64,000 nucleotides of DNA, taken from assembly GCF_010668805.1 (NCBI RefSeq), contig NZ_WUFT01000012.1:124001-188000 (forward strand), in the 5' to 3' direction. The notes under the pieces are model-generated. The model did no database searches, was not told the DNA's origin, and saw only the letters and a program-made list of their open reading frames with translations. This stretch comes from Rhizobium phaseoli (GTDB lineage: Bacteria; Pseudomonadota; Alphaproteobacteria; Rhizobiales; Rhizobiaceae). The translations under genes and the position numbers were made by a program. Below, in pieces: positions 1-64,000 of the stretch; position 1 is the stretch's first letter, and each line of letters begins with the position of its first letter.

Positions 1-3
1 TAG

Positions 4-26
4 ATGCTCGGGACAAGCCCGAGCAT
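4..26. repeat. short inverted repeat of the dispersed GCTCGGG family
   Basis: Perfect 9-bp arms (4-12 and 18-26) around a 5-nt loop. The same core, a CTCGGG-N-CCCGAG hairpin, recurs near 42700, 51350 and 51567, so this is one end of a dispersed intergenic repeat. No gene function is inferred. Confidence 0.6.
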
Positions 27-84
27 GGCGGAAGAGGGATTGACCGGCTTTGTCAGTCGTCTGAGCCTCTGCAGGAAACCTTTC

Positions 85-119
85 GAATTGCGCAATTCAA
101 TTATTGAATGCATTGCAAT
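85..119 (+). promoter_or_regulatory. cluster of three overlapping palindromes upstream of the toxin-antitoxin pair
   Basis: Three dyads lie side by side in an AT-rich stretch: GAATTGCGCAATTC (85-98, perfect), ATTCAAT-T-ATTGAAT (95-109, perfect arms) and ATTGCAAT (112-119, perfect). Type II antitoxins usually repress their own promoter through such sites, so this is the likely operator region. The DNA-binding protein is inferred, not shown. Confidence 0.55.
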
Positions 120-131
120 CTATAATTAAAT

Positions 132-160
132 GCATATCCTTGGCTTGAACGAGGATATGC
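132..160 (+). promoter_or_regulatory. inverted repeat covering the ribosome binding site of the antitoxin gene
   Basis: GCATATCCT (132-140) and AGGATATGC (152-160) are perfect 9-bp complements with 11 nt between them. The second arm contains the AGG ribosome-binding core just upstream of the ATG at 162. In RNA this hairpin would hide the Shine-Dalgarno sequence; in DNA it could be another operator half-site pair. Confidence 0.5.
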
Positions 161-161
161 C

Positions 162-623
162 ATGACCGCGGAAACCATCGATCATTCGACCCTTGCCCGT
201 CTTGTCGATGCAGGAGCGGTCGAGGCCGCGCATGTCGTCGGCAAAACCGGCGGCTGGTCGGTCGTCATTCGTTACGGCAAATCAGAGCGTCCGCTCGCCG
301 CCCAACGCAGCCGGCAGGTGCGTGTATTCAAGCGCATGGATACCCTGGTTTCTTATCTCAAGGATGTCGGCATCTCGCAGTTCGATGTCGATGCGGCCGG
401 TTACGCCCCTCAGACGGCGTTGCGGCCGGATCGGGCCGCGGCTCTGCGTCGGACCCATGAGGCGGCGGAATACGACAAATGGTTCCGCGAACAGGTTGAG
501 GAAGCAATCCGCGAAGCCGATGATCCGAACGCTATCTGGATTAGTGCGCAGGACGCCGAAGGGCGAATGGACAAGCTTCGGGCCGAACTGCTGGCGCAGT
601 TGGAATCTGGAGATAAGGCTTGA
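162..623 (+). CDS. PaaA2-like antitoxin with a ParC-like N-terminal region
   Basis: 153 aa, ATG start behind GAGG. The C-terminal part (about residues 101-150, from AAEYDKWFREQVEEAI to the ML/RAEL helix) resembles the small antitoxin PaaA2, which binds ParE2. Residues 1-80, with AHVVGKTGGWSVVIRYG and RQVRVFKRMDTLVSYL, resemble ParC-type plasmid stability proteins. PaaA2 itself is only about 60 aa, so this is an extended or fused form. The stop overlaps the toxin start by 4 nt, indicating translational coupling. It most likely neutralises the downstream toxin. The family match is from recalled motifs. Confidence 0.65.
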   Translation: MTAETIDHSTLARLVDAGAVEAAHVVGKTGGWSVVIRYGKSERPLAAQRSRQVRVFKRMDTLVSYLKDVGISQFDVDAAGYAPQTALRPDRAAALRRTHEAAEYDKWFREQVEEAIREADDPNAIWISAQDAEGRMDKLRAELLAQLESGDKA

Positions 624-910
624 TCGTCAAGTGGCTGCACCATGCTCTTCTGGATCGGGAAAGTCAGGTTCGGCAGATCTTCGCCCAAAATCCAAAAGCT
701 GCAATCGCGTTGGATGATGTTATCCGACATCAGGCCAAAATGCTCGCCGATCACCCCGAGGCAGGACGCGGCGGCCGTCTCAGTGGAACGCGGGAATTGG
801 TCATCCCGCGCACAGCATTTCTGCTGATCTATCGCATCGACAGAGAAGCCCAGAGGGTGGAAATACTGCGCCTTCTTCATGGCGCCCAGCAATGGCCGCC
901 GCAACGCTGA
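620..910 (+). CDS. RelE/ParE family toxin
   Basis: 96 aa, TTG start overlapping the antitoxin stop (TTGA). The C-terminal half carries the family pattern: a GTRELVI strand, an aromatic LLIYRI strand and the terminal RLLHGAQQWP. ParE toxins poison DNA gyrase, while related RelE proteins cleave mRNA on the ribosome. The HGAQQWP ending fits the ParE branch. Length and order (antitoxin first) are typical. The pair may stabilise this region or serve in stress responses; which one cannot be told from sequence. Confidence 0.85.
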   Translation: MIVKWLHHALLDRESQVRQIFAQNPKAAIALDDVIRHQAKMLADHPEAGRGGRLSGTRELVIPRTAFLLIYRIDREAQRVEILRLLHGAQQWPPQR

Positions 911-917
911 ATGCGTT

Positions 918-1385
918 TTACTGTGCCATCTGCGGCTGCTTTGCCGCCCGGGCCGCGGTCAGTTCTGCCGTCGTGTGGTTGAGGCGGTCGGCGAGAACGC
1001 GCATGATTTCGACCGCCATTTCGGGGAAGTCGCTGAGCAGCTTCAGAAAATGCTCCTTGCTGATGCGCAGCACTTCGAGCGCCGAGGTGGCGCGTACCGT
1101 TGCCGTGCGCGAGACATCGCAGAGGATGGCGATTTCGCCGACGATGGAATTGAGCTCGACATCGGCGACCTTGATCTCGCCGGCCGGCGAGGAGACGATG
1201 ATGTCGGCGGTGCCGGAAAGAATGACATAGGCGGCGTCGCCGACATCGCCTTGATGGAAGAGGTTCTGACCGGCCTTGTAGGTCATGCGGTCGGAGGTGA
1301 AGGCCAAAAGCTTGAGCTTGGCTGGCGCAATCCTCGAAAAGATCGGCACCCGTCGCAGCATTTCGACTTCGTCTCTCAACAGCAT
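918..1385 (-). CDS. single-domain cyclic nucleotide-binding protein
   Basis: 155 aa. Residues 10-120 form one cNMP-binding domain of the Crp type, with the phosphate-binding cassette SIVGEIAILCDVSRTATVRA (about 80-99), including the conserved Gly-Glu and Arg. There is no helix-turn-helix, so it is a sensor or adaptor rather than a transcription factor. The C-terminus is a short Ala-rich helix. It lies 98 bp downstream of the degenerate ABC exporter gene and is the last gene of that minus-strand cluster, so it may make glycan synthesis or export respond to cAMP. Three cyclase-fold proteins are encoded elsewhere in the window. Confidence 0.8.
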   Translation of the reverse strand: MLLRDEVEMLRRVPIFSRIAPAKLKLLAFTSDRMTYKAGQNLFHQGDVGDAAYVILSGTADIIVSSPAGEIKVADVELNSIVGEIAILCDVSRTATVRATSALEVLRISKEHFLKLLSDFPEMAVEIMRVLADRLNHTTAELTAARAAKQPQMAQ

Positions 1386-1483
1386 GAGCGTTTCAATCCT
1401 CTGACGCCTGGTTCGTGGAACCAGCCGTCTTCAATTCCGGGCGTCCCGCCGGGAACACCTACCATCGCCGCCCCAATAGAATA

Positions 1484-4198
1484 TTACGATAACAGTTCCT
1501 TGAACATCCCGTTTTTCTCGGAAAGTTCCGGATAGTTTCCGGCTTCCGCCAGCCCGCCGCGGTCGAAGAGCAGGATCCGGTCGAACACCTCCGCCATCCG
1601 GGCATTGGAAAGCACCCAGATGATTGCCGGACGATGGCCCTCCTCGTGCAGATCCTCGACGATGTTGCGGGTGATCTGATCCTGGACGCGTTGGTCGAGC
1701 GCCGATAGCGGCCGATTGAAGATGAAATAGTCCGAGCGTTTCAACAGCGCGCGGGCAAGGTTCAGTTTCTGGCGCTGCACCATGGTCAGCCGCTTGCCGC
1801 CGGAGCCGACGTCGAATTCGAGGCCGATCGACAGGACATCGTCATAAAGATCGAGCGCGTCGAAGAGTTCGCCCATGATGCCGCGGATGCGATCGGAGGC
1901 GTCGGCCTGCTGATAGGCGATGCGGCCGAAGAGCACATTGTCCATCAGGCTTGCCGACGGGGTGAAACGCTCGGCGTCGTAGCGTTCGATCAGCTCGGCG
2001 AGATCGGCCGGGATATGTTCGTGGAACTGCTTGCGGGCGCTGACGATCTTGCCCATCAGCTCGTCCGTCAGCAAGCCGAAGCGGTGGCGCGGCTCGATAT
2101 AGGCAAAACTCAGCCGGATGATCGCCGACCGTTCCTCGGGCGTCGCGTCTTCGAAGCGGCGGCTTTGCAGTTTCTGCAGCAGCGCCTGATAGGTCGGAAT
2201 GTCATCCGCCGTCATGAAGGTCAGCTGCTGGAAGAACGGATGGTCCGGCGGCAGATCGTGGAAGAGTTCCACCGCATTCTCGGCGATCTCCAGGCCCATG
2301 GCATAGAGATCGGTGCTGAGGCCGGTTTCGCGAAACAACTGCTGGAAATAGGGATGCGCGGCCAGCCGGCGATTGGTCATCAGCGGCCGCTTCATCGTGC
2401 CGAAGAGCAGGTTCTCGCCAACCGTGGCCTGGCCGTTATAGGCGTCGAAATCGAAAGGCACGACGATCGTGTCGAGCCCTTCGTCGCGCAGCCGGTCCCG
2501 GAGTGAGGCACGCAGCGCGACGACGTGGTCGCTGACGGCCACATGCACGTCGGTGTTGACGGTCGAGCGCAGCGCCAGATCGAGAATGTCCTGCGAGATC
2601 AACACGGCGTCGAGCACCGGGCGGATCGCTTTCAAAAGGTCTTCCGGCCCGTTGGCGCCGGCTGCCTTATAGTCCACCCAGTCGCTGTTGAGATCGAGCG
2701 TCGGATTGCCGGCCTTCACCGCCTCGATGGAATGCCATTTATATTCGAGTGCTTCCTGCTCGTCGTAGACCGGATCGGTCATCGGCGCGTGCTTGAGGCC
2801 GTAGAGCAGATTGCTGGCGAGCGTGCCATGGAAGAAAAAGGTGTCGGCCGAGGCATAGGAGATGCGCCGGCCGGTGATCGATTCCGGCATATCGAGCAGG
2901 TCCTGCCCGTCGATGGTGATGCGGCCGGAATCCGGCCAGACCATGCGTCCGAGCGCTTCGGCGAAGGCTTCCGCGCCACTGCCGTTCGGGCCGACGATCG
3001 CAACCGTCTCGTTCGGCTTGATCTCGACGGAGACGTGGTCGACCAGACGGGCGCCGCTGTCGTCGGAGAGTGAGAGGTTGGTGACGACGAACGCATGCGT
3101 CAGCGGGCCCACCGGGGCCGTGGCGAGCTCCTGGATGCGGCTGTCGATCAGCGGTTCGACATTGAACTGCTCATAGACCTGCTGGTACTTCACCTGCACG
3201 TCCTGGCGCATCTGGTCCCAGTCGATCAGTTCCTTCAGCGGGCCGGGCAGGTCCTTATAGGCTGATATGACGGCGACGAGCTGGCCAATGTCGAGCCGGC
3301 CCTGCAGCGCCAGGTAACCGCCGATCGCGTAGAACAGGAAAGGCGTGACCTGGGCGAGGAAGTTGTTGATGAACTTCACCAGGAACTTCCACTGGTAAAG
3401 GTCGTAGCGGATCGAAAAGATCCGGCCGAGCCGCGAAGCGATGTCGGCGCGCTCGAGGTTAGACGTGTCGTTGCCGTGGATCGTGCCGATGCCGTCGACG
3501 ATTTCGCCGACCCGGCCGGAAAGCTCGCGTGCCGTCAGCTGCCGCTGGCGGCCGAGGTCCAGCAGCCGCTTGCGCATCCGGGGAATGACGATGGCCTGGA
3601 CGCCGACGATGCCGGCGGCGATCATGCCGAGCCAGAAATTCTGGACGATGATGAAGGCGAGTGCGGTGATCGCCTGGCCGCCGAGAAGGGCGGGCGAGAC
3701 GAAGGCATCGCCGGTGAAACCGCCCATCGGCTCCACCTCGTCCTTGATCATCGTGGCGATCTCGGCCGATTTTACCCGCTTGAAATGGATAGGCGGAAAA
3801 CGCAGCACCCGGTCGACCAGCTCGAAGCGGATACGGCGCAGCATGCGCTCGCCGAGCCGGCCCTTATAGGTGTTGATGTAGAACTTGAAGAGGCCGTTCA
3901 GCACCACCAGCGTCAGGAACACCAAGCTGAGGGCCATCAGCATCTGGAAACGGTTGAGCTGCAGGCCTTGAAAGAACTCGACATGGCCGATCAGCGGGAT
4001 GTCGTAGGCAATGTGCATGAAGGTCTGCCGTGCGCCTGGACCTTCGAAACCGTCACCCTGGATCGGTCCGTTGACGATCTGCTTCGGCAGGTCGAAGGAC
4101 AGGAAGTAGGGCACCATCGAGGCGGCGACGACAGCCAGAATCCACAGCTGCTGCAGCCGCGTGTTCTTCCAGATGTAGCGGGCGAGGCTTTTTTCCAT
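1484..4198 (-). CDS. ABC exporter-like protein with a degenerate, enlarged ATPase domain
   Basis: 904 aa, against about 580-600 for an ABC half-exporter. Residues 1-330 are a type I exporter membrane domain with hydrophobic segments near 17-35, 85-104, 175-205 and 275-298. The nucleotide-binding domain starts near 365, but every catalytic motif is altered. Walker A is GPNGSGAEA (403-411, Lys lost). The Q-loop position is ADTF (451, Gln to Ala). The signature is LTMVQ instead of LSGGQ (804-808). Walker B ends IFNRP instead of LDEP (826-830). The switch His is Asn865. The D-loop SALD (832-835) is kept. About 300 extra residues sit between the Q-loop and the signature. A motif like NLLYG occurs three times (463-467, 596-600, 754-758), as if the segment after the Q-loop had been copied. 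ATP hydrolysis is not expected. Neighbouring glycosyltransferases suggest a glycan-linked role. Confidence 0.8.
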   Translation of the reverse strand: MEKSLARYIWKNTRLQQLWILAVVAASMVPYFLSFDLPKQIVNGPIQGDGFEGPGARQTFMHIAYDIPLIGHVEFFQGLQLNRFQMLMALSLVFLTLVVLNGLFKFYINTYKGRLGERMLRRIRFELVDRVLRFPPIHFKRVKSAEIATMIKDEVEPMGGFTGDAFVSPALLGGQAITALAFIIVQNFWLGMIAAGIVGVQAIVIPRMRKRLLDLGRQRQLTARELSGRVGEIVDGIGTIHGNDTSNLERADIASRLGRIFSIRYDLYQWKFLVKFINNFLAQVTPFLFYAIGGYLALQGRLDIGQLVAVISAYKDLPGPLKELIDWDQMRQDVQVKYQQVYEQFNVEPLIDSRIQELATAPVGPLTHAFVVTNLSLSDDSGARLVDHVSVEIKPNETVAIVGPNGSGAEAFAEALGRMVWPDSGRITIDGQDLLDMPESITGRRISYASADTFFFHGTLASNLLYGLKHAPMTDPVYDEQEALEYKWHSIEAVKAGNPTLDLNSDWVDYKAAGANGPEDLLKAIRPVLDAVLISQDILDLALRSTVNTDVHVAVSDHVVALRASLRDRLRDEGLDTIVVPFDFDAYNGQATVGENLLFGTMKRPLMTNRRLAAHPYFQQLFRETGLSTDLYAMGLEIAENAVELFHDLPPDHPFFQQLTFMTADDIPTYQALLQKLQSRRFEDATPEERSAIIRLSFAYIEPRHRFGLLTDELMGKIVSARKQFHEHIPADLAELIERYDAERFTPSASLMDNVLFGRIAYQQADASDRIRGIMGELFDALDLYDDVLSIGLEFDVGSGGKRLTMVQRQKLNLARALLKRSDYFIFNRPLSALDQRVQDQITRNIVEDLHEEGHRPAIIWVLSNARMAEVFDRILLFDRGGLAEAGNYPELSEKNGMFKELLS

Positions 4199-4367
4199 GG
4201 CTAACCGTCAGCTTGCTGGGAAATTCCGGGGGCCGGGATGGGGAGGAATGTTGAGAACAGGACCATGCAGCCGGACCGCCGATATCGCAATGAAAACAAG
4301 GCGAAGCGACCGGCTGCAGAAACGCCGATTCTCGCCGGAACATTGCTTATATCACAGGAATTTTGGA

Positions 4368-5513
4368 TTAGGCGAGCGATTCGGAAAGCATGGAGCGAAT
4401 GATGCCGGCGGTTTTCTCGGCGCCGTCGAGATCGAGCAATACCGGCTCGCGGCGCGCCGTGGCGAGCGCCTTTTCGACGGCCTCTTTTACGTGGCCCGGG
4501 GTCAGTCCGGTTTCCGGCAGGATATCGGCCAGATCAAGCGCCTGCAGCCGTTCGGCGCGGACCGTCTGCTCGGTCTCGCCGCCGACAACGAAGGGGATGA
4601 GGATCGCCCGGCAATCGGTGCGCAGCAGATCGCCGACCGTGTTATAACCTGCCTGCGAGATTGACACCTTGGCGCCGCGCAGCAGCGAGGGAAAATCCTT
4701 GCGGAAGCGCACCAGCGTCACATTCGCAGGCGCATTCTCTGCCAACGCGGCGAAATCGGCTTCGGGCAGGTTGGGACCCGATATCAGCAGCCAGCGAAGA
4801 TTGGCGGGCAACAACGTCGCCGCCTCTTTCGCCGCGCCGATCAGCGCGGCGCCGACCGCGCCGCCGCCCGCCGATGCGATGATATCGAATGTCTCGGCCG
4901 GTTCAGGTGCCGGCGGCGCTGCGACGAGGCCGGTATAACGCAGCCTGTCGGCGATCTCCGCTGTCCGCGGGAAGGTGTCCTCAAGCCTGACGAAGCTCGG
5001 ATCGCCGTGGACGAGCACGGCATCGAAATGCGCCTTGACCAGGGCGGCGGTCTCCGCGTCGCGGCCGGCCTTGCGGTTTTCCTGCAGGATGTCGCGCACC
5101 GAACTCAGGAGTTTTGGCCGAGGCTCGGCCGTGTCGATTGCGGCAAGCAATGGCAGCAGTTCGAAGCGCATCTGCCGCCGGCCGAAGGGGAAGGCTTCGA
5201 TGATGACGACATCGGGCTTGGCGGCATGGAAGGCGTCAAGCAGCAGATCGCGGCGGGCGTTGAGGAAATCCTCGCCTACTGGCCGGCCATCGGCGTCGGC
5301 GAGGCCGGAGAAACCGGCATTGCTGGCAACGACTGCCGGCAAGGCCACGGTCTTCACACCCTCGCCCGGAAAACCCGGAACCGGCAGGCCGCCGGTGACG
5401 ACGGTGACGTCAAAACCGTCCTTGGCGAGCGCACTGGCGATGCGGCTGGCCCGGGCGATATGGCCGATGCCGAGCAGATGCTGGACGTAGAAGAAGATAC
5501 GCGGTGCCGTCAT
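4368..5513 (-). CDS. MurG-like (GT28-type) glycosyltransferase
   Basis: 381 aa. The ATG at 5513 overlaps the upstream stop in an ATGA, so it is preferred to an in-frame start 15 nt upstream. The N-terminal Rossmann domain opens with YVQHLLGIGHIARASRIASAL, matching the G-x-GH nucleotide-sugar loop of MurG-like enzymes. The C-terminal half has SISQAGYNTVGDLL and PFVVGGETEQ, the region that grips the donor nucleotide. It resembles the predicted glycosyltransferases of COG4671. Donor and acceptor are unknown. It is the third of three translationally close transferase genes and lies 169 bp upstream of the exporter-like gene. Confidence 0.8.
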   Translation of the reverse strand: MTAPRIFFYVQHLLGIGHIARASRIASALAKDGFDVTVVTGGLPVPGFPGEGVKTVALPAVVASNAGFSGLADADGRPVGEDFLNARRDLLLDAFHAAKPDVVIIEAFPFGRRQMRFELLPLLAAIDTAEPRPKLLSSVRDILQENRKAGRDAETAALVKAHFDAVLVHGDPSFVRLEDTFPRTAEIADRLRYTGLVAAPPAPEPAETFDIIASAGGGAVGAALIGAAKEAATLLPANLRWLLISGPNLPEADFAALAENAPANVTLVRFRKDFPSLLRGAKVSISQAGYNTVGDLLRTDCRAILIPFVVGGETEQTVRAERLQALDLADILPETGLTPGHVKEAVEKALATARREPVLLDLDGAEKTAGIIRSMLSESLA

Positions 5514-6757
5514 GACGCCTTCTGCCATTCGGCCTCGAACAGGCCGGTGAGCTGTCTGATGCTGGAGTGATAGTCGAAATCTTCGCGCACCCGCTTTTCG
5601 GCGGCGTCGCCGAGGCGCTTGCGCAGGGCCGGGTCGCGGATCGCCGCCTCCAGCGCTTTGGCAAGCAGCGCCGGATTCTCCGGTGGCACGACCAGGCCGT
5701 TTTCACCGTCGGCCAGCAGCTCCGGCACGCCGGACACCGCCGTCGAGAGGCAGACGAGCCGCTGGCTCGAAGCCTCCACAAGCACGTTCGGCAGGCCGTC
5801 GCGGTCGCCGTTGGCGGCGATCCGGCAGGCAAGCGCGAAGAGGTCGGCCCGGCGGTAATGATCGAGCACGTCTTCCTGCGCCATGGCGCCCTTCCAGACG
5901 ATGCGGTGGGAGAGGCCGAGTTCGGCCGCCAGCGCCTTAAGCCTCGCAAGCTCCTCGCCGCCGCCGATATGCTCCATGCGCCAGTGGAGGTCGGCGGGCA
6001 GAAGGGCCAGCGCGCGCAGCAGCACGTCGTAGCCCTTCTTTTCGACGGCACGGCCGACGCTGACGATGAAGGCGGGATCGGCGGGGTCGCTGCCGGTCCT
6101 GTCCGAACGCTCGCCGGCAAAATGGCCGAATCGGGCAAGATCGAGCCCGTGGTAGCTCAAGTGCACCGCATCCTTGCGGGATGTAAGCGCGCGCATGTGC
6201 TCATAGCCCGTCCTGGTGCAGGTGACGGCCCAGCGGGCGCTGCCGAGCTTCTCGTGCAGCTCCCAGTCGGGCGATGTCCATATGTCCTTGGCATGCGCTG
6301 AACAGGTCCACGGCGTGCCGGTGAGGATGCTGGCATATTCCGTCACCGAAGCCGGCGTATGGATGAAATGGGCATGCAGCCATTCGCCTCCATCCGGCCA
6401 TTCGCGTCCCAGCACCAGTGCCTGGCCAAGACGGCGGAAGCGGTTGCGGGAGAGGTCGCGCTTGAGGTCGGCGAGGAAGCGTTTGATCAGCGCTTTGAAG
6501 CCGGGTTTGGAAAAACCGGCGACCAGGCCTTTCAGCACGCGGATCGGCTCCTCATGCAGATATTCCGGCAGGTAGACGACCCGCGCCTTGATCTCGTCAT
6601 GGACGGGATGGCGCTTCTTGTCGGTCGGCCGGCGCATCGAAATCAGCGTCAGGTCGAAGCCGGCCTTTTCCAGGCCGAGCAGCTCCTGGGCGATGAAGGT
6701 TTCCGAAAGGCGGGGATAGCCTTTCAGCACGACGAGGATTTTGCGGCGTGACGGCAA
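5510..6757 (-). CDS. GT4-type glycosyltransferase
   Basis: About 415 aa if the TTG at 6757 is used; that codon is 8 nt past the stop of the preceding gene and opens the first recognisable strand (RKILVVLKGYPRLSETF). An open frame extends to 7063, but that part overlaps the upstream gene and reads as Arg/Pro-rich shadow sequence. The C-terminal domain has the GT-B signature: FIVSVGRAVEKKGYDVLLRAL, then DGLPNVLVEA with the Glu of the E-x7-E donor site, then SGVPELLADGENGLVVPP. It probably adds a hexose to a surface glycan; donor and acceptor are not predictable. It overlaps the next gene by 4 nt. Confidence 0.8.
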   Translation of the reverse strand: MPSRRKILVVLKGYPRLSETFIAQELLGLEKAGFDLTLISMRRPTDKKRHPVHDEIKARVVYLPEYLHEEPIRVLKGLVAGFSKPGFKALIKRFLADLKRDLSRNRFRRLGQALVLGREWPDGGEWLHAHFIHTPASVTEYASILTGTPWTCSAHAKDIWTSPDWELHEKLGSARWAVTCTRTGYEHMRALTSRKDAVHLSYHGLDLARFGHFAGERSDRTGSDPADPAFIVSVGRAVEKKGYDVLLRALALLPADLHWRMEHIGGGEELARLKALAAELGLSHRIVWKGAMAQEDVLDHYRRADLFALACRIAANGDRDGLPNVLVEASSQRLVCLSTAVSGVPELLADGENGLVVPPENPALLAKALEAAIRDPALRKRLGDAAEKRVREDFDYHSSIRQLTGLFEAEWQKAS

Positions 6758-6765
6758 GGTTTGGC

Positions 6766-7974
6766 CTATTCCGCGCCGACGAGGGAAAGGTGGCTGCCGC
6801 GGCCGTCGATCCATCGGCCAACGGTCTGCGAGATGTGGTCGAGCCCCTCGAGATGCATATTGCTGCCGCTCTTTGACGGCGGCAGCCGCGAGGGCAGGCG
6901 CTTCAGAGCCTCGGCCATGATGGTCGGGTCGACGGACTGTTCCGGCAGCAGCATGTCGACGAGGCCGAGTGAGCTTGCGCGCTTCGCGCGCAGCAACTGT
7001 TCCTCGCGCGGCTTGACGCGCGGCACGATGAGGGCCGGCTTGTCGAAGGAAAGGATCTCGCAATAGGTGTTATAGCCGCCCATGGCGACGACGCCGGTGG
7101 CGCCGTCGATCAGCTCTTCCATGTGGTTGTCGAACTCGATCACCTCGATATACGGGATGGCTTCGCCCTTCTGCACCAGCTTGGCGCGCTCGGCGGCCGG
7201 CATATAGGGTCCGAGCACGACGAGCGCCTTCTGCGTCAGCGTCGGATCGGCCTCATAGGCATTCATCACGTCGTGGACGAGATCGGAGCCGTCGCCGCCG
7301 CCGCCTGTCGTCACCAGGAGGTAATTATCCTTGCGGGCGTTGACCGAGGTCTTGCCCTTGGAGACGCTGCGCTGCAGGAAACCGACGAAATCCATCTTCC
7401 GGCGCAGGCTGGCCGGCACGTCGAGACCAACAAGCGGATCGTAGAAATCAGGCGGGCCATAGACCCAGACGCTGTCGTAATATTGGTCGATCTTCTGCAT
7501 GATGCCGTTCCTCTTCCACTCGGCGTCGAGCAGATGCGGTGCGTCCATGACTTCGCGCAGGCCGAGCACCAGCACGGTGCCGCGCGCCTTGAGATAGGCC
7601 AGCGTATCCTCGACCTCGCCTTTCAATCCCATCGGCTCCTTGTCGACGATGAAAATATCGGGCTGGAAGGTCTCGGCGGTATGGCGGATGCTCGATTCGC
7701 GCATCTTCAGCGTCTCGTGCAGATCGATATGGCTGGCGAGCGAGGTATATTCGCCGTTGCGCAGCTTGATGACGCTCGGAATCTTCACGAAGTCGACGCG
7801 GGCGCGGTAGTCGAAGGCGCCGGCGATCGTGGCCCCCGAAATGATCAGGATGTTGAGGCCGCGATAATCCTCGACCAACGCATGGGCGATGGCGCGACAG
7901 CGCCTGAGATGGCCGAGACCGAAGGTGTCGTGACTGTACATGAGGATGCGTGCATCTTCGAGACGTCTGGACAT
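6766..7974 (-). CDS. predicted glycosyltransferase of the COG4671 type
   Basis: 402 aa from the ATG at 7974, chosen because an AGAAGGA box lies 6 nt upstream; another ATG at 7980 abuts that box. The N-terminus has YSHDTFGLGHLRRCRAIAHAL, a diagnostic G-L-G-H loop of MurG-like predicted glycosyltransferases. The C-terminal half has VVAMGGYNTYCEILSF and PRVKPREEQLLRA, the nucleotide-sugar site. It is a distant paralogue of the gene at 4368-5513. As first gene of the minus-strand cluster it probably leads the transcript that continues through two more transferases and the exporter-like gene. Confidence 0.8.
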   Translation of the reverse strand: MSRRLEDARILMYSHDTFGLGHLRRCRAIAHALVEDYRGLNILIISGATIAGAFDYRARVDFVKIPSVIKLRNGEYTSLASHIDLHETLKMRESSIRHTAETFQPDIFIVDKEPMGLKGEVEDTLAYLKARGTVLVLGLREVMDAPHLLDAEWKRNGIMQKIDQYYDSVWVYGPPDFYDPLVGLDVPASLRRKMDFVGFLQRSVSKGKTSVNARKDNYLLVTTGGGGDGSDLVHDVMNAYEADPTLTQKALVVLGPYMPAAERAKLVQKGEAIPYIEVIEFDNHMEELIDGATGVVAMGGYNTYCEILSFDKPALIVPRVKPREEQLLRAKRASSLGLVDMLLPEQSVDPTIMAEALKRLPSRLPPSKSGSNMHLEGLDHISQTVGRWIDGRGSHLSLVGAE

Positions 7975-8009
7975 GGGCATTCCTTCTGGGGTGAACAACA
8001 TCGTTAGTA

Positions 8010-8040
8010 CCCCCACCGTCCGGAGGCCAAGAGGTGGGGG
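8010..8040 (-). terminator. GC-rich hairpin between the importer operon and the glycosyltransferase cluster
   Basis: CCCCCACC (8010-8017) pairs with GGTGGGGG (8033-8040), 15-nt loop. It lies just after the last importer gene and before the first transferase gene, both on the minus strand. No clear U-tract follows, so it may be a weak terminator or a processing site. Confidence 0.35.
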
Positions 8041-8070
8041 CGGTGCCGTGAGGCGCCGCCGGGTTTCCTG

Positions 8071-9243
8071 CTATTTGTAGGGATCTGCCGCATCACGCAA
8101 GCCGTCTCCCAGAAAGTTGAACGCCAAAATGACAAGAACAACAGGAATGATCGGATAGAGCAGCCAAGGATAAAAGGCGATGACGCTTACGCTTTTTGCC
8201 TCGGTCAGCAGAATACCCCAGCTGGTGATCGGCGGGCGAAGGCCGAGGCCGAGGAAGGAGAGCGCGGTTTCGCCGAGGATCATGCCGGGGATTGAAATCG
8301 TCGCCGAGGCAATGAGGTGCGACATGAAGCCTGGCACTAGATGCCTGCCGATAATGCGCGGCGTGCTGGCGCCCATCAGCTGTGCCGCCTGAACGTAATC
8401 TTCCTCGCGCAGCGCCAGCAGCTTGGAGCGCACGGCGCGGGCAAGCCCCGTCCAGTCGATGATGCCGAGGATGACGGTGATGCCGAAATAGATGACGATG
8501 GGGCTCCAGGTCACCGGCATGATCGCCGCCAGCGCCATCCACAGCGGCAGGCTCGGCAGCGATTGCAGCACTTCGATCAGGCGCTGGACGATGAGATCGA
8601 AAATGCCGCCGCGATAGCCGGCAAGGCCGCCGATGACGATGCCGAGCACGAAGCTGATCGAAATGCCGATCAGACCGATGGTCAGCGATATCCGTGCGCC
8701 ATAGAGAATGCGCGACAGCACGTCACGGCCAAGACGATCGGTGCCGAGCAGGAACATCTGCCCGCCGATTGCCGGGCAGACCAGATGATAGTTCGAGGCG
8801 GCAATTCCCCAGAATTTATAGGCATCGCCGCGGCAGAAGAAGCGGATCGGCTGCACGTCGTTCGTCTTGTCGGCATAGACGCGGTGCAGCGTGTCGAGAT
8901 CGAGCGTCATGCTGCGGCCGTAGACGAAGGGACCGACGAAACTGCCCTTGTCGAAGAAATGAACACTTTGCGGCGGCGCATGGATGAAATCGACGTTGCG
9001 CGTGTGCAGGCCGTAGGGCGCCAGGAATTCGACGATCAGGATCATCAGGTAGACGGCGGCGAGAAAGATGCCGGAGATCAAGGCGAGCTTATGCTGCTTG
9101 AACTTCCACCACATCAGCTGCTTCTGCGAGGCGAGATGGATGCGCGATTGCGCCGCCGTCATGGTCTCGGTCGCCAAGGGGTCGAAAGGCGCGGTCGAAA
9201 CGTAATGCGGAAGCGGCGCGCCGGGTGCGGGAAGGGGCGACAT
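8071..9243 (-). CDS. peptide-type ABC importer permease (OppC/YejE-like)
   Basis: 390 aa. The N-terminal helix (about 52-75) is followed by a long periplasmic stretch of roughly 100 residues, as in YejE-type permeases. The core domain of about five helices follows, starting LGTDRLGRDVLSRILYGAR, the standard OppC entry motif. The EAA loop that contacts the ATPase is AAQLMGASTPRIIGRHLVPG. Its ATG overlaps the preceding permease stop by 1 nt. Fourth gene of the importer operon. The large N-terminal extension (about 40 residues before the first helix) is somewhat unusual. Confidence 0.9.
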   Translation of the reverse strand: MSPLPAPGAPLPHYVSTAPFDPLATETMTAAQSRIHLASQKQLMWWKFKQHKLALISGIFLAAVYLMILIVEFLAPYGLHTRNVDFIHAPPQSVHFFDKGSFVGPFVYGRSMTLDLDTLHRVYADKTNDVQPIRFFCRGDAYKFWGIAASNYHLVCPAIGGQMFLLGTDRLGRDVLSRILYGARISLTIGLIGISISFVLGIVIGGLAGYRGGIFDLIVQRLIEVLQSLPSLPLWMALAAIMPVTWSPIVIYFGITVILGIIDWTGLARAVRSKLLALREEDYVQAAQLMGASTPRIIGRHLVPGFMSHLIASATISIPGMILGETALSFLGLGLRPPITSWGILLTEAKSVSVIAFYPWLLYPIIPVVLVILAFNFLGDGLRDAADPYK

Positions 9244-10241
9244 TATTTGGTGCTCCTGCCTTGCAGACGGATGCGGGGATCGAGAAAGCCGAGCGCGATA
9301 TCGGAGATCAAAACGCCGATGACATTGAGAAAGGCCAGAAACATCAGGAAGGAGCCGGCGAGATACATGTCCTGACTCTGCAGCGCCTTGATGAGCATCG
9401 GTCCCGTCGTCTCCAGCGACAACACGATCGCGACGATCTCGGCGCCCGAGATGATCGACGGCAGGATCGAGCCGATATCGGCGACGAAGAAGTTGAGCGC
9501 CATGCGCAGCGGATATTTAAGCAGCGCCCGCATCGGATGCAGACCTTTGGCGCGGGCTGTCGTCACATATTGCTTCTGCATCTCGTCGAGCAGGTTGGCG
9601 CGCAAGCGGCGGATCATGCCGGCGGTGCCGGCCGTGCCGACGATGATGACGGGGATCCAGAGATGGGAGAGGATCGACCGCGCCTTCTCCCAGCTCATCG
9701 GCGCCGAAATATATTGCTGGTCCATCAGATGGCCGATCGAGATGCCGAACCAGATATTGGCGAAATACATCAGGATCAGCGCCAGCATGAAGTTCGGAAT
9801 GGCGATGCCGAGCAGGCCGAAGAAGGTCAGCCCGTAATCGCTCCAGCTATACTGGTGGGTGGCCGAATAGATGCCGATCGGAAAGGCGATCAGCCAGGTA
9901 AGCAGGATGGTGGTGAAGGAGACGAGGATCGTCAGCCACAGGCGCTCGCCGACGACGTCGGAGACCGGCAGCTGGTATTCGAAGGAATAGCCGAAATCGC
10001 CGTGCAGCATGCCGCCGACCCAGTAGAAATAGCGCACGATCTCCGGCTTGTCGAAGCCGTATTGCTGGCGCATCTCCTCGATTTCCTGGAGGTTGGCGGT
10101 CTCGCCGGAGGCGCGCAGCTCAGCGATCTGGCTCTCGAAGAAGTCGCCCGGCGGCAGCTCGATGATGGTGAAAACCAACGCCGAAATGACGAAGAGCGTC
10201 GGCACCATGGCGGCGATGCGCCAGAGAATGTATCTGAGCAC
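9243..10241 (-). CDS. peptide-type ABC importer permease (OppB-like)
   Basis: 332 aa with six predicted membrane segments. It begins with the typical OppB helix MLRYILWRIAAMVPTLFVIS. The EAA loop is TARAKGLHPMRALLKYPLR. A periplasmic segment with GGMLHGDFGYSFEY matches the conserved GDxGxS region of this family. It pairs with the OppC-like permease to form the channel. The gene lies 3 bp after the binding-protein gene. Confidence 0.9.
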   Translation of the reverse strand: MLRYILWRIAAMVPTLFVISALVFTIIELPPGDFFESQIAELRASGETANLQEIEEMRQQYGFDKPEIVRYFYWVGGMLHGDFGYSFEYQLPVSDVVGERLWLTILVSFTTILLTWLIAFPIGIYSATHQYSWSDYGLTFFGLLGIAIPNFMLALILMYFANIWFGISIGHLMDQQYISAPMSWEKARSILSHLWIPVIIVGTAGTAGMIRRLRANLLDEMQKQYVTTARAKGLHPMRALLKYPLRMALNFFVADIGSILPSIISGAEIVAIVLSLETTGPMLIKALQSQDMYLAGSFLMFLAFLNVIGVLISDIALGFLDPRIRLQGRSTK

Positions 10242-10244
10242 GCC

Positions 10245-12152
10245 TCAGGCCTCCTTGTACCAGAATGTATCCGGCATGTAGATGCCGAGATAGGAGGTGG
10301 GATCGAAGCCGTAGAGGGCTTTCTCCGGCAGGTTCTGCAGCTTGGCGGCGCAAAGGACCGGCTGCAGCGTGCTGTTGATCAGCCCGATCGAGAACACCTG
10401 CTGCGTATAGAGCGACAGCATCTTGTGCCAGATCACCTGGCGCTCCTCGAATTTCGCCGTCGAGCCCCATTGGTCGAGCAGGTCGACCAGTTCGGCCGCC
10501 TCAGGCAAGTCCGGTGCGGCGCCCTCCTGGCCGGCGGAGAGGTAATGCATGCCCCAGAGCGGCCATTGCAGCTGATCGTCGAGCGTCGGCGCCAGCCCTG
10601 AGGGTGACATGTCGGCCGTCGGCACGCCATTGTCGAGCCCATACCAGATCGACATCATGATCGAACCGCTCATGGCGCGGTTGCGGAAGACGTCGCGCTG
10701 CGAGGTGCGGGTATAGAGCGCAAGGCCGATATTGGCCCAGTGATCGTGGACGAGCTCCAGTACGTCGGTATCGAGGTTGCTCTCGCCGGCGGTCTCGACG
10801 GTGATCTCGGCGCGCCGCCCGTCCGGCAGCAGCCTTATGCCGTCATCGCCGCGCTGGGTCAGGCCGAGTTCGTCGAGCAGACGATTGGCCTCGTCGGCAT
10901 CGAACTTCACGTAGGCATCGGCATATTCCTGTTTGAACAGCGGGCTGTCGGGCAGGACGGTATCGGCGCTCGGCGTGCCCAAGCCGTAGAAGGCGACCAT
11001 GTTGATCTCGTGCCGGTCGATCGCCAGCGACAAGGCGCGGCGCAGGCGCACGTCGCGAAAAAGGCCGCGCCACACCTCGTCGGCGCAGTTGAGGTTCGGC
11101 AACAGCGTGATGCGCGAGCCGCGCGCCACCTTCCAGAGATTGACCTTTACCGGGAAGCGTTTCTCGGCCTCCTTCAGAAAGGTGTAGTCGTTGAAATCGA
11201 TGCCGGTCGCCTGCAGGTCGGCCTCGCCGGCGCCCGCCTTGGCGGCGATGATCGACGAGGAGGAGACGTTGAGAATGAACCGGTCGAGATAGGGAAGCTG
11301 CCTGCCGGTCTCGTCGACGCGGTGGAAGAACGGATTGCGATCGAAGACGAATTGTTCGGCCGGCAGCGGCGTCGTGTTGCGCCAGGGATCGAGCGTCGGC
11401 AGGTTCGGATTCTCCGGCCGGTAGGAGCGGGCCATTTTGATGTGCAGGTCCTGCCACTTCTTGACGCGGTTGGCCTGCATCATCTGGTCCATCTTCGCCT
11501 GGTCAGGCTGGAACTTCTTATGGAACTGCTTGAGATAATGCGCCGGCCCGACGATGACCAGCGGGATGGGACCGGCCAGCGTCGGCAGGAACATCGGGTT
11601 GGGTTTATCCCAGGTGTAGCGCACCGTCAGCGGATCGAGCACCTCGAAGCGCGGCAGGCTGCCATGCGGGCGAAGCTCGAGCGCGCCGCCGCCGGGCGTC
11701 AGCTTGTCGTTCAGGATGACATCTTCCCACCAGTAGCGGAAATCGTCGGCCGTGAACGGCTGGCCGTCGGACCATTTATGGCCCTCGCGCAGCGTGAAGG
11801 TGAAAACGGTGTCGTCCTCCGAGCGGAAATCGGCGAGGATATCCGGCTGGAACTGCAGGTGCTTGTTGTAGCCGACCATGCGGGCATAGCCGTAGATCGT
11901 CATGAAGCGGATGTCGCGCTGGCTGCCGATAATGGTGCGCACCGTGCCGCCGTAGCTGCCGGGTGCAAGCCCCATTTCCTTCAGGTTGACGATGCGCGGG
12001 CGAACGGGAATGCGCTCGGCCATACCAGGCAGGCTGCCGGATGTGAGCTGGTCCTTGAGGAATTCCGGCTCGCCGGCCTGTTGCGCCCGAAGCACCGCCG
12101 GCGCGATCGCCGCGCCGACAAGGCCGCCCAGAAAAATGCGACGCGTTACCAT
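10245..12152 (-). CDS. family 5 extracellular solute-binding protein with a Tat-type signal
   Basis: 635 aa, longer than the usual 500-550 for DppA/OppA and close to YejA-type proteins. The N-terminus has a twin-arginine pattern, [18 protein letters not shown], then a probable cleavage after LRAQ. Conserved family 5 features include FTLREGHKWSDGQPFTADDF and a later VRLRRALSLAIDRHEI. It overlaps the upstream ATPase gene by 7 nt. The ligand is likely a peptide, opine or other amine-rich solute; the sequence alone does not say which. Confidence 0.88.
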   Translation of the reverse strand: MVTRRIFLGGLVGAAIAPAVLRAQQAGEPEFLKDQLTSGSLPGMAERIPVRPRIVNLKEMGLAPGSYGGTVRTIIGSQRDIRFMTIYGYARMVGYNKHLQFQPDILADFRSEDDTVFTFTLREGHKWSDGQPFTADDFRYWWEDVILNDKLTPGGGALELRPHGSLPRFEVLDPLTVRYTWDKPNPMFLPTLAGPIPLVIVGPAHYLKQFHKKFQPDQAKMDQMMQANRVKKWQDLHIKMARSYRPENPNLPTLDPWRNTTPLPAEQFVFDRNPFFHRVDETGRQLPYLDRFILNVSSSSIIAAKAGAGEADLQATGIDFNDYTFLKEAEKRFPVKVNLWKVARGSRITLLPNLNCADEVWRGLFRDVRLRRALSLAIDRHEINMVAFYGLGTPSADTVLPDSPLFKQEYADAYVKFDADEANRLLDELGLTQRGDDGIRLLPDGRRAEITVETAGESNLDTDVLELVHDHWANIGLALYTRTSQRDVFRNRAMSGSIMMSIWYGLDNGVPTADMSPSGLAPTLDDQLQWPLWGMHYLSAGQEGAAPDLPEAAELVDLLDQWGSTAKFEERQVIWHKMLSLYTQQVFSIGLINSTLQPVLCAAKLQNLPEKALYGFDPTSYLGIYMPDTFWYKEA

Positions 12153-14041
12153 CCGCGCAACTCCTTGGCATCGGCGCCTTTGCGGGCGCGCACCAGATGG
12201 CCGTCGCCGAGATCGGCATAGGCAAGCTCGGAGGCGTCGTCATGCGCGGCGGTGAAGGTCGTGCCCCAGTTCTGCTTGTCGGCGGCGCCGTTTTCCCGGA
12301 GCGCCTTGAAATCCAGTGGCCGGTCGAGATCGGGGAAGGGGACGGCGGCGAGCAGCGATTTCGTATAGGGGTGCACCGGATCGCGCAGGATGATCTCGCG
12401 CGGCGCGATCTCGACGATGCGGCCCTTGCACATCACCGCGATCCGGTCGGCCATGTAATCGACGACGGCGAGATTGTGCGAAATGAACAGATAGGTCAGT
12501 CCCAGCTCTTTTTGCAGATCCTTCAACAGATTGAGGATCTGCGCCTGGACGGAGACGTCAAGCGCCGAGACCGGCTCGTCGAGGATGATGAGCTTCGGGC
12601 CGAGCGCCAGGGCGCGGGCGATGCCGATGCGCTGGCGCTGGCCGCCGGAAAAACTATGCGGGTAACGGCTGAGATAACGCTTGTCGAGGCCGATCGCCGC
12701 CATCAGACCTTCGACCTTGCGCTTGCGCTCGTCACTATCGCCGCGATCGTGAATCTCCAGAGGTTCGCTCAGGATGTTGCGCACCGTCATGCGCGGGGAG
12801 AGCGAGGAGACCGGATCCTGGAACACCATCTGGATCTTGGTGCGCATATCCTGCAGCGCTTCGCCGCGCACCGAAAGCACGTCGATCACGTCCTTGCCGT
12901 CGTTGAACACCACCGCGCCGCTGTCGGGTGTAATGGCCCGCATCAGGATCTTGCTGAGCGTCGTCTTGCCGCAGCCGGATTCGCCGACCAGGCCGAGGCA
13001 TTCGCCGCGGCGGATATCGAAGCTGACGTCGTCGACGGCGTGCACGACGGCGGCTTCGTGCTTGCCGAGGAAACTGCGCTTGCGCGTCTTGTAGGTCTTC
13101 GAGAGGTTGGCGACTGAAAGCAGTGTGCCCGGCGCCTCCGCCTGCAACGGCTTCTTCTTGCCGACGAGGGTCTCGAGATTGACCGGCACGTCGCGCAACG
13201 CCTTCAGCCGCTCGCCGGGTTTCATGTCGAAATGCGGAACTGCGGCCATCAGCGCCTTGAGATAGGGATGCTGCGGATTGCGGAAGATCGCCTCGACCGG
13301 CCCGGCTTCCATGATCTCGCCGTGATAGATGACGACCACCTCGTCGGCCATATTGGCGACGATGCCGAGATCGTGGGTGATGAGCAGCATCGCCATGCCG
13401 AGCTTGGCCTGAAGATCGCGCAGCAGCTCGAGGATCTGCGCCTGGATCGTCACGTCGAGCGCCGTCGTCGGCTCGTCGGCGATCAACAGCGCGGGCTTGC
13501 AGATCAGCGCCATGGCGATCATCGCGCGCTGGCGCATGCCGCCGGACAGTTCGAACGGATACATGTCGTAGGTGCGGTGTGGATTGGAAAAGCCGACGAG
13601 GCCGAGCATTTCCTCGGTCTTCTCACGTGCTTCCTGCTTGTCGGCTTCGGTATGGATCAGCAGCGCTTCGCTGATCTGGTTGCCGACGGTGTGCAGCGGC
13701 GAGAGCGAGGTCATCGGCTCCTGGAAAATCGTCGCCATGCGCCGGCCGCGCAGGTCGCGCATTTCCTCGCTGTCGCGCGAAAGCGACAGAATATCGGTCG
13801 CGGTGCCGTCGAGCGGATCGGTGAAGAGGATGCGGCCGGAGGCGCTGGCCGGGTTGGGCAGAATGCCCATGATCGACTGGCTGATCACCGATTTGCCGGA
13901 GCCGGATTCACCGACGAGTGCGGTGACCTTGCCCGGAAGAATGCGAAGATTGGCCTCCTTTACGACGCGCAACCGGTCGCCGAAAACCGAGAAGGAGACG
14001 TCGAGATTTTCAATACGCAACAAATCGGCCGCAGACGCCAT
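12146..14041 (-). CDS. peptide-type ABC importer, two ATPase domains in one chain (YejF-like)
   Basis: 631 aa. Two complete ATPase domains are fused. The first has Walker A GESGSGKS, signature [10 protein letters not shown] and Walker [13 protein letters not shown]. The second has GESGCGKTT, signature [10 protein letters not shown] and [12 protein letters not shown]. Both carry the family's C-terminal oligopeptide-transporter extension ([12 protein letters not shown] and [12 protein letters not shown]). It replaces the usual separate DppD and DppF subunits. It is the first gene of the operon ATPase, binding protein, permease, permease, an order that differs from the common binding-protein-first layout. 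Confidence 0.92.
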
Positions 14042-14196
14042 ACCAATGAAATTCCCCAGTCTTCTATGTTCCCGTTAAGGCACACTATCGTACCGCAAAC
14101 AGGGTGTCTAGCAGATGACAATCAAGGGAAAACTGCCACATCTAGCCGAAGTTCCCCAGGCGAGATGCGCGGATTTATGGCAGGAGTTTCGTGGAT

Positions 14197-15540
14197 TTAC
14201 TGGATGAACTTCTCCATGGTCGTGCGCTCGACTTGTTTTTTCGCGTCACGGTGCAGGAGAATGACCTGTTCGGCTTCGGAAAGTCCGTTCTGCACCGCCT
14301 CGCGGAAGCTCTCGTCGACGTTGATCTCGGGGGCCGGCGCACGCGGCTGCAGCACCGTCACCTTCTGGCGAATGCCGCGCAGCTTCTCTTCGCCGAGCGT
14401 CGTCCATTCGCCGCCGCAATAACCGGCGAAGGCCTGGCTGGCGACGACCTCGCGACCGTATTTCTTGGTCAGGATCTGCAGGCGCTGCACCTCGTTGACC
14501 GCCGAGCCGAAGGCGGAGAAGGTCAGCCGGTCCTTGAGGCCGACATTGCCGAACATGACGTTGCCGACATGTAGGCCGATGCCGTAGCCGATCTTGGTGA
14601 GGCCTTTCTGCTCGCGGTCCCTGTTGAGTTCGGCGACCCGCGCCTGCGCCTGATGGACGGCCGAAAGTGCTGCCTCGCAGGCGATTTTCGACGGGTCCTT
14701 GTGGCGCCCGCAGGGGTAGACGGCGAGGAAGCCGTCGCCGAGAAAACTCAGGATCTCGCCGCCATTGCGGTTGAACGGGGCGGCTATCGCGTCGAAGAAC
14801 TGGTTCAGCGTGTCGATATAGGCCTGGCGGCCTTCCTTTTCGGCATAGACGGTGGATTCGCGCATGTCGCCCATGACAAGGGCGGCGCGGATCGTCTCGC
14901 CGTCGCCGCGGCGGATCTGGCCGTTCAGCACACGCTTGCCGGCGTCGCCGCCGAGATAGGTGGTCAGCATGTTGTTGGCGAGCTTGCCGAGCACCGCCAT
15001 CTTGGCGGCGACCGCCAGATGGTTTTGCATCCGGAGAAGCGCATCGATCATATCGTCGGAAAAGCCGTTATGGTTGTCGGTGGACCAGGAGCCCATCATG
15101 CCCTGCACCGAGCCGTCGCTGAAGGGCTGCACGAAGGCCAGGTAATCGGTGATCTTGTCCTTGCGCAGATCCTCGAAGATTGGAAATTCGGCCGGCCCTT
15201 CCTGCATCAGCCGGCGGCGGATGTGCTGCAAATTGTTGTCGAGCAGGTAATAATAAGGGCTCTGCAGGAAGCGGTCCGGCTTTTGCCCGGCCGGCATGCG
15301 GAAGCCCTCGATGGTGACGCCGCTGGCGCGCCGCCAGGTGAAGCTCAGCGCATCGTAGAGCGGATGCAGCATCGAAAAGGTCAGATGCACGCGGGCGATC
15401 GGCAGGCCGGCGGAGGCGAGCCGTTCGCAGAAACCGCGCACGATATTTTCCAGCTCGTCCCCGGCCAGCGAAGAGTTCGTCAGCCATTCAGCGACCCGGT
15501 CCAACAGGATGGAGGAGACGCTGGATTCGATCGTGCTCAT
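14197..15540 (-). CDS. class III adenylate/guanylate cyclase
   Basis: 447 aa from the ATG at 15540; an in-frame extension to 15609 looks non-coding. The N-terminal half (about 1-190) is a soluble sensor-like domain with no membrane segment and no motif I can assign. The C-terminal half is a class III cyclase domain: AALVMGDMRESTVYA with the first metal Asp, SFLGDGFLAVYP with the second, then IGYGIGLHVGNVMFGNVG and a FSAFGSAVNEVQRLQ transition-state region. The usual second-helix wording (AxGxxVNxAxR) is close to canonical, so activity is plausible. It is monocistronic and lies 155 bp downstream of the divergently oriented importer start. Confidence 0.85.
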   Translation of the reverse strand: MSTIESSVSSILLDRVAEWLTNSSLAGDELENIVRGFCERLASAGLPIARVHLTFSMLHPLYDALSFTWRRASGVTIEGFRMPAGQKPDRFLQSPYYYLLDNNLQHIRRRLMQEGPAEFPIFEDLRKDKITDYLAFVQPFSDGSVQGMMGSWSTDNHNGFSDDMIDALLRMQNHLAVAAKMAVLGKLANNMLTTYLGGDAGKRVLNGQIRRGDGETIRAALVMGDMRESTVYAEKEGRQAYIDTLNQFFDAIAAPFNRNGGEILSFLGDGFLAVYPCGRHKDPSKIACEAALSAVHQAQARVAELNRDREQKGLTKIGYGIGLHVGNVMFGNVGLKDRLTFSAFGSAVNEVQRLQILTKKYGREVVASQAFAGYCGGEWTTLGEEKLRGIRQKVTVLQPRAPAPEINVDESFREAVQNGLSEAEQVILLHRDAKKQVERTTMEKFIQ

Positions 15541-16159
15541 TCTCGGTATGATCCTCATCAGCCACGCCATCCCCAAGAGCCAAAAATCCCCCGGCCGGCA
15601 CATTTTCATGCGCAGGTCACAAGGAAATCAGGATGTACGAGCGGTATTATTTGTCAACGATCTGCCGAGAGCCCGGCAGCGGCACCCCTCTGCTCCCCAT
15701 ATCGGGGGACCGGATGGGCAATCCTTTCACGGCGGTTCACTATCAAAAGTCAAAATAGGGATGCTGCAAATGCGAAACAATGGGATCGGGATTTTTTGTG
15801 CCCTGAAGTTGCAGCAAAGGATGGCGGCGGGGCATTTTGGCCACACCCGGGTAAGGGTCTTTGAGCATCATTGCGGTCGATTGACGACACCAAAACCCCT
15901 CCCCAACCCCTCCCCACAAGGGGGAGGGACTTAACCTGCCGCATCGTCTCACTCAAAAATCATCGCCGAAACACTGATGTCGAAAGAGGGCGCGCCGGCG
16001 CCGCGGGTTAGCCCCGCCCCCTTGTGAGGAGGGGTTGGGGCGGGGTCTTCGTCGCCAACCGAATGCTATTTGCCACTCGGGGAGAAAAGGACCCCGGGTT
16101 TAATTCACCGCAATCATGCATTAGATCAGCTTCCTCTTCCCCGTTTGAAAGATCCCGCC
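15541..16159. other. gene-free stretch with rhizobial GC-rich repeats
   Basis: About 620 bp between the divergent cyclase and nucleotide-sugar dehydrogenase genes. The only structure seen is the pair of inverted GC-rich repeats at 15893-15932 and 16010-16049. The remaining open frames have no family features. Confidence 0.5.
15893..16049. repeat. inverted pair of C-rich dispersed repeats
   Basis: The copy at 15893-15932 (cccctcccc-type, with a CCCTCCCCACAAGGGGGAGGG core) and the copy at 16010-16049 are imperfect reverse complements about 80 bp apart. Together they could form a large stem-loop. The core resembles intergenic repeats found at 48482-48613, 51289-51333 and 60682-60832. Confidence 0.65.
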
Positions 16160-17497
16160 TTGGCCCCCTCCACCTTCGATACGCTTTTGCAGAAGATCGA
16201 CACCCGCAACGCCCGTGCCGGCGTCATCGGGCTCGGCTATGTCGGCCTGCCGCTGGCGATGGCGGTGGCGCGTAGCGGCTTTGCGGTCACCGGTTTCGAC
16301 ATCGATCCCGGAAAGATGGTGGCGCTTGGCGCTCGCCGCTCCTATATCGACGCCGTCAGCGACGCGGCGCTTGCTGCCGAGATCGAGGCCGGGCGCTTCG
16401 AGGCGACGACCGATTTCGCCGGCCTTGCCGCCTGCGACGTCATCATCATCTGCGTGCCGACGCCGCTGACCAAACACCGCGATCCCGACCTTTCCTTCGT
16501 CGAGACGACGTCGCGCTCGATCGCCGCGCATTTGCGCCCCGGCCAGCTCGTCGTGCTGGAATCGACCACCTATCCCGGCACGACCGATGATATCGTCAAG
16601 GTCATTCTCGAAGGCACGGGGCTGAAATCCGGTTCGGATTTCTTCGTCGGCTTCTCGCCGGAGCGCGAGGATCCCGGCAACCAGAACTATCATACCGCCA
16701 CCATCCCGAAGGTCGTCGCCGGCGACGGCACTGAAGCGCTGGCGCTGATGAAGGCCTTTTACGGCGCGGCGGTCTCGACCGTCGTTCCGGTCTCCTCGAA
16801 CGCGACGGCCGAGGCGGTGAAGCTTACCGAAAACATCTTCCGCTCGGTCAACATCGCCCTCGTCAACGAGCTGAAGACCGTCTATGCGGCGATGGGCATC
16901 GACGTCTGGGAAGTGATCGATGCGGCCAAGACCAAGCCTTTCGGCTACATGCCCTTCTATCCCGGCCCCGGCCTCGGCGGCCACTGCATCCCGATCGACC
17001 CCTTCTACCTCACCTGGAAATCGCGTGAATACGAGCTTCCGACCCGCTTCATCGAGCTGGCCGGCGAGATCAATTCGGCGATGCCGCGTTATGTCGTCGG
17101 CAAGCTTGCCGAAGCGCTCGACATCCGCGCCGGCAAGGCGCTGAGCCGGAGCCGGGTGCTGGTGATCGGGCTCGCCTACAAGAAGAATGTCGCCGATATA
17201 AGAGAGAGCCCGTCGCTGCGGCTGATCGAGATCATCGAGGAGCGCGGCGGACGGGCGGATTATCACGATCCCTTCGTCGCCGAGATCCCGCCGACACGTG
17301 AATATCAAGCGCTGAAGGGCCGCCGATCGGTGGCGCTGACCCCGGAAGTCGTAAGCGGCTACGATGCGGTGCTGGTCGCCACCGACCATGACAGCGTGGA
17401 TTATGCGGCGCTGGTAAAAAGTGCTGCGTTGATCATCGACACGCGCAATGTCTTCGGCCGGCTTGGGCTTTCGGCCGACCACGTCATCAAGGCGTAA
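16160..17497 (+). CDS. nucleotide-sugar dehydrogenase (UDP-glucose/UDP-ManNAc dehydrogenase family)
   Basis: About 445 aa from a TTG at 16160; TTG codons at 16145 and 16070 are in frame, and no ribosome site settles the choice. The N-terminal NAD domain starts GVIGLGYVGLPLAMAVARSGF. The catalytic Cys is in GPGLGGHCIPIDPFYL, and the C-terminal domain has LVIGLAYKKNVADIRESPS. These enzymes oxidise the C6 hydroxyl of a UDP-sugar to a uronic acid with two NAD+. The GHCIPIDP wording fits the UDP-N-acetylhexosamine dehydrogenase (WecC/WbpA/TviB) group more than UDP-glucose dehydrogenase. It stands alone; its product would feed surface polysaccharide synthesis. Confidence 0.88.
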   Translation: MAPSTFDTLLQKIDTRNARAGVIGLGYVGLPLAMAVARSGFAVTGFDIDPGKMVALGARRSYIDAVSDAALAAEIEAGRFEATTDFAGLAACDVIIICVPTPLTKHRDPDLSFVETTSRSIAAHLRPGQLVVLESTTYPGTTDDIVKVILEGTGLKSGSDFFVGFSPEREDPGNQNYHTATIPKVVAGDGTEALALMKAFYGAAVSTVVPVSSNATAEAVKLTENIFRSVNIALVNELKTVYAAMGIDVWEVIDAAKTKPFGYMPFYPGPGLGGHCIPIDPFYLTWKSREYELPTRFIELAGEINSAMPRYVVGKLAEALDIRAGKALSRSRVLVIGLAYKKNVADIRESPSLRLIEIIEERGGRADYHDPFVAEIPPTREYQALKGRRSVALTPEVVSGYDAVLVATDHDSVDYAALVKSAALIIDTRNVFGRLGLSADHVIKA

Positions 17498-17502
17498 AAG
17501 CA

Positions 17503-17523
17503 ACTCCACTGCACAAGTGGAGT
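17503..17523 (+). terminator. hairpin after the nucleotide-sugar dehydrogenase gene
   Basis: ACTCCACT (17503-17510) pairs perfectly with AGTGGAGT (17516-17523), 5-nt loop, starting 5 nt past the stop codon. There is no U-run, so termination is only suggested. Confidence 0.4.
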
Positions 17524-17698
17524 CGATCAAAGGATAGATCATGCAGCAGTTCAAAGTGCTGCAGCGTCCTTGCATGTCTTATATTCATCCGCGCCGGTTT
17601 CTTTTGTTAAGGCGGATTTCATCCCTGCAGTTTAAGCATGCTGAGTGCGCCACAACCATTTCGGGGGCGGGTTGGATTAGTTCCGAGGGAGGAATATT

Positions 17699-18073
17699 TT
17701 GAAGAGTTTTGTTGCTGCGGCGATCGCAATCGGTGTTGTCTGCTCCTGCGCTTCCGTCGCCTCTGCGCAGACGAAAGGCGACTGGGTTCTCGGAAACTAC
17801 AAGGGCGCCGGTTATTGGTTCCCGGGCGTTATCGACAGTACCGCGGGCGGGAAGGTCACCATCCGCTATGATGACGGCGATAAGGAGACCGTTCCAGTGA
17901 GCGACGTGCGTCCTTACGACTGGGTCATCGGCAAGAAGGTGGAGTGCAACTATAAGGGCGCCGGCGATTGGTATGCAGGCAAGATCACTTCGCTTGGCGG
18001 CGAGAAGATCGGCATTGCCTATGATGACGGCGACAAGGAAACCACCCGCACCGGTCGTTGCCGTTCCAAATAA
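17699..18073 (+). CDS. secreted protein with two Tudor/SH3-like repeats
   Basis: 124 aa, TTG start 5 nt behind a strong GAGGGAGGA box. The first 23 residues are a signal peptide ending at ASAQ. The mature protein is two tandem repeats of about 45 residues, each containing NYKGAG-W, a short turn, then I-YDDGDKET. The first runs from about 27 to 72 and the second from 76 to 121. This spacing resembles Tudor/agenet-like small beta barrels. The function in the periplasm is unknown. It is monocistronic, with a terminator at 18102-18124. Confidence 0.75.
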   Translation: MKSFVAAAIAIGVVCSCASVASAQTKGDWVLGNYKGAGYWFPGVIDSTAGGKVTIRYDDGDKETVPVSDVRPYDWVIGKKVECNYKGAGDWYAGKITSLGGEKIGIAYDDGDKETTRTGRCRSK

Positions 18074-18101
18074 GTCCTTCCCTGAACCGGGATAAGATCA
18101 G

Positions 18102-18124
18102 CCCGTCGCCGTCAGGGCGGCGGG
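18102..18124 (+). terminator. terminator between convergent genes
   Basis: CCCGTCGCC (18102-18110) pairs with GGCGGCGGG (18116-18124) with one G-T wobble, followed by a T-rich stretch (tttgcctttctt). It sits between the secreted repeat protein and the oppositely oriented DUF3095 gene and could serve both. Confidence 0.55.
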
Positions 18125-18147
18125 TTTGCCTTTCTTCGGTGGGCGTC

Positions 18148-19323
18148 TCAAATGACGCTCGGCGCTGCGGAAAACGATTTGCCGGTCATCCGGCTGGCGG
18201 CCACCGCATAACCGCCCGACGCGCCGTCGATGAAATGCATATGGTCGCGCGAAATCGGCGTCGGCACGAAGCAGGTCATCAGCGCCGAGGCCTGCCGATG
18301 CAGGCCGTAGCGGGCAATGCCCTTGGCGCGCGCCGCCTCCAGCAGCGTCTCGATCCGTTTCAGATGTTCGGCGTCGACGTCGACCGTCATCTTCAGCCCG
18401 TCGTCGAATTTGCGGAAATCGGAATTGCCGGCGACGTCGCGCTTGTAGCGGCGCGCGTCGAAGCGGCCGAGCGGGATGCCGAGCCGATAGCAGACCACCG
18501 TAATGGCGAGCTGCAGGAAGATGATGAGCTTCTGGCGCAAGCGCCGGCCGGCCGGGGCTGTGGCCTTGGCCTCTCGATTGATGCCGTGCAGCGAGAAGGC
18601 AAGCTCCGGGCCATCGGCCGGCACCGGATGGCTGCCGCGGTTCTGCTCGCTGGTGATGGCGACGATGCCGTTGACGAGGTTGCGGAAATCTTCGCCTGGC
18701 CGGCCTTCGCCGGGAACCGCGATGATCGAGACGATCTCGCCGTTCTGCGCGTCGATCGGGCTCCAGCGGCAGGAAAGGCCGGTCAGATCCGGGCGTGTTC
18801 CGGCCGCCGCGCGCCCGACGGCGTAATGGCCGAGCTTCATCTGTCGTTCCGCCCAGCTGGTGCCGCCGCCCCAGAACATCGCATAGGTGACGTGGGGGCT
18901 TGCCGAATAACGCGCAACGCGCACGTCCAAGCCCTCGGCGCGGGTGTCGGCGACCGGAACGATGGCGACGCGCAGCATCAGGCCGAGATCCTCCTCGACC
19001 CAGACCTGCACGGCGGAAAGGGCATCGCGCGCCGCCTGCTCCAGCGAGCCCGGAAGGGCGATCAGCGCGCCGTCGCCGCCGAAGACGAAGGGATAGTCGC
19101 CCTTGCCGACGGCATTCAACACAGCCGAAATGACGCTGGCGCCCGCCATGTTGACGTCCTTGTAGCGGCCACCGGCGATTGCCTGCGTCGATCCGACGAT
19201 ATCGGCCAGCGCCAGCACCCATCCATCAGGCAGCGGCCGATAGTTGGCGGCATCGGTCACGCCCTCGAAGGCGCTGAACAGCGGTACGGCGGCAAAGAAA
19301 TCTTCGTCGGTCACGGTTTTCAT
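18148..19323 (-). CDS. DUF3095 protein with a cyclase-like fold
   Basis: 391 aa from the ATG at 19323; the open frame extends 17 codons further, but the extension overlaps the divergent promoter region. Residues 30-110 have LALADIVGSTQAIAGGRYK and FVFGGDGALIALP, which match the two metal-Asp strands of class III nucleotide cyclases. The remaining DUF3095 part has no motif of known function; its helix near 280-300 is hydrophobic. Whether it makes a cyclic nucleotide is not known. It is divergent from a methyltransferase-like gene, with 124 bp between the starts. Confidence 0.75.
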   Translation of the reverse strand: MKTVTDEDFFAAVPLFSAFEGVTDAANYRPLPDGWVLALADIVGSTQAIAGGRYKDVNMAGASVISAVLNAVGKGDYPFVFGGDGALIALPGSLEQAARDALSAVQVWVEEDLGLMLRVAIVPVADTRAEGLDVRVARYSASPHVTYAMFWGGGTSWAERQMKLGHYAVGRAAAGTRPDLTGLSCRWSPIDAQNGEIVSIIAVPGEGRPGEDFRNLVNGIVAITSEQNRGSHPVPADGPELAFSLHGINREAKATAPAGRRLRQKLIIFLQLAITVVCYRLGIPLGRFDARRYKRDVAGNSDFRKFDDGLKMTVDVDAEHLKRIETLLEAARAKGIARYGLHRQASALMTCFVPTPISRDHMHFIDGASGGYAVAASRMTGKSFSAAPSVI

Positions 19324-19447
19324 GTCATCCAGCTTAGCACAGACCCATGTTGCCACTGCAACGCCATTTCCCATTTACGGCAATCGACTTGGCAAGGTTT
19401 CATGTGTTAGCACCCGCGGACGATTTTTCATCACGGATACGGATCAG

Positions 19448-19927
19448 ATGAGCCGCCTCGACAGCTTCATTCGCCGGTTGACGGCGCAACGCGACATTCT
19501 GAACGCGATCATCGATCTGGTCGGCGAAATCGAAGGCCCGGTGCTGGAATTCGGCCTCGGCAACGGCCGCACCTACGATCACCTGCGCGAAAACTTCCCC
19601 GGCCGCCGCATCGTCGCCTTCGACTGGGAGGTCCGCTCCTATTCGGCTTCGACGCCAGAGGCACAAGACATGGTGACCGGCAATATCCGTGACTCCGGCC
19701 AGGCCTTCCTCGGCATTGGTGCGGCCCTTGCCCATGCCGATATCGGCACCGGCCATGACGAGATCGACGCGGTAACGCTGACCTGGCTGCCGCAACTGAT
19801 GGCCGGCGTGCTCGCCCCAAACGGCATCGCCGTCAGCGGCCTGCCGCTGGAGCATGCCGAACTGGTGGCCCTGCCGCTGCCGGAGGGGATCAAGGACGGG
19901 CGGTATTTTCTGTATCGGAGGACATGA
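19448..19927 (+). CDS. class I SAM-dependent methyltransferase-like protein
   Basis: 159 aa from the ATG at 19448. The first motif, GPVLEFGLGNGRTYDHLRE, is the SAM-binding strand and glycine loop, and IVAFDWEVRS is the acidic second strand. The protein is short for the family and lacks an obvious substrate domain. The substrate is unknown. An in-frame extension upstream to 19244 overlaps the divergent DUF3095 gene and is not favoured. Confidence 0.7.
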   Translation: MSRLDSFIRRLTAQRDILNAIIDLVGEIEGPVLEFGLGNGRTYDHLRENFPGRRIVAFDWEVRSYSASTPEAQDMVTGNIRDSGQAFLGIGAALAHADIGTGHDEIDAVTLTWLPQLMAGVLAPNGIAVSGLPLEHAELVALPLPEGIKDGRYFLYRRT

Positions 19928-20091
19928 GCAGGCGGATGAGCCGACTACGCGGCACGGGGAGGCGTGCGAAGCACCACATTGTATGAGCGAATCCCCCGGC
20001 ACGTCGCGAACCAAGCCCATCTCGTGGCCATCGAAGTTAAAAGCCTCCCCGCCCAAGCGTCGCTTTTGAACGCCCGACGCGGTGGAACTGC

Positions 20092-20129
20092 CTCATTGCA
20101 ATTTATGCGTTTGAATTGTAGCTGTTTTT
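20092..20129 (+). repeat. first copy of a duplicated promoter-region sequence
   Basis: About 38 bp that recur almost unchanged (one clear substitution) at 20737-20773, each about 80-110 bp upstream of a DUF805 gene. They mark the left edge of a tandem duplication and probably contain promoter or leader elements. Confidence 0.75.
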
Positions 20130-20201
20130 TGGTCGGCTACGGGTCCGAGCCGATAGGTGAGGATCACCAAGGTCGTAGCTGGCAGAGATGGAGCATTTAA
20201 A

Positions 20202-20648
20202 GTGGGGTTTACTGAAGCTGCCGGCACGGTTCTGGTGCAGAAATATGCAACTTTCTCCGGCAGGGCCTCCCGCTCGGAATATTGGTGGTATGTTTTATTC
20301 TATATTTTAGTGCTGATTGCGATGGGCGTCTTGTGCAATGTGGTCGCCGGCTTTTCCGACTTCCGGGACGGAGTTCCCCCACCACTCGCCCTCCTCTTCT
20401 TCCTCTGCGGATTGATTTGGCTCGCAATGTTTTTGCCAGCGATAGCAGTTCAAGTTCGCCGCTTCCATGATCGCAACATTTCCGGTTGGTGGTATCTCGC
20501 GCTGTGCATTGCCAATTTCGTTCCCTACATCGGTCTCATTGCAGTTATTGCGATCCTGGTGATCAGCGTGCTTCCGGGCACCGAAGGTCCGAACAAATTC
20601 GGGCCCGATCCACTGCGTCCTCAAGCGCGCGCGGAGGTCTTTGCCTAA
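20202..20648 (+). CDS. DUF805 membrane protein, first tandem copy
   Basis: 148 aa from a GTG at 20202 with GGAG 8 nt upstream; the paralogue starts at the equivalent position with ATG. Conserved DUF805 features are the YATFSGRASRSEYWWYVLFY entry, RRFHDRNISGWW in the middle and LPGTEGPNKFGPDPL at the end. There are four predicted membrane segments. DUF805 proteins are small inner-membrane proteins of unknown function. It heads the operon leading into the MoxR gene set. Its coding and upstream sequence duplicates that of the next gene. Confidence 0.85.
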   Translation: MGFTEAAGTVLVQKYATFSGRASRSEYWWYVLFYILVLIAMGVLCNVVAGFSDFRDGVPPPLALLFFLCGLIWLAMFLPAIAVQVRRFHDRNISGWWYLALCIANFVPYIGLIAVIAILVISVLPGTEGPNKFGPDPLRPQARAEVFA

Positions 20649-20650
20649 AA

Positions 20651-20700
20651 GCATGGCATCGGCAACTTAGGCCTGTTGGTGGCTCCGTTCCTACGGTTAG
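20651..20700 (+). pseudogene. relic of the 5' end of the DUF4129 gene
   Basis: Just after the first DUF805 stop, ATG at 20653 begins a stretch that matches the start of the downstream gene at 21303: the wording around ggcctg-tggtggct-gttcct is shared. It hits a TAG after five codons. It is best explained as the right edge of the tandem duplication, left without function. Confidence 0.6.
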
Positions 20701-20736
20701 TTTCCATATGAGCCAGCGTCTGTTTTAAGCAACCGA

Positions 20737-20773
20737 CTCATTGCAATTTCTGCGTTTGAATTGTAGCTGTTTT
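20737..20773 (+). repeat. second copy of the duplicated promoter-region sequence
   Basis: Matches 20092-20129 at an offset of 645 bp, upstream of the second DUF805 gene. Confidence 0.75.
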
Positions 20774-20855
20774 ATCCGAAAAACCACTATTAAGCAGGAC
20801 GTTGATAAGACTGTGGGCGCCTCGCTTGCAGCAAGCACAAATGAGAGCGTTTCAA

Positions 20856-21299
20856 ATGGGGTTTACTGAAGCTGTTCGGACTGTTCTGAAGCAGAAATAC
20901 GCAACCTTTTCGGGCAGGGCCTCCCGGTCGGAATATTGGTGGTTCATGTTGTTTTATTTTCTGGCGCTGGTCGCACTAGGGTTTCTGGCCGGTGTGCTCG
21001 CCTTCGCTACCAGTGGGGGCGGAGCTGCGTCACCGGTTAGCTACGCTGTGGTCATCTGCGGATTGGCCATCCTCGCAGTTTTTTTGCCGCTGATATCTCT
21101 GACCGTTCGCCGCTTCCATGACCGCAATATTTCCGGTTGGTGGTACCTTGCGCTGTTTGTCCTAGGTTTTGTTCCTTATGTCGGTATCGTGGTGGGCCTT
21201 GCGATCCTTGTCATTTCCGTGCTTCCGGGCACCGAAGGTCCGAACAAGTTCGGTCCGGATCCGCTGCGTCCCGAAGCGCGCGCAGAGGTCTTTGCCTAG
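20856..21299 (+). CDS. DUF805 membrane protein, second tandem copy
   Basis: 147 aa, ATG at 20856 with GAGAG 8 nt upstream. Four predicted membrane segments and the same three signature blocks as the first copy. The last 50 residues are nearly identical to the first copy, while the middle has diverged (FATSGGGAASPVSY against the first copy's loop). The stop is 3 nt before the DUF4129 start, so it is the copy physically coupled to the operon. Function unknown. Confidence 0.87.
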   Translation: MGFTEAVRTVLKQKYATFSGRASRSEYWWFMLFYFLALVALGFLAGVLAFATSGGGAASPVSYAVVICGLAILAVFLPLISLTVRRFHDRNISGWWYLALFVLGFVPYVGIVVGLAILVISVLPGTEGPNKFGPDPLRPEARAEVFA

Positions 21300-21302
21300 A
21301 GC

Positions 21303-22055
21303 ATGACCATCCGCCACGCCGGCCTGCTGGTGGCTTTGTTCCTGGTCACCTCAGCTCCCTTTCCGCCTGCGCAAGCGCAGGACAGCAGTCAGCAGGTCGA
21401 GGACGGTGATCTTCAAAGGAGCGCCGCCGGGGCCGAATATGCCTCGCAGTGCCAGCAGAACGGCTTGCGCTGTACGCTTGTCTACGGCGACGCCTCCGCA
21501 AAACCTGCACCGGCATCGAACACGACAACATCGTCACCGCAACGCAAGCCGTTGTTTGTCCCGCGGGAGCCGGTGCTCAGCGGGCCTCTGGCGGTTATCG
21601 TCGTGCTTGTTGGTCTCATCGTGGTCATCGGCTTGTGGATTCGATTCGGAAATGGCGGTGTCTTGCTCTCCTCTGCTCCTCGCGACATGAAGCGGCAGGG
21701 AGAGGCGCCGGAAAGCTGGCGCACATCAGCCGCGGAGGCTGAGGAAAAGGCGAGCGATTTCCTGCAGCGCATTGCGGCTATGGCGGATCGGCGGCAGGCG
21801 CTAGTCCTGCTGCTCAGGCATTGTCTGCTGCACGCGGCCGATATTACCGGAACACGGCTTTTCCGCGCCGATACGGAACGCGCTGTTTTCGCGCGCCTGC
21901 CGAAAACTATGCCCGACCGCGAGAGGCTTGCAAATTTCCTGACTGCGGTGGAACTCGTGCATTACGGCGGCCGTAACGTTGCGGAAAACCATTTCGGCAC
22001 CCTTCTCGCGACGGCGCGCGACCTGTTGTCGATCGGCAGATTGACCCATGCGTAA
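21303..22055 (+). CDS. DUF4129 protein
   Basis: 250 aa. An N-terminal signal peptide (about 1-24, ending PPAQAQ) is followed by a variable linker, one membrane helix (about 96-117, VIVVLVGLIVVIGLWI) and a C-terminal cytoplasmic DUF4129 domain. That domain has QALVLLLRHCLLHAA, the FRADTERAVFARLP block and a final VELVHYGGR. DUF4129 is widespread in MoxR/DUF58 gene sets, where it is thought to belong to a membrane complex. It overlaps the next gene by 8 nt. Confidence 0.82.
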   Translation: MTIRHAGLLVALFLVTSAPFPPAQAQDSSQQVEDGDLQRSAAGAEYASQCQQNGLRCTLVYGDASAKPAPASNTTTSSPQRKPLFVPREPVLSGPLAVIVVLVGLIVVIGLWIRFGNGGVLLSSAPRDMKRQGEAPESWRTSAAEAEEKASDFLQRIAAMADRRQALVLLLRHCLLHAADITGTRLFRADTERAVFARLPKTMPDRERLANFLTAVELVHYGGRNVAENHFGTLLATARDLLSIGRLTHA

Positions 22056-23323
22056 GTCGGCGCCCGTTTTAATTCTGGTTCTGGTGCTAGGCCTCGCGGC
22101 GCTGGCACTCTTCTGGCTGCCGCGGGACGACGATTACGACTATTCGCCTCTCGGTAGCAAAGGCTTGCAGGTGTGGCTGGAAGCGAAGGGTATCGCTATT
22201 GTCCGCTCCAATGCGCATGTCACCAAAGCACGCTCGCAAATCTCATTGCGCATTCTTTCCCTGCCGCTCTCGAAGGATGAGGCCGGCGCGCCCAGGGATA
22301 AGGCCGCCGCCCCTGGGGCAGACGAGCAAACGGGCGAAGCGGGTCTGGAAAGCTGGTCCTATGAGGCAATCAACCATGAGCTGCCGACGCTGATAACAAT
22401 GCCGAAATGGCGCGGCAGCGTGTTGAAGGATGGTGTTGCGAGGCAATCGGATCTGGTTGCTCTCGCCGACATCCACGAAGAACTCGACAAGATCGATCCT
22501 TTGGACTTTCGGCTCGATCGATATGGGCCGGATTTTGAACAGGCGCAACCAAGCCTGGAGCCGGGTCAGCCGGTCAAGATCGCCTTGTATGAGGCACAGA
22601 CCTTCGACCGGGAGAGCCTGCCGCGCCGCTGCCACGAGCTCGCGGGCATGCCGTCGGGTGCGCTGATCGTCCAGTGCGAGGACAACCCTTTCGTCTATCT
22701 ATTGTCGGACCCCGATTTGCTGAACAACCATGGACTGGCCCTGGCCGATAACGCCGCCTTTGCCGTGTCGCTGATTCAGCATCTGCGCGGCGCCGGCGAG
22801 ACGCGGCCGGTCTATCTGGATACGGCCGGCCAGCCTCTGGATAGCGAAAAACCGGTGGATGAGGGCAAGTCCTATGAGCGCTCGGGCTCCGATCTCCAGC
22901 GGTTTTTTGCCTATCCGCTCTCCATCATCTGGGGGATGCTGCTCGTCGTCGCAGCGATCTGCTTCTGGCGGGGCGCCTGTCGCTTCGGGCCGCCTTTGCG
23001 TGAGGCATCCGCAAACATCGAGCTGTCGAAGACCGCCGCGATCGAGGCCACGGCGCGGCTTTTGCGCCTGTCCGGCAATGACGGCCGGATGGCCGGCCAG
23101 TTTGTGCTGCATCTGCTTGCCGACAAGGCGCAGCTGCTCTTCGGTTCCGGAGCCGGCAATCAGGCAGGTATAGCGCGGCTGTTTCAACGCCTGGCGCGTC
23201 GCGACAAAGCAGGGGCGCAGGCCTTGCATGCCGCAGCCGAGGCCCTGATCGAACGCGGACATGTGATGACGCGGGCGGACCTGCACCGCCATCTCGAGAT
23301 ATTCAGAAAATTGCTAGGGAGCA

Positions 23324-23343
<20 letters not shown>
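22048..23343 (+). CDS. DUF4350 membrane-anchored protein
   Basis: 431 aa. One N-terminal helix (about 7-22), a large extracytoplasmic domain (about 25-285), a second helix (about 295-313, IIWGMLLVVAAICFW) and a cytoplasmic tail. The extracytoplasmic part has the DUF4350 pattern: SPLGSKGLQVWLEAKGIAI near the start and NNHGLALADNAAFAVSLI before the second helix. It resembles the glutamine-amidotransferase-like periplasmic part of related proteins. It overlaps the MoxR gene by 20 nt if the TTG at 23324 is used. Confidence 0.82.
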
Positions 23344-24286
<943 letters not shown>

Positions 24287-25606
24287 ATGCGGCCATCCCG
24301 GTATCTGATCGCACTTGTTCTGATTTTGGCGGCGGTGACGGTTTTCGTCAGCGTGTGGTGGCACGATACGGGCTACCTGTTGCTCGGCCTGTGGGTCGCG
24401 CTTGCGGCGTTGACGGCAGGCGATCTGGTCATGTCGGCCTTGTCGGGCCGGATGACGGTGGAATTCGATCTGCCGCCGCAAGGTTTTGTCGGCCACACCG
24501 CCGCGTTCACAGCCACCATCCGGCCGCGGAAGAGCGCAGTGCCTGGCAACATCGAGATCCGGCTCGATCGCGCTCCCGAGCTTGTCGTCGGCGAAAGCAG
24601 ATTGGTGAGTGCCATGTCAGTCTCTGGAGAGAAATCTGCCGGGGCCTCTTTGGATCTTCACCTGACACGACGGGGACGATACGCCGTCCATGACCTGTGG
24701 CTGAAGTGGCCGTCGCGGCTGAAGCTGCTCGAGATGATCGCGCGCATGCCGGTGGGAAAAGAGATCGCCGTCCTGCCCGACATATCGCCGGTGCTGTCAG
24801 GGGCGATAAGGACGCAGATCCTGCCGCTGGAAGCCGGTCAGAAAGATCTGCGGCTGCGTGGCGAAGGATCGGAGTTCCATCAGCTGCGTGAATTTGTAAG
24901 CGGCATGGATCCGCGCAGCATCGATTGGAAGCGGTCCGCCCGGATGCGCAATCTCGTGGTGCGCGAGATGCGGGCCGAACGAAACCACCAGATCATCTTG
25001 TGCATCGATTCGGGACGGCTCATGGCCGAACAGCTCGGCGGCTTCACCAAGCTCGATCGGGCCATCAACGCGGCATTGGCAATGTGCTGGGCCGGTGGCC
25101 TTGCCGGCGATCTCGTCGGTTTCTACAGTTTCGACAGCCGCCCGCGCCTGTTCGTGCCGGCTTTGCCTGGAAGAGCAGCCTTTCCGCGGCTGCAGACGAT
25201 GTGCGCGGAGCTGCGTTATGAAACCCAGGAGAGCAACCATACGCTGGGACTGACGCATCTGTCGGGGCGCCTGAAACGACGTTCGCTGATCGTGATATTC
25301 TCCGATTTCGTCGACAGCATCACGGCGGAGCTGATGATCGAGAACATTCACGTGCTCGCCCGGCATCATTTCATTGTCTACGTCGCATTGCGTGATCCGA
25401 TGCTGGCAAAGCTGGTGGAACCCGAGGAGATGACGTTGGACGCTATCGCCCGCTCCGTCGCAGCGCGACAGATCCTTCAGGAGAGGCGTACGGTGATGGA
25501 AAAGCTGGCGCGTCTCGGCGTACTCTGCCTCGACAGCACACCGGAGGCACTGACCTCGGATCTCATTGCGCGTTACATCGAAATAAAATCCCGTGAGATG
25601 ATATGA
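24287..25606 (+). CDS. DUF58 protein
   Basis: 439 aa. Two N-terminal hydrophobic segments (about 5-20 and 25-45) anchor it. The DUF58 signature spans EFHQLREFVSGMDPRSIDWKR (about 199-219), followed by a VWA-like part with ILCIDSGRLM, whose D-x-S is a partial MIDAS, and IVIFSDFVDS. DUF58 proteins are the standard partners of MoxR ATPases. ATG directly follows the MoxR TAA. It overlaps the next gene by 4 nt (ATGA). Confidence 0.9.
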   Translation: MRPSRYLIALVLILAAVTVFVSVWWHDTGYLLLGLWVALAALTAGDLVMSALSGRMTVEFDLPPQGFVGHTAAFTATIRPRKSAVPGNIEIRLDRAPELVVGESRLVSAMSVSGEKSAGASLDLHLTRRGRYAVHDLWLKWPSRLKLLEMIARMPVGKEIAVLPDISPVLSGAIRTQILPLEAGQKDLRLRGEGSEFHQLREFVSGMDPRSIDWKRSARMRNLVVREMRAERNHQIILCIDSGRLMAEQLGGFTKLDRAINAALAMCWAGGLAGDLVGFYSFDSRPRLFVPALPGRAAFPRLQTMCAELRYETQESNHTLGLTHLSGRLKRRSLIVIFSDFVDSITAELMIENIHVLARHHFIVYVALRDPMLAKLVEPEEMTLDAIARSVAARQILQERRTVMEKLARLGVLCLDSTPEALTSDLIARYIEIKSREMI

Positions 25607-26682
25607 TGGATATTGGTATCGGCGACAGGAGAGACATGGGCGCGACGGTGAACGTCGGCGCCATCCAGACCGATATGCTTCGCTCGGCACGCTTCCGGGT
25701 GGAGCGCGAAACGCACTGGCGTCAGCTGGATGACCTCGTGACGCGGGCCGAGAAAGGTGGCGCAGCCGCCCTCGGCTATGATGAGGTCCGCAATCTCACC
25801 GCCGGCTACAGGCAGGCGATGAACTCGCTGAGCGTGGCCCGCGATATTTCCCTCGATCGTGCGCTGATCGCCTATCTGGAGAGCCTCTGCGCCCGGGCCT
25901 ATCTGGTGGTCTATGCGCCGCAGGAAAGCCTCGGCGGCCTGTTCACCCGCCCGCTGGTGCAGGGCATTCCGCAGGCGGTGCGCCGATCGGCTTTGCCCTT
26001 GTTCATCGGGTTCCTGGCGCTCGTTCTGGGGGCGCTTGCGGGTTACAAGCTCTGCACCAGCGACCCGAGCTGGTTCTATACTTTGGTGCCGCCGGGGCTG
26101 GCCGACCAGCGCACCCCGGATGCATCGGCAGATTATCTCCGCTCGACGATCTATGGCGGTGAAGGGCATGACAGCGACAGGCTCTCCACCTTTTCCGCAT
26201 TTCTCTTTTCCCACAACACCACTATCGTCGTGCTGATTTTCACGCTCGGCATTTTCGTGTCGGTGCCGAGCTTCATCCTGACCTTTTACAATGGCCTGAT
26301 CCTGGGCGCGTTCTTCGCGATGTTTGCTCGCAAGGGCTTGGGTTACGACGTTTTCGGCTGGCTCTCGATCCACGGCGTGACCGAGCTTGCGGCAATCGCC
26401 ATTGCTTGCGCGGGGGGAGCAAGGCTCGGACTTGCCGTTCTTCTGCCGGGGGCACGAACCCGCCGGGAGGCGTTGCGCCACCAGGGACGTGACGCCGTCA
26501 AGCTCGCGATCCTGGCAGCGCTGATGCTGATCGTCGCAGCCTTCATCGAAGGTTTCCTTCGCCAGCTGATACAGGATACGATCTGGCGCCTCATCATCGG
26601 CTGGGGGATGGGCCTCTTCTGGGTGGGCTGGCTGCTGTTTAGCGGCCGCGACAGCAAAGTTTCGCGTGAGCCTGTGCGATGA
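25603..26682 (+). CDS. stage II sporulation protein M-like (SpoIIM/DUF95) membrane protein
   Basis: 359 aa. A soluble N-terminal part (about 1-125) is followed by around five or six membrane segments, beginning AVRRSALPLFIGFLALVLGALAGY. The SpoIIM-type core includes FLFSHNTTIVVLIFTLGIFVSVPSF and HGVTELAAIAIACAGG. In spore formers SpoIIM belongs to an engulfment complex; in non-spore-forming bacteria the family is found with MoxR, DUF58 and RDD genes, with unknown role. It overlaps both neighbours by 4 nt. Confidence 0.88.
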   Translation: MMDIGIGDRRDMGATVNVGAIQTDMLRSARFRVERETHWRQLDDLVTRAEKGGAAALGYDEVRNLTAGYRQAMNSLSVARDISLDRALIAYLESLCARAYLVVYAPQESLGGLFTRPLVQGIPQAVRRSALPLFIGFLALVLGALAGYKLCTSDPSWFYTLVPPGLADQRTPDASADYLRSTIYGGEGHDSDRLSTFSAFLFSHNTTIVVLIFTLGIFVSVPSFILTFYNGLILGAFFAMFARKGLGYDVFGWLSIHGVTELAAIAIACAGGARLGLAVLLPGARTRREALRHQGRDAVKLAILAALMLIVAAFIEGFLRQLIQDTIWRLIIGWGMGLFWVGWLLFSGRDSKVSREPVR

Positions 26683-27575
26683 ACCAGTCAGTTCAGGACG
26701 GCAAACGCGTCGAACAGTTCATCCCGCCCGAGGGTGTTCCGATCACTTTCGCGATCGGCTCCATCGGCAGCCGCCTCGGCGCGCAAATCCTCGACATCAT
26801 CTTCACCGGTATCCTTATTTTCATCTGCGCCTTCGTTATCGCCTTCACAGGAATCCTGCCTTCGAACGTCGAGATGATGCTGATCATCTTGCTGGGTTTT
26901 TTGGTGCGGACCCCCTATTACATTTTATCGGAGCTGATCTGGAACGGACGCACACTCGGGAAAAAGATAACCGGCATCCGCGTCATCAACGCCAACGGAC
27001 GGCGGCTAACGCCCCATCAGGTGACCGCGCGCAACCTGATGAAAGAGGTGGAGATCTTCGCTCCCATGACTCTTTTAGCATCGGTTGTCACGCAGTCGGG
27101 ATTGGAAAACGCTTTGACGTGCGCCTGGCTTCTGGTGGTGGTGATCGTTCCGCTCGCCAACCGGCGCCGGCAACGGCTCGGCGACATCATCGCCGGCACG
27201 CTGGTGGTCGACAATCCGCGCTCGGTGCTGCTCTCCGACCTGGCTTTGTCTGCGCCTGCCGCCGCAACGCAGCCGGCCTTCGAATTCCTGCCCGAGCACC
27301 TCGATGTCTACGGAAAATATGAGCTGCAGACGCTGGAAGACGTGCTTCGTGACACGACAAATAATGCCCAGAGCCAAGAGATCGTCCAGATCGTGCGCAC
27401 CATTGCCCGAAGGATCCGCTATCCCGATACCGTCAAGCCCGGCCAGGAACTGCTCTTCCTCAACGAATTCTACCGCGCCCAGCGCGAGCATCTGGAGAGC
27501 TTGAAGCTATTCGGAACGCTGCGGGAGAATAAGTATCACGAGCATACGCGGACAGAGGCGAAGAAACTTGTTTAA
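26679..27575 (+). CDS. RDD-family membrane protein
   Basis: 298 aa. The RDD domain (about 20-170) has GSIGSRLGAQILDIIF with the Arg and Asp that name the family, four predicted membrane segments and RRRQRLGDIIAGTLVVDNP. A C-terminal cytoplasmic part of about 110 residues follows, with no named domain. It is the last gene of the operon, overlapping the SpoIIM-like gene by 4 nt. A decayed copy of its 3' end occurs at 28150-28203. Confidence 0.88.
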   Translation: MNQSVQDGKRVEQFIPPEGVPITFAIGSIGSRLGAQILDIIFTGILIFICAFVIAFTGILPSNVEMMLIILLGFLVRTPYYILSELIWNGRTLGKKITGIRVINANGRRLTPHQVTARNLMKEVEIFAPMTLLASVVTQSGLENALTCAWLLVVVIVPLANRRRQRLGDIIAGTLVVDNPRSVLLSDLALSAPAAATQPAFEFLPEHLDVYGKYELQTLEDVLRDTTNNAQSQEIVQIVRTIARRIRYPDTVKPGQELLFLNEFYRAQREHLESLKLFGTLRENKYHEHTRTEAKKLV

Positions 27576-27789
27576 GGGGTGAATGCGCAGGCAGGCCGGA
27601 ATATTGAGCGTCGTCATCTCGTAACCGGCAGGGCGCATGCCGCGCCCGATTGAATGCCAGTATTCCGCGGCTGTCACGGCCTTCTGTCGATCGAACACTG
27701 AAAGAATTGTGGTTTCGAGCTGCAGCCAATTGACTTTGGGAATTCGCAGGTTTGTGCTGCGCCGCAGAGTATAACTTAGGGATATTGCA

Positions 27790-28119
27790 ATGAAACTACG
27801 CATTTTAGGCGCAATGGCGCTTATTCTTTCTGCTGCAGCTCATGTTCAAGCCGACGATCGCACAGCCGCGGCCATGTTCTTTCGTGATGTGACGAAATCG
27901 ACATGCGGCTTCAAGATGACGCCAGAATCGGCAATCAAAGCTGCAACCGCTCTTGGAATGTCGGATCTTATTAGCGATCCAGGGCTTTTGGCGGTTTCTG
28001 CCGTTTGTGAAGAGGTAAAAAAGGGAAACAAAGGCAAAACCATTGAGATCCGGGTTCCCGACAACCGGAAAGTGATGCGGAAAGTCATCCTTGAAAGAGC
28101 CAAGTGGTGGCAGGAATGA
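27790..28119 (+). CDS. small secreted protein of unknown function
   Basis: 109 aa. Residues 1-22 are a clear signal peptide (ending HVQAD). The mature part is about 87 residues with two Cys (CGF and VCEEV), which could form a disulfide in the periplasm, and a basic C-terminal helix. I do not recognise the family. It lies between the RDD gene and a duplicated remnant of that gene's end, so it may have arrived with a rearrangement. Confidence 0.65.
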   Translation: MKLRILGAMALILSAAAHVQADDRTAAAMFFRDVTKSTCGFKMTPESAIKAATALGMSDLISDPGLLAVSAVCEEVKKGNKGKTIEIRVPDNRKVMRKVILERAKWWQE

Positions 28120-28475
28120 TGTCACCGTCAGCAGTTCTTCCGCGTGGGAAGCTCTGCGAAAATATCGTGAGCATTCGCGGACAGAGGCAAGGAAGCATTG
28201 TTTGATGCGAATTTCGCTGACACTCTTCCAGCTTCGCGGGGTCTCGCCACCTGCCAACTCATCCACGAGATCGGAATACGACGACCTGGGAGCGGTGGTT
28301 CGCAATGATAGAGAGGAACTGGATCGCCGAGGAGATGCGGGACTTCACCGCCGCCAGTTTTTCAGATTGACCGCCGTCAGCAATGCCATTCGTGCGGTAG
28401 GCGCGCGCCAAGCTAGCCGGTGGGGTTGATCGGGTATATAATTCCCGGTCACCGTATTGGCGGAGGGAGAGCCGG
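28120..28475. other. gene-poor stretch with a remnant of the RDD gene end
   Basis: About 356 bp. The only recognisable item is the copy of the RDD gene 3' end at 28150-28203. The rest shows short open frames without family features and looks like decayed coding sequence. Confidence 0.45.
28150..28203 (+). pseudogene. duplicated fragment of the RDD gene 3' end
   Basis: In frame it reads RKYREHSRTEARKH, against NKYHEHTRTEAKKL at the end of the RDD protein (27525-27575). The nucleotide match covers about 50 bp and contains the block cgcggacagaggc. No longer part of a gene. Confidence 0.65.
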
Positions 28476-29387
28476 ATGCGTGAGCTGATCGGAAGCGTGC
28501 TCCTCTATTTGGGTGCTCTTACAGCCGCTGAAGGTGGACCGCTTCACGAGGCGGTCAAAAGCGGCGACCTGACTGCCATCGCGGCAGCCCTTGATGCAGG
28601 CGCCGACATTGAGGAGCAGGACAAGGGAGCCACGCCTCTCTTCCTGGCAATTCGTAGCGGCCATTCTGAAGCAGTCGAATTGCTGATTGAGCGCGGGGCC
28701 GGTGTGAACAACCAGTCGGCGATGGGTCTGCCGCTTACCGGCGCTGTTCTGACTAACTCCGTCGACCTTATCCGCCTATTATTGGCGCATGGTGCTGATC
28801 CGAATGCCGCAGCCAGGGGCGAGCGCATGCTGCACTTCGCGGTCGCGAACGGCTGTCTCGATTGTGTCAAGGTGCTCGTGGAAGCCGGCGCAGACGTTAA
28901 CGCCGTCTGGACCCGGGGTGACCCCGCCCGTCTTCCGGGCATTATCACCCCCTATCACCTTGCAAAGCATGACAATCATGCCGACATCGCCGCGTACCTG
29001 CTGGCGCATGGCGTCATCATTTCAAAACCCGAGCCGATTTCCGCGAAACTGGCCACGGGTGATCCGGCAAAGGGCAAGGCGTTCTTTGCCCCCAACTGCT
29101 CCTCCTGTCACGTCACCCGGGCGCAGGATATCCCCACCAGGGCGCCGAACTTGTGGAATGTCGTCGGACGCGACAAAGCCTCGACGAAGTTTGGCGGCTA
29201 CTCCCAGACCCTGTCGGCCTGGGAGGGGTCCTGGACCTACGAAGACCTCAACATTTTTCTCGCTGGCCCTACTCTCACAACGCCAGGCGTCAATATGGAC
29301 GTTCGCGGCGCGCCAGATGAAGCTGATCGGCTTGATGTGATCGCCTATCTCAGAACCCTCGCCGACACGCCGGTGCCTCTGCCCTGA
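28476..29387 (+). CDS. ankyrin-repeat protein fused to a c-type cytochrome domain
   Basis: 303 aa. A short N-terminal hydrophobic segment (1-18) is probably a signal sequence. Residues 22-180 hold about five ankyrin repeats, with blocks such as GATPLFLAIRSGHSEAVELL and HFAVANGCLDCVKVLVEAGA. Residues 194-300 are a class I cytochrome c domain with CSSCH haem attachment (208-212) and a probable axial Met274 in PGVNMDVRG, ending in the usual IAYLRTL helix. Haem attachment requires export, so the ankyrin part should also be periplasmic. It could be a periplasmic electron carrier held to a partner by the repeats. Partner unknown. Confidence 0.85.
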   Translation: MRELIGSVLLYLGALTAAEGGPLHEAVKSGDLTAIAAALDAGADIEEQDKGATPLFLAIRSGHSEAVELLIERGAGVNNQSAMGLPLTGAVLTNSVDLIRLLLAHGADPNAAARGERMLHFAVANGCLDCVKVLVEAGADVNAVWTRGDPARLPGIITPYHLAKHDNHADIAAYLLAHGVIISKPEPISAKLATGDPAKGKAFFAPNCSSCHVTRAQDIPTRAPNLWNVVGRDKASTKFGGYSQTLSAWEGSWTYEDLNIFLAGPTLTTPGVNMDVRGAPDEADRLDVIAYLRTLADTPVPLP

Positions 29388-30160
29388 TGCACAAGCCCAC
29401 GATCCGCAAGCATGCGGCGGCGTCTCTGCGGTGCCAGATGCCGCGAAGCGAACAAGGCCACTCTTCCGCCTCGGCGGCGCGGTCGAGAGCCTCCGCGGGC
29501 TTTGCCTCGTTCCGGTCGGAGCGGCTTGCATGGAGGCGACCGCAGCATCGCACAATGCAGCGGGATGGTTACCACCTTGCGCTTCGCGCGGGGCTTCCGT
29601 CGTCATTTCCCTCGTGGTGTCGAAACTCGTGTAGCCAGGATCGAATAATTGCAAATTGCGGCGTAGCTCGTCGATACGAGCAGCGGAAACGCGATGGTCT
29701 TTAGAATTTCCGGTGTGCCGGTCGCCGCATGGATCGCCGCGAGAATGCTGGCTGAGCCGAGACAAGCAGTGAACGGCGGCGGCGCCCAAAATCGTACAGA
29801 TCCGCCGCCAAAGCGCGTGGAAAGCCAGTCGATCACGGTTTTCAGAAAAAGCGTCAGGCAGGAAGATATCATATCCTGCACCAAGCCGGCATAGAGCGGC
29901 GATGGCTGGCATACGCGCGATTGGCGAAAACCGCCGAGGAACCCATGACCATAAAGGCGACGAGAACATGTACAGCGCCGCTGCTGAAAATCGACATCAC
30001 AGCGAGCACCGGTAGCGCGCAAGCTCAGCACTTGCCGACAAGCCGAGGGAGTGCGGCCCGTCAATCAAACCACCATGACACTTGAGAGGTTGCTCTGTCA
30101 CTAGCTCCGCAGTCTCGCGCGCTGGCCGTGCTTGAGGCCCGCTCAAGGAGTTCGTAAGTT
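29388..30160. other. decayed gene-poor region
   Basis: About 770 bp with no intact gene that I can support. It holds a frameshifted membrane-protein remnant on the minus strand (29603-29997) and leads into a damaged lipocalin-like gene on the plus strand. Coding bias switches frame several times, as expected of decay. Confidence 0.5.
29603..29997 (-). pseudogene. frameshifted small membrane protein
   Basis: An ATG at 29997 opens a frame beginning MSIFSSGAVHVLVAFMVMG, an obvious membrane helix, that stops at 29869. From about 29905 another frame continues with three hydrophobic segments, including VQDMISSCLTLFLKTVIDWL and IAFPLLVSTSYAAICN, to a stop at 29603. Joined, they would make a four-helix protein of about 125 aa. 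A single indel near 29905 explains this. The second part alone (from the internal ATG) might still be made. Family not named. Confidence 0.4.
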
Positions 30161-30963
30161 GTGGATTTCGCGGCAGACGGCCCTCTTCCCGATCGACAAA
30201 CGCAACGCAGGTGGTTTGAACTCAGACCCACCAATATGTCGCAGAGCGCTTGGACCGGGGAGGCGTCGGACAAGCGGACGTTGAGACGACGCCTTTTCGG
30301 GCGTGGATAGACGACTGGCAGGCGATTGCCGCTGACGGAATCGGCTCGAATGCTATTGGCAAACTTTCGCTATCGGCGGACGGGCCGGATTTCAGCTACG
30401 ACTTGCACCTCAAGGCCGACGGTCCGCTGGTGCTGCAGGGCGACAAAGGCTTTTCCGTAAAGTCGGCTGCCGGGCAGGCGAGCTACTACTACTCGCAGCC
30501 TTTCTATGAGGTCTCAGGCGTTATCACGATCTCCGGGGCGCCGGTTGACGTCACCGGTAAGGCTTGGCTGGATCGAGAGTGGTCGTCGCAGCCGCTTGCA
30601 TCCAATCAGACAGGCTGGGAGTGGTTCTCACCGCATATGGATTCCGGCGATAAGCTGATGGCCTTTCGCCTGCGTGATAGCAAGGATGGGTTCATCTCCG
30701 CGAACTGGATATCCGCGAATGGGCAAACGACACCTCTGTCGAAAGGCGAGGTCCAATTGGAGCCAATACGAGAGGCAATGGTCAATGGGCACCAGATGCC
30801 GGTAGAGTGGCGTATACGCGTGCCGGCTAAGTCGCTCGATATCAAAACCAAGCCATTGAACGACCAGTCCTGGATGGCGACTTCAACGCCATATTGGGAG
30901 GGGCCGATACACATCGAGGGCACTACGTCAGGTGTCGGATATCTCGAAATGACCGGGTACTGA
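30161..30963 (+). pseudogene. internally deleted AttH/CrtC-type lipocalin-like gene
   Basis: The last 237 codons (from 30250) are open and match AttH/hydroxyneurosporene-synthase-like lipocalins: TPFRAWIDDWQ, GKAWLDREWSSQPL and TGWEWFSPHMDSGDKLMAFRLR. Open sequence with TQTHQYVAERLDRGG continues upstream to 30220. At 30161, in another frame, AADGPLPDRQTQRRWFE resembles the family's N-terminal block (ADHGPHPDFRTEWWY). About 45-50 codons that normally separate these blocks are missing, and the frame changes. Intact members are about 330-360 aa with a signal peptide. A shortened product from 30250 is possible but would lack export signals. Confidence 0.6.
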
Positions 30964-31054
30964 GCGCCCTACTCCTCACACTTGAGGTTTTGCCGCTTAG
31001 CATTCTCGTCAGCCGGGCGAGGACATGGATAAGCGCCGGCCTCTACGTCAGAAG

Positions 31055-31939
31055 TTATCTAGTCGGCAGAAACAGCACGTTATACTGATCGAATTCGCCC
31101 GGCAGATCCCGCACCTTCATCTCCTCTTCGCGGTCCTCGAAGAGGACGAGGCAGTCCTCGTAGTAGCCGGCGAGCATCGAGATGAAGGCTTTCGTTTCCT
31201 CAGGTCCATAGAACAGCGGCGTGAATTCCATATAAAGCGGCACGCGGCGGGTAAGCAGGGACTGCATCGACCGGCAGGCGACCGGCTCGTAACCTTCGAT
31301 ATCCATCCAGACGAGGCCGATTTCGGCTGGGTCGATCGACAGGCCGGCCAGGATCTCGGGAACCGGTTTAACCGGCACGCTGATCTTCCTGTCGGTCGGG
31401 CTTTGGCGAATGGCGCTGCTCTTGCCGTGATTGTTGCGGTTGAGGAAAAAGTCGATCTCGCCTTCGCTCTCGCCGGCAGCGCAATTGACGAGGCGGACCT
31501 TCTCTTCCAACCCGTTCTGGCGGATGTTGAGGGCAAGCAGCGGAAAATTGCGCGGGTCGGGCTCGATGCTGACGATATGGACGTAGGTGCCGCTCAAGGC
31601 GAAATAGACGGTCTGCGTACCGATATTGCCGCCGATCTCGAGCAGCGTTGCATCCTTCCGCAAGAGGCCGCGCTCGCGCAGAATGACGATCAGCCGGTCG
31701 ACGGCGTCGCGCTCAAAATGGCCCTTCCGGAAAACCTTGCGGCCGATATAGTCCGACGGCGAGAAGGTCATCAGATGATCGCCGGCATCGACCGTCATCG
31801 AGACGACGCGCGGGCCGATAGTCTCAATCAGCAGGCGGCGGCCGAAGCGGGTGTCGAAGAGGCGCGAGGCCGCGGCATTGCGCGCCTTGCGCAGCCGGCG
31901 GCTCCAATATTTGGCGGTCAGCCACGGTTTGCCGGGCAT
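31055..31939 (-). CDS. FkbM-family methyltransferase
   Basis: 294 aa. The SAM-binding core is LLEIGGNIGTQTVYFALSG, followed by VSIEPDPRNFPLLALNI and LVNCAAGESEGEIDFF, all typical FkbM wording, then the LVWMDIEGYEPVACRSM block. FkbM enzymes O-methylate sugars or other small molecules; rhizobial members often modify surface glycans. The ATG overlaps the cyclase stop by 1 nt, so the two proteins are made together. Substrate unknown. Confidence 0.88.
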   Translation of the reverse strand: MPGKPWLTAKYWSRRLRKARNAAASRLFDTRFGRRLLIETIGPRVVSMTVDAGDHLMTFSPSDYIGRKVFRKGHFERDAVDRLIVILRERGLLRKDATLLEIGGNIGTQTVYFALSGTYVHIVSIEPDPRNFPLLALNIRQNGLEEKVRLVNCAAGESEGEIDFFLNRNNHGKSSAIRQSPTDRKISVPVKPVPEILAGLSIDPAEIGLVWMDIEGYEPVACRSMQSLLTRRVPLYMEFTPLFYGPEETKAFISMLAGYYEDCLVLFEDREEEMKVRDLPGEFDQYNVLFLPTR

Positions 31940-33657
31940 CAGTCTTTTCCTTCGAGCGGTTTTGCCGCTCTCTCTCGCGGAATGACATAGACTTTCAAGG
32001 GCAAGGCGCGGCCGCGTATGCTGATGTCACGGCTTTCGATGCCGGAAAGATCGGCGCCGGAGAGTTTCGCCACCGGCTCGGAGATGACGATCGCTGCTTC
32101 GAACTCCTTGGCGGCACTCTCCAGCCGGCTCGCGACGTTGACGGTATCGCCGATCGCCGTCATGCTGCGCACCCGGCCGTAGCCCATCGTGCCGACGACG
32201 GCCGGACCGGTGTGGATGCCGATCGCGATGCGCAGCGGCAGCGGCAGCTCGTCGGCCAGTTCGGCGGCGAGTTTGTCGATTTCGGCGACGATCGCCGCGG
32301 CGGCGCTGAGCGCCTGGCGACAGGCTTGCTCCGGCGCGGTGTTGAGGCCGAACAGCGCCATGGCGCCATCGCCGATGAATTTGTCGAGCCGCCCGCCCGC
32401 CTGCTCCACCGCCTTGCCGATGATGGCGAAATAGCGGTTCAGCAGGAAGACGACGTCGAAGGGCAGGCGCGTTTCCGTCAGCGTGGTGAAATGGCGGATA
32501 TCGACGAAGAGCACGGCGATTTCGCGCTCGCGGCCGGGGCTGGTCTCCTGGCTGTTGGCGGGAAGGGCCGCTTCGAGCGCCGGCACAAGCAGCGGCGCCA
32601 CGGCGACATCGCGGTTCGGGCGAAGCTGGCAGGCAAGCCGCACATCCGGGCCGGCATTGATCCGCCTCAACGTCGTTTGCTCCATCTTGTCGGGGACGGG
32701 CAGGTTCTCGTAATCGCCGAGGATCTGCACGCGGCAGGTGGAGCACTGGCCCTTGCCGCCGCAGACGGAATAATGTGGCAGGCCGCCGAGCCGGCTTGCT
32801 TCCAGCACCGAAAAGCCGCGCGGCACACGGATCACCTCGCCGCCCGGATAATGCACGGCCACCTGGTCGAGGCGTTCCTTCAGCTTGCGCCGGGCGCGAG
32901 CGACGACGACGATCAGCAGCGAGGCCGAGAAAGCGCCGTAGAGCCCGGCGCGGATCGTCGAGACCTGACGGATAACCTCCGGGTTCGAGGCGTAACGGGT
33001 GTTGACCGTCGCCTTATAGGGGCTGTTGGCGACCGCCTGCTGGTAGGAAGGGTCGGCCAGGGTGCGGCCCATTTCGACGAAGCCGAGCAGCGAGAGTACC
33101 GGCACCAGGATCGCCAGCGCCAGCAGCAGCGGCGCGAAACTCGGGTACCAGGGGCGGTAGCGCAGCCAGAAATGCAGGCCGATACAGCCATGGATCCAGA
33201 CGGCGACGAGACCGAACGCCTGGCGCAGACCATTCCCCGGAGCCCTGATCCACAGCGAACCGACGACCGTCTCATAGTCATCGATATAGCCATAGAGTTC
33301 GTGGGCGATGCGCGTGCCGATGACGTGATCGATGAGAAGCAGCGGGATCAGCAGGCCGAGTACGATCTGCGCCATTTCGCCCTTGGGCATCACCAGGCTG
33401 CGGCGCATATAGATGGCACGCAGCACCAGCGCGATATGGATCAGAACCGACGAATAGAAGATGGCGGTACCGAGAGGATTTCGCCAGATCGCCATGAACA
33501 GGCGGGCGGCTTTATCGGCGGCGGAGACTGAAATCAGGCCGATTGCATGGTTCGACAAATGCATCAGGACGAAGATGAAAATGACGAGGCCGGAACCGAG
33601 CCTCGCCCTTCTGATCGTACGCTCCGAAAAAATCCCTGTGGCCGAGACCGTCGTCAT
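31939..33657 (-). CDS. cyaC: CyaC-like adenylate cyclase with haem-binding membrane anchor and [2Fe-2S] domain
   Basis: 572 aa. Residues 1-255 form about six membrane helices with His at 33, 37, 74, 111, 119, 156 and 162, resembling the dihaem b anchor of succinate:quinone oxidoreductases. Residues 265-350 are a plant-type ferredoxin domain with C299, C305, C308 and C343. Residues 378-560 are a class III cyclase domain with metal Asp386 (LFVDIRHFTTL) and Asp430 (FIGDGAMALFG). This order matches Sinorhizobium meliloti CyaC, an adenylate cyclase whose activity responds to quinone redox state. It should convert ATP to cAMP at the inner membrane under respiratory control. Orthology is judged from domain order only. 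Confidence 0.82.
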   Translation of the reverse strand: MTTVSATGIFSERTIRRARLGSGLVIFIFVLMHLSNHAIGLISVSAADKAARLFMAIWRNPLGTAIFYSSVLIHIALVLRAIYMRRSLVMPKGEMAQIVLGLLIPLLLIDHVIGTRIAHELYGYIDDYETVVGSLWIRAPGNGLRQAFGLVAVWIHGCIGLHFWLRYRPWYPSFAPLLLALAILVPVLSLLGFVEMGRTLADPSYQQAVANSPYKATVNTRYASNPEVIRQVSTIRAGLYGAFSASLLIVVVARARRKLKERLDQVAVHYPGGEVIRVPRGFSVLEASRLGGLPHYSVCGGKGQCSTCRVQILGDYENLPVPDKMEQTTLRRINAGPDVRLACQLRPNRDVAVAPLLVPALEAALPANSQETSPGREREIAVLFVDIRHFTTLTETRLPFDVVFLLNRYFAIIGKAVEQAGGRLDKFIGDGAMALFGLNTAPEQACRQALSAAAAIVAEIDKLAAELADELPLPLRIAIGIHTGPAVVGTMGYGRVRSMTAIGDTVNVASRLESAAKEFEAAIVISEPVAKLSGADLSGIESRDISIRGRALPLKVYVIPRERAAKPLEGKD

Positions 33658-33837
33658 TCATTCCCGTTCTTGTCGATGCAACCGCAGGCCCATAGAAATT
33701 GAGAAAGAGGCGGAATTGCTTCCATCGCCATCACATTCCATATGCTTATGCGCAAGTTTTAGAGAAATGGACAATAGCCGAGTTTCGCCCGCGGCCATGC
33801 CGGTTGGAAACACTGTGTCTTTACGTGAGGGTTGTGC

Positions 33838-34932
33838 ATGCGGGTGGCTTTTTACGCGCCGATGAAATCGCCGAACCATCCGGTGCCGTCAGGCGACCGG
33901 CTGATGGCGCGGCTGCTGATCCGGGCGCTGGAGCTTGCCGGGCATCAGGTCGAGATCATTTCGGAATTTCGCACCTATGCCGCGACACCGGAAGCGGCAG
34001 CGGCGCTCGAACCGGCGATCGGTGCCGAACTGCAGCGGCTGCGGGAAAAATGGGCATCAGTGCCGCGACCTGATCTCTGGTTCTGCTACCATCCCTATTA
34101 CAAATCGCCCGACCCGTTCGGGCCGGTGATCTCTGCCGAATTCACCATCCCCTACGTCACCGCCGAAGCCTCCTATGCGGCCAAACGCGACAGCACCGGC
34201 TGGGCAGGCGTGCAAAAGTCAGTCGGCGAGGCGATCCTGCAGGCGGCGGTGAATATCAGCTTCACCGCGCGTGACCGGGCCGGGCTTTCGGCCGCCTTTC
34301 CGCAGGCACGGCTTGCCGGTCTCAAACCCTTCATCGACACGGCGCTGTTCGAAAAGGTCTCACCGGCGCCCGATCCGCTGCGGCTGATGACGGTGGCGAT
34401 GATGCGGGCCGGCGACAAGATGGAGAGTTATGCGATGCTTGCAAAAGCGTTGCAGCTGATCGAAGACCGGCCGTGGACGCTTGCCGTCATCGGCGATGGG
34501 CCGACGCGCCACGCGGTGCAGGCGCTGTTTGCCGGTTTTCCCACCGGCCGCATCGAATGGCTGGGCGAGCGGGACGCCGCCGATATCGCCGAATTGCTTG
34601 GACGCGGCGGCATCTATGTCTGGCCCGGTTGCGGCGAGGCCTATGGCCTTGCCTATCTGGAAGCCCAGGCCGCCGGCCTGCCGGTCGTGGCGCAGGAAAC
34701 GGCGGGGGTGCCCGCGGTGGTCGAGGCCGGCGTGACCGGCCTGTTCGGGAGGGATGGCGACCTCGCCGCCTATGCCGCGGCCGTGGCTGCGCTGCTTGAC
34801 GACGGGGAGAGGCGCGAGGCCATGGCGAAGGCGGCGCGGCGCTTCGTGCTCGGGCAACGCTCGCTGGCGACGGCGGCGGAGATATTGGACGAAATTTTGC
34901 AGGACAATGCTGCAGCAGGAGTAAGGCGATGA
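33838..34932 (+). CDS. GT4-type glycosyltransferase
   Basis: 364 aa, ATG at 33838 with GAGG 7 nt upstream. N-terminal GT-B domain starts RVAFYAPMKSPNHPVPSGDR, with the glycine-rich acceptor loop. The C-terminal domain has WTLAVIGDGPTRHAVQAL, RIEWLGERD and GCGEAYGLAYLEAQAAGLPVV, including the two Glu of the E-x7-E donor site. It overlaps a polysaccharide deacetylase gene by 4 nt, so the pair likely builds and trims the same glycan. Sugar specificity unknown. It is divergent from cyaC. Confidence 0.85.
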   Translation: MRVAFYAPMKSPNHPVPSGDRLMARLLIRALELAGHQVEIISEFRTYAATPEAAAALEPAIGAELQRLREKWASVPRPDLWFCYHPYYKSPDPFGPVISAEFTIPYVTAEASYAAKRDSTGWAGVQKSVGEAILQAAVNISFTARDRAGLSAAFPQARLAGLKPFIDTALFEKVSPAPDPLRLMTVAMMRAGDKMESYAMLAKALQLIEDRPWTLAVIGDGPTRHAVQALFAGFPTGRIEWLGERDAADIAELLGRGGIYVWPGCGEAYGLAYLEAQAAGLPVVAQETAGVPAVVEAGVTGLFGRDGDLAAYAAAVAALLDDGERREAMAKAARRFVLGQRSLATAAEILDEILQDNAAAGVRR

Positions 34933-35681
34933 CCGACAAGACGATCTGGGAGCCGCTGCGCCGCGAGCTCGACCGCTGGCAGGCCGCCGGCCGGGTGGCC
35001 CGCTTCTGGCTGCGGGATGACGATGCCATCGAGCCGACGCCGGCGCTGGAGACGCTGCTGGCGCTGACCGATGAAAACAAGATCCCGCTGACGCTTGCCG
35101 TCATTCCCGGCCTGACCGGCGAGGCATTGGCCGTGCGGCTGGCCGAGGAAGCAGGCGTTAGCGTCGCGGTGCATGGCTGGTCGCATACAAATCATGCGAG
35201 GCCGGAGGGCAAGAAGCAGGAACTCGGCGGCGATCGGCCGGCAGCGGTCATGCTCGGCGAATTGGGCGAAGGGCTGCGGTTGCTGCAGCAGCTCTACCCC
35301 ACCCGTTTCCTGCCGGTGCTAGTGCCGCCGTGGAACCGGATCGATGCGGGGCTCATCCCGGCGCTGCCCGGGCTCGGATTTGCAGCCCTTTCGGTCTACG
35401 GGCGGGCAAAGCAGGACGGCCCGGTGCCGCTTCTCAACACCCATGTCGACATCATCGATTGGCACGGCACGCGCGGCGGACGCAACGAGGCGGAATTGGT
35501 GGCCGAGCTGGTGGCCGAGCTTGACGCCCGGTTTGCCGGCAGCGACGAGCCGATCGGCGTGCTCAGCCACCATCTGGTGCATGATGCGGCGGCATGGAAT
35601 TTCCTGTCGGCCTTGTTTGCAGCGACAGGCCGGCATCCTGCCGCCCACTGCTCGGCGGCACCGGCACTTCTCAAGCCGTGA
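34929..35681 (+). CDS. polysaccharide deacetylase (NodB-like) family protein
   Basis: 250 aa. It has the motif-1 Asp in FWLRDDDAIEP and the metal pair in VAVHGWSHTNH (H-x4-H), then VPPWNRID and GVLSHHLVHD. The typical order of a carbohydrate esterase family 4 barrel is preserved, although motif 1 reads RDDD rather than TFDD. There is no signal peptide, so it should act in the cytoplasm on a sugar nucleotide or lipid-linked glycan. ATG overlaps the glycosyltransferase stop (ATGA). Confidence 0.8.
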   Translation: MTDKTIWEPLRRELDRWQAAGRVARFWLRDDDAIEPTPALETLLALTDENKIPLTLAVIPGLTGEALAVRLAEEAGVSVAVHGWSHTNHARPEGKKQELGGDRPAAVMLGELGEGLRLLQQLYPTRFLPVLVPPWNRIDAGLIPALPGLGFAALSVYGRAKQDGPVPLLNTHVDIIDWHGTRGGRNEAELVAELVAELDARFAGSDEPIGVLSHHLVHDAAAWNFLSALFAATGRHPAAHCSAAPALLKP

Positions 35682-35703
35682 GACTTGCCGATCAGGTGGC
35701 CAA

Positions 35704-35880
35704 TCAGCTGGGATGAACACGCCCAGGAAAATCGCGCATCAGCGCGACGACCTCGTCGAGATGCGTCCGTGCGGCGGCAGCAAGACCGAAACATGGTGCC
35801 TCCCGGCTTCGCGACAAAAAGTCTCGACGCTTTCGACGGACGAGGCTGGCCATCGGAAGGTCTCCGATGTCCGCGATCAC
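35704..35880 (-). CDS. possible small protein coupled to the GFA gene
   Basis: 58 codons from a GTG at 35880 that overlaps the GFA stop (GTGA), to a TGA at 35704. The translation includes FGLAAAARTHLDEVVALMRDF, an amphipathic helix with rhizobial codon use. I recognise no family. The overlap argues for translation, the short length argues for caution. Confidence 0.3.
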   Translation of the reverse strand: MIADIGDLPMASLVRRKRRDFLSRSREAPCFGLAAAARTHLDEVVALMRDFPGRVHPS

Positions 35881-36260
35881 CTTCGGTCTTCCTCAAACTG
35901 CTCGGCACCTTCGACCGGCCGCAGCCACGGTTCCCGGCGCTTGATCCAGAGTTCGTAGCCCGGCACCAGCGGCGTCGGGGCCTCGGACAGGATGCCGAGC
36001 TTGATTTCCGCCTCTTGCGCATCGACGGAAAACAGCCGCGAACCACAGCCGGTGCAGAAATGTCGGCCTTGGAATTCGCCGGCTTCCCCCGAGTGCTCAA
36101 ACTGGCCGGCGGGCCAGATCCCATAGAAGGTGAAGGCTGAACCGCTCTCCTTTCTGCAGTCCATGCAATGACAGATGCCAACGCGAATGGGTTCGCCGCG
36201 AACAGAGATGTGCACCTGCCCGCAAAGGGAAAGGTTGGTCATAGGGGATACCCGCTTCAT
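35877..36260 (-). CDS. GFA-family zinc protein (Mss4-like fold)
   Basis: 127 aa (121 if it starts at the second Met, 36242). Zinc ligands are visible in CHCMDCRKESGSAF (Cys 30, 32, 35) and FCTGCGSRLF (Cys 69, 72). The first site is usually C-x-CG; here it is SLCG, so one Cys is Ser. The family is named for glutathione-dependent formaldehyde activation, but most members have no proven activity. Neighbours do not point to a pathway. Confidence 0.8.
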   Translation of the reverse strand: MKRVSPMTNLSLCGQVHISVRGEPIRVGICHCMDCRKESGSAFTFYGIWPAGQFEHSGEAGEFQGRHFCTGCGSRLFSVDAQEAEIKLGILSEAPTPLVPGYELWIKRREPWLRPVEGAEQFEEDRR

Positions 36261-36344
36261 CGATCTCGCGCCGCCGAGGAAACGGTCCGGCCCAGCATCT
36301 GTTCCGTTAGCGCGCTGCAGACGGCGAAAGCAGTCTGAAGCTGG

Positions 36345-37175
36345 CTAAATCACCACGATCTGATTGTCGCGGGCGGCGAAGGATTCGGGGAAGGCGGCCT
36401 GCGCCTGCGTTTCCATCTGTGCCAGCTGTTCGTCGGTGCGGGAGGGGGCGTGGTGGAACAGGGCGAAGCGTTTGGCGCCGGCTATCTTTGCAAGCTCGGT
36501 GCCGTGCTCCCAGGTCGAATGGCCGAAACCCTTGAAACGCTGCATCTCGTCTTCATTGTAGGTGCAGTCGTAGACGACGAGATCGGCACCCTTCATCATC
36601 TCCAGCGAGACCGGGTCGTAAGCGCCTGGAATATGCTCGATATCGTAGATCAGTGCGACCGAACGGCCCTGCCATTCGATGCGGTAGCCGATGGCGCCGC
36701 CCGGATGGTTGAGCATGAAGGTCTTGATCTCGATGCCCTCATGGGGGGCGAGAACCTGGCCGGGATGGAAATCGCGGAAGTTCATCGTCGCCTGGCAGAT
36801 GTCGGTCTTGACCGGAAACCAGGGCGGGCTGATGAACTGCTCGACCATCTCACGCGTGCTCATCTTGCCGTCGAGATGGCCGGACCAGATGTTGACGTTG
36901 ATCGAGGGATAATAGATCGCCTTGAAGAACGGCAGGCCGATGATGTGGTCGTAGTGGCAATGGCTGAAAAACAGGTCGACGTCGCTGACGCCATCGGCGA
37001 GCAAGGACAGGCCCGCCTCGCGCAGGCCGGAGCCGGCGTCGAAGATCATCCGATGTTTTCCGCAGCGAATTTCGATGCAGGAGGTGTTACCGCCGTAGCG
37101 GTCGAACTCGGGGCCCGATACCGGAATACTGCCGCGGACGCCCCAAAATTTTACCTGAAACAGTTCTGTCGTCAT
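36345..37175 (-). CDS. MBL-fold metallohydrolase
   Basis: 276 aa. The metal-binding motif is SHCHYDHIIGLP (His72, His74, Asp76, His77). Later ligands are in LNHPGGAIGY, VYDCTY and GFGHSTWEHG. The N-terminal FWGVRGSIPVSGPEFDRYGGNTSC is typical of the PhnP/RNase Z-like branch that acts on phosphodiesters. Proteins of this group are common in rhizobia near cyclase and response-regulator genes, and cyclic-nucleotide hydrolysis is possible. Substrate unproven. Confidence 0.82.
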   Translation of the reverse strand: MTTELFQVKFWGVRGSIPVSGPEFDRYGGNTSCIEIRCGKHRMIFDAGSGLREAGLSLLADGVSDVDLFFSHCHYDHIIGLPFFKAIYYPSINVNIWSGHLDGKMSTREMVEQFISPPWFPVKTDICQATMNFRDFHPGQVLAPHEGIEIKTFMLNHPGGAIGYRIEWQGRSVALIYDIEHIPGAYDPVSLEMMKGADLVVYDCTYNEDEMQRFKGFGHSTWEHGTELAKIAGAKRFALFHHAPSRTDEQLAQMETQAQAAFPESFAARDNQIVVI

Positions 37176-37592
37176 CGTTCTTCAAACCGGCCTTCCCGCA
37201 TCGCCATCGTAATCATAGTTTATCCGGATGCGAAGCAGTAGAATTCCACGGGTTTGCCTGTGCCCCTCTCATTCTCCTAACCGCTAGCGGAAGAAGGAGT
37301 AGATTTTCCTAAGCAATCGGCTTTCGCCCCGGAAAGCAAGCCAGTATGGTTGGTTTTCGGTAAACGCGCTGCTGGGGTGGGGACATTTTCCCGTAAGTCA
37401 TGCCTATTAGATGGTTGCGCGCGATTGAAAAAACAATTGCTGTCACCTCGCGCCAGAATTCAGCCTGCAGGCATCACGAATTCCACGCCCGAGAAATCGA
37501 GCACCCCGCGCGCAGGAAGCTGTTTTTGCCGGTCGCCCCGCGCTCATCGCCCGGTTGAGCGGGCACGACGGAATGAATTGGAGAACTGAGCA
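37176..37592. other. gene-free stretch
   Basis: About 417 bp between the MBL gene and the C39-like gene. Nothing recognisable beyond a possible promoter region for the latter. Confidence 0.4.
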
Positions 37593-37994
37593 TTGGCGCA
37601 ACCCAACCCCGCTAAGGTCCGCTTTCAATTTGTAACGCAACGCCCGAGGGATGATGGATGCGGCGTTTTTGTCTTGCAGATGCTCACCGGCAGACCCTAC
37701 GGCCAGCTTGCTACCATGATCGATTGGGGAGCACAGACCAATCATTACACCACGTGGAAAGAACTAAGCTCCGTCCTGAGCGAGTTGCGGTGGCATATTG
37801 GCGACATACGCAAGGTGGAGAGCTGGGGTGACGTCATGGGGGTGGCGGTCGTCCATGTCGAAGGAGACCACTTTATCCTGTATGACGCTGATAACGGCAT
37901 TTTCTATGACCCAGGCCAGGGGGAAGGTCCCGATCTCGATACCCAGCTTGTTCCCCTGAGCTATCTTCGTGTGCATTTGCCTGAAAGTGCATAA
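37593..37994 (+). CDS. C39-like papain-fold protein
   Basis: 133 aa, TTG start with GGAG about 9 nt upstream. The pattern matches peptidase C39-like proteins: VTQRPRDDGCGVFVLQMLTG puts a Gln (16) and catalytic Cys23 at the start of a helix, and VVHVEGDHFILYDADNGIFYDP gives His93 and Asp98. There is no signal peptide, no transporter next to it and no leader-peptide gene, so it is not an obvious bacteriocin maturation protease. It could be a cytoplasmic peptidase or amidase. It stands alone. Confidence 0.6.
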   Translation: MAQPNPAKVRFQFVTQRPRDDGCGVFVLQMLTGRPYGQLATMIDWGAQTNHYTTWKELSSVLSELRWHIGDIRKVESWGDVMGVAVVHVEGDHFILYDADNGIFYDPGQGEGPDLDTQLVPLSYLRVHLPESA

Positions 37995-38235
37995 ACCGCC
38001 GACGCTGTTGGATCATCGAGCGCGTTGATTTCTACCGCCGCCATTCCTGAGGCTGGACACGACAGGCATCCGCCGAGGTCGGAGTGACTCGCATCTAATA
38101 GCGCGCGCAAGCCTGAGCAAACTCAGGGGTATGTGGATCCGCGCATACTCAGTGTCCGCGGAAACCTCCATCATATGAGAAAATTGTGTTCGGTATTCCG
38201 CCAATGCTTCCTTGCTTGGCATTGACGAAAAGCGA

Positions 38236-38251
38236 TATATCCGATGATATA
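38236..38251 (+). promoter_or_regulatory. inverted repeat upstream of the first GntR gene
   Basis: TATATC-CGAT-GATATA (38236-38251), perfect 6-bp arms, 20 nt before the ATG at 38272. Size and position suit a GntR/FCD operator for autoregulation. Confidence 0.5.
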
Positions 38252-38271
38252 AGAAATATAAGAGACTCGTG

Positions 38272-38940
38272 ATGCTCCAGCCTGTTGTAAACGAGACGAT
38301 CGCCGAGAGCAGTTACCGGCGCATTCGGGCCGACATCATTTTCGGGCGGCTGGCGCCCGGACAAAAACTGAAGCTGGAAAGCCTGAAGGAGGCCTACGAG
38401 ACCAGCATCAGTACACTCCGAGAGGTGCTGAACCGGCTCTCCTCCGAGGGGCTTGTCGTTGCCGAGGGGCAAAAGGGTTTCGAGGTTTCTCCGGTATCGG
38501 TTTCCGACCTCAAGGAGACGGCGGCGCTCAGGCTTCTCTTGGAAACCCATGCGCTGGAGCAGTCGTTCATGCATGGCGACGTGGAGTGGGAGGCGCCGCT
38601 GGTGTCGGCCCACTACAAATTGGCGCGGATGGAACAGGTAATGGCATCCGGCGACACCAGCCGGGCCGAGGACTGGAAGCGCTACGATTGGGAGTTCCAC
38701 CAGGCCCTAATAGCTGCCTGCGGATCGAAACTGCTGATGGAGACCCATTCGGTGATCTTCGACCGATATCTGCGCTACCAGATGGTCGCCTTGTCCTATC
38801 GCGGCGATGTCGCAGCCAACGAACACCAGCAGCTGCTGGATGCGGCCCTGCGACGGGATGCGGAGACGGCCAAGCGGGTGCTTGTGCTGCATATCCAGGG
38901 CGGGGTCGAACACGCGCTGGCCAAAGGGACGCTGAAATAG
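38272..38940 (+). CDS. GntR-family regulator with FCD domain, first of a tandem pair
   Basis: 222 aa from the ATG at 38272. Winged helix-turn-helix in residues 10-75 (IRADIIFGRLAPGQKLKLESL, then ISTLREVLNRLSSEGLV). The FCD effector domain (about 85-215) carries the metal-ligand block YDWEFHQALIAACGS. FCD regulators bind small organic acids. It shares much of its sequence with the next gene, so both probably arose by duplication. The adjacent quinate/shikimate genes suggest the effector is an intermediate of that route. Confidence 0.88.
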   Translation: MLQPVVNETIAESSYRRIRADIIFGRLAPGQKLKLESLKEAYETSISTLREVLNRLSSEGLVVAEGQKGFEVSPVSVSDLKETAALRLLLETHALEQSFMHGDVEWEAPLVSAHYKLARMEQVMASGDTSRAEDWKRYDWEFHQALIAACGSKLLMETHSVIFDRYLRYQMVALSYRGDVAANEHQQLLDAALRRDAETAKRVLVLHIQGGVEHALAKGTLK

Positions 38941-39010
38941 CAGCGATACCGATATGGCTTCGCTTCAGGTCCACCCCATAGACTGCATTTCGGCGAAACC
39001 AGGAAAAGCC

Positions 39011-39685
39011 ATGCTCAAACAAATCCACGACCCGGCTGAAACAGTCAGCGATGTCGTCTTCCGGCAGATCCGCGAGGATATCATATCAGGGATATTGCCG
39101 CCGGGGGCGAAGATCAAACTGGAGCAGGCAAAGGAGCGCTACTCCATCGGCATTTCGTCGCTGCGCGAAATTCTGAGCCGGCTGGCCACGGAGAACCTCG
39201 TCGTCGCCGAAGGGCAGCGTGGTTTTGAAGTCAGCCCGGCTTCACGGCGGGAGCTGCTGGAGCTTGCCGATCTGAGGATCGTTCTTGAAACACATGCGAT
39301 TGGCCTTGCATTCGCTGCGGGAAATCTCGAATGGGAAGGGCGCATCGTCGCGGCCCATCACCGTCTGGCTGCCGCCGAACGCAAGCTTTTGGCCGGCGAC
39401 GTCTCGCGCACGGTCGACTGGGTGCGATACGATTGGGAGTTCCATCAGGCGATCGTCTCGGCCTGCAATTCAGCGACGCTGATGGCGACACTGTCGTCTG
39501 TCTTCGACCGCTTCCTTCGTTACCATATGCTGGCCGAAAGCTTTCGCGGAAAGCCTGTCGTCGACGACCACCGGCTTTTGTTCGAACTGTCCATTCAACG
39601 TGACGTCGCCGGCGCCACCGAGGTGGTCAGACGGCACGTTCAAAGCGGCGTCGAGCATGTGCTGAAGAGCGGCCGCATTCTCTAA
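39011..39685 (+). CDS. GntR-family regulator with FCD domain, second of a tandem pair
   Basis: 224 aa from the ATG at 39011 with AGGAAA 4 nt upstream. HTH block IREDIISGILPPGAKIKLEQ then GISSLREILSRLATENLV; FCD block YDWEFHQAIVSACNS. It resembles its neighbour throughout (both have VVAEGQ-GFEVSP). It is 70 bp downstream of the first regulator and ends 1 bp from the oppositely oriented dehydratase gene. Two regulators may sense two ligands, or form mixed dimers. Confidence 0.88.
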   Translation: MLKQIHDPAETVSDVVFRQIREDIISGILPPGAKIKLEQAKERYSIGISSLREILSRLATENLVVAEGQRGFEVSPASRRELLELADLRIVLETHAIGLAFAAGNLEWEGRIVAAHHRLAAAERKLLAGDVSRTVDWVRYDWEFHQAIVSACNSATLMATLSSVFDRFLRYHMLAESFRGKPVVDDHRLLFELSIQRDVAGATEVVRRHVQSGVEHVLKSGRIL

Positions 39686-39686
39686 T

Positions 39687-41582
39687 TTAATAAGCGTCTT
39701 TCGGGATTCCCTCGGGACGCATCTGTCTTTTCAGCGCGGCGATCCGAAAAATTGCGTTCGGGGCGCCATATCCGCGGTAGCCGCGGCGTTCGACGATCTC
39801 GAAAAAGAAACCCTCTCCATATGTCCCGCTGTAGAGCTGGAAATATTCGCCATGCTCGTCTCGGTCATAGAGGATGTTCTCCGCCTTCAGCCGCTCGGTC
39901 ATGACAGGATCGAGCCCGAAGCGGGCTTCGACGTCGTCGTAATAATTCGGCGAAATGTGCAAGGACCTGAAGCCGCAGCCGCGAAGTTTTTCGGCGGTTG
40001 CAAAAATGTCGTCAGTTGAAAATGCCAGGTGCTGAATACCGGATCCGAACTTTTCGGCAATGAAATGTCCGGCCAGCGTGCGGCGATTTTCGGCTCCGTT
40101 CATGGTGATGCGCAGCGCGCCCGAATGGTTCTCGACGACTTGGCTGCGCACCACCCCGGCTGGATCGATGATGTCGACCATCGGGGTCTTCTGGGTCTCG
40201 AAGATCGACGTGTAGAACAGCAGCCAGGTTAGCATTTCATCATAGCCGACCGTCTGGGCAACGTGATCGACGCGACGAAGGCCGGCAGACGCCGTGTCGG
40301 TGTCGTCGGTGACCGGCCGAAAGTCGATTTCGGAAAAGCGGCCCAAGGCGCTCTTGTCGTCGATCAGATAGACAATGCCGCCGCCGACGCCCCGAATGGC
40401 CGGCAACTCCAGCTCACCCGCCGCGACGGGCTGGGCGAAGGGCTCGGCATCCAGGGCAAGGGCACGCGCATATGCCTTTGCCGCATCGTCGACGACCAAG
40501 GCAATCGCATAGGCAAAGGTGCCATGGACGGCGTAGGCAGCATTGGCAAATCCCGCTTGATCGACATTGACGAGGATCCGGATCTCGCCCTGCTCAAACA
40601 GAGAGACTTTCTTCGTGCGGTGGACGGCAGTCTGTTTGAAGCCGAGGGTGCGCAGCAAAGCCACCAGCTCGACTTCATCTTCCTCGTCCGTGGCAAACTC
40701 GATGAAGCCGACACCTTTGACGGCAGCCCGTTCCGGCATCGCCGCCCCGGCCATGCTACCGGTGCCGAGATGGCGACGCACCTGATCGCCGAGATAGATC
40801 AGCGAGCGGTGACCATCGGCAGCAATCGCCCGCGAGAAACCGCCTCGAAACTGGTCGTTGAAAATCTCCAGCGAGAAATAGCCGTCATAACCCGTGGCGG
40901 CGACGGCTTCGGTGAACGCCGTGACGGGAAGATCGCCTTCTCCAGGCATATTTCGGAAGTGGCGGCTCCAATAGAGCAGATCCATATCGATCAGCGGCGC
41001 ATCGGCAAGCTGGACGATGAAGATCTTCTCTTTGGGAATCGAGCGAATGGAATTGATGTCGATCTTGCGCGACAAGGTGTGGAAACTGTCGAGGATGAGG
41101 CCGACATTCGGATGATCGGCGCGCCGGACGATTTCCCAGGCGTCGCGGTGGTCACTGATATGGCGCCCCCAGGCGAGCGCCTCGTAGCCCACCCTCAGCC
41201 CGCGCCGGGCGGCACGCTCGCCAAGTTCGCGGAAATCCTCAGCCGCCCGGTCGATGCCGCCGATGGCGGCCGGCGAGACGTTCGAGCAGACCAGCACCAG
41301 ATCCGTTCCAAGCTGCTGCATCACGTCGAACTTCCGTTCGGCGCGATCGAAGGTGCGGCTGCGCAGCGGCTCCGGCATGCCCTCGAAATCCCGAAACGGC
41401 TGAAACAGCGTGATACCAAGGCCATGGTCGCGGACGAGTTTTCCGACATCGGCCGGGCTTCCGTCGAATGCCAGGAAATCGTTTTCGAAGATCTCGACGC
41501 CGTCGAAGCCGGCTCGGGCAATTGCCTCGAGCTTCTCAGGCAGTTCGCCGCTGATCGTCACAGTCGCAATCGAGGTCTTCAT
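39687..41582 (-). CDS. quiC: 3-dehydroshikimate dehydratase (TIM barrel fused to an HPPD-like domain)
   Basis: 631 aa. Residues 1-275 are a sugar-phosphate isomerase/epimerase-type barrel with metal ligands in VGYEALAWGRH, LILDSFHTL, IVQLADAP and SLEIFND. Residues 290-620 are a vicinal-oxygen-chelate region like 4-hydroxyphenylpyruvate dioxygenase, with RRVDHVAQTV, GIQHLAFST and FFFEIVERRGYRGYG. This fusion is the known bacterial dehydratase QuiC, which turns 3-dehydroshikimate into protocatechuate. The neighbouring dehydroquinase and pca genes fit exactly. It is divergent from the transporter operon. Confidence 0.88.
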   Translation of the reverse strand: MKTSIATVTISGELPEKLEAIARAGFDGVEIFENDFLAFDGSPADVGKLVRDHGLGITLFQPFRDFEGMPEPLRSRTFDRAERKFDVMQQLGTDLVLVCSNVSPAAIGGIDRAAEDFRELGERAARRGLRVGYEALAWGRHISDHRDAWEIVRRADHPNVGLILDSFHTLSRKIDINSIRSIPKEKIFIVQLADAPLIDMDLLYWSRHFRNMPGEGDLPVTAFTEAVAATGYDGYFSLEIFNDQFRGGFSRAIAADGHRSLIYLGDQVRRHLGTGSMAGAAMPERAAVKGVGFIEFATDEEDEVELVALLRTLGFKQTAVHRTKKVSLFEQGEIRILVNVDQAGFANAAYAVHGTFAYAIALVVDDAAKAYARALALDAEPFAQPVAAGELELPAIRGVGGGIVYLIDDKSALGRFSEIDFRPVTDDTDTASAGLRRVDHVAQTVGYDEMLTWLLFYTSIFETQKTPMVDIIDPAGVVRSQVVENHSGALRITMNGAENRRTLAGHFIAEKFGSGIQHLAFSTDDIFATAEKLRGCGFRSLHISPNYYDDVEARFGLDPVMTERLKAENILYDRDEHGEYFQLYSGTYGEGFFFEIVERRGYRGYGAPNAIFRIAALKRQMRPEGIPKDAY

Positions 41583-41682
41583 ATCAAAACCCTTTCGGCA
41601 CCCACGGCCAGCGGCGAAAACTCGCTCTCACCTATTATTGCAAATCTCGTGAAGAATTAAAATAGCTTGAGGCATGATAAAA

Positions 41683-41698
41683 TCTCATATGATTTGGA
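41683..41698. promoter_or_regulatory. inverted repeat in the quiC/transporter divergent promoter region
   Basis: AAATC-TCATAT-GATTT, perfect 5-bp arms, with a TCATATGA palindrome inside. It sits in the 220-bp region between the two divergent transcripts, a natural place for control by the GntR pair. Confidence 0.4.
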
Positions 41699-41802
41699 AA
41701 AGCTCTGTTGATTTTGGTGTCCATCTCTGGCAATCATTCCTCCACAGTCAAAAGGTGAGGTGGCTGTCCGGTCGCAAGGCCGCCAAAGGAGGAGGAAACA
41801 GA

Positions 41803-42633
41803 ATGTTCAAATCTATGCTGACGCGCCGAAACGCGATGCTAGGAGCCGCAGCCCTGGTGGCTGCCGTCACCCTGGCGCAGCCGGCCGCCGCCATCACGCC
41901 TGACGAAATCAAGGCTCGCGGTAAGATCATCGTCGGAATTCAGGGCGACAACCCGCCTTGGGGTTTTGTGACCAGCGGCGGCAAACAGGACGGTCTCGAC
42001 GCCGACATCGCAACGCTGTTTGCCAAGGAACTGGGTGTTACCGTCGAGTTCGTGCCGCTCGAAGTCAACAACCGCATTCCAGCGCTGACGGCCGGGCGCG
42101 TCGACGTTCTGTTTGCAACGATGGCAATGCTGCCGGATCGCGCAAAAGCCGTGCAGTTCAGCAAGCCCTATGTGGCCAATGCCATCGTTTTGATCGGCCC
42201 CAAATCGGCAGAGATCAAGACGAATGCCGACATGGCCAAGTTCAGCGTCGGCGTCGCCAAGGGTGCAGCGCAGGACACGCAGGTGACAAAGAACGCACCT
42301 GAGGGAACGACGATCCGGCGCTATGACGGAGACGCTGCGAGCGTCCAGTCCCTGGTGTCCGGCCAGGTCGATACGCTGGGCGGCAACATCTTCTATATGG
42401 ATCGCGTCGAGAAGGCCCGTCCGGGCGAATTCGAAAACAAGCTTGAATTCCAGAAGCTCTATAACGGCGCCTGCACGCGTCTCGGCGAGAAGGAAATCAA
42501 TGCGGCGCTCAACACCTTCATCGACAAGATCAAAACAAACGGCGATCTCAAGGCCGTCTACGACAAGTGGATGAAGGTCCCGGTTCCGGAGTTCCCGGAA
42601 ACGCTGGAAGGCATTCCGTTCGCGGCGAAATGA
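41803..42633 (+). CDS. family 3 solute-binding protein of a polar-amino-acid-type ABC transporter
   Basis: 276 aa from the ATG at 41803, behind GGAGGAGG. Signal sequence to about residue 30 (AQPAAA); its TRRNAMLGAAAL also looks Tat-like. The mature part has IIVGIQGDNPPWGF, a typical LxVGxxxxxPPF ligand-site start, and VDVLFATMAMLPDRAKAVQFS. These proteins normally bind amino acids, but here the operon also encodes dehydroquinase and shikimate-dehydrogenase-like proteins, so quinate, shikimate or a related hydroxy acid is the likely ligand. Confidence 0.85.
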   Translation: MFKSMLTRRNAMLGAAALVAAVTLAQPAAAITPDEIKARGKIIVGIQGDNPPWGFVTSGGKQDGLDADIATLFAKELGVTVEFVPLEVNNRIPALTAGRVDVLFATMAMLPDRAKAVQFSKPYVANAIVLIGPKSAEIKTNADMAKFSVGVAKGAAQDTQVTKNAPEGTTIRRYDGDAASVQSLVSGQVDTLGGNIFYMDRVEKARPGEFENKLEFQKLYNGACTRLGEKEINAALNTFIDKIKTNGDLKAVYDKWMKVPVPEFPETLEGIPFAAK

Positions 42634-42689
42634 GCGAGCGGTAAGGCGGGAGTAGCCCGGCTTTCTGGCTGGTGACAAGGCCCGCCAAC

Positions 42690-42765
42690 CACTCTTCCGT
42701 CATGCTCGGGCTTGTCCCGGGCATCTGCGGCGGCAGATCCTCGGCACAAGGCCGAGGATGACGTC
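42690..42765. repeat. dispersed CTCGGG/CCCGAG intergenic repeat
   Basis: Lies between the binding-protein and dehydroquinase genes. It contains gtcatgctcgggcttgtccc and a second half ending ccgaggatgacg, the same family as the copies at 51350 and 51567. As it lies inside an operon it may form an RNA hairpin that adjusts the balance between the abundant binding protein and the downstream genes. Confidence 0.6.
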
Positions 42766-42859
42766 TAGTGAGACGAAGCCCCTCACCAAACAAGGCGGGC
42801 AGCCATGCCCGTCAACGCAACCGCCATGCTTGTGGCCCGGCCCGTTTGAGGTGCGCGAC

Positions 42860-43309
42860 ATGACCAGAACCATTTTTGTGCTCAACGGACCGAACCTCAA
42901 CCTGCTGGGGGAGCGCGAGCCCGCGATCTACGGCTCGACGACGCTGGCCGATATCAGGGACAGGTGCCTCGCAAAGGCTGAGAGCCTCGGCTTTGGCATC
43001 GACTTCCGCCAGACCAATTTCGAGGGCGAGCTTGTGGAAAGCGTGCATCAGGCCCGCAAAGAGGCCTGCGGCATCATCATCAATCCGGCCGGCTATACTT
43101 TCACATCGATCGCGCTTCTCGATGCGTTGAAGATGTTCGACCCGCCGAAGATCGAGCTGCACATCTCGAATGTTCATGCGCGCGAAAGCATCTACCACAA
43201 TTCGCTGATCTCGCGCGTTGTCACCGCCATCATGATCGGCTTTGGCGCCCGCGGTTATGAGCTCGCCATAGAAGCAATGGCCGACATGGCGGGAGCAGCG
43301 AAAGCATGA
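42860..43309 (+). CDS. aroQ: type II 3-dehydroquinate dehydratase
   Basis: 149 aa from the ATG at 42860 with GAGGTG 6 nt upstream. It has the type II hallmarks: FVLNGPNLNLLGEREPAIYG with the catalytic Tyr, RQTNFEGELV, IINPAGYTFTSIALLDAL and ELHISNVHARE. It interconverts 3-dehydroquinate and 3-dehydroshikimate. Its place inside a transporter operon next to quiC suggests a catabolic (QuiB-like) role rather than aromatic amino acid synthesis. It overlaps the following permease gene by 4 nt. Confidence 0.93.
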   Translation: MTRTIFVLNGPNLNLLGEREPAIYGSTTLADIRDRCLAKAESLGFGIDFRQTNFEGELVESVHQARKEACGIIINPAGYTFTSIALLDALKMFDPPKIELHISNVHARESIYHNSLISRVVTAIMIGFGARGYELAIEAMADMAGAAKA

Positions 43310-43974
43310 ACTACAAGCTGGATTTCACCCCGGTTATCGATGGGCTGCCAAGTCTCCTGCTCGGCTGTCTCGGCACATTCCTGCTGGCTATTTGTGGGAT
43401 GCTGCTGGCGATCGTCATCGGAATTGGCGGTGTTGCCCTGCGCGATTCTCCCTTGAAGCCGGTGCGGTGGCTGGTCATCGCCTTCGTCGAACTGATACGC
43501 AACACGCCATTCCTGGTGCAGATATTCTTCATCTATTTCGCGCTTCCGCTCACCGGCATCCGGCTGGATCCGACGCCGACGGCGATTATCGCGCTCGGCA
43601 TCAACGGCGGCGCTTACGCAATCGAGATCATTCGCGGCGGCGTCCAGTCGATCCCGAAGGGGCAGATGGAAGCCGGCCTGGCGCTTGGCCTGCACAAGGC
43701 GCAGGTCTTCCGGCTGATCATCCTCAAGCCGGCATTGCGGGCGATCTATCCGTCGCTCACCAGCCAGTTCGTGCTGTTGACGCTGACCACCAGTATTGCC
43801 TCGGCGATCTCGGCTTATGAGCTGACCTCCGTTTCGCAGCGGATCGAATCGGAGAGCTTCCGGAGCTTCGAGGTCTACTTCACGGTCACGCTTTTCTATT
43901 TCGTGATTTCCTGGCTGATGATGCGCTTGTTTGCGGCGTTTTCGGCCCGCTACTTCAAATATCCCGTCAAGTAG
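43306..43974 (+). CDS. polar-amino-acid-type ABC permease
   Basis: 222 aa with five predicted membrane segments. Family blocks: FVELIRNTPFLVQIFFIYFA and the EAA loop EAGLALGLHKAQVFRLIILKPA. It forms the channel with the next permease. ATG overlaps the aroQ stop. Confidence 0.9.
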   Translation: MNYKLDFTPVIDGLPSLLLGCLGTFLLAICGMLLAIVIGIGGVALRDSPLKPVRWLVIAFVELIRNTPFLVQIFFIYFALPLTGIRLDPTPTAIIALGINGGAYAIEIIRGGVQSIPKGQMEAGLALGLHKAQVFRLIILKPALRAIYPSLTSQFVLLTLTTSIASAISAYELTSVSQRIESESFRSFEVYFTVTLFYFVISWLMMRLFAAFSARYFKYPVK

Positions 43975-43984
43975 GAGGAATTCC

Positions 43985-44626
43985 ATGGGTCACGACGAGT
44001 TCGTCTTCCTCCTGATCGGCCTGAAATGGACCGTGGTCCTGTCCGCGGTCGGCTTTGTCTGCGGCTGCATTGCCGGGCTCGGCGTCGCTCTCGCCCGCGT
44101 CTCCGGCAACCCGCTCTTGGAGCGCCTGACCGCCGGCTACATCGCCGTCTTCCAGGGAACGCCGCTTTTGATGCAGCTTTTCGTGGTCTATTACGGCCTG
44201 GCCCTGGTCGGGCTGATGCTCGATGCCTGGGTGGCGGTCGCCATCGGGCTGACGCTGCATGCCAGCGCCTATCTCGGCGAGATCTGGCGCGGATCGATCG
44301 AAGCGGTTCCGCGCGGCCAGACGGAAGCGGCAAAGGCGCTCAGCCTCAGATACGTCTCCCGCATGCGGGATGTCATCCTGCCGCAGGCGCTGCGCATCTC
44401 GCTGCCTGCGACGATCGGCTTCCTCGTGCAACTGATCAAAGGCACCTCGCTTGCTTCGATCGTCGGCTTCACCGAGCTGACGCGGGCCGGCAATATCATC
44501 TCCAACCAGATTTTCCAACCGCTGACGGTCTTCGGTGTCGTCGGCATCCTGTACTTCCTGATGTGTTGCCCGCTGACGATCCTCGGCGCGCGGCTCGAGC
44601 GAAAGTTTGCCGCTTCCGCGCGCTGA
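43985..44626 (+). CDS. polar-amino-acid-type ABC permease
   Basis: 213 aa from the ATG at 43985, behind TAGGAGGA. Five predicted membrane segments, with [19 protein letters not shown] and the EAA loop [20 protein letters not shown]. Second channel subunit of the operon's importer, 10 bp after the first. Confidence 0.9.
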
Positions 44627-44681
44627 TCCGCATCCCTTGTTCCTCGATGCGGCCTTGCCCGCCAATCCCGGAGTTCTGCCG

Positions 44682-45446
44682 ATGACCAGTCCCATGCCTG
44701 CCCAAACCGCGGAAACCATGATCTCCATGGCGCAGGTGGAAAAGTGGTACGGCTCGTTTCAAGCCCTTCACGATATCAACATGACGGTTCGCAGCGGCGA
44801 GAGGATCGTCCTGTGCGGGCCTTCCGGCAGCGGAAAGTCGACGCTCATCCGCTGTATCAACCATCTCGAGACCTACCAGAAGGGTGAAATCCGGGTCGGC
44901 GGCATTGTTCTCAGCGACCAGGCCAAAACAATCGATGCGATCCGCCGTGAGGTCGGCATGGTCTTCCAGCAGTTCAACCTGTTTCCGCATCTGACTGTGC
45001 TGCAGAACTGCATGCTGGCGCCGATGAAGGCGATCGGCGTCGGCAGGGCGGAAGCCGAGGAACGGGCACGCGGGCTGCTCGAGCGGGTCAAGATCCTGGA
45101 GCAGGCCGACAAATACCCGGTCCAGCTTTCCGGCGGCCAGCAGCAGCGCGTCGCCATTGCCCGCGCGCTCTGCATGCGGCCGAAAGTGATGCTGTTCGAT
45201 GAGCCGACGTCGGCGCTCGACCCGGAGATGGTCAAGGAGGTGCTGGATACGATGATCGCGCTGGCCGACGAGGGCATGACGATGATCTGCGTCACCCACG
45301 AGATGGGCTTTGCCCGCCAGGTCGCCGATCGGGTGATCTTTATGGCCAGCGGCGCGATCGTCGAGGAAGCCCCGCCCGCCGAATTCTTCACCAACCCACG
45401 GCACGAGCGAACCAGAAAGTTTCTCGGAGAAATCCTGCGGAAATAA
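44682..45446 (+). CDS. polar-amino-acid-type ABC ATPase
   Basis: 254 aa from the ATG at 44682, with GGAG 8 nt upstream; open sequence to 44607 overlaps the permease. Walker [12 protein letters not shown]-loop [11 protein letters not shown], signature [15 protein letters not shown], Walker [13 protein letters not shown] and switch THEMGFARQ are all intact, matching GlnQ/HisP. It energises the importer made with the two preceding permeases and the binding protein at 41803. Confidence 0.93.
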
Positions 45447-45485
45447 GCGGTTTCAAGGCCGATACCCGTTAAAATTCTGGAGCCG

Positions 45486-46559
45486 ATGATGAAGCCATTG
45501 AAGATTGCAGTCATGGGAGCCGGCCTGATCGGCAGACGCCATGCCGAGCGCGTGATGTCCGAGCCCGGAACGCTTCTCTCCGCCGTGATCGATCCGTCCC
45601 CAGTCGGTCGCGATTTCGCCGACAATGCCGGCATCCAATGGTACCCGTCGTTCCAAGACATCGGCGCTGAGGAGAGGCCCGACGGCGTCATCGTCGCAAC
45701 GCCGAACCAGCTTCACGTCGAAAACGGAATGGAGGTTATCGCCACCGGCATCCCTGTTCTCATCGAGAAACCGATCGCCGACGACGTCGACGCTGCCGCA
45801 GCGCTGGTGACCGCCGGCGAGAAGGCGGGGATCCCGATCTTGGTCGGCCATCACCGCCGCCACAACCCGATGATCCAGGCGGCCAAACAGATCGTCGACG
45901 GCGGCAGGCTTGGCCGGATCCTTGCGGTGCACGGCACCTTCTGGGTCGCCAAGCCGGACGACTATTTCGACATTCCCTGGCGGCGGGAAGCCGGCGCCGG
46001 GCCCATCTTCGTCAACCTGATCCACGATGTCGACCTTTTCCGATTTCTGTTCGGCGAGGTCGAGGCCGTGCATGCGATGGAATCGCACGCCGTGCGCCAC
46101 CACGCCGTCGAGGATACGGCTGTCGTCTCATTGCGGTTCGCAAACGGCATTCTCGCCACGCTTAACGGCAGCGATGCGGTGGCTGCACCCTGGAGTTGGG
46201 AGGCGACCACCGGCGAGAACCCGGCATTTCCACGCTACAGCAGCAGCCATTGCTACCAGATCGGCGGCACCAAGGGTTCGCTCGCAATTCCCGATCTGAC
46301 GCTTTGGACCGCGACGTCGGCGCCGAATTGGCTGGAGCCGCTTGCCGAGCAGCGCGTGCCCTTTGAAGCCGCCGATCCGCTTTGCCTGCAGCTCCGACAT
46401 TTTTGCGACGTCATTCGCGGTAAAGCCACGCCCCTCGTCAGCGGGCGGGAGGGCCTCGCCACCCTCAGGGTCGTCGAAGCGATCAAGAGATCGGCGCGCT
46501 CGGGGCAGATGATCCGCCTCTCCGACACCGGCGCCTCCGCCGATCCCCAGAAAGTCTAG
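45486..46559 (+). CDS. Gfo/Idh/MocA-family NAD(P)-dependent oxidoreductase
   Basis: 357 aa. The Rossmann start is [16 protein letters not shown]; the family EKPIADD block holds the catalytic Lys; a [10 protein letters not shown] block follows. Such enzymes oxidise a ring hydroxyl of sugars, inositols or related cyclitols. In this operon the obvious candidate reaction is quinate or shikimate to the 3-dehydro acid, the step needed before aroQ and quiC. That assignment is inferred from context. Confidence 0.8.
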
Positions 46560-46563
46560 CCAC

Positions 46564-47394
46564 ATGATCACCGGCACGACCAAACTCATCGCCCACCTCG
46601 GCTACCCCACCGAGTCCTTCAAGGCGCCTCTGATCTACAATCCCTATTTCGAGAAGAACGGCATCGATGCGGTCGTCGTGCCGATGGGCTGCCGGCCGGA
46701 AGACTATCCGGCGTTTCTGAAGCTTGTCTTCCGGCTTTCCAATATTCACGGCGCGCTGATTACCATGCCGCACAAGATTGCGACGATGGCGCTGCTCGAC
46801 GAAGCCTCGACTAACGCCAAAGTCGCGGGCTCGTGCAATGCGGTGCGTCTCGATCCGAACGGCAGGCTGATCGGCGACATGTTCGATGGCGAGGGCTTCG
46901 TCCGGGGCGTTCTGCGCAAGGGCAAAAAGGTCGAGGGCGCAAAAGCGCTGGTCGTCGGCGCCGGCGGCGTCGGCTCGGCGATCGCCGCATCCTTGGCGAA
47001 GGCTGACGTCGCCCATCTGGCGATCGCCGACGCCAACGAGACGACCGCGGCGGCGCTGCTCGACCGGCTAAAGACATATTACCCCCAGCTCCACGTCACG
47101 ATCGGCTCTCTCGACCCGACAGGCTTCGACATCGTCGTCAACGCGACACCGCTTGGGATGCGGCGCGGTGACCCTCTGCCGATCGATGTCGACCGCATCT
47201 CCCCATCGACCTTCGTCGGCGAGGTGGTGTTGAGCAAGGAGATCACCCCTTTCCTCGAGGCGGCCCGGGCGCGCGGCTGCGCCTTTCAGGTGGGCACGGA
47301 TATGCTGTTCGAACAAATCCCCGCCTATCTCGAATTCTTCGAATTCCCGACAACGACGGCCGACAATTTGCGGGCAATCGCCAAGCTTGGTTGA
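46564..47394 (+). CDS. shikimate/quinate dehydrogenase-like protein (AroE family)
   Basis: 276 aa. It has the AroE fold: ITMPHKIATMALLDEAS with the catalytic Lys, VVGAGGVGSAIAASLA for the cofactor and ATPLGMRRGDPLPID. Two substrate-site blocks are unusual: the usual HS-x-SP near the start is ESFKAP, and the usual NTDG-x-G is MFDGEG. Housekeeping AroE keeps both, so this is probably a divergent member acting on quinate or another compound. It starts 4 bp after the preceding gene and converges with pcaB. Confidence 0.82.
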   Translation: MITGTTKLIAHLGYPTESFKAPLIYNPYFEKNGIDAVVVPMGCRPEDYPAFLKLVFRLSNIHGALITMPHKIATMALLDEASTNAKVAGSCNAVRLDPNGRLIGDMFDGEGFVRGVLRKGKKVEGAKALVVGAGGVGSAIAASLAKADVAHLAIADANETTAAALLDRLKTYYPQLHVTIGSLDPTGFDIVVNATPLGMRRGDPLPIDVDRISPSTFVGEVVLSKEITPFLEAARARGCAFQVGTDMLFEQIPAYLEFFEFPTTTADNLRAIAKLG

Positions 47395-47412
47395 TGCGCG
47401 TTTCGCGTGGCT

Positions 47413-48459
47413 TTAGGCCGCTCCAAGCCGCCTGATATTCCCCGTCAGTTCCCTCGCCAGCCGCAGGCTCGCGGCGGTTGCCATCGTCATTTGCGGCAGC
47501 AGCAGCCACTCGAGCGTCCAGGCGGCACCCGAGCGTTCCTGTTCATGGACGAGGGATTGGTGAATGCCAGACAGCGCCGTGGCGTTGAAGCGGGCGAGCG
47601 CGACCAGGGTTTCGGCGGCGACGGGGTTCTGTTTATGCACCATTGCCGAGGAGGTGCCGCCGCCTGCGATTTCGATCTCTTGGCCTGCCTGGGCAAGCAG
47701 GGCGATATCCTGGCCGATCTTGCCGAGGCTGCCCGAGATCGACGCAAACAGGCCGGCGATATCGGCGATCGGCAGACGTCCGGTCTGCCATTGCCTGGTG
47801 TCGGTGAGGCCGAGTTCCTGGGCGAGCGAGGCGCGGACGGCCGGACCTTGCGGCCCAAGTTTGTCGAGGGTGCCGGCGGCGCCGCCGAACTGGACGGGGA
47901 AGCTCTGCTCGGTCAGACGGTCGCGATAGATCTCCAACGGCGCACGCCACGCAGTGAGGCGGTCGCTGACGGAAATCGGGATGGCTGCCTGCATGCGGGT
48001 ATGACCCATCAGCCTGTTGCGGCCGAACTGGCGATCGAGCCCATCGAGCCCGGTGACGATCGCGGAAAGCCGGCCGGCAAACAGGAAGACCACCGCCTTC
48101 AGGCGGATCATCAGGCTGGTGTCGATCACATCCTGGCTGGTGGCGCCGAGATGCAGGCTTTTGGCCGCTTCCTCGCCCACTTCGGTGCGCAGCTGCTTGA
48201 TGAGTTCTGGAACGACGACACCGTCCCTTGCCGTTGCTGCTCGCAGACTGGGCAGATCGGGGGAAAAGCCGGCGCAGATTTCGGCGATCCGTCTTGCGGC
48301 TTCGGTGGGGATCAAGCCATGCGCGGCTTCGGCCCTCGCCAAAGCCGCCTCAAAGGAGAGCATGGCGCGGATATCGGCCTCGGCGGAGAAATAGGGCGCG
48401 ATTTCATCGTCGCCGAGCAGGCCGGAGAGGAAGGGGTGGTCGAAGGGTGATGCGGTCAT
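47413..48459 (-). CDS. pcaB: 3-carboxy-cis,cis-muconate cycloisomerase
   Basis: 348 aa. Fumarase/aspartase superfamily signature GGTSSAMVHKQNP (near 260) and an early LGATSQDVIDTSLMIRL block. PcaB closes 3-carboxymuconate to 4-carboxymuconolactone. Somewhat shorter than many homologues of about 450 aa because the C-terminal domain is absent, as in other rhizobial PcaB. It is last in the pcaDCHGB order and is separated from pcaG by a 195-bp gap with a repeat. Confidence 0.9.
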   Translation of the reverse strand: MTASPFDHPFLSGLLGDDEIAPYFSAEADIRAMLSFEAALARAEAAHGLIPTEAARRIAEICAGFSPDLPSLRAATARDGVVVPELIKQLRTEVGEEAAKSLHLGATSQDVIDTSLMIRLKAVVFLFAGRLSAIVTGLDGLDRQFGRNRLMGHTRMQAAIPISVSDRLTAWRAPLEIYRDRLTEQSFPVQFGGAAGTLDKLGPQGPAVRASLAQELGLTDTRQWQTGRLPIADIAGLFASISGSLGKIGQDIALLAQAGQEIEIAGGGTSSAMVHKQNPVAAETLVALARFNATALSGIHQSLVHEQERSGAAWTLEWLLLPQMTMATAASLRLARELTGNIRRLGAA

Positions 48460-48481
48460 GGATTGCTCGTTTGTGGTCGTG

Positions 48482-48613
48482 GCCCCTCATCGGCTGCCGC
48501 CACCTTCTCCCCGAGGGGAGAAGGGATTTGGGGCGGTGTCGGCGCTTCTAGGCAGCCGCTTTCGTATGGCACTGTTCCCCTCTCCCCTCGGGGAGAGGAC
48601 AGGGTGAGGGGGC
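48482..48613. repeat. GC-rich dispersed repeats between pcaG and pcaB
   Basis: Two hairpin-forming units, one with CTTCTCCCCGAGGGGAGAAG and one with CTCTCCCCTCGGGGAGAG, sit in the gap between pcaG and pcaB. They may affect transcript stability within the operon. Confidence 0.6.
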
Positions 48614-48654
48614 TCCTTGCACTGAACCTCAAGGACAAGCCGCTGGCCAGCCCC

Positions 48655-49266
48655 TCAGATATCCAGAAACACCGTCTCCTTGGCACCCTGCAGATGGATG
48701 TCGAAATGGCAGGTGGCGCCGTCGCGGGTGGCGATCAAGGTTGCGACGCGCTCGCGATGTTCGATGCGCAGAAGCAGCGGGTCGGCGGCGTTGGCCTCGG
48801 TCTCCTCAGGGAAGTACATCCGCGTGTGCAGGCCGATATTGATGCCGCGGGCGACGATCCAGAAGGTGATGTGCGGGGCTTGTCTGCGGCCGTCCTTGAA
48901 GGGGACGCGGCCGGGCTTGATGGTTTCGAAGCTGTAGACGCCGTCTTCGGTGCGGGTCGGGCAGCGGCCCCAGCCGGTGAAATTGGGATCGGCGGCGCCG
49001 CGCATTTCCGAGGGGCTGTTGTAGAGGCCGGCGCTGTCGGCCTGCCAGATCTCGATGACGGCATCGCGCACCAGGGCGCCGGCGCCGTCGAGGATGCGGC
49101 CGGTGACGGTGATGCGTTCACCAAGCGTCTTGTCGTTGACCATCGCCGTGCCGAGGTCGCTGTCGTAGACACCCGTTATGTCGCAGAAATTCGGCGTCAG
49201 GCCGATATGGACATAGGGGCCGGCCGTCTGCGACGGGGTTTCCTTGAGGTAGCCGAGCTGCTGCAT
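48655..49266 (-). CDS. pcaG: protocatechuate 3,4-dioxygenase, alpha subunit
   Basis: 203 aa from the ATG at 49266 (GGAGGG 9 nt upstream); a TTG at 49272 is also in frame. Intradiol dioxygenase fold with TPSQTAGPYVHIGL, RDAVIEIWQADSAGLYNSP and PHITFWIVARGI. As in other alpha subunits, the Fe(III) ligand set is incomplete, since iron is held by the beta subunit. With PcaH it cleaves protocatechuate between the hydroxyls to 3-carboxymuconate. Confidence 0.93.
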   Translation of the reverse strand: MQQLGYLKETPSQTAGPYVHIGLTPNFCDITGVYDSDLGTAMVNDKTLGERITVTGRILDGAGALVRDAVIEIWQADSAGLYNSPSEMRGAADPNFTGWGRCPTRTEDGVYSFETIKPGRVPFKDGRRQAPHITFWIVARGINIGLHTRMYFPEETEANAADPLLLRIEHRERVATLIATRDGATCHFDIHLQGAKETVFLDI

Positions 49267-49268
49267 GG

Positions 49269-50018
49269 TCAATTGCCCTCCAGCCTGTTTTCGAACATCG
49301 TCGAGCGGCGGCCGCGCAGCACGATATCGAATTTATAGGCGCGTGAATCCATCGGGATGGTATTGCCCCAGTCGAGCGGTGCGATCAGCTGCTCGATCGC
49401 CGCCTTGTCGGGGATGGTGCCGACGATCGGACATTTCCAGATCATCGGATCGCCCTCGAAATACATCTGGGTGATCAGGCGCTGGGCAAAGCCGTGGCCG
49501 AAAACCGAGAAATGGATATGGGCCGGGCGCCAGTCGTTGATGCCGTTCGGCCAGGGATAGGCACCGGGCCGCACCGTGCGGAAATGGTAGCGGCCTTCCT
49601 CATCGGTGACGGCGCGGCCGCAGCCGCCGAAATTCGGGTCGATCGCCGCCAGATAGCTTTCCTTCTTGTGGCGGTAGCGCCCGCCGGCATTGGCCTGCCA
49701 GAATTCGACCAGCGCGCCGGCAACCGGCTTGGCACGCTCGTCGAGCACGCGGCCATGGACGATGATGCGCTCGCCGATGGCGCTTTCGCCGGGCCGCGCA
49801 TAATTCAGGATCAGGTCGTTGTCGAGCTCGCCGAGCATCGAATGGCCGAAGACCGGGCCGGTGGTTTCGGAGATCGTGCCGTCGAGCGAGAGCAGCGCCC
49901 GCTGCGGCGCGCGCAGCACGGAGGTCTTGTAGCCAGGGGTCAGCGCCGGCGCATGCCAGGCGCGGTCGCGGGCGAAGAAGGCGCCGGTCTCCGGCTTGCG
50001 GTTCGGTAGTTCGGACAT
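49269..50018 (-). CDS. pcaH: protocatechuate 3,4-dioxygenase, beta subunit
   Basis: 249 aa. The iron ligands are visible: Tyr115 (GGRYRHK), Tyr154 (GAYPWPN) and His167/His169 (RPAHIHFS). It carries the catalytic iron of the ring-cleaving enzyme. It lies directly upstream of pcaG with a 2-bp gap. Confidence 0.95.
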
Positions 50019-50027
50019 TTCTCCCCC

Positions 50028-50432
50028 TCAGGCCGCCTTTTCGGCGTCCATTTGTGCAAAGGTCTGCTTGGCGATCTTGATCGCGTGATTGGCGGCGGGA
50101 ACGCCGGCATAGATCGCCACATGTAAGAGCGCCTCGCAGACATCCTCACGGGTCGCCCCGGTATTGGCGGTGGCGCGCACATGCATGGCGACCTCGTCGT
50201 CCTGCCCGAGCGCCGCCAGCAGCGCGATGGTGACGATCGAGCGCTCGCGTTTAGTCAGCCCCGGGCGCGACCAGACATGGCCCCAGGCGGCTTCGGTGAT
50301 CAGCTCCTGGAAGGGGCGGTCGAACTCGGTCGCAGCGGTTGCGGCGCGATCGACATGGGCGTCGCCAAGCACGGCGCGGCGGGTCGCCATGCCCTGCCGG
50401 TGGCGCTCCGAGGAGGAGGCGGTTTCGTTCAT
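50028..50432 (-). CDS. pcaC: 4-carboxymuconolactone decarboxylase
   Basis: 134 aa from the ATG at 50432, which overlaps the pcaD stop (ATGA); open sequence further upstream is inside pcaD. Family blocks: EAAWGHVWSRPGLTKRERSI and HVRATANTGATREDVCEALL with the catalytic region, then YAGVPAANHAI. It removes CO2 from 4-carboxymuconolactone to give the beta-ketoadipate enol-lactone. Confidence 0.94.
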   Translation of the reverse strand: MNETASSSERHRQGMATRRAVLGDAHVDRAATAATEFDRPFQELITEAAWGHVWSRPGLTKRERSIVTIALLAALGQDDEVAMHVRATANTGATREDVCEALLHVAIYAGVPAANHAIKIAKQTFAQMDAEKAA

Positions 50433-51256
50433 CGGTTGGTTTCTCCAGGCGGAAGAGATGTCAGGAAGGCGCGGATGATCGCCGTTAGCGCTTCCGGCTG
50501 CTCGACGCAGGGGATGTGGGCGCAATCCGGGATGACCTCGTAACGGGCGCCCGGGATCAGCTTCGCTGTGGAAAGCACGAGATCGGGGGGCGTCGAGCCG
50601 TCCTGGTCGCCGACGATACAGATGGTCGGGACAGTGATCTTCTTTACCGCCTCGGTGAAATCGGCATCGCGGATCGCTTCGCAGGCGGCGATATAACCCT
50701 CGACCGGCTGGCGCGTCAGCATGTTGCAATAGCCTGAATAGGCGGTGCTTTCGGGCCGGCGGAAGGCAGGCGTGAACCAGCGCTCCATGATGGCATCGAC
50801 GATGCTGCCGATGCCGTTTTTCTCGACGGCGGCGATCCGGGCGTTCCAGCTTTCAGCCGTGCCGATCTTATGGGCGGTGTCGCTGAGGATGAGGGCGCCG
50901 ACGAGATCCGGCCGGCGCTGATAGAGCGACTGAGCGATGAGGCCGCCGACCGAGAGACCGCAGATGACCGCATTCTTGACGGAGAGCAGATCGAGCAGAC
51001 CGGCGAGATCCGTCGCATGGTCCTCAATGGAGCAGGGGAGCTGGCCGACATCGGAAAGCCCGTGGCCGCGCTTGTCGTAAAGCACGATGGCGTAGTCCCC
51101 GGCCAGCCGTACCACGACGTCGCGCCAGATGCGGAAATCCGTGCCGAGTGAATTGATGAAAACGATCACCGGCCGGTCGGCAGGCGCGCCGATGACCTGA
51201 TAATGGATCGTCACGTCGTTTATGCGGGCGAACTGCACTTCAATCTCCTCCGTCAT
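50429..51256 (-). CDS. pcaD: 3-oxoadipate enol-lactonase
   Basis: 275 aa from the ATG at 51256. Alpha/beta hydrolase with nucleophile elbow CGLSVGGLIAQ, oxyanion region VFINSLGTDFRIW, acid GDQDGSTPP and His in DCAHIPCVEQPE. It hydrolyses the enol-lactone to beta-ketoadipate. It is the first gene of pcaDCHGB. Confidence 0.92.
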   Translation of the reverse strand: MTEEIEVQFARINDVTIHYQVIGAPADRPVIVFINSLGTDFRIWRDVVVRLAGDYAIVLYDKRGHGLSDVGQLPCSIEDHATDLAGLLDLLSVKNAVICGLSVGGLIAQSLYQRRPDLVGALILSDTAHKIGTAESWNARIAAVEKNGIGSIVDAIMERWFTPAFRRPESTAYSGYCNMLTRQPVEGYIAACEAIRDADFTEAVKKITVPTICIVGDQDGSTPPDLVLSTAKLIPGARYEVIPDCAHIPCVEQPEALTAIIRAFLTSLPPGETNR

Positions 51257-51288
51257 CAAGCCAGTTCAGCCAGGGGAAGCCCCTCATC

Positions 51289-51333
51289 CGGCATATCCCC
51301 TTCTCCCCGCTGGCGGGGAGAGGGTTAGGGGCA
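51289..51333. repeat. GC-rich dispersed hairpin repeat near pcaD
   Basis: Contains CTCCCCGCTGGCGGGGAG (hairpin) framed by gcccctca and aggggcag. It resembles the units near pcaB. Confidence 0.6.
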
Positions 51334-51349
51334 GCCATTTGCGCCCTCA

Positions 51350-51446
51350 GTCATCCCAGCCCTTGAACCGAGCATCCACGCAGGACCCACCGGCAGCCGC
51401 GGTATGGATCCTCGGGTCAAGCCCGAGGATGACGGAATGCGGGGTT
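51350..51446. repeat. 97-bp repeat, first direct copy
   Basis: Begins gtcatcccagcccttg and ends with a gatcctcgggtcaagcccgaggatgac-type hairpin. It is closely similar to the copy at 51567-51665 and partly to 42690-42765. Confidence 0.75.
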
Positions 51447-51566
51447 GGCGCCCCTTGCCTTAGCCTGCTGGGTCGAGCCACCGGTTTCGACCCGTCCTTC
51501 AAATCCTCATAAACGGCTTACACAGTCGCCAACGCCGCGAATGGCTCCGTCCGTCCCCCATTCTCC

Positions 51567-51665
51567 GTCATGCTCGGGCTTGACCCGAGCATCCACGCGG
51601 CACCCATCAGCAGCCGCGGTATGGATCCTCGGGTCAAGCCCGAGGATGACGGGATGCGGGGTAGG
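51567..51665. repeat. 99-bp repeat, second direct copy
   Basis: Same orientation as the copy at 51350-51446, 217 bp downstream. Its two ends carry complementary CTCGGG/CCCGAG hairpins. Such units are scattered between rhizobial genes. Confidence 0.75.
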
Positions 51666-51768
51666 CAAACTCGTCCCGGCATACAAAGCCGATCCAACGA
51701 CACACACCCCTAAAGATGAAACTGACTGGTTGATCCGGTTAAGTAAAATGATATTTATCAACTTTTCG

Positions 51769-51784
51769 ATAACCCTGGAGTTAT
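51769..51784 (+). promoter_or_regulatory. candidate PcaQ-binding box
   Basis: ATAACC-CTGG-AGTTAT, 7 nt before the pcaQ ATG. The known rhizobial PcaQ box is ATAACC-N4-GGTTAA. The left half is perfect; the right half fits the dyad at five of six positions. No such box was seen near pcaD itself. Confidence 0.5.
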
Positions 51785-51791
51785 GTGAACG

Positions 51792-52709
51792 ATGATCGAC
51801 AGCCGCGTCAAGTTTCGTCATTTGCAGACCTTTGTCGAGGTGGCGCGGCAGAAGAGCGTCATGAAGGCGGCCGAATTGCTGCATGTCAGCCAGCCGGCGG
51901 TGACGAAGACGATCCGCGAGCTGGAGCAGGTGCTGGGTGTCGCCGTCTTCGAGCGCGATGGCCGCGGCATCAAGATCACCCGCTACGGCGAGGTCTTCCT
52001 GCGCCATGCCGGGGCGGCGCTGACGGCGTTGCGCCAGGGTCTCGATTCCGTCTCGCAGGAGCAGTTCGCCGATGCACCGCCGATCCGGATCGGCACCCTG
52101 CCGACGGTGTCGTCGCGTATCATGCCGCGGGCGATGGAGCTTTTCCTCAAAGAGCGGACCTGGAGCCGGGTGAAGATCGTCACCGGCGAGAATGCCGTGC
52201 TGCTGGAGCAGCTTCGCGTCGGCGATCTCGATGTCGTCGTCGGACGGCTGGCGGGGGCGGAGAAGATGGCGGGCTTTTCCTTCGAGCATCTCTATTCAGA
52301 GCAGGTGGTGTTTGCCGTGCGCGCCGGCCATCCGCTGCTCGGCGGCGGGCAATCGCCCTTCTCAGGTTTCGGCGATTACACGGTGCTGATGCCGACGCGG
52401 GGTTCGATCATCCGGCCGGTGGTCGAAAATTTCCTCATCGCCAACGGCGTCTCCAGCCTGCCGAACCAGATCGAGACGGTCTCGGATGCCTTCGGCCGCG
52501 CTTTCCTGCGCTCAAGCGACGCGATCTGGATCATTTCCAACGGCGTGGTGGCCGATGACGTTGCCGACGGGCGGCTGGCGCTGCTGCCGGTCGATACCGG
52601 CGAGACCAGGGGTCCGGTCGGGCTGACGATGCGCGCCGATGCCGTGCCGTCGGTGCCGCAATCGATCCTGATGCAGACGATCCGCGAGGCGGCAGGAGAG
52701 GTTTCCTGA
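51792..52709 (+). CDS. pcaQ: LysR-type activator of the pca genes
   Basis: 305 aa. The N-terminal HTH (VKFRHLQTFVEVARQKSVMK to VSQPAVTKTIRELEQVLG) is typical LysR. The effector domain follows, with IRIGTLPTVSSRIMPRAMEL. PcaQ activates pcaDCHGB in response to beta-carboxymuconate and carboxymuconolactone. Context makes the identity strong. It points away from pcaD and is followed 18 bp later by a methyltransferase gene. Confidence 0.9.
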   Translation: MIDSRVKFRHLQTFVEVARQKSVMKAAELLHVSQPAVTKTIRELEQVLGVAVFERDGRGIKITRYGEVFLRHAGAALTALRQGLDSVSQEQFADAPPIRIGTLPTVSSRIMPRAMELFLKERTWSRVKIVTGENAVLLEQLRVGDLDVVVGRLAGAEKMAGFSFEHLYSEQVVFAVRAGHPLLGGGQSPFSGFGDYTVLMPTRGSIIRPVVENFLIANGVSSLPNQIETVSDAFGRAFLRSSDAIWIISNGVVADDVADGRLALLPVDTGETRGPVGLTMRADAVPSVPQSILMQTIREAAGEVS

Positions 52710-52727
52710 CATAATGGAGGTGGGCCG

Positions 52728-53417
52728 ATGGAGGATCAAAAGAAGAATCTCGGCAGGCGGGCGACGGAAGCGACGGTGAAATTCGTCGCCGTGCTCGCGG
52801 TGATGATCTTCGTCGCTGCAGGTTCGCTGTCCTATTGGCAGGGCTGGTTGTTCTTTCTCAATTTTTCCGCCTGGATCGTTGCGACGACAGCCTATTTCCT
52901 GAAATATGACCGCGCCTTGCTGGAACAGCGGCTGCGTGTCGGGCCGGCTGCGGAGCGGGAGCCGGCACAGAAGCGTATTCAGCTTTTCAACGGCATCGTG
53001 CTGATTGCGCTCTTCATCGGCTCGGCGCTCGATTATCGGTTCGGCGGGTCGGCCGTTCCGGCGTCGGTTGTGATTTTCGGCAACATCCTGGTCACAGCCG
53101 GCTTTTACGGCTGCTTCCTGGTCCTGCGGCAGAACAACTTCGCCTCGGCGACGGTCGAGATCCGCAGGGATCAGCGGGTCATTTCGAGCGGGCTCTACAG
53201 CATCGTGCGTCATCCGATGTATGCGGCGGCGCTTGTGCTCTTCGTTGGCATACCGCTGTCGCTCGGCTCGTATTGGGGCTTGCTTGCCATCCCTCCTGCC
53301 TTAGGCGGACTCGTCGCGCGGCTGCTGGACGAGGAGAAGCATCTGGTAAGAGACCTGCCGGGTTATGCCGAATACCGCCGCAAGATCCGCTACCGGCTAC
53401 TGCCTGGATTATGGTGA
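52728..53417 (+). CDS. isoprenylcysteine-carboxylmethyltransferase-like membrane methyltransferase
   Basis: 229 aa with about five membrane segments. The C-terminal half has the family signature GLYSIVRHPMYAAALVLFVG, followed by LLDEEKHLVRDLPGYAEYRRKIRYRLLP, where the Glu and Arg contact SAM. Bacterial members methylate lipids or small molecules; the substrate is unknown. It is 18 bp after pcaQ but not obviously part of aromatic degradation. Confidence 0.82.
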   Translation: MEDQKKNLGRRATEATVKFVAVLAVMIFVAAGSLSYWQGWLFFLNFSAWIVATTAYFLKYDRALLEQRLRVGPAAEREPAQKRIQLFNGIVLIALFIGSALDYRFGGSAVPASVVIFGNILVTAGFYGCFLVLRQNNFASATVEIRRDQRVISSGLYSIVRHPMYAAALVLFVGIPLSLGSYWGLLAIPPALGGLVARLLDEEKHLVRDLPGYAEYRRKIRYRLLPGLW

Positions 53418-53468
53418 CGCCCGAACCGGCAGTCGGAAGAACAACCGCTTGAAATCCGGTTGATGTAT

Positions 53469-53482
53469 GTCCAGATTTGGAC
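53469..53482 (+). promoter_or_regulatory. palindrome upstream of the Xre-RES pair
   Basis: GTCCA-GATT-TGGAC, perfect 5-bp arms, 28 nt before the antitoxin ATG. A likely autoregulatory operator. Confidence 0.5.
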
Positions 53483-53509
53483 TATATCTATTCAAGACTG
53501 GAGGCCGTT

Positions 53510-54034
53510 ATGCTGCATGCGCGACGCAAAGAGCAACGGGAAGGCCAGGGGCCACAGCGGCTGGAAACCGACCGCTTTGCCCCTGTAAATCGGAAAAGGC
53601 TTAGTGCTCCGGCGCTGCGAACCTTCCTGGCGATCGCCGATCTCTGGGGGTTGAGCGAAGAGCAGCGCCTGCTCGTGCTCGGTTATCCCTCCCGCTCGAC
53701 CTACCACAATTGGGCCAAGCAGGCCCGCGAGCACGGGGCATTCACACTTGATGTCGATACGCTGACCCGGATTTCCGCCGTACTCGGCATCCATCAGGCG
53801 CTCGGCGTGCTGTTTGCCGGGGAACGCGCCGGCGTCGCCTGGCTGCGCATGCCGCATCAGACGCCGGTTTTCGGCGGCCATCCGCCGCTCGATATCGTTA
53901 CCAATGGAACTCAGGACGGGTTGATGACCGTACGCCGGTTTCTCGATGGCGCCCGCGGCGGTGTCTATATGCAGCCGAATAGGCTCGACGAGGCATTCAC
54001 GCCTTACGAAGATGCGGACATCGTCTTCCGGTGA
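53510..54034 (+). CDS. Xre/MbcA/ParS-family antitoxin
   Basis: 174 aa from the ATG at 53510, with GGAGG 5 nt upstream; an in-frame TTG at 53477 lies inside the candidate operator. The central part (ADLWGLSEEQRLLVLGYPS, then TLTRISAVLGIHQALGVLF) matches the Xre/DUF2384 antitoxins, with the C-terminal toxin-binding region FGGHPPLDIVTNG. It neutralises the RES toxin encoded next and should repress the operon. Overlap with the toxin is 4 nt (GTGA). Confidence 0.88.
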   Translation: MLHARRKEQREGQGPQRLETDRFAPVNRKRLSAPALRTFLAIADLWGLSEEQRLLVLGYPSRSTYHNWAKQAREHGAFTLDVDTLTRISAVLGIHQALGVLFAGERAGVAWLRMPHQTPVFGGHPPLDIVTNGTQDGLMTVRRFLDGARGGVYMQPNRLDEAFTPYEDADIVFR

Positions 54035-54702
54035 GCGATCGTTTTGCCGAAGCGCCGCATCCGTCCTACCGGCTGATCCCATCGCAATTTCCGCCGATCG
54101 GGCTTTTCGATACGGTGACGCGGGCCGCCGATCTCGAAGCCGTGATGGAGCTCGTCGGCTGGACCAATGATCGCCTCGTCGCCGACCGCATCCGCAGGCT
54201 TCCAGAGGCTGAATGGGTCTACGGCACGCCCAATGCCAGCATTGTCATGGCAGCATTCCTGCATGTCGCGCCCGGCGGCATGCGCTTCAACGGCCCGGAT
54301 CTCGGCGCCTGGTATGCCGCCGACCATCTCAGGACAGCCGCCGCCGAGGTCGGCCATCATCTCCGGCGCGAAACGGTCGCGCGCGGTGTCGCGACGATGG
54401 CGCGCACCTATCGAAGCTACGGCGCCACCCTGGTTGGAGACTATCTCGACATTCGCGGCGAACAGAGGCTGCGGCCCGATGTCTATGACGGCACGAATTA
54501 TGCTGCGTCGCAGGTGCTGGGCGAAGACGTGCGTTCGAGCGGCGGCGCCGGTATCCTCTATGACAGCGTCCGGCTGAAAGGCGGGGTGAACATCGCCGCG
54601 CACCGGCCGCGCAACATCCGCGACGTGGTGCAGGCCGATCACTTCGAAATCACCGTCTCCGCCACCGACCGGCACATCGATGTCAGGAAGTTGGCAAGCT
54701 AG
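54031..54702 (+). CDS. RES-domain toxin (NAD+ phosphorylase type)
   Basis: 223 aa, GTG start. It has the conserved Arg14 (SYRLIP), the Tyr/Arg-rich strand GGMRFNGPDLGAWYAADHL, Glu106 (TAAAEVGHHL) and Ser179 (GILYDSVRLKGG), the R-E-S residues that name the family. RES toxins degrade cellular NAD+. The protein has a N-terminal part slightly longer than usual. It converges with a hydrolase gene, overlapping by 4 nt. Confidence 0.88.
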   Translation: MSDRFAEAPHPSYRLIPSQFPPIGLFDTVTRAADLEAVMELVGWTNDRLVADRIRRLPEAEWVYGTPNASIVMAAFLHVAPGGMRFNGPDLGAWYAADHLRTAAAEVGHHLRRETVARGVATMARTYRSYGATLVGDYLDIRGEQRLRPDVYDGTNYAASQVLGEDVRSSGGAGILYDSVRLKGGVNIAAHRPRNIRDVVQADHFEITVSATDRHIDVRKLAS

Positions 54703-55331
54703 AGGCGCTCGGCCCAGGCCTTGGCCGTCTTCGCCATCGTGGCGAGGTGATCGGCAGCGGAGAAGCCGGAGACTGTCTTGCGCGGCTTGAGGTCGTGGTC
54801 GCCGTCTTCGAGCCAGAGGATCTCGATCCTATCGGAGAGATCGTAGCCCGGCACCTCGTCGCGCGTGCCGAATTCGTCGCGCGTCCCCTGGCAGATCAGC
54901 GCGGGTGTCGCCAGCCCCTTGAGATGGGCAGTGCGCAGCTTCTCCGGCTGGCCGGGCGGGTGAAAGGGATAGCCGAGGCAGAGCAGGCCGGCGATCTTGC
55001 CCCTGCCATGGAGATCGTCGGCGATCATGCTGGCGACCCGGCCGCCCATCGACTTGCCGCCGATGATCAGCGGGCCGCTGACGCCGAGTTCGGCAATCGC
55101 CGCCTCATATTCGGGAATGAGGGTTTCGGCGCGCGGCGGCGGCTTGCGGCCTCCGGTGCGGCGGGCGGCCATATAGGCGAATTCGAACCTGATGACGCGG
55201 AAGCCGGCGGCGGCAAGCGCTTCCGCCGCTGCTGCCATCGACGCCGAATCCATCGGCCCTCCAGCGCCATGCGCCAGCAGGATGGTGAAGCGCGCATCCT
55301 GCGGCCCCTGGAGCAGAAATCTGTCGAGCAT
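54699..55331 (-). CDS. alpha/beta hydrolase of the KANSL3/Tex30-like group
   Basis: 210 aa from the ATG at 55331 (GGAGGA 7 nt upstream). It has LLAHGAGGPMDS as oxyanion region, GKSMGGRVAS as nucleophile elbow, QGTRDEFGTRDEV with the acid and EDGDHDLKPRK with the His. The order is that of a small bacterial dienelactone-hydrolase-like enzyme. Substrate unknown. Confidence 0.8.
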   Translation of the reverse strand: MLDRFLLQGPQDARFTILLAHGAGGPMDSASMAAAAEALAAAGFRVIRFEFAYMAARRTGGRKPPPRAETLIPEYEAAIAELGVSGPLIIGGKSMGGRVASMIADDLHGRGKIAGLLCLGYPFHPPGQPEKLRTAHLKGLATPALICQGTRDEFGTRDEVPGYDLSDRIEILWLEDGDHDLKPRKTVSGFSAADHLATMAKTAKAWAERL

Positions 55332-55401
55332 CGGCAATCCTCCATAGCGTCATCGGAACCATCTCGAAGGCCGTGACTTCTTGCCTGAAAGGAGACCGAC
55401 A

Positions 55402-55584
55402 ATGTCGACGAATGACGAAAACGTAAAGCCCGAGCAGCGGCGCCCCAAAGATGTCAGCGCCGTTCCCGAAAAGCCGGAGCCCGCCGACGCAGAATCGCTG
55501 GCGCCACCGACGGTGCAGCCGGCTGGGGCGGGCGACAAAAGCGAACGGCCGGTGGTCAATCCCGTCACCGGAGTGGCCTTCTAG
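55402..55584 (+). CDS. small disordered protein
   Basis: 60 aa from the ATG at 55402 with AAAGGAGA upstream. It is rich in Pro, Glu, Lys and Ala (KPEQRRPKDVSAVPEKPEP) and has no hydrophobic core. I do not recognise it. The good ribosome site supports translation. Confidence 0.5.
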   Translation: MSTNDENVKPEQRRPKDVSAVPEKPEPADAESLAPPTVQPAGAGDKSERPVVNPVTGVAF

Positions 55585-55712
55585 CGGTTGACTCGATTGC
55601 CGTGCGGAACAGTCTCTTGAAACCCAGGCTTGGAGGGTCCATATACCCCTTCTGCCTGAAAATGGATGCGTGTGGTATCGACGCCGTCGAGCCGTTCGCT
55701 GTCCGACAGGAT

Positions 55713-55748
55713 AAGGGCGCTCCCCGCGAGGGTCGAGCGCCCTTTTTG
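55713..55748 (+). terminator. rho-independent terminator
   Basis: AAGGGCGCTC (55713-55722) pairs perfectly with GAGCGCCCTT (55735-55744), and a run of T continues after the stem. Strong in the plus direction. Confidence 0.75.
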
Positions 55749-55828
55749 CTTTTCAGCCATTGCCTTTATCGAGGCGTTTGTTTCGATGCGGGCGATCGTG
55801 ACGAACTCCCACCATACTCTATATAGCA

Positions 55829-55946
55829 CTTCGGAATCCCGAAATTGGTTGGGGTATTGAAATCATGGCATGTTTTTTCGCAGTGACTCCTCGAAAAACC
55901 CGGCGGATTTCGGAATCCCGAAGCGGCAGTCCTTCGGGATTCCGAA
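55829..55946 (+). promoter_or_regulatory. three copies of TTCGGAATCCCGAA upstream of the DUF899 gene
   Basis: Copies at 55830-55843 and 55909-55922, and an inverted copy at 55933-55946. Each copy is itself a near-palindrome. The last two form a perfect 15-bp stem with an 8-nt loop (55909-55923 and 55932-55946) before a T-rich stretch. They may be repressor or activator sites, or a terminator/attenuator in the leader. Confidence 0.55.
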
Positions 55947-56061
55947 GTGGGATTTTTTTCGTCCTGTCGTTTTTTAGTCTCCGCGCTGTCGATTTTCGCA
56001 TCCGCCGATCGTCATCCCAACGATGTGCTGCAAGCGTGCGGCAACAGAAGGAGGAAATGTC

Positions 56062-56763
56062 ATGGATCATCAGCATCTAGTCCCCGCCGCCGTGCTTGCG
56101 GCAAAGAACGGCGTCCGCTTCCCCAATGAGAGCAAGGCGTATCGCAGCGCCCGCGATGCGCTGCTCGCCGAAGAGATCGAATTGCGCCGCCATATCGAAC
56201 GCGTGGCCGTCCAGCGGCGGGCGCTGCCGCCGGGCGGCAAGGTGACAAAAGACTACCGCTTCGAAGGTGTTGACGGTCCGATCGGTTTTAGCGAGCTTTT
56301 CGCCGACAAGGAAACGCTGGTCGTTTACAGCTACATGTTCGGGCCGCAACGGGAGCGCCCATGCCCGATGTGCACCTCGCTGCTGTCGGCCTGGGACGGC
56401 GAGGTGCCCGATATGCAGCAGCGCGTGGCGCTTGCCGTCGTCGCCCGCTCGCCGCTCGAACGGCTGATCGCCTTCAAGAAGGAGCGCGGCTGGCATCACC
56501 TGCCGCTTTATTCCGACACGACGGATGAATACAGCCGCGACTATCACGCCATCGGCAAAGATGGCAGCGATGACGCCGCTTTCAACGTCTTCACGCGGCG
56601 CGACGGCACCATCCGCCATTTCTGGGGCGGAGAGATGGGCGGGGTGACGGCCGATCCCGGCGAGGATCCGCGCGGTGCTCCGGATCTGATGCCGCTCTGG
56701 ACCGTGCTCGATTCAACCCCGGAAGGCCGGGCGCCGGACTGGTATCCGAAGCTGTCCTATTGA
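56062..56763 (+). CDS. DUF899 thioredoxin-like protein
   Basis: 233 aa from the ATG at 56062 (AAGGAGG 8 nt upstream). DUF899 has a thioredoxin-like fold; here YMFGPQRERPCPMCTSLLSAW holds the C-x-x-C pair, and FNVFTRRDGTIRHFWGGEM is the C-terminal part. The exact reaction is not known, though it is often linked to redox or stress responses. It converges with the J-domain gene. Confidence 0.85.
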   Translation: MDHQHLVPAAVLAAKNGVRFPNESKAYRSARDALLAEEIELRRHIERVAVQRRALPPGGKVTKDYRFEGVDGPIGFSELFADKETLVVYSYMFGPQRERPCPMCTSLLSAWDGEVPDMQQRVALAVVARSPLERLIAFKKERGWHHLPLYSDTTDEYSRDYHAIGKDGSDDAAFNVFTRRDGTIRHFWGGEMGGVTADPGEDPRGAPDLMPLWTVLDSTPEGRAPDWYPKLSY

Positions 56764-56775
56764 GCCTGCAAGCCA

Positions 56776-57405
56776 TCAGCCGGCCGAGCGGTTTCTGGAG
56801 GGCTCGGCCCATTCGATGCTGGCGACTGCGGCCTCCGGCAGCGGCGGCGGGTCGATGTCGTAGACATAGCCGGCGAGCATATCGGCGGCGCGTTCCGTCG
56901 CCTTGATCTTCGCCTCGGTTTCCGCGACCGCCTTGCCGATCGCTTCGATGCGGGCGCGGAACATGTGGGCGAGCACATCGCGGCCGGATTGTTTTTCGAG
57001 CCGTTCCAGATGCAGGCCGATGCGCGAGGCATGGCGTTCCAGCTCGCTCTTGCTGAAACGCGCCTTGCGCAGTTCCTCGGAAAGGCTTTCCTGCATGACG
57101 GCGACGGGATCGAAACTTCCGGGCACGCGCTCGTCGAGCACCGCGTCGGTGACCAGTTTCTCGATCATGACAAGCGCCTGCAGCTCGGCGGCATCGGCGA
57201 ATTCGACGTCGTAGCCGGTATCGTCGTAGACCTTGCGACGGACCGGATCGAGAAGCAGCCCATAGGCTTTCTGCAGAGTGGCAAAGGCTTCCGTATCACC
57301 ACCCGAATCCGGGTGGGCGACCTTCGCCAGGCGACGATAGGCAGCCTTCAGCTTCGCTTCGTCCGCATCGCGTTCAACGCCGAGAATATCGTAGGGATCC
57401 GTCAC
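56776..57405 (-). CDS. J-domain (DnaJ-like) protein
   Basis: 209 aa from a GTG at 57405 with GGAG upstream (an upstream GTG is also in frame). Residues 3-65 are a J domain, DPYDILGVERDADEAKLKAAY, with the HPD tripeptide in KVAHPDSGG. The rest (about 75-209) is a charged helical region without zinc fingers. It should stimulate a DnaK-type chaperone for a specific client. Confidence 0.87.
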   Translation of the reverse strand: MTDPYDILGVERDADEAKLKAAYRRLAKVAHPDSGGDTEAFATLQKAYGLLLDPVRRKVYDDTGYDVEFADAAELQALVMIEKLVTDAVLDERVPGSFDPVAVMQESLSEELRKARFSKSELERHASRIGLHLERLEKQSGRDVLAHMFRARIEAIGKAVAETEAKIKATERAADMLAGYVYDIDPPPLPEAAVASIEWAEPSRNRSAG

Positions 57406-57577
57406 GCCTGCTCCATTGCTACCCGGCACGTCCGGACAATCTAGGTCTTCTTCTGCATCAGAAAGGCAAAGTTTAGACCGAAAGCAGGAATGACGTCCAT
57501 GGCCGGAAATCGCAACGGTCCGCGCCGATGCCCGAACCGTTTCTGATTATTCAATTTTTTCAAGCCGTTGGCTAAGA

Positions 57578-58153
57578 TTAGCCGGCGGTGATCGAAGCAA
57601 GATAACAGGTTGCCTCGCCATCGATTTTGAGTTCGATTCCCACTGCGTCCGTCATCAGTAGCGCATCGCCTGATGCAAGCGTGCCGGTTTCATCGCCCTG
57701 CCGGAACGACAGCGCGCCGCGGTGGCAGAGCAGCATGCATGTCGACGCCGTCAGCGGTAGGGTCCTGCCGCCATCGATTTCGAGCCGCGCCAGCGTGTGA
57801 ACAAGGGCCGCGCGGCGGGTCATGACGTTGAGATCGGTGATCGCGCCGTCCTCGAGCCTGGCGGCGACCGGGATATCCGCCGGAAAGGCGAGGGGATCGC
57901 TCGCCGTCGTCAGCAGCGCCGGCGTCCTGCCTTCGATGTCGAGCGTCATGCCGTTGCCGTCGAGAATCACAAGCGTGCGGTCGATACCGGGAAAGATCGA
58001 GAACGGCCCGTCGGTTGCGACGGTCGCCATGCTGACGCGCCAGTCGAAGCCGGCAAGGCCGCTATCTTCGGGCGAAACGGCGATCTCCACCGTTTCGCCG
58101 CCGCCGTTTTTCCACGGCATGCGCTTGTGATCGCCGGCGCGCAGGATCCTCAC
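57578..58153 (-). CDS. hutD: HutD-family protein
   Basis: 191 aa from a GTG at 58153, 5 bp past the hutU stop; an open frame to 58318 overlaps hutU and is not favoured. Family blocks: MPWKNGGGETVEIAVSP, DWRVSMATVATDGPFSIFPGIDRT and LVILDGNGM. HutD is a cupin-like protein of the histidine utilisation operon thought to limit intracellular urocanate or Hut activity. It is the last gene of the hut block here. Confidence 0.88.
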   Translation of the reverse strand: MRILRAGDHKRMPWKNGGGETVEIAVSPEDSGLAGFDWRVSMATVATDGPFSIFPGIDRTLVILDGNGMTLDIEGRTPALLTTASDPLAFPADIPVAARLEDGAITDLNVMTRRAALVHTLARLEIDGGRTLPLTASTCMLLCHRGALSFRQGDETGTLASGDALLMTDAVGIELKIDGEATCYLASITAG

Positions 58154-58158
58154 CGGGT

Positions 58159-59832
58159 TCAGTTCCCGAGAATGCCGGGCAGGCGCAGGCCCTGTTCCCG
58201 GGCGCAGTCGAGGGCGATGTCGTAGCCCGCATCGGCGTGGCGCATGACGCCGGTTGCCGGGTCGTTCCAGAGCACCCGCTCGAGGCGCTTGGCCGCATCG
58301 TCGCTGCCATCGGCGCAAATAACGACGCCCGAATGCTGGGAGAAGCCCATGCCGACGCCGCCACCATGATGCAGCGACACCCAGGTGGCGCCCGACGCGG
58401 TGTTGAGCAGGGCGTTCAACAGCGGCCAGTCGGAGACGGCGTCGGAACCGTCCTTCATCGCTTCGGTTTCGCGGTTCGGCGAGGCGACGGAGCCGGAGTC
58501 GAGATGGTCGCGGCCGATGACGATCGGAGCGGAAAGCTCGCCGTTCCTGACCATTTCATTGAAGGCCAAAGCCAGGCGGTGACGATCGCCGAGACCGACC
58601 CAGCAGATGCGCGCCGGTAGGCCCTGGAAGGCGATGCGTTCCCTGGCCATATCGAGCCAGTTGTGCAGGTGGGTATTGCCGGGGGTCAGCTCCCTCACCT
58701 TGGCATCGGTCTTGTAGATATCCTCCGGGTCGCCTGACAGGGCTGCCCAGCGGAAGGGTCCGATGCCGCGGCAAAACAGCGGGCGAATATAGGCCGGCAC
58801 GAAGCCGGGGAAGGCGAAGGCGTTTTCCAAGCCTTCTTCCTTGGCGACCTGGCGGATATTGTTGCCGTAGTCCAGCGTCGGAATGCCGGCGTCCCAGAAG
58901 GCGATCATCGCTTCGACATGCTCGCGCATCGAGGCGCGTGCGGCCTTTTCCACTGCCTTCGGGTCGCTTTCGCGCTTGGCCTTCCACTCGGCGATCGTCC
59001 AGCCCTTCGGCAGGTAGCCGTTGATCGGGTCGTGCGCCGAGGTCTGGTCGGTGACCATGTCGGGGCGGATGCCGCGGCGGACCATTTCCGGCAGGATTTC
59101 GGCGGTATTGCCGAGCAGGCCGACGGATTTGGCTTCGCCGGCTTTGGTCCAGCGGTCGATCATCTCGAGCGCTTCGTCGAGCGTCTCGGCCTTGGCGTCG
59201 ACATAGCGGGTGCGTAGCCGGAAATCGATCGAGTCTGGATTGCATTCGACGGCGAGGCAGCAGGCGCCGGCCATGACCGCGGCGAGCGGCTGGGCGCCGC
59301 CCATGCCGCCGAGGCCGCCGGTCAGGATCCATTTGCCCTTGAGATTGCCGCCGTAATGCTGGCGGCCGGCCTCGACGAAGGTCTCGTAAGTGCCCTGCAC
59401 GATGCCCTGCGTGCCGATATAGATCCACGAGCCGGCCGTCATCTGGCCGTACATGGCGAGGCCCTTCTTATCCAGCTCGTTGAAATGGTCCCAGGTCGCC
59501 CAATGCGGCACGAGGTTGGAATTGGCGATCAGCACCCGCGGCGCATCCTTGTGGGTGCGGAAAACGCCGACCGGCTTGCCGGATTGCACCAGCAGCGTTT
59601 CTTCTTCCGTCAGTGTCTTCAGCGTCGCGACGATGCGGTCGAAATCCTCCCAGGTGCGGGCAGCGCGGCCGATGCCGCCGTAAACGACGAGTTCGTTCGG
59701 ATTCTCGGCGACGTCAGGATCGAGATTGTTCATCAGCATGCGCAGCGGCGCTTCGGTCATCCAGCTCTTGGCATTGAGCTCGTTGCCGCGGGGCGCGCGG
59801 ATTTCACGGATGTTATGACGTGGATTGTTCAT
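58159..59832 (-). CDS. hutU: urocanate hydratase
   Basis: 557 aa. Strong family wording such as [18 protein letters not shown] for the NAD+ region and [20 protein letters not shown] for the active-site Cys. It converts urocanate to imidazolonepropionate with a tightly bound NAD+. Gap of 16 bp from hutG. Confidence 0.97.
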
Positions 59833-59848
59833 GGCGGTTCCCCTGTCG

Positions 59849-60658
59849 TTATCGTTTCAGGTCTGGTGCAATTTGTTCGATGCGCAGCAGAATGTCTCTG
59901 AGATGGACGCGAAGTCGGTCTGCCTTCGCGGTGTCGTAGGCGAAAGGCGGTGTCTCGGTTTGCAGATGCGTCGACTGTGCAAGCTCCATCTGGATCGCGT
60001 GCACGCCGGTCGCGGGCCGGCCATAGTGGCGGGTCGTCCAGCCGCCCTTGAAGCGGCCGTTGAGCACGCTGTCGTAACCTTCGGCGGCCTCAACGACGGT
60101 GAGGGTCGCCTGCTCGATGGCGCCGTCGCAGGTCTTGCCCATATCGGTGCCGATATTGAAATCCGGCAGCTTGCCTTCGAACAGGAAGGGAATATGCGAG
60201 CGGATCGAGTGGCAATCATAGAGGATCGCCACACCGCGGATTGCCCTGACGCGCTCGATCTCGGCAGCAAGTGCGGCATGATAGGGCGCGTGAAAATCCC
60301 GCAGCCGTGCGGCAATATCGGCTTCGTCAGGCGCCTGCCCGTCCTTCCAGATCGGCTTGCCATCGAAATCCGTCTGGGGGACGAGGCCGGTGGTGTTCTG
60401 GCCGGGATAGAGGCTGACGCCCTCTGGATCGCGATTGGCGTCGATCACGTAGCGGTGGAAGGTGGCGCGCACGGTCGTGACATCGTCGAGCAGCCCGTCA
60501 TAGAGCTGGTGGATGTGCCAGTCGGTATCGGCCAGGATCCGGCCATTGTCGTTGAGACGGTCGGCGATCCCGGGCGGCACATCGGTGCCGGTGTGCGGGA
60601 AAGCGAGGATGACGGGGGAGGTGCCCTGTCGGATTTCGTATGGTGTGGTCATGGGCAA
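59849..60658 (-). CDS. hutG: N-formylglutamate deformylase
   Basis: About 269 aa (TTG at 60658, ATG at 60652 also possible). Metal ligands appear in [13 protein letters not shown] and [11 protein letters not shown], and the GTDMGKTCD block matches the family. It hydrolyses N-formylglutamate to glutamate and formate, the last step of the five-step hut route that passes through HutF. HutF at 63772 provides the preceding deiminase. Confidence 0.93.
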
Positions 60659-60681
60659 AGCGCTCCAGCGTTTGGGGCGTC

Positions 60682-60832
60682 ACCCCCCTCTGTCCTGCCG
60701 GACATCTCCCCCACAAGGGGGGAGATCGACTCGCAGATGGCATCTCCCCAAACAATCGATGTTGGAGCGAGTGGGTCCCCCCAGCCGATCTCCCCCCTTG
60801 TGGGGGAGATGTCCGGCAGGACAGAGGGGGGT
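60682..60832. repeat. 47-bp perfect inverted repeat between hutG and hutH
   Basis: Arms 60682-60728 and 60786-60832 are exact reverse complements, with a 57-nt spacer. Each arm contains its own ATCTCCCCC-ACAAG-GGGGGAGAT-like hairpin. It resembles other C-rich repeats in the window but is the only perfect long one. Confidence 0.85.
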
Positions 60833-60854
60833 ACCAAGTGCACATACATCACGA

Positions 60855-62390
60855 TCAACCCTCAAGAACCGGCAAGATGCCATTCGAAACGGCGGCGTTC
60901 AGCGCCCCCGTCGCCACCAGTTCGGCCGCCGCGGCTAGGTCGCCCGCCATGTAGCGGTCGGTATCGAGGGTCGGAACTTTGCTGCGGATCGCGGTGATCG
61001 CCTTCAAAAGCTCCGGGCTGGTCGACAAAGGCGCGCGCAGTTCGACGCCCTGGGCGGCGGTCAGCGCCTCGATACCGATGATGGCGAACAGGTTCTCGGT
61101 CATCCCGAGCAGGCGGCGGGCGCCGTGGCAGGCCATCGAGACATGGTCTTCCTGGTTGGCTGAGGTCGGGGTCGAATCGACCGAGGCCGGATGCGACATC
61201 TGCTTGTTCTCAGACATCAGCGCCGCCGAGGTGACCTCGGCGATCATCAGGCCGGAATTCAAGCCAGGCTTCTTGGCGAGGAAGGCCGGCAGGCCGTAGG
61301 AGAGGGTGGGGTCGACCAGCAGCGCGATGCGGCGCTGGGAGATCGCGCCGATCTCGCAGACGGCAAGCGCGATCTGGTCGGCGGCGAAGGCCACGGGTTC
61401 GGCGTGGAAATTACCGCCGGAAACGACGGAATTGTCCGAGAGGACCAGCGGATTGTCGGTGACCGCATTGGCCTCGATTTCGAGCGTGCGGGCGACCGAG
61501 CGTAAGAGATCGAGGCAGGCGCCGTCGACCTGCGGCTGGCAGCGGATGCAGTAGGGATCCTGCACACGCTCGTCGCCCTCGATGTGGCTCTGGCGAATGA
61601 CGGATTGATCTAGCAGCGCCCGCAGGGCGGATGCCGTGTCGATCTGGCCCTTGTGACCGCGCAAGGTGTGAATATCAGGATGGAAGGGCGCCGAAGAGCC
61701 CATGGCGGCGTCGGTCGACATGGCGCCGGTGATCAGCGCCGATTGCGCGGCGCGATGGGCGCGGAAGAGACCGGCAAGCGCCAGTGCGGTCGAGGTCTGG
61801 GTACCGTTGATCAGCGCCAGGCCTTCCTTGGCAGCAAGCACCACCGGCTTCAGCCCGGCCCTTTCCAGGGCTTCGGCACCAGTCAGACGTTCGCCGGCGA
61901 AGAAGGCTTCGGCTTCGCCCATCATCACCGCCGCCATATGGGCGAGCGGCGCCAGATCGCCCGAGGCGCCGACCGAGCCTTTTTCGGGGATCAGCGGAAT
62001 GACGCCCTTTTCCAGCATGCCCTCGATCAGCCGCACCAACTCCAACCGCACGCCCGAGGCGCCGCGCCCGAGCGAGACCAGTTTCAGCGCCATGATCAGC
62101 CGGACGATATTTTCAGGCAGCGGCGCGCCGACGCCGCAGCAATGCGACAGGATGAGATTACGCTGCAAGGTTGCGACATCGGCGCTGTCGATCTTGATCG
62201 AGGCGAGTTTGCCGAAGCCGGTATTGATGCCGTAGACCGGCGCATTGCCGGCGGCGATCTCGGCGATCCGGGCGGCGGCCTTGGCGATGCCGGCATCGAA
62301 GGCAGGATCGAGCCTTGCCGGCTCGCCGGTCCAATAGATGATTTCCAAATCCCTGAGGGAGACGGAACCCGGGTGGAGCGTGATGGTCAT
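60855..62390 (-). CDS. hutH: histidine ammonia-lyase
   Basis: 511 aa. The Ala-Ser-Gly that forms the MIO cofactor is at 142-144 ([12 protein letters not shown]), Tyr53 is in VYGINTGFG, and the QDRYS-type C-terminal region is present as [13 protein letters not shown]. It deaminates histidine to urocanate, the first step of the pathway. ATG overlaps the hutI stop by 4 nt. Confidence 0.97.
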
Positions 62391-63649
62391 CGACCGTTCC
62401 TTTCGCCCTTGAAGACGCGTGCGTGAAGCGGATTGAAGCCGATGCGGTAGACGAGCTCGGCGAGGCTTTCGATATTCCAGACGGCAAAATCAGCTGATTT
62501 GCCGGGCTCGAGCGTTCCGGTCTCGCCGATAAGGCCGAGCGCGCGGGCGCCTTCGCGGGTGGCGCCAGCGATGCATTCCTCGACGGTCAGGCCGAAAAGC
62601 GTCGCCGACATGTTCATGGTCAGCAGCATCGAGGTGAGCGGCGAGGTGCCGGGATTGCAATCGGTGGCAATCGCGATCGGCACGCCCGCCCGGCGCAGCG
62701 CCTCCACCGGTGGCTTCTGCTTCTCGTGGATGGCATAGAAGGCGCCGGGCAGGAGCACGGCGACGGTGCCGGCCGCGGCCATTGCGGCAACGCCGTCCTC
62801 GTCGAGATATTCCAGATGATCGGCGGACAGCGCGCCATAGGCGGCCGCCAGCTTGGCGCCGCCGAGATTGGAGAGCTGCTCGGCATGCAGCTTGACCGGC
62901 AGGCCGAGCGCCTTGGCCTTGTCGAAGACGCGGGCGATCTCGGCAGCCGAAAATGCGATGCCTTCGCAGAAGCCGTCGACCGCGTCGGCAAGGCCGAGAT
63001 TATACATGTCGTCGAGGCCGGGCAGCACGACATCATCGAGATAGTCGCCGTTGCGGCCCTTGTATTCCACCGGCGTCGCATGGGCGCCGAGATAGCTGGT
63101 GGCGACGCGGACCGGTCTCAGATGGCCGAGCAGGCGGGCGCTCTGCAGCATTTTCACTTCGCCGGATCGATTCAGCCCGTAGCCGGATTTGATCTCGATC
63201 GTCGTCACGCCTTCGGCAAGCAGCGTATCGAGCCGCGGCAGCGCCGCGCCGACAAGTTCCTCGACCGACAGCGCATTGGTCGCCGTCACTGACGAGACGA
63301 TGCCGCCGCCGGCACGCGCGACCTCCTCATAGGTCGCCCCTGCGAGGCGCATCTCGAACTCGCGGGCGCGGTTGCCGCCGTGGACGATATGGGTGTGGCA
63401 GTCGACGAGGCCTGGAGTGACCCAGCGGCCTTCGAGATCGACGATGTCGGAACGTTCGATGGCCGAAGCCGGCAACTCGCTTTCGGCACCGGCAAAGGTG
63501 ATGCGGCCGTTTTCGGTGAGCAGGGCACCCTTTTCGACGATGCCGAGCCCGTCCTTTTCAGGCGCAAGCGTTGCCAAGCGCGCGTTGCGCCACAGCACCG
63601 GCCGGAGGTCGGCGGATGGGGTACCTTCAGAAAAATTGTTCCCGGTCAT
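62387..63649 (-). CDS. hutI: imidazolonepropionase
   Basis: 420 aa from the ATG at 63649; the longer open frame extends into the promoter. Amidohydrolase metal sites: [13 protein letters not shown] (His-x-His), [17 protein letters not shown] and [10 protein letters not shown]. It hydrolyses imidazolonepropionate to formiminoglutamate. First gene of the minus-strand hut block. Confidence 0.96.
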
Positions 63650-63678
63650 CAGCTTTGCGCCTTTCCTTATGTCGAAAC

Positions 63679-63690
63679 ATGTATATACAT
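63679..63690. promoter_or_regulatory. candidate HutC operator
   Basis: ATGTATATACAT, a perfect 12-bp palindrome, in the 122-bp region between divergent hutI and hutF. HutC, a GntR-family urocanate sensor, binds TGTATATACA-like sites. HutC itself is not in the window. Confidence 0.6.
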
Positions 63691-63771
63691 AATAAGCAGG
63701 TGACAAGAGAAATTTTGCGCGCTTTTCTGGAAAAGAAAGAGCAGCGGCGCGGCAAGAGGAGAGGGACGGCC

Positions 63772-64000
63772 ATGACCACACTTCACGCAGGCACGGCACT
63801 GACGCCGAAAGGCTGGCAGAAGGACGTGCGGGTAACGCTCGAAACCGGGCGCATTTCCCGGGTCGAGACCGGGGTTTCGCCTCAGCCCGGCGATGAACGC
63901 CACGCTCTTATCGTTCCGGCCATGGGAAATCTGCACAGTCATGCCTTCCAGCGGGCAATGGCCGGCCTTGCCGAAGTGCGGGGCCCGGCCAATGACAGCT
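63772..64000 (+). CDS. hutF: formimidoylglutamate deiminase (5' part)
   Basis: Begins ATG at 63772 behind AGAGGAGAGGG and runs off the window after 76 codons. The opening [16 protein letters not shown] and the metal motif [21 protein letters not shown] are typical of HutF, which converts formiminoglutamate to formylglutamate plus ammonia. It feeds hutG. Confidence 0.9.

Follow-up and report, generated by a model that had tools for sequence, protein, structure and literature searches.

The ATPase is what defines an ABC transporter. In CFTR (ABCC7) and SUR (ABCC8/9) an ABC exporter has become a channel or the regulator of one; CFTR is an ATP-gated channel, and both have kept ATP binding, with at least one near-canonical site each. 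The cyclic nucleotide-regulated bacteriocin exporters of cyanobacteria are ATP-driven and have normal nucleotide-binding domains (NBDs). In heterodimers such as TAP and TM287/288, catalysis is supplied by the partner half. The cyanobacterial systems are named in a table of PMC8707875. SbmA, of the SbmA/BacA (SLiPT) family, has a membrane domain of the ABC type that needs no ATP for its work (PMC13316013).

Here we describe a 904-residue ABC-like protein encoded in a 64,000-nucleotide stretch of the Rhizobium phaseoli genome (the window; Table 1), together with its relatives. It resembles the type IV ABC half-exporters MsbA, NdvA and Atm1 in its domain order, its PF00664 membrane domain and an NBD core recognisable on either side of an insertion. 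Unlike them, it has all its catalytic motifs replaced, contains the Q-loop/helical part three times, belongs to a family whose conservation pattern is inverted, and has a cyclic-nucleotide-binding (cNMP) domain attached. The presence of a cNMP domain within or beside an ABC exporter recalls the cyanobacterial bacteriocin exporters. In contrast to CFTR and SUR, no catalytic motif of its NBD is intact, and a cyclic-nucleotide sensor is what has been attached to it. As in SbmA/BacA, the membrane domain is predicted to work without ATP; SbmA has no NBD, whereas the family described here, predicted to be ATPase-dead, keeps a triplicated pseudo-NBD and a cNMP partner.

Table 1. Position, strand and basis of assignment of the features in the window
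Feature	Coordinates	Strand	Basis
ABC half-exporter, predicted ATPase-dead, 904 aa	1484..4198	(-)	ORF, Pfam, family alignment
Transmembrane domain, residues 1-345	3164..4198	(-)	PF00664; conservation: family's best-conserved part
Degenerate Walker A GPNGSGAE, residues 403-410	2969..2992	(-)	alignment
Repeat 1: Q-loop/helical unit with NLLYG, residues 440-575	2474..2881	(-)	HH comparison
Repeat 2: Q-loop/helical unit with NLLFG, ~residues 576-736	1991..2473	(-)	HH comparison
Repeat 3: Q-loop/helical unit with NVLFG, ~residues 737-802	1793..1990	(-)	HH comparison
Degenerate signature RLTMVQRQ, residues 803-810	1769..1792	(-)	alignment; SGG 0/112
Degenerate Walker B YFIFNR and retained D-loop SALD, residues 824-835	1694..1729	(-)	alignment
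Switch region IIWVLSN, residues 859-865	1604..1624	(-)	alignment
Cyclic-nucleotide-binding protein, 155 aa	918..1385	(-)	PF00027; synteny, fusion; Glu and Arg present
GT28-type glycosyltransferase	4368..5528	(-)	PF04101; conserved neighbour
GT4 glycosyltransferase	5510..7063	(-)	PF00534; relatives ~415 aa
GT28-type glycosyltransferase	6766..8016	(-)	PF04101
Opp-type importer: two permeases, binding protein, fused ATPase	8071..14041	(-)	Pfam
Class III adenylate/guanylate cyclase (neighbour)	14197..15609	(-)	PF00211, 28 bits vs cut-off 21.9
Nucleotide sugar dehydrogenase	16070..17497	(+)	TIGR03026

Domains, altered motifs and repeats

The open reading frame starts with ATG and has exactly the ends given in the preliminary description, which had also reported an intact frame of 904 codons, the replacement of every catalytic motif and a kept D-loop; the alignment and the exact frame bear out all three. 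The ABC_membrane model (PF00664) matches residues 87-312 (E 1.1e-14), and the ABC_tran match (PF00005) at residues 387-478 covers only model positions 2-80 of 137. In the alignment, Walker A reads GPNGSGAEA (403-411), with Ala409 in place of the Lys and Glu410 in place of the Ser/Thr. The Q-loop Gln is Ala451, the signature LSGGQ has become LTMVQ (804-808) with its glycines replaced, the Walker B Asp-Glu pair is Asn828-Arg829 and the switch His is Ser864, while the D-loop SALD (832-835) is retained. Of the hallmarks of type IV ABC exporters, the membrane domain and the NBD fold are present, and Walker A, LSGGQ, Walker B and the Q-loop/switch residues are lacking. As judged from these motifs, the protein appears to have abandoned ATP hydrolysis.

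The two structure predictions were made from shallow alignments and are of low to moderate confidence. The AlphaFold2 model of the full protein (57 rows, at least 74% identity) reached a pLDDT of 53.5 and was not used; an NBD-only model (51 rows, at least 67% identity), with a pLDDT of 69.6, was used for the fold match alone, and matched the TAP1 NBD with a TM of 0.77 by target length (Foldseek) as well as the HlyB NBD.

Profile comparison shows the Q-loop/helical part to be triplicated in tandem, which accounts for the insertion in the ATPase domain. The three repeat segments match each other at E = 6e-15, 1e-7 and 9e-7, and all three resemble the Q-loop/helical segment of a canonical exporter from the same genome (E 4e-11, 8e-5 and 4e-12). 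Six other segments of the protein served as controls: five give E values of 0.039 or worse, true overlap aside; segment 640-740, the sixth, is itself part of repeat 2 and hits repeat 1 at E 4e-5. Taken together, these E values, the canonical-exporter matches and the controls indicate that the repeat similarity is more than chance. Similarity extends to the tails of repeats 1 and 2 (E 8e-6). Inclusion of the signature helix in the repeat unit was considered and not upheld, the tail of repeat 2 giving no match (E 0.04) to residues 775-835, with the true signature helix. An NLLYG/NLLFG/NVLFG motif had been described as occurring three times in the insertion; NLLFG (596) and NVLFG (754) do lie inside it, but NLLYG (463-467) precedes it, at the ordinary post-Q-loop site. 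The motif recurs because it is part of the triplicated subdomain, of which the first copy is the canonical one.

Family conservation and relatives without an NBD

The family alignment of 221 rows was built after exclusion of search hits below 300 bits and of L001 and L038, which are almost identical to the query. Dropping rows shorter than 780 residues or at least 85% identical to a kept row gave a non-redundant set of 112 alphaproteobacterial sequences, spanning 28-100% identity. Within this set the signature SGG is found in no member, the Walker A Lys with Ser/Thr in 5, the Q-loop Gln in 12, the Walker B Asp-Glu in 7 and the switch His in 13, and the Walker A Ser/Thr position is occupied by Glu or Asp in 73. 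Homologues with normal Walker motifs, named beforehand as evidence that would count against the proposal, were looked for across the family and not found: the five motifs occur together in 0/112, none of them is present in 84/112, and the best rows keep two. In some members as many as 7 of the 11 motif residues survive, and these members may still bind nucleotides to some extent. The family is present in 116 of 397 genomes sampled from the order and in 97 of 289 sampled from the class, and occurs in soil, plant-associated and marine bacteria. For the terms tried, no paper on it was recognised in the open-access literature searched.

This distribution argues against a decaying pseudogene, as does a dN/dS of 0.04-0.19 for the whole gene (six orthologues compared) and 0.05-0.27 for the insertion. 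The frame is broken at one of 80 loci from named genomes (L095) and in one genome of the order search (G408), and three hits contain a single in-frame TAG, as decay would have it; at the other 79 of the 80 loci the frame is at least 900 aa long. Erosion of the frame, the second result that the preliminary description had named as damaging to its claim, was thus looked for and not found. Since dN/dS is well below 1, the pseudogene reading is refuted and keeps a negligible probability.

The ATPase core is better conserved than the membrane domain in 0/103 relatives, whereas for an Atm1-like exporter, drawn from the same class, this holds in 29/29. The conservation pattern is inverted relative to a true exporter: the cytosolic part is least conserved, and the membrane domain is most conserved and under the strongest selection. 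An NBD that is the fastest-evolving part and has all its motifs replaced is hard to reconcile with the protein being the inactive half of a heterodimer, for which a normal ABC half-exporter encoded elsewhere would supply catalysis. Heterodimeric exporters are well known to have degenerate sites (PMC7756269), but no ABC exporter turned up in the conserved neighbour families scanned (F0-F14, F16, F17 and F19-F22), and such a partnership seems improbable.

Relatives without an NBD were also found, one of them encoded in the same R. phaseoli genome. In a tree whose canonical exporter branches are very long, five NBD-less relatives and 33 family members group apart from six canonical exporters, two of which are near-copies, with a support of 92/97. 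Of 100 family-conserved membrane-domain residues, the NBD-less relatives keep 39-75 and the canonical exporters 13-27. Their existence would suit a secondary transporter driven by a gradient and comparable to SbmA/BacA, with the cNMP protein acting as a mere modulator or regulating something else; SbmA, structurally an ABC-type membrane domain with no NBD, is energised by the proton gradient (PMC13316013). However, the pseudo-NBD has been kept under purifying selection, the occurrence of the cNMP domain in the same chain (17/111) is hard to square with an incidental role, and Pfam (E up to 0.1) finds ABC_membrane and ABC_tran only, with no match to an SbmA/BacA model. We consider this reading unlikely.

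The cyclic-nucleotide-binding partner and other neighbours

The 155-residue protein encoded downstream matches PF00027 (cNMP_binding) at E 2.5e-19 and, weakly, TIGR03896, a bacteriocin-transport-associated protein (NCBIfam). It has Glu84 and Arg93, which we take to be the phosphate-binding ligand residues, and it qualifies as a cyclic-nucleotide-binding protein. A cNMP domain is adjacent in 85 of 111 relatives and in the same chain in 17, hence present together with the ABC protein in 102; Pfam detects it in all five fused proteins scanned. The pocket Glu is found in 96/104 cNMP domains and the Arg in 98/104, and six of the 12 domains without one or the other belong to fused forms. Seven relatives have no cNMP domain nearby, and none was seen in wider stretches of 5 to 19.5 kb around all seven. 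These seven keep on average 5.0 of the 11 motif residues, versus 3.3 in the 102 others (rank test, p = 0.012, relatedness uncorrected; L159, L186 and the query left out), and under stricter sorting the mean is 3.6 for the 85 with an adjacent cNMP gene and 2.1 for the 17 fused forms. This gives a hint that members without a cNMP domain may retain more ATPase residues.

The neighbouring cyclase gene has a counterpart annotated at the same place on R. johnstonii pRL11. Cyclase families occur in 12/40 neighbourhoods, with about 2 expected at random, and the R. phaseoli genome contains 26 cyclase-domain matches (PF00211). Some Opp component is found in 17/44 neighbourhoods. The GT4 gene probably starts further in than its open reading frame. 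In three neighbour families (F4, F16 and F19) Pfam detects no domain at an E of up to 0.01; F4 shows weak sequence similarity to MprF/LpiA in the PDB (E 6e-5).

Glycosyltransferase families are found in 31/44 neighbourhoods, corresponding to 31/35 unfused and 0/9 fused forms, and a nucleotide sugar dehydrogenase in 4/44. A restriction of glycosyltransferases to split forms was not upheld as a rule, given that three fused relatives beyond the 44 (L199, L200 and L037/L215, the last pair being one and the same locus) have them nearby. Such a neighbourhood, with an enlarged cytosolic domain, is what would be expected of a scaffold that transports nothing, gathers the adjoining glycosyltransferases at the membrane and is switched by the cNMP protein. 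A functional parallel is provided by the tyrosine pseudokinase EcpK of Myxococcus, which is important for exopolysaccharide synthesis (PMC12004946). The cNMP domain is nevertheless a more constant partner than the glycosyltransferases, since these are absent from the nine fused forms and from four of the 35 others. Moreover, the supposed platform is the least conserved part and the membrane domain the most, and NBD-less relatives exist, which leaves the scaffold doubtful.

A putative gate under cyclic-nucleotide control

The preliminary description had proposed that the gene is conserved for a role that is not ATP-driven transport, and had named a scaffold and a regulated channel as examples; this fits the family-wide loss of motifs, and the cNMP partner makes "regulated" concrete. 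The reading that we favour, with a probability of about one half on the sequence evidence, is an ATP-independent ABC-fold membrane gate or transporter under cyclic-nucleotide control. A more specific form of it, which we put forward tentatively and at less than even odds, is a ligand-gated ABC protein in which the cNMP domain took over the gating input of ATP, while the dismantled ATPase domain, its helical subdomain triplicated, became a transmission platform. The family would then represent a cyclic-nucleotide-gated, ATP-independent conduit across Alphaproteobacteria.

Under this mechanism the protein, presumed to be a homodimer, would have an ABC exporter fold that no longer uses ATP, and binding of a cyclic nucleotide to the cNMP domain would replace ATP as the event that changes the state of the dimer. 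The enlarged cytosolic platform would relay the signal to the membrane domain, and the latter would open, close or re-orient a route for a hydrophilic substrate. Any net transport would be powered by a gradient, as it is in SbmA/BacA. In the branch to which the window belongs, the substrate could perhaps be a glycan or its building blocks, produced by the adjoining glycosyltransferases.

If true, a primary pump would have been turned into a signal-gated membrane device, to be placed beside CFTR and SbmA/BacA. The fused and split versions, the partial loss of motifs and the NBD-less relatives, all within the same class, would offer a graded series for testing this transition. Furthermore, rhizobial cyclases have, to our knowledge, few known effectors, and the ABC/cNMP pair would be a candidate for such an effector.

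Domain architecture and loss of the catalytic motifs

The ABC gene and the features around it are listed in the table. Among solved structures the nucleotide-binding domain (NBD) of the ABC protein is best matched by ABCB4, to which it aligns in two pieces (residues 374-477 and 783-902), one on either side of the insertion.

Features of the ABC gene and its surroundings in the window
Feature	Position	Strand	Remark
ABC gene	1484-4198	minus	904 aa
Membrane domain	residues 87-312 of ABC protein		PF00664
ATPase domain, N-terminal part	residues 387-478 of ABC protein		PF00005
cNMP-binding-domain protein	918-1385		155 aa; directly downstream of ABC gene; Pfam
ParC-like protein	162-910	plus	adjoins cNMP gene
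DUF3095 protein	18148-19374	minus
Row of MoxR-type ATPase and DUF58 genes	21303-25606
Second class III cyclase domain	31984-32529	minus	G000:C32:155984-156529; within ORF 31939-33657

The preliminary description had listed the Walker A lysine, Q-loop glutamine, signature glycines, Walker B Asp-Glu and switch histidine as replaced and the D-loop as kept, and alignment bears out each of these statements. From 221 sequences aligned first, motifs were counted in the 112 differing by more than 15%: the SGG signature is found in none, the Walker A Lys with Ser/Thr in 5, the Walker B DE in 7, the Q-loop Gln in 12 and the switch His in 13, so that 84 sequences keep none of the five motifs, 19 keep one and 9 keep two. 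ATPase loss is thus general among these relatives of the window protein. An acidic residue occupies the Walker A Ser/Thr position in 73/112 sequences and the Walker B Asp has become Asn in 63/112; Asn828, Arg829 and Pro830 are invariant among the 57 sequences at 74% identity or above. The losses look stepwise, because single catalytic residues persist in many members, such as Lys409 (35/112) and Glu829 (29/112).

Profiles of residues 440-575 (segment 1), 570-735 (2) and 730-830 (3) match one another with E-values of 9e-7 (1-2), 6e-15 (2-3) and 1e-7 (1-3), and the Q-loop-to-signature profile of an Atm1-like exporter from the same genome matches segments 1, 2 and 3 at 4e-11, 8e-5 and 4e-12. Control segments from the membrane domain (three) and the outer NBD parts (two) give 0.039 or worse, true overlap aside; the sixth (640-740) is part of repeat 2 and resembles repeat 1 with an E-value of 4e-5. 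Asn596, Asn754 and Gly758 are present in 112/112 sequences, and Asn463 in 99/112. NLLYG, NLLFG and NVLFG, earlier noticed as a recurring motif, are therefore three copies of one motif, ordinarily found just after the Q-loop. Judged from sequence, the insertion is a triplication of a Q-loop/helical unit.

Selection on the membrane domain and relatives without an NBD

Comparison with six orthologues (NG86) gave dN/dS values of 0.04-0.19 for the whole ABC gene. By region, the range is 0.01-0.13 in the membrane domain, 0.03-0.20 and 0.07-0.20 in the N- and C-terminal NBD parts, and 0.05-0.27 in the insertion. The frame reaches at least 900 aa in 79/80 loci of named genomes, the broken one being L095; it is also broken in the copy of one order-search genome (G408), and three matches from wider searches carry one TAG each.

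Conservation is inverted relative to an ordinary exporter. Mean identity to the window protein falls from 54% in the membrane domain to 35% in the NBD core and 33% in the insertion among the 103 relatives below 70% identity, and from 52% to 37% and 34% among 42 class-level loci. Not one of the 103 relatives or of the 42 loci has an NBD core better conserved than its membrane domain. The Atm1-like control, present in 37/58 genomes (E up to 1e-100), averages 48% identity over its membrane domain and 68% over its NBD across the 29 same-class loci given (the query's own excluded), with the NBD more conserved in 29/29.

Moreover, related membrane domains occur without any NBD. One is the 412-aa product of RLO149_RS22370 on Roseobacter litoralis plasmid pRLO149_83 (L272 8773-10011); another, of 333 aa, is encoded in the window's own genome (contig 97, L303 5722-6723). 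With the 412-aa protein as query (E up to 1e-30), 43/142 genomes gave matches, mostly in long frames the size of the ATPase-dead family, with a few in shorter frames (344-425 aa). A tree of 44 membrane domains sets 33 from the ATPase-dead family and 5 NBD-less ones, the latter at two places, apart from 6 canonical exporters with support of 92/97; two of these six are near-copies, and the canonical branches are very long and flagged by the program. Of 100 family-conserved membrane-domain positions, 39-75 are retained in NBD-less proteins, compared with 13-27 in canonical exporters. The Roseobacter protein has an additional N-terminal segment and lies in a cluster with a copper oxidase, an azurin-type protein and a copper P-type ATPase; a similar gene at another locus (L307) is near a multicopper oxidase. 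The 333-aa protein neighbours a cation P-type ATPase, a phosphoketolase, cytochrome b561, a chalcone-synthase-like protein and a universal stress protein.

Distribution and the cyclic-nucleotide-binding partner

The nearest record found is from Rhizobium sp. CCGE 510 (99.8% identity). At an E-value limit of 1e-60, and counting the window's own genome, relatives occur in 30/41 genomes of the nearest set, 116/397 of the order sample, 97/289 of the class sample and 27/398 of the phylum sample, all 27 within the window's class. Plasmid records with a match (E up to 1e-40) number 317, mostly from Rhizobium and Sinorhizobium, and 262 span at least 80% of the query; among the 60 matches listed, 11, including Roseobacter litoralis, span just 37-38%, corresponding to the membrane domain.

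A cNMP gene is adjacent on the same strand in 85/111 non-redundant relatives and the domain lies in the same chain in 17; it is absent in 7, with one ambiguous case and one with too little flank. Across all 222 loci the numbers are 192 adjacent, 19 same chain, 8 none, 1 ambiguous and 2 with short flank. All five fused proteins scanned carry both PF00664 and PF00027. Of 104 aligned cNMP domains, 96 have the pocket Glu (Asp in 5) and 98 the Arg; 12 are without Glu and/or Arg, 6 of them fused forms. In relatives, a RelE/ParE toxin gene is annotated between the ParC-like and cNMP genes.

The same gene order is annotated on pRL11 of R. johnstonii 3841. There pRL110043, listed in PMC11406972 as a putative arabinose efflux permease required for attachment at pH 6.5 and 7.0, would correspond to the MFS gene on the far side of the toxin pair, if the numbering is followed by gene order. 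Counting onward, the cNMP gene would be pRL110046, the ABC gene pRL110047, the cyclase pRL110055 and the sugar dehydrogenase pRL110056; pRL110056 is one of the O-antigen enzymes that PMC11103875 reports as important for colonising roots. The open-access literature searched yielded no paper under pRL110046 or pRL110047.

Neighbourhood and proposed function

Gene content was compared in 44 neighbourhoods: 40 on long contigs and chosen to be diverse, plus three further loci and the window. Three cyclase families occur in 13/44, 12 of them within the 40 (one representative of each family matches PF00211); about 2 cyclases would be expected at random in 40 stretches of 19.5 kb (445 PF00211 matches in 38 genomes, about 181 Mb), the 40 not being independent of one another. 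An Opp component is found in 17/44, a nucleotide sugar dehydrogenase in 4/44 and the DUF3095 family in 3/44. A family of about 258 aa (L239 2288-3037 and relatives), near glycosyltransferases in 18/44, weakly resembles MprF/LpiA in sequence and gave no match in a Pfam search. The two genes preceding the MoxR/DUF58 row have weak, sub-cut-off matches to DUF4129 and DUF4350.

GT4-type and GT28-type glycosyltransferases each occur in 30/44 neighbourhoods, and either type in 31. The ABC protein might conduct or transport a substrate, or it might only assemble partners, as a scaffold for the adjoining glycosyltransferases. These enzymes accompany none of the nine fused forms, versus 31/35 of the others; three fused relatives outside this set do have them nearby, which makes the scaffold explanation slightly more probable, though still unlikely.

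The evidence together points to an ATP-independent membrane device with a cyclic nucleotide as its input, because a dead ATPase is kept under selection and the membrane domain under stronger selection, NBD-less membrane-domain relatives exist, and a cNMP sensor, its pocket mostly intact, is nearly constant. SbmA, which is without an NBD, offers a precedent for an ABC-type membrane domain working on the proton gradient, as PMC13316013 reports; the ABC protein may likewise function independently of ATP, under cyclic-nucleotide control.
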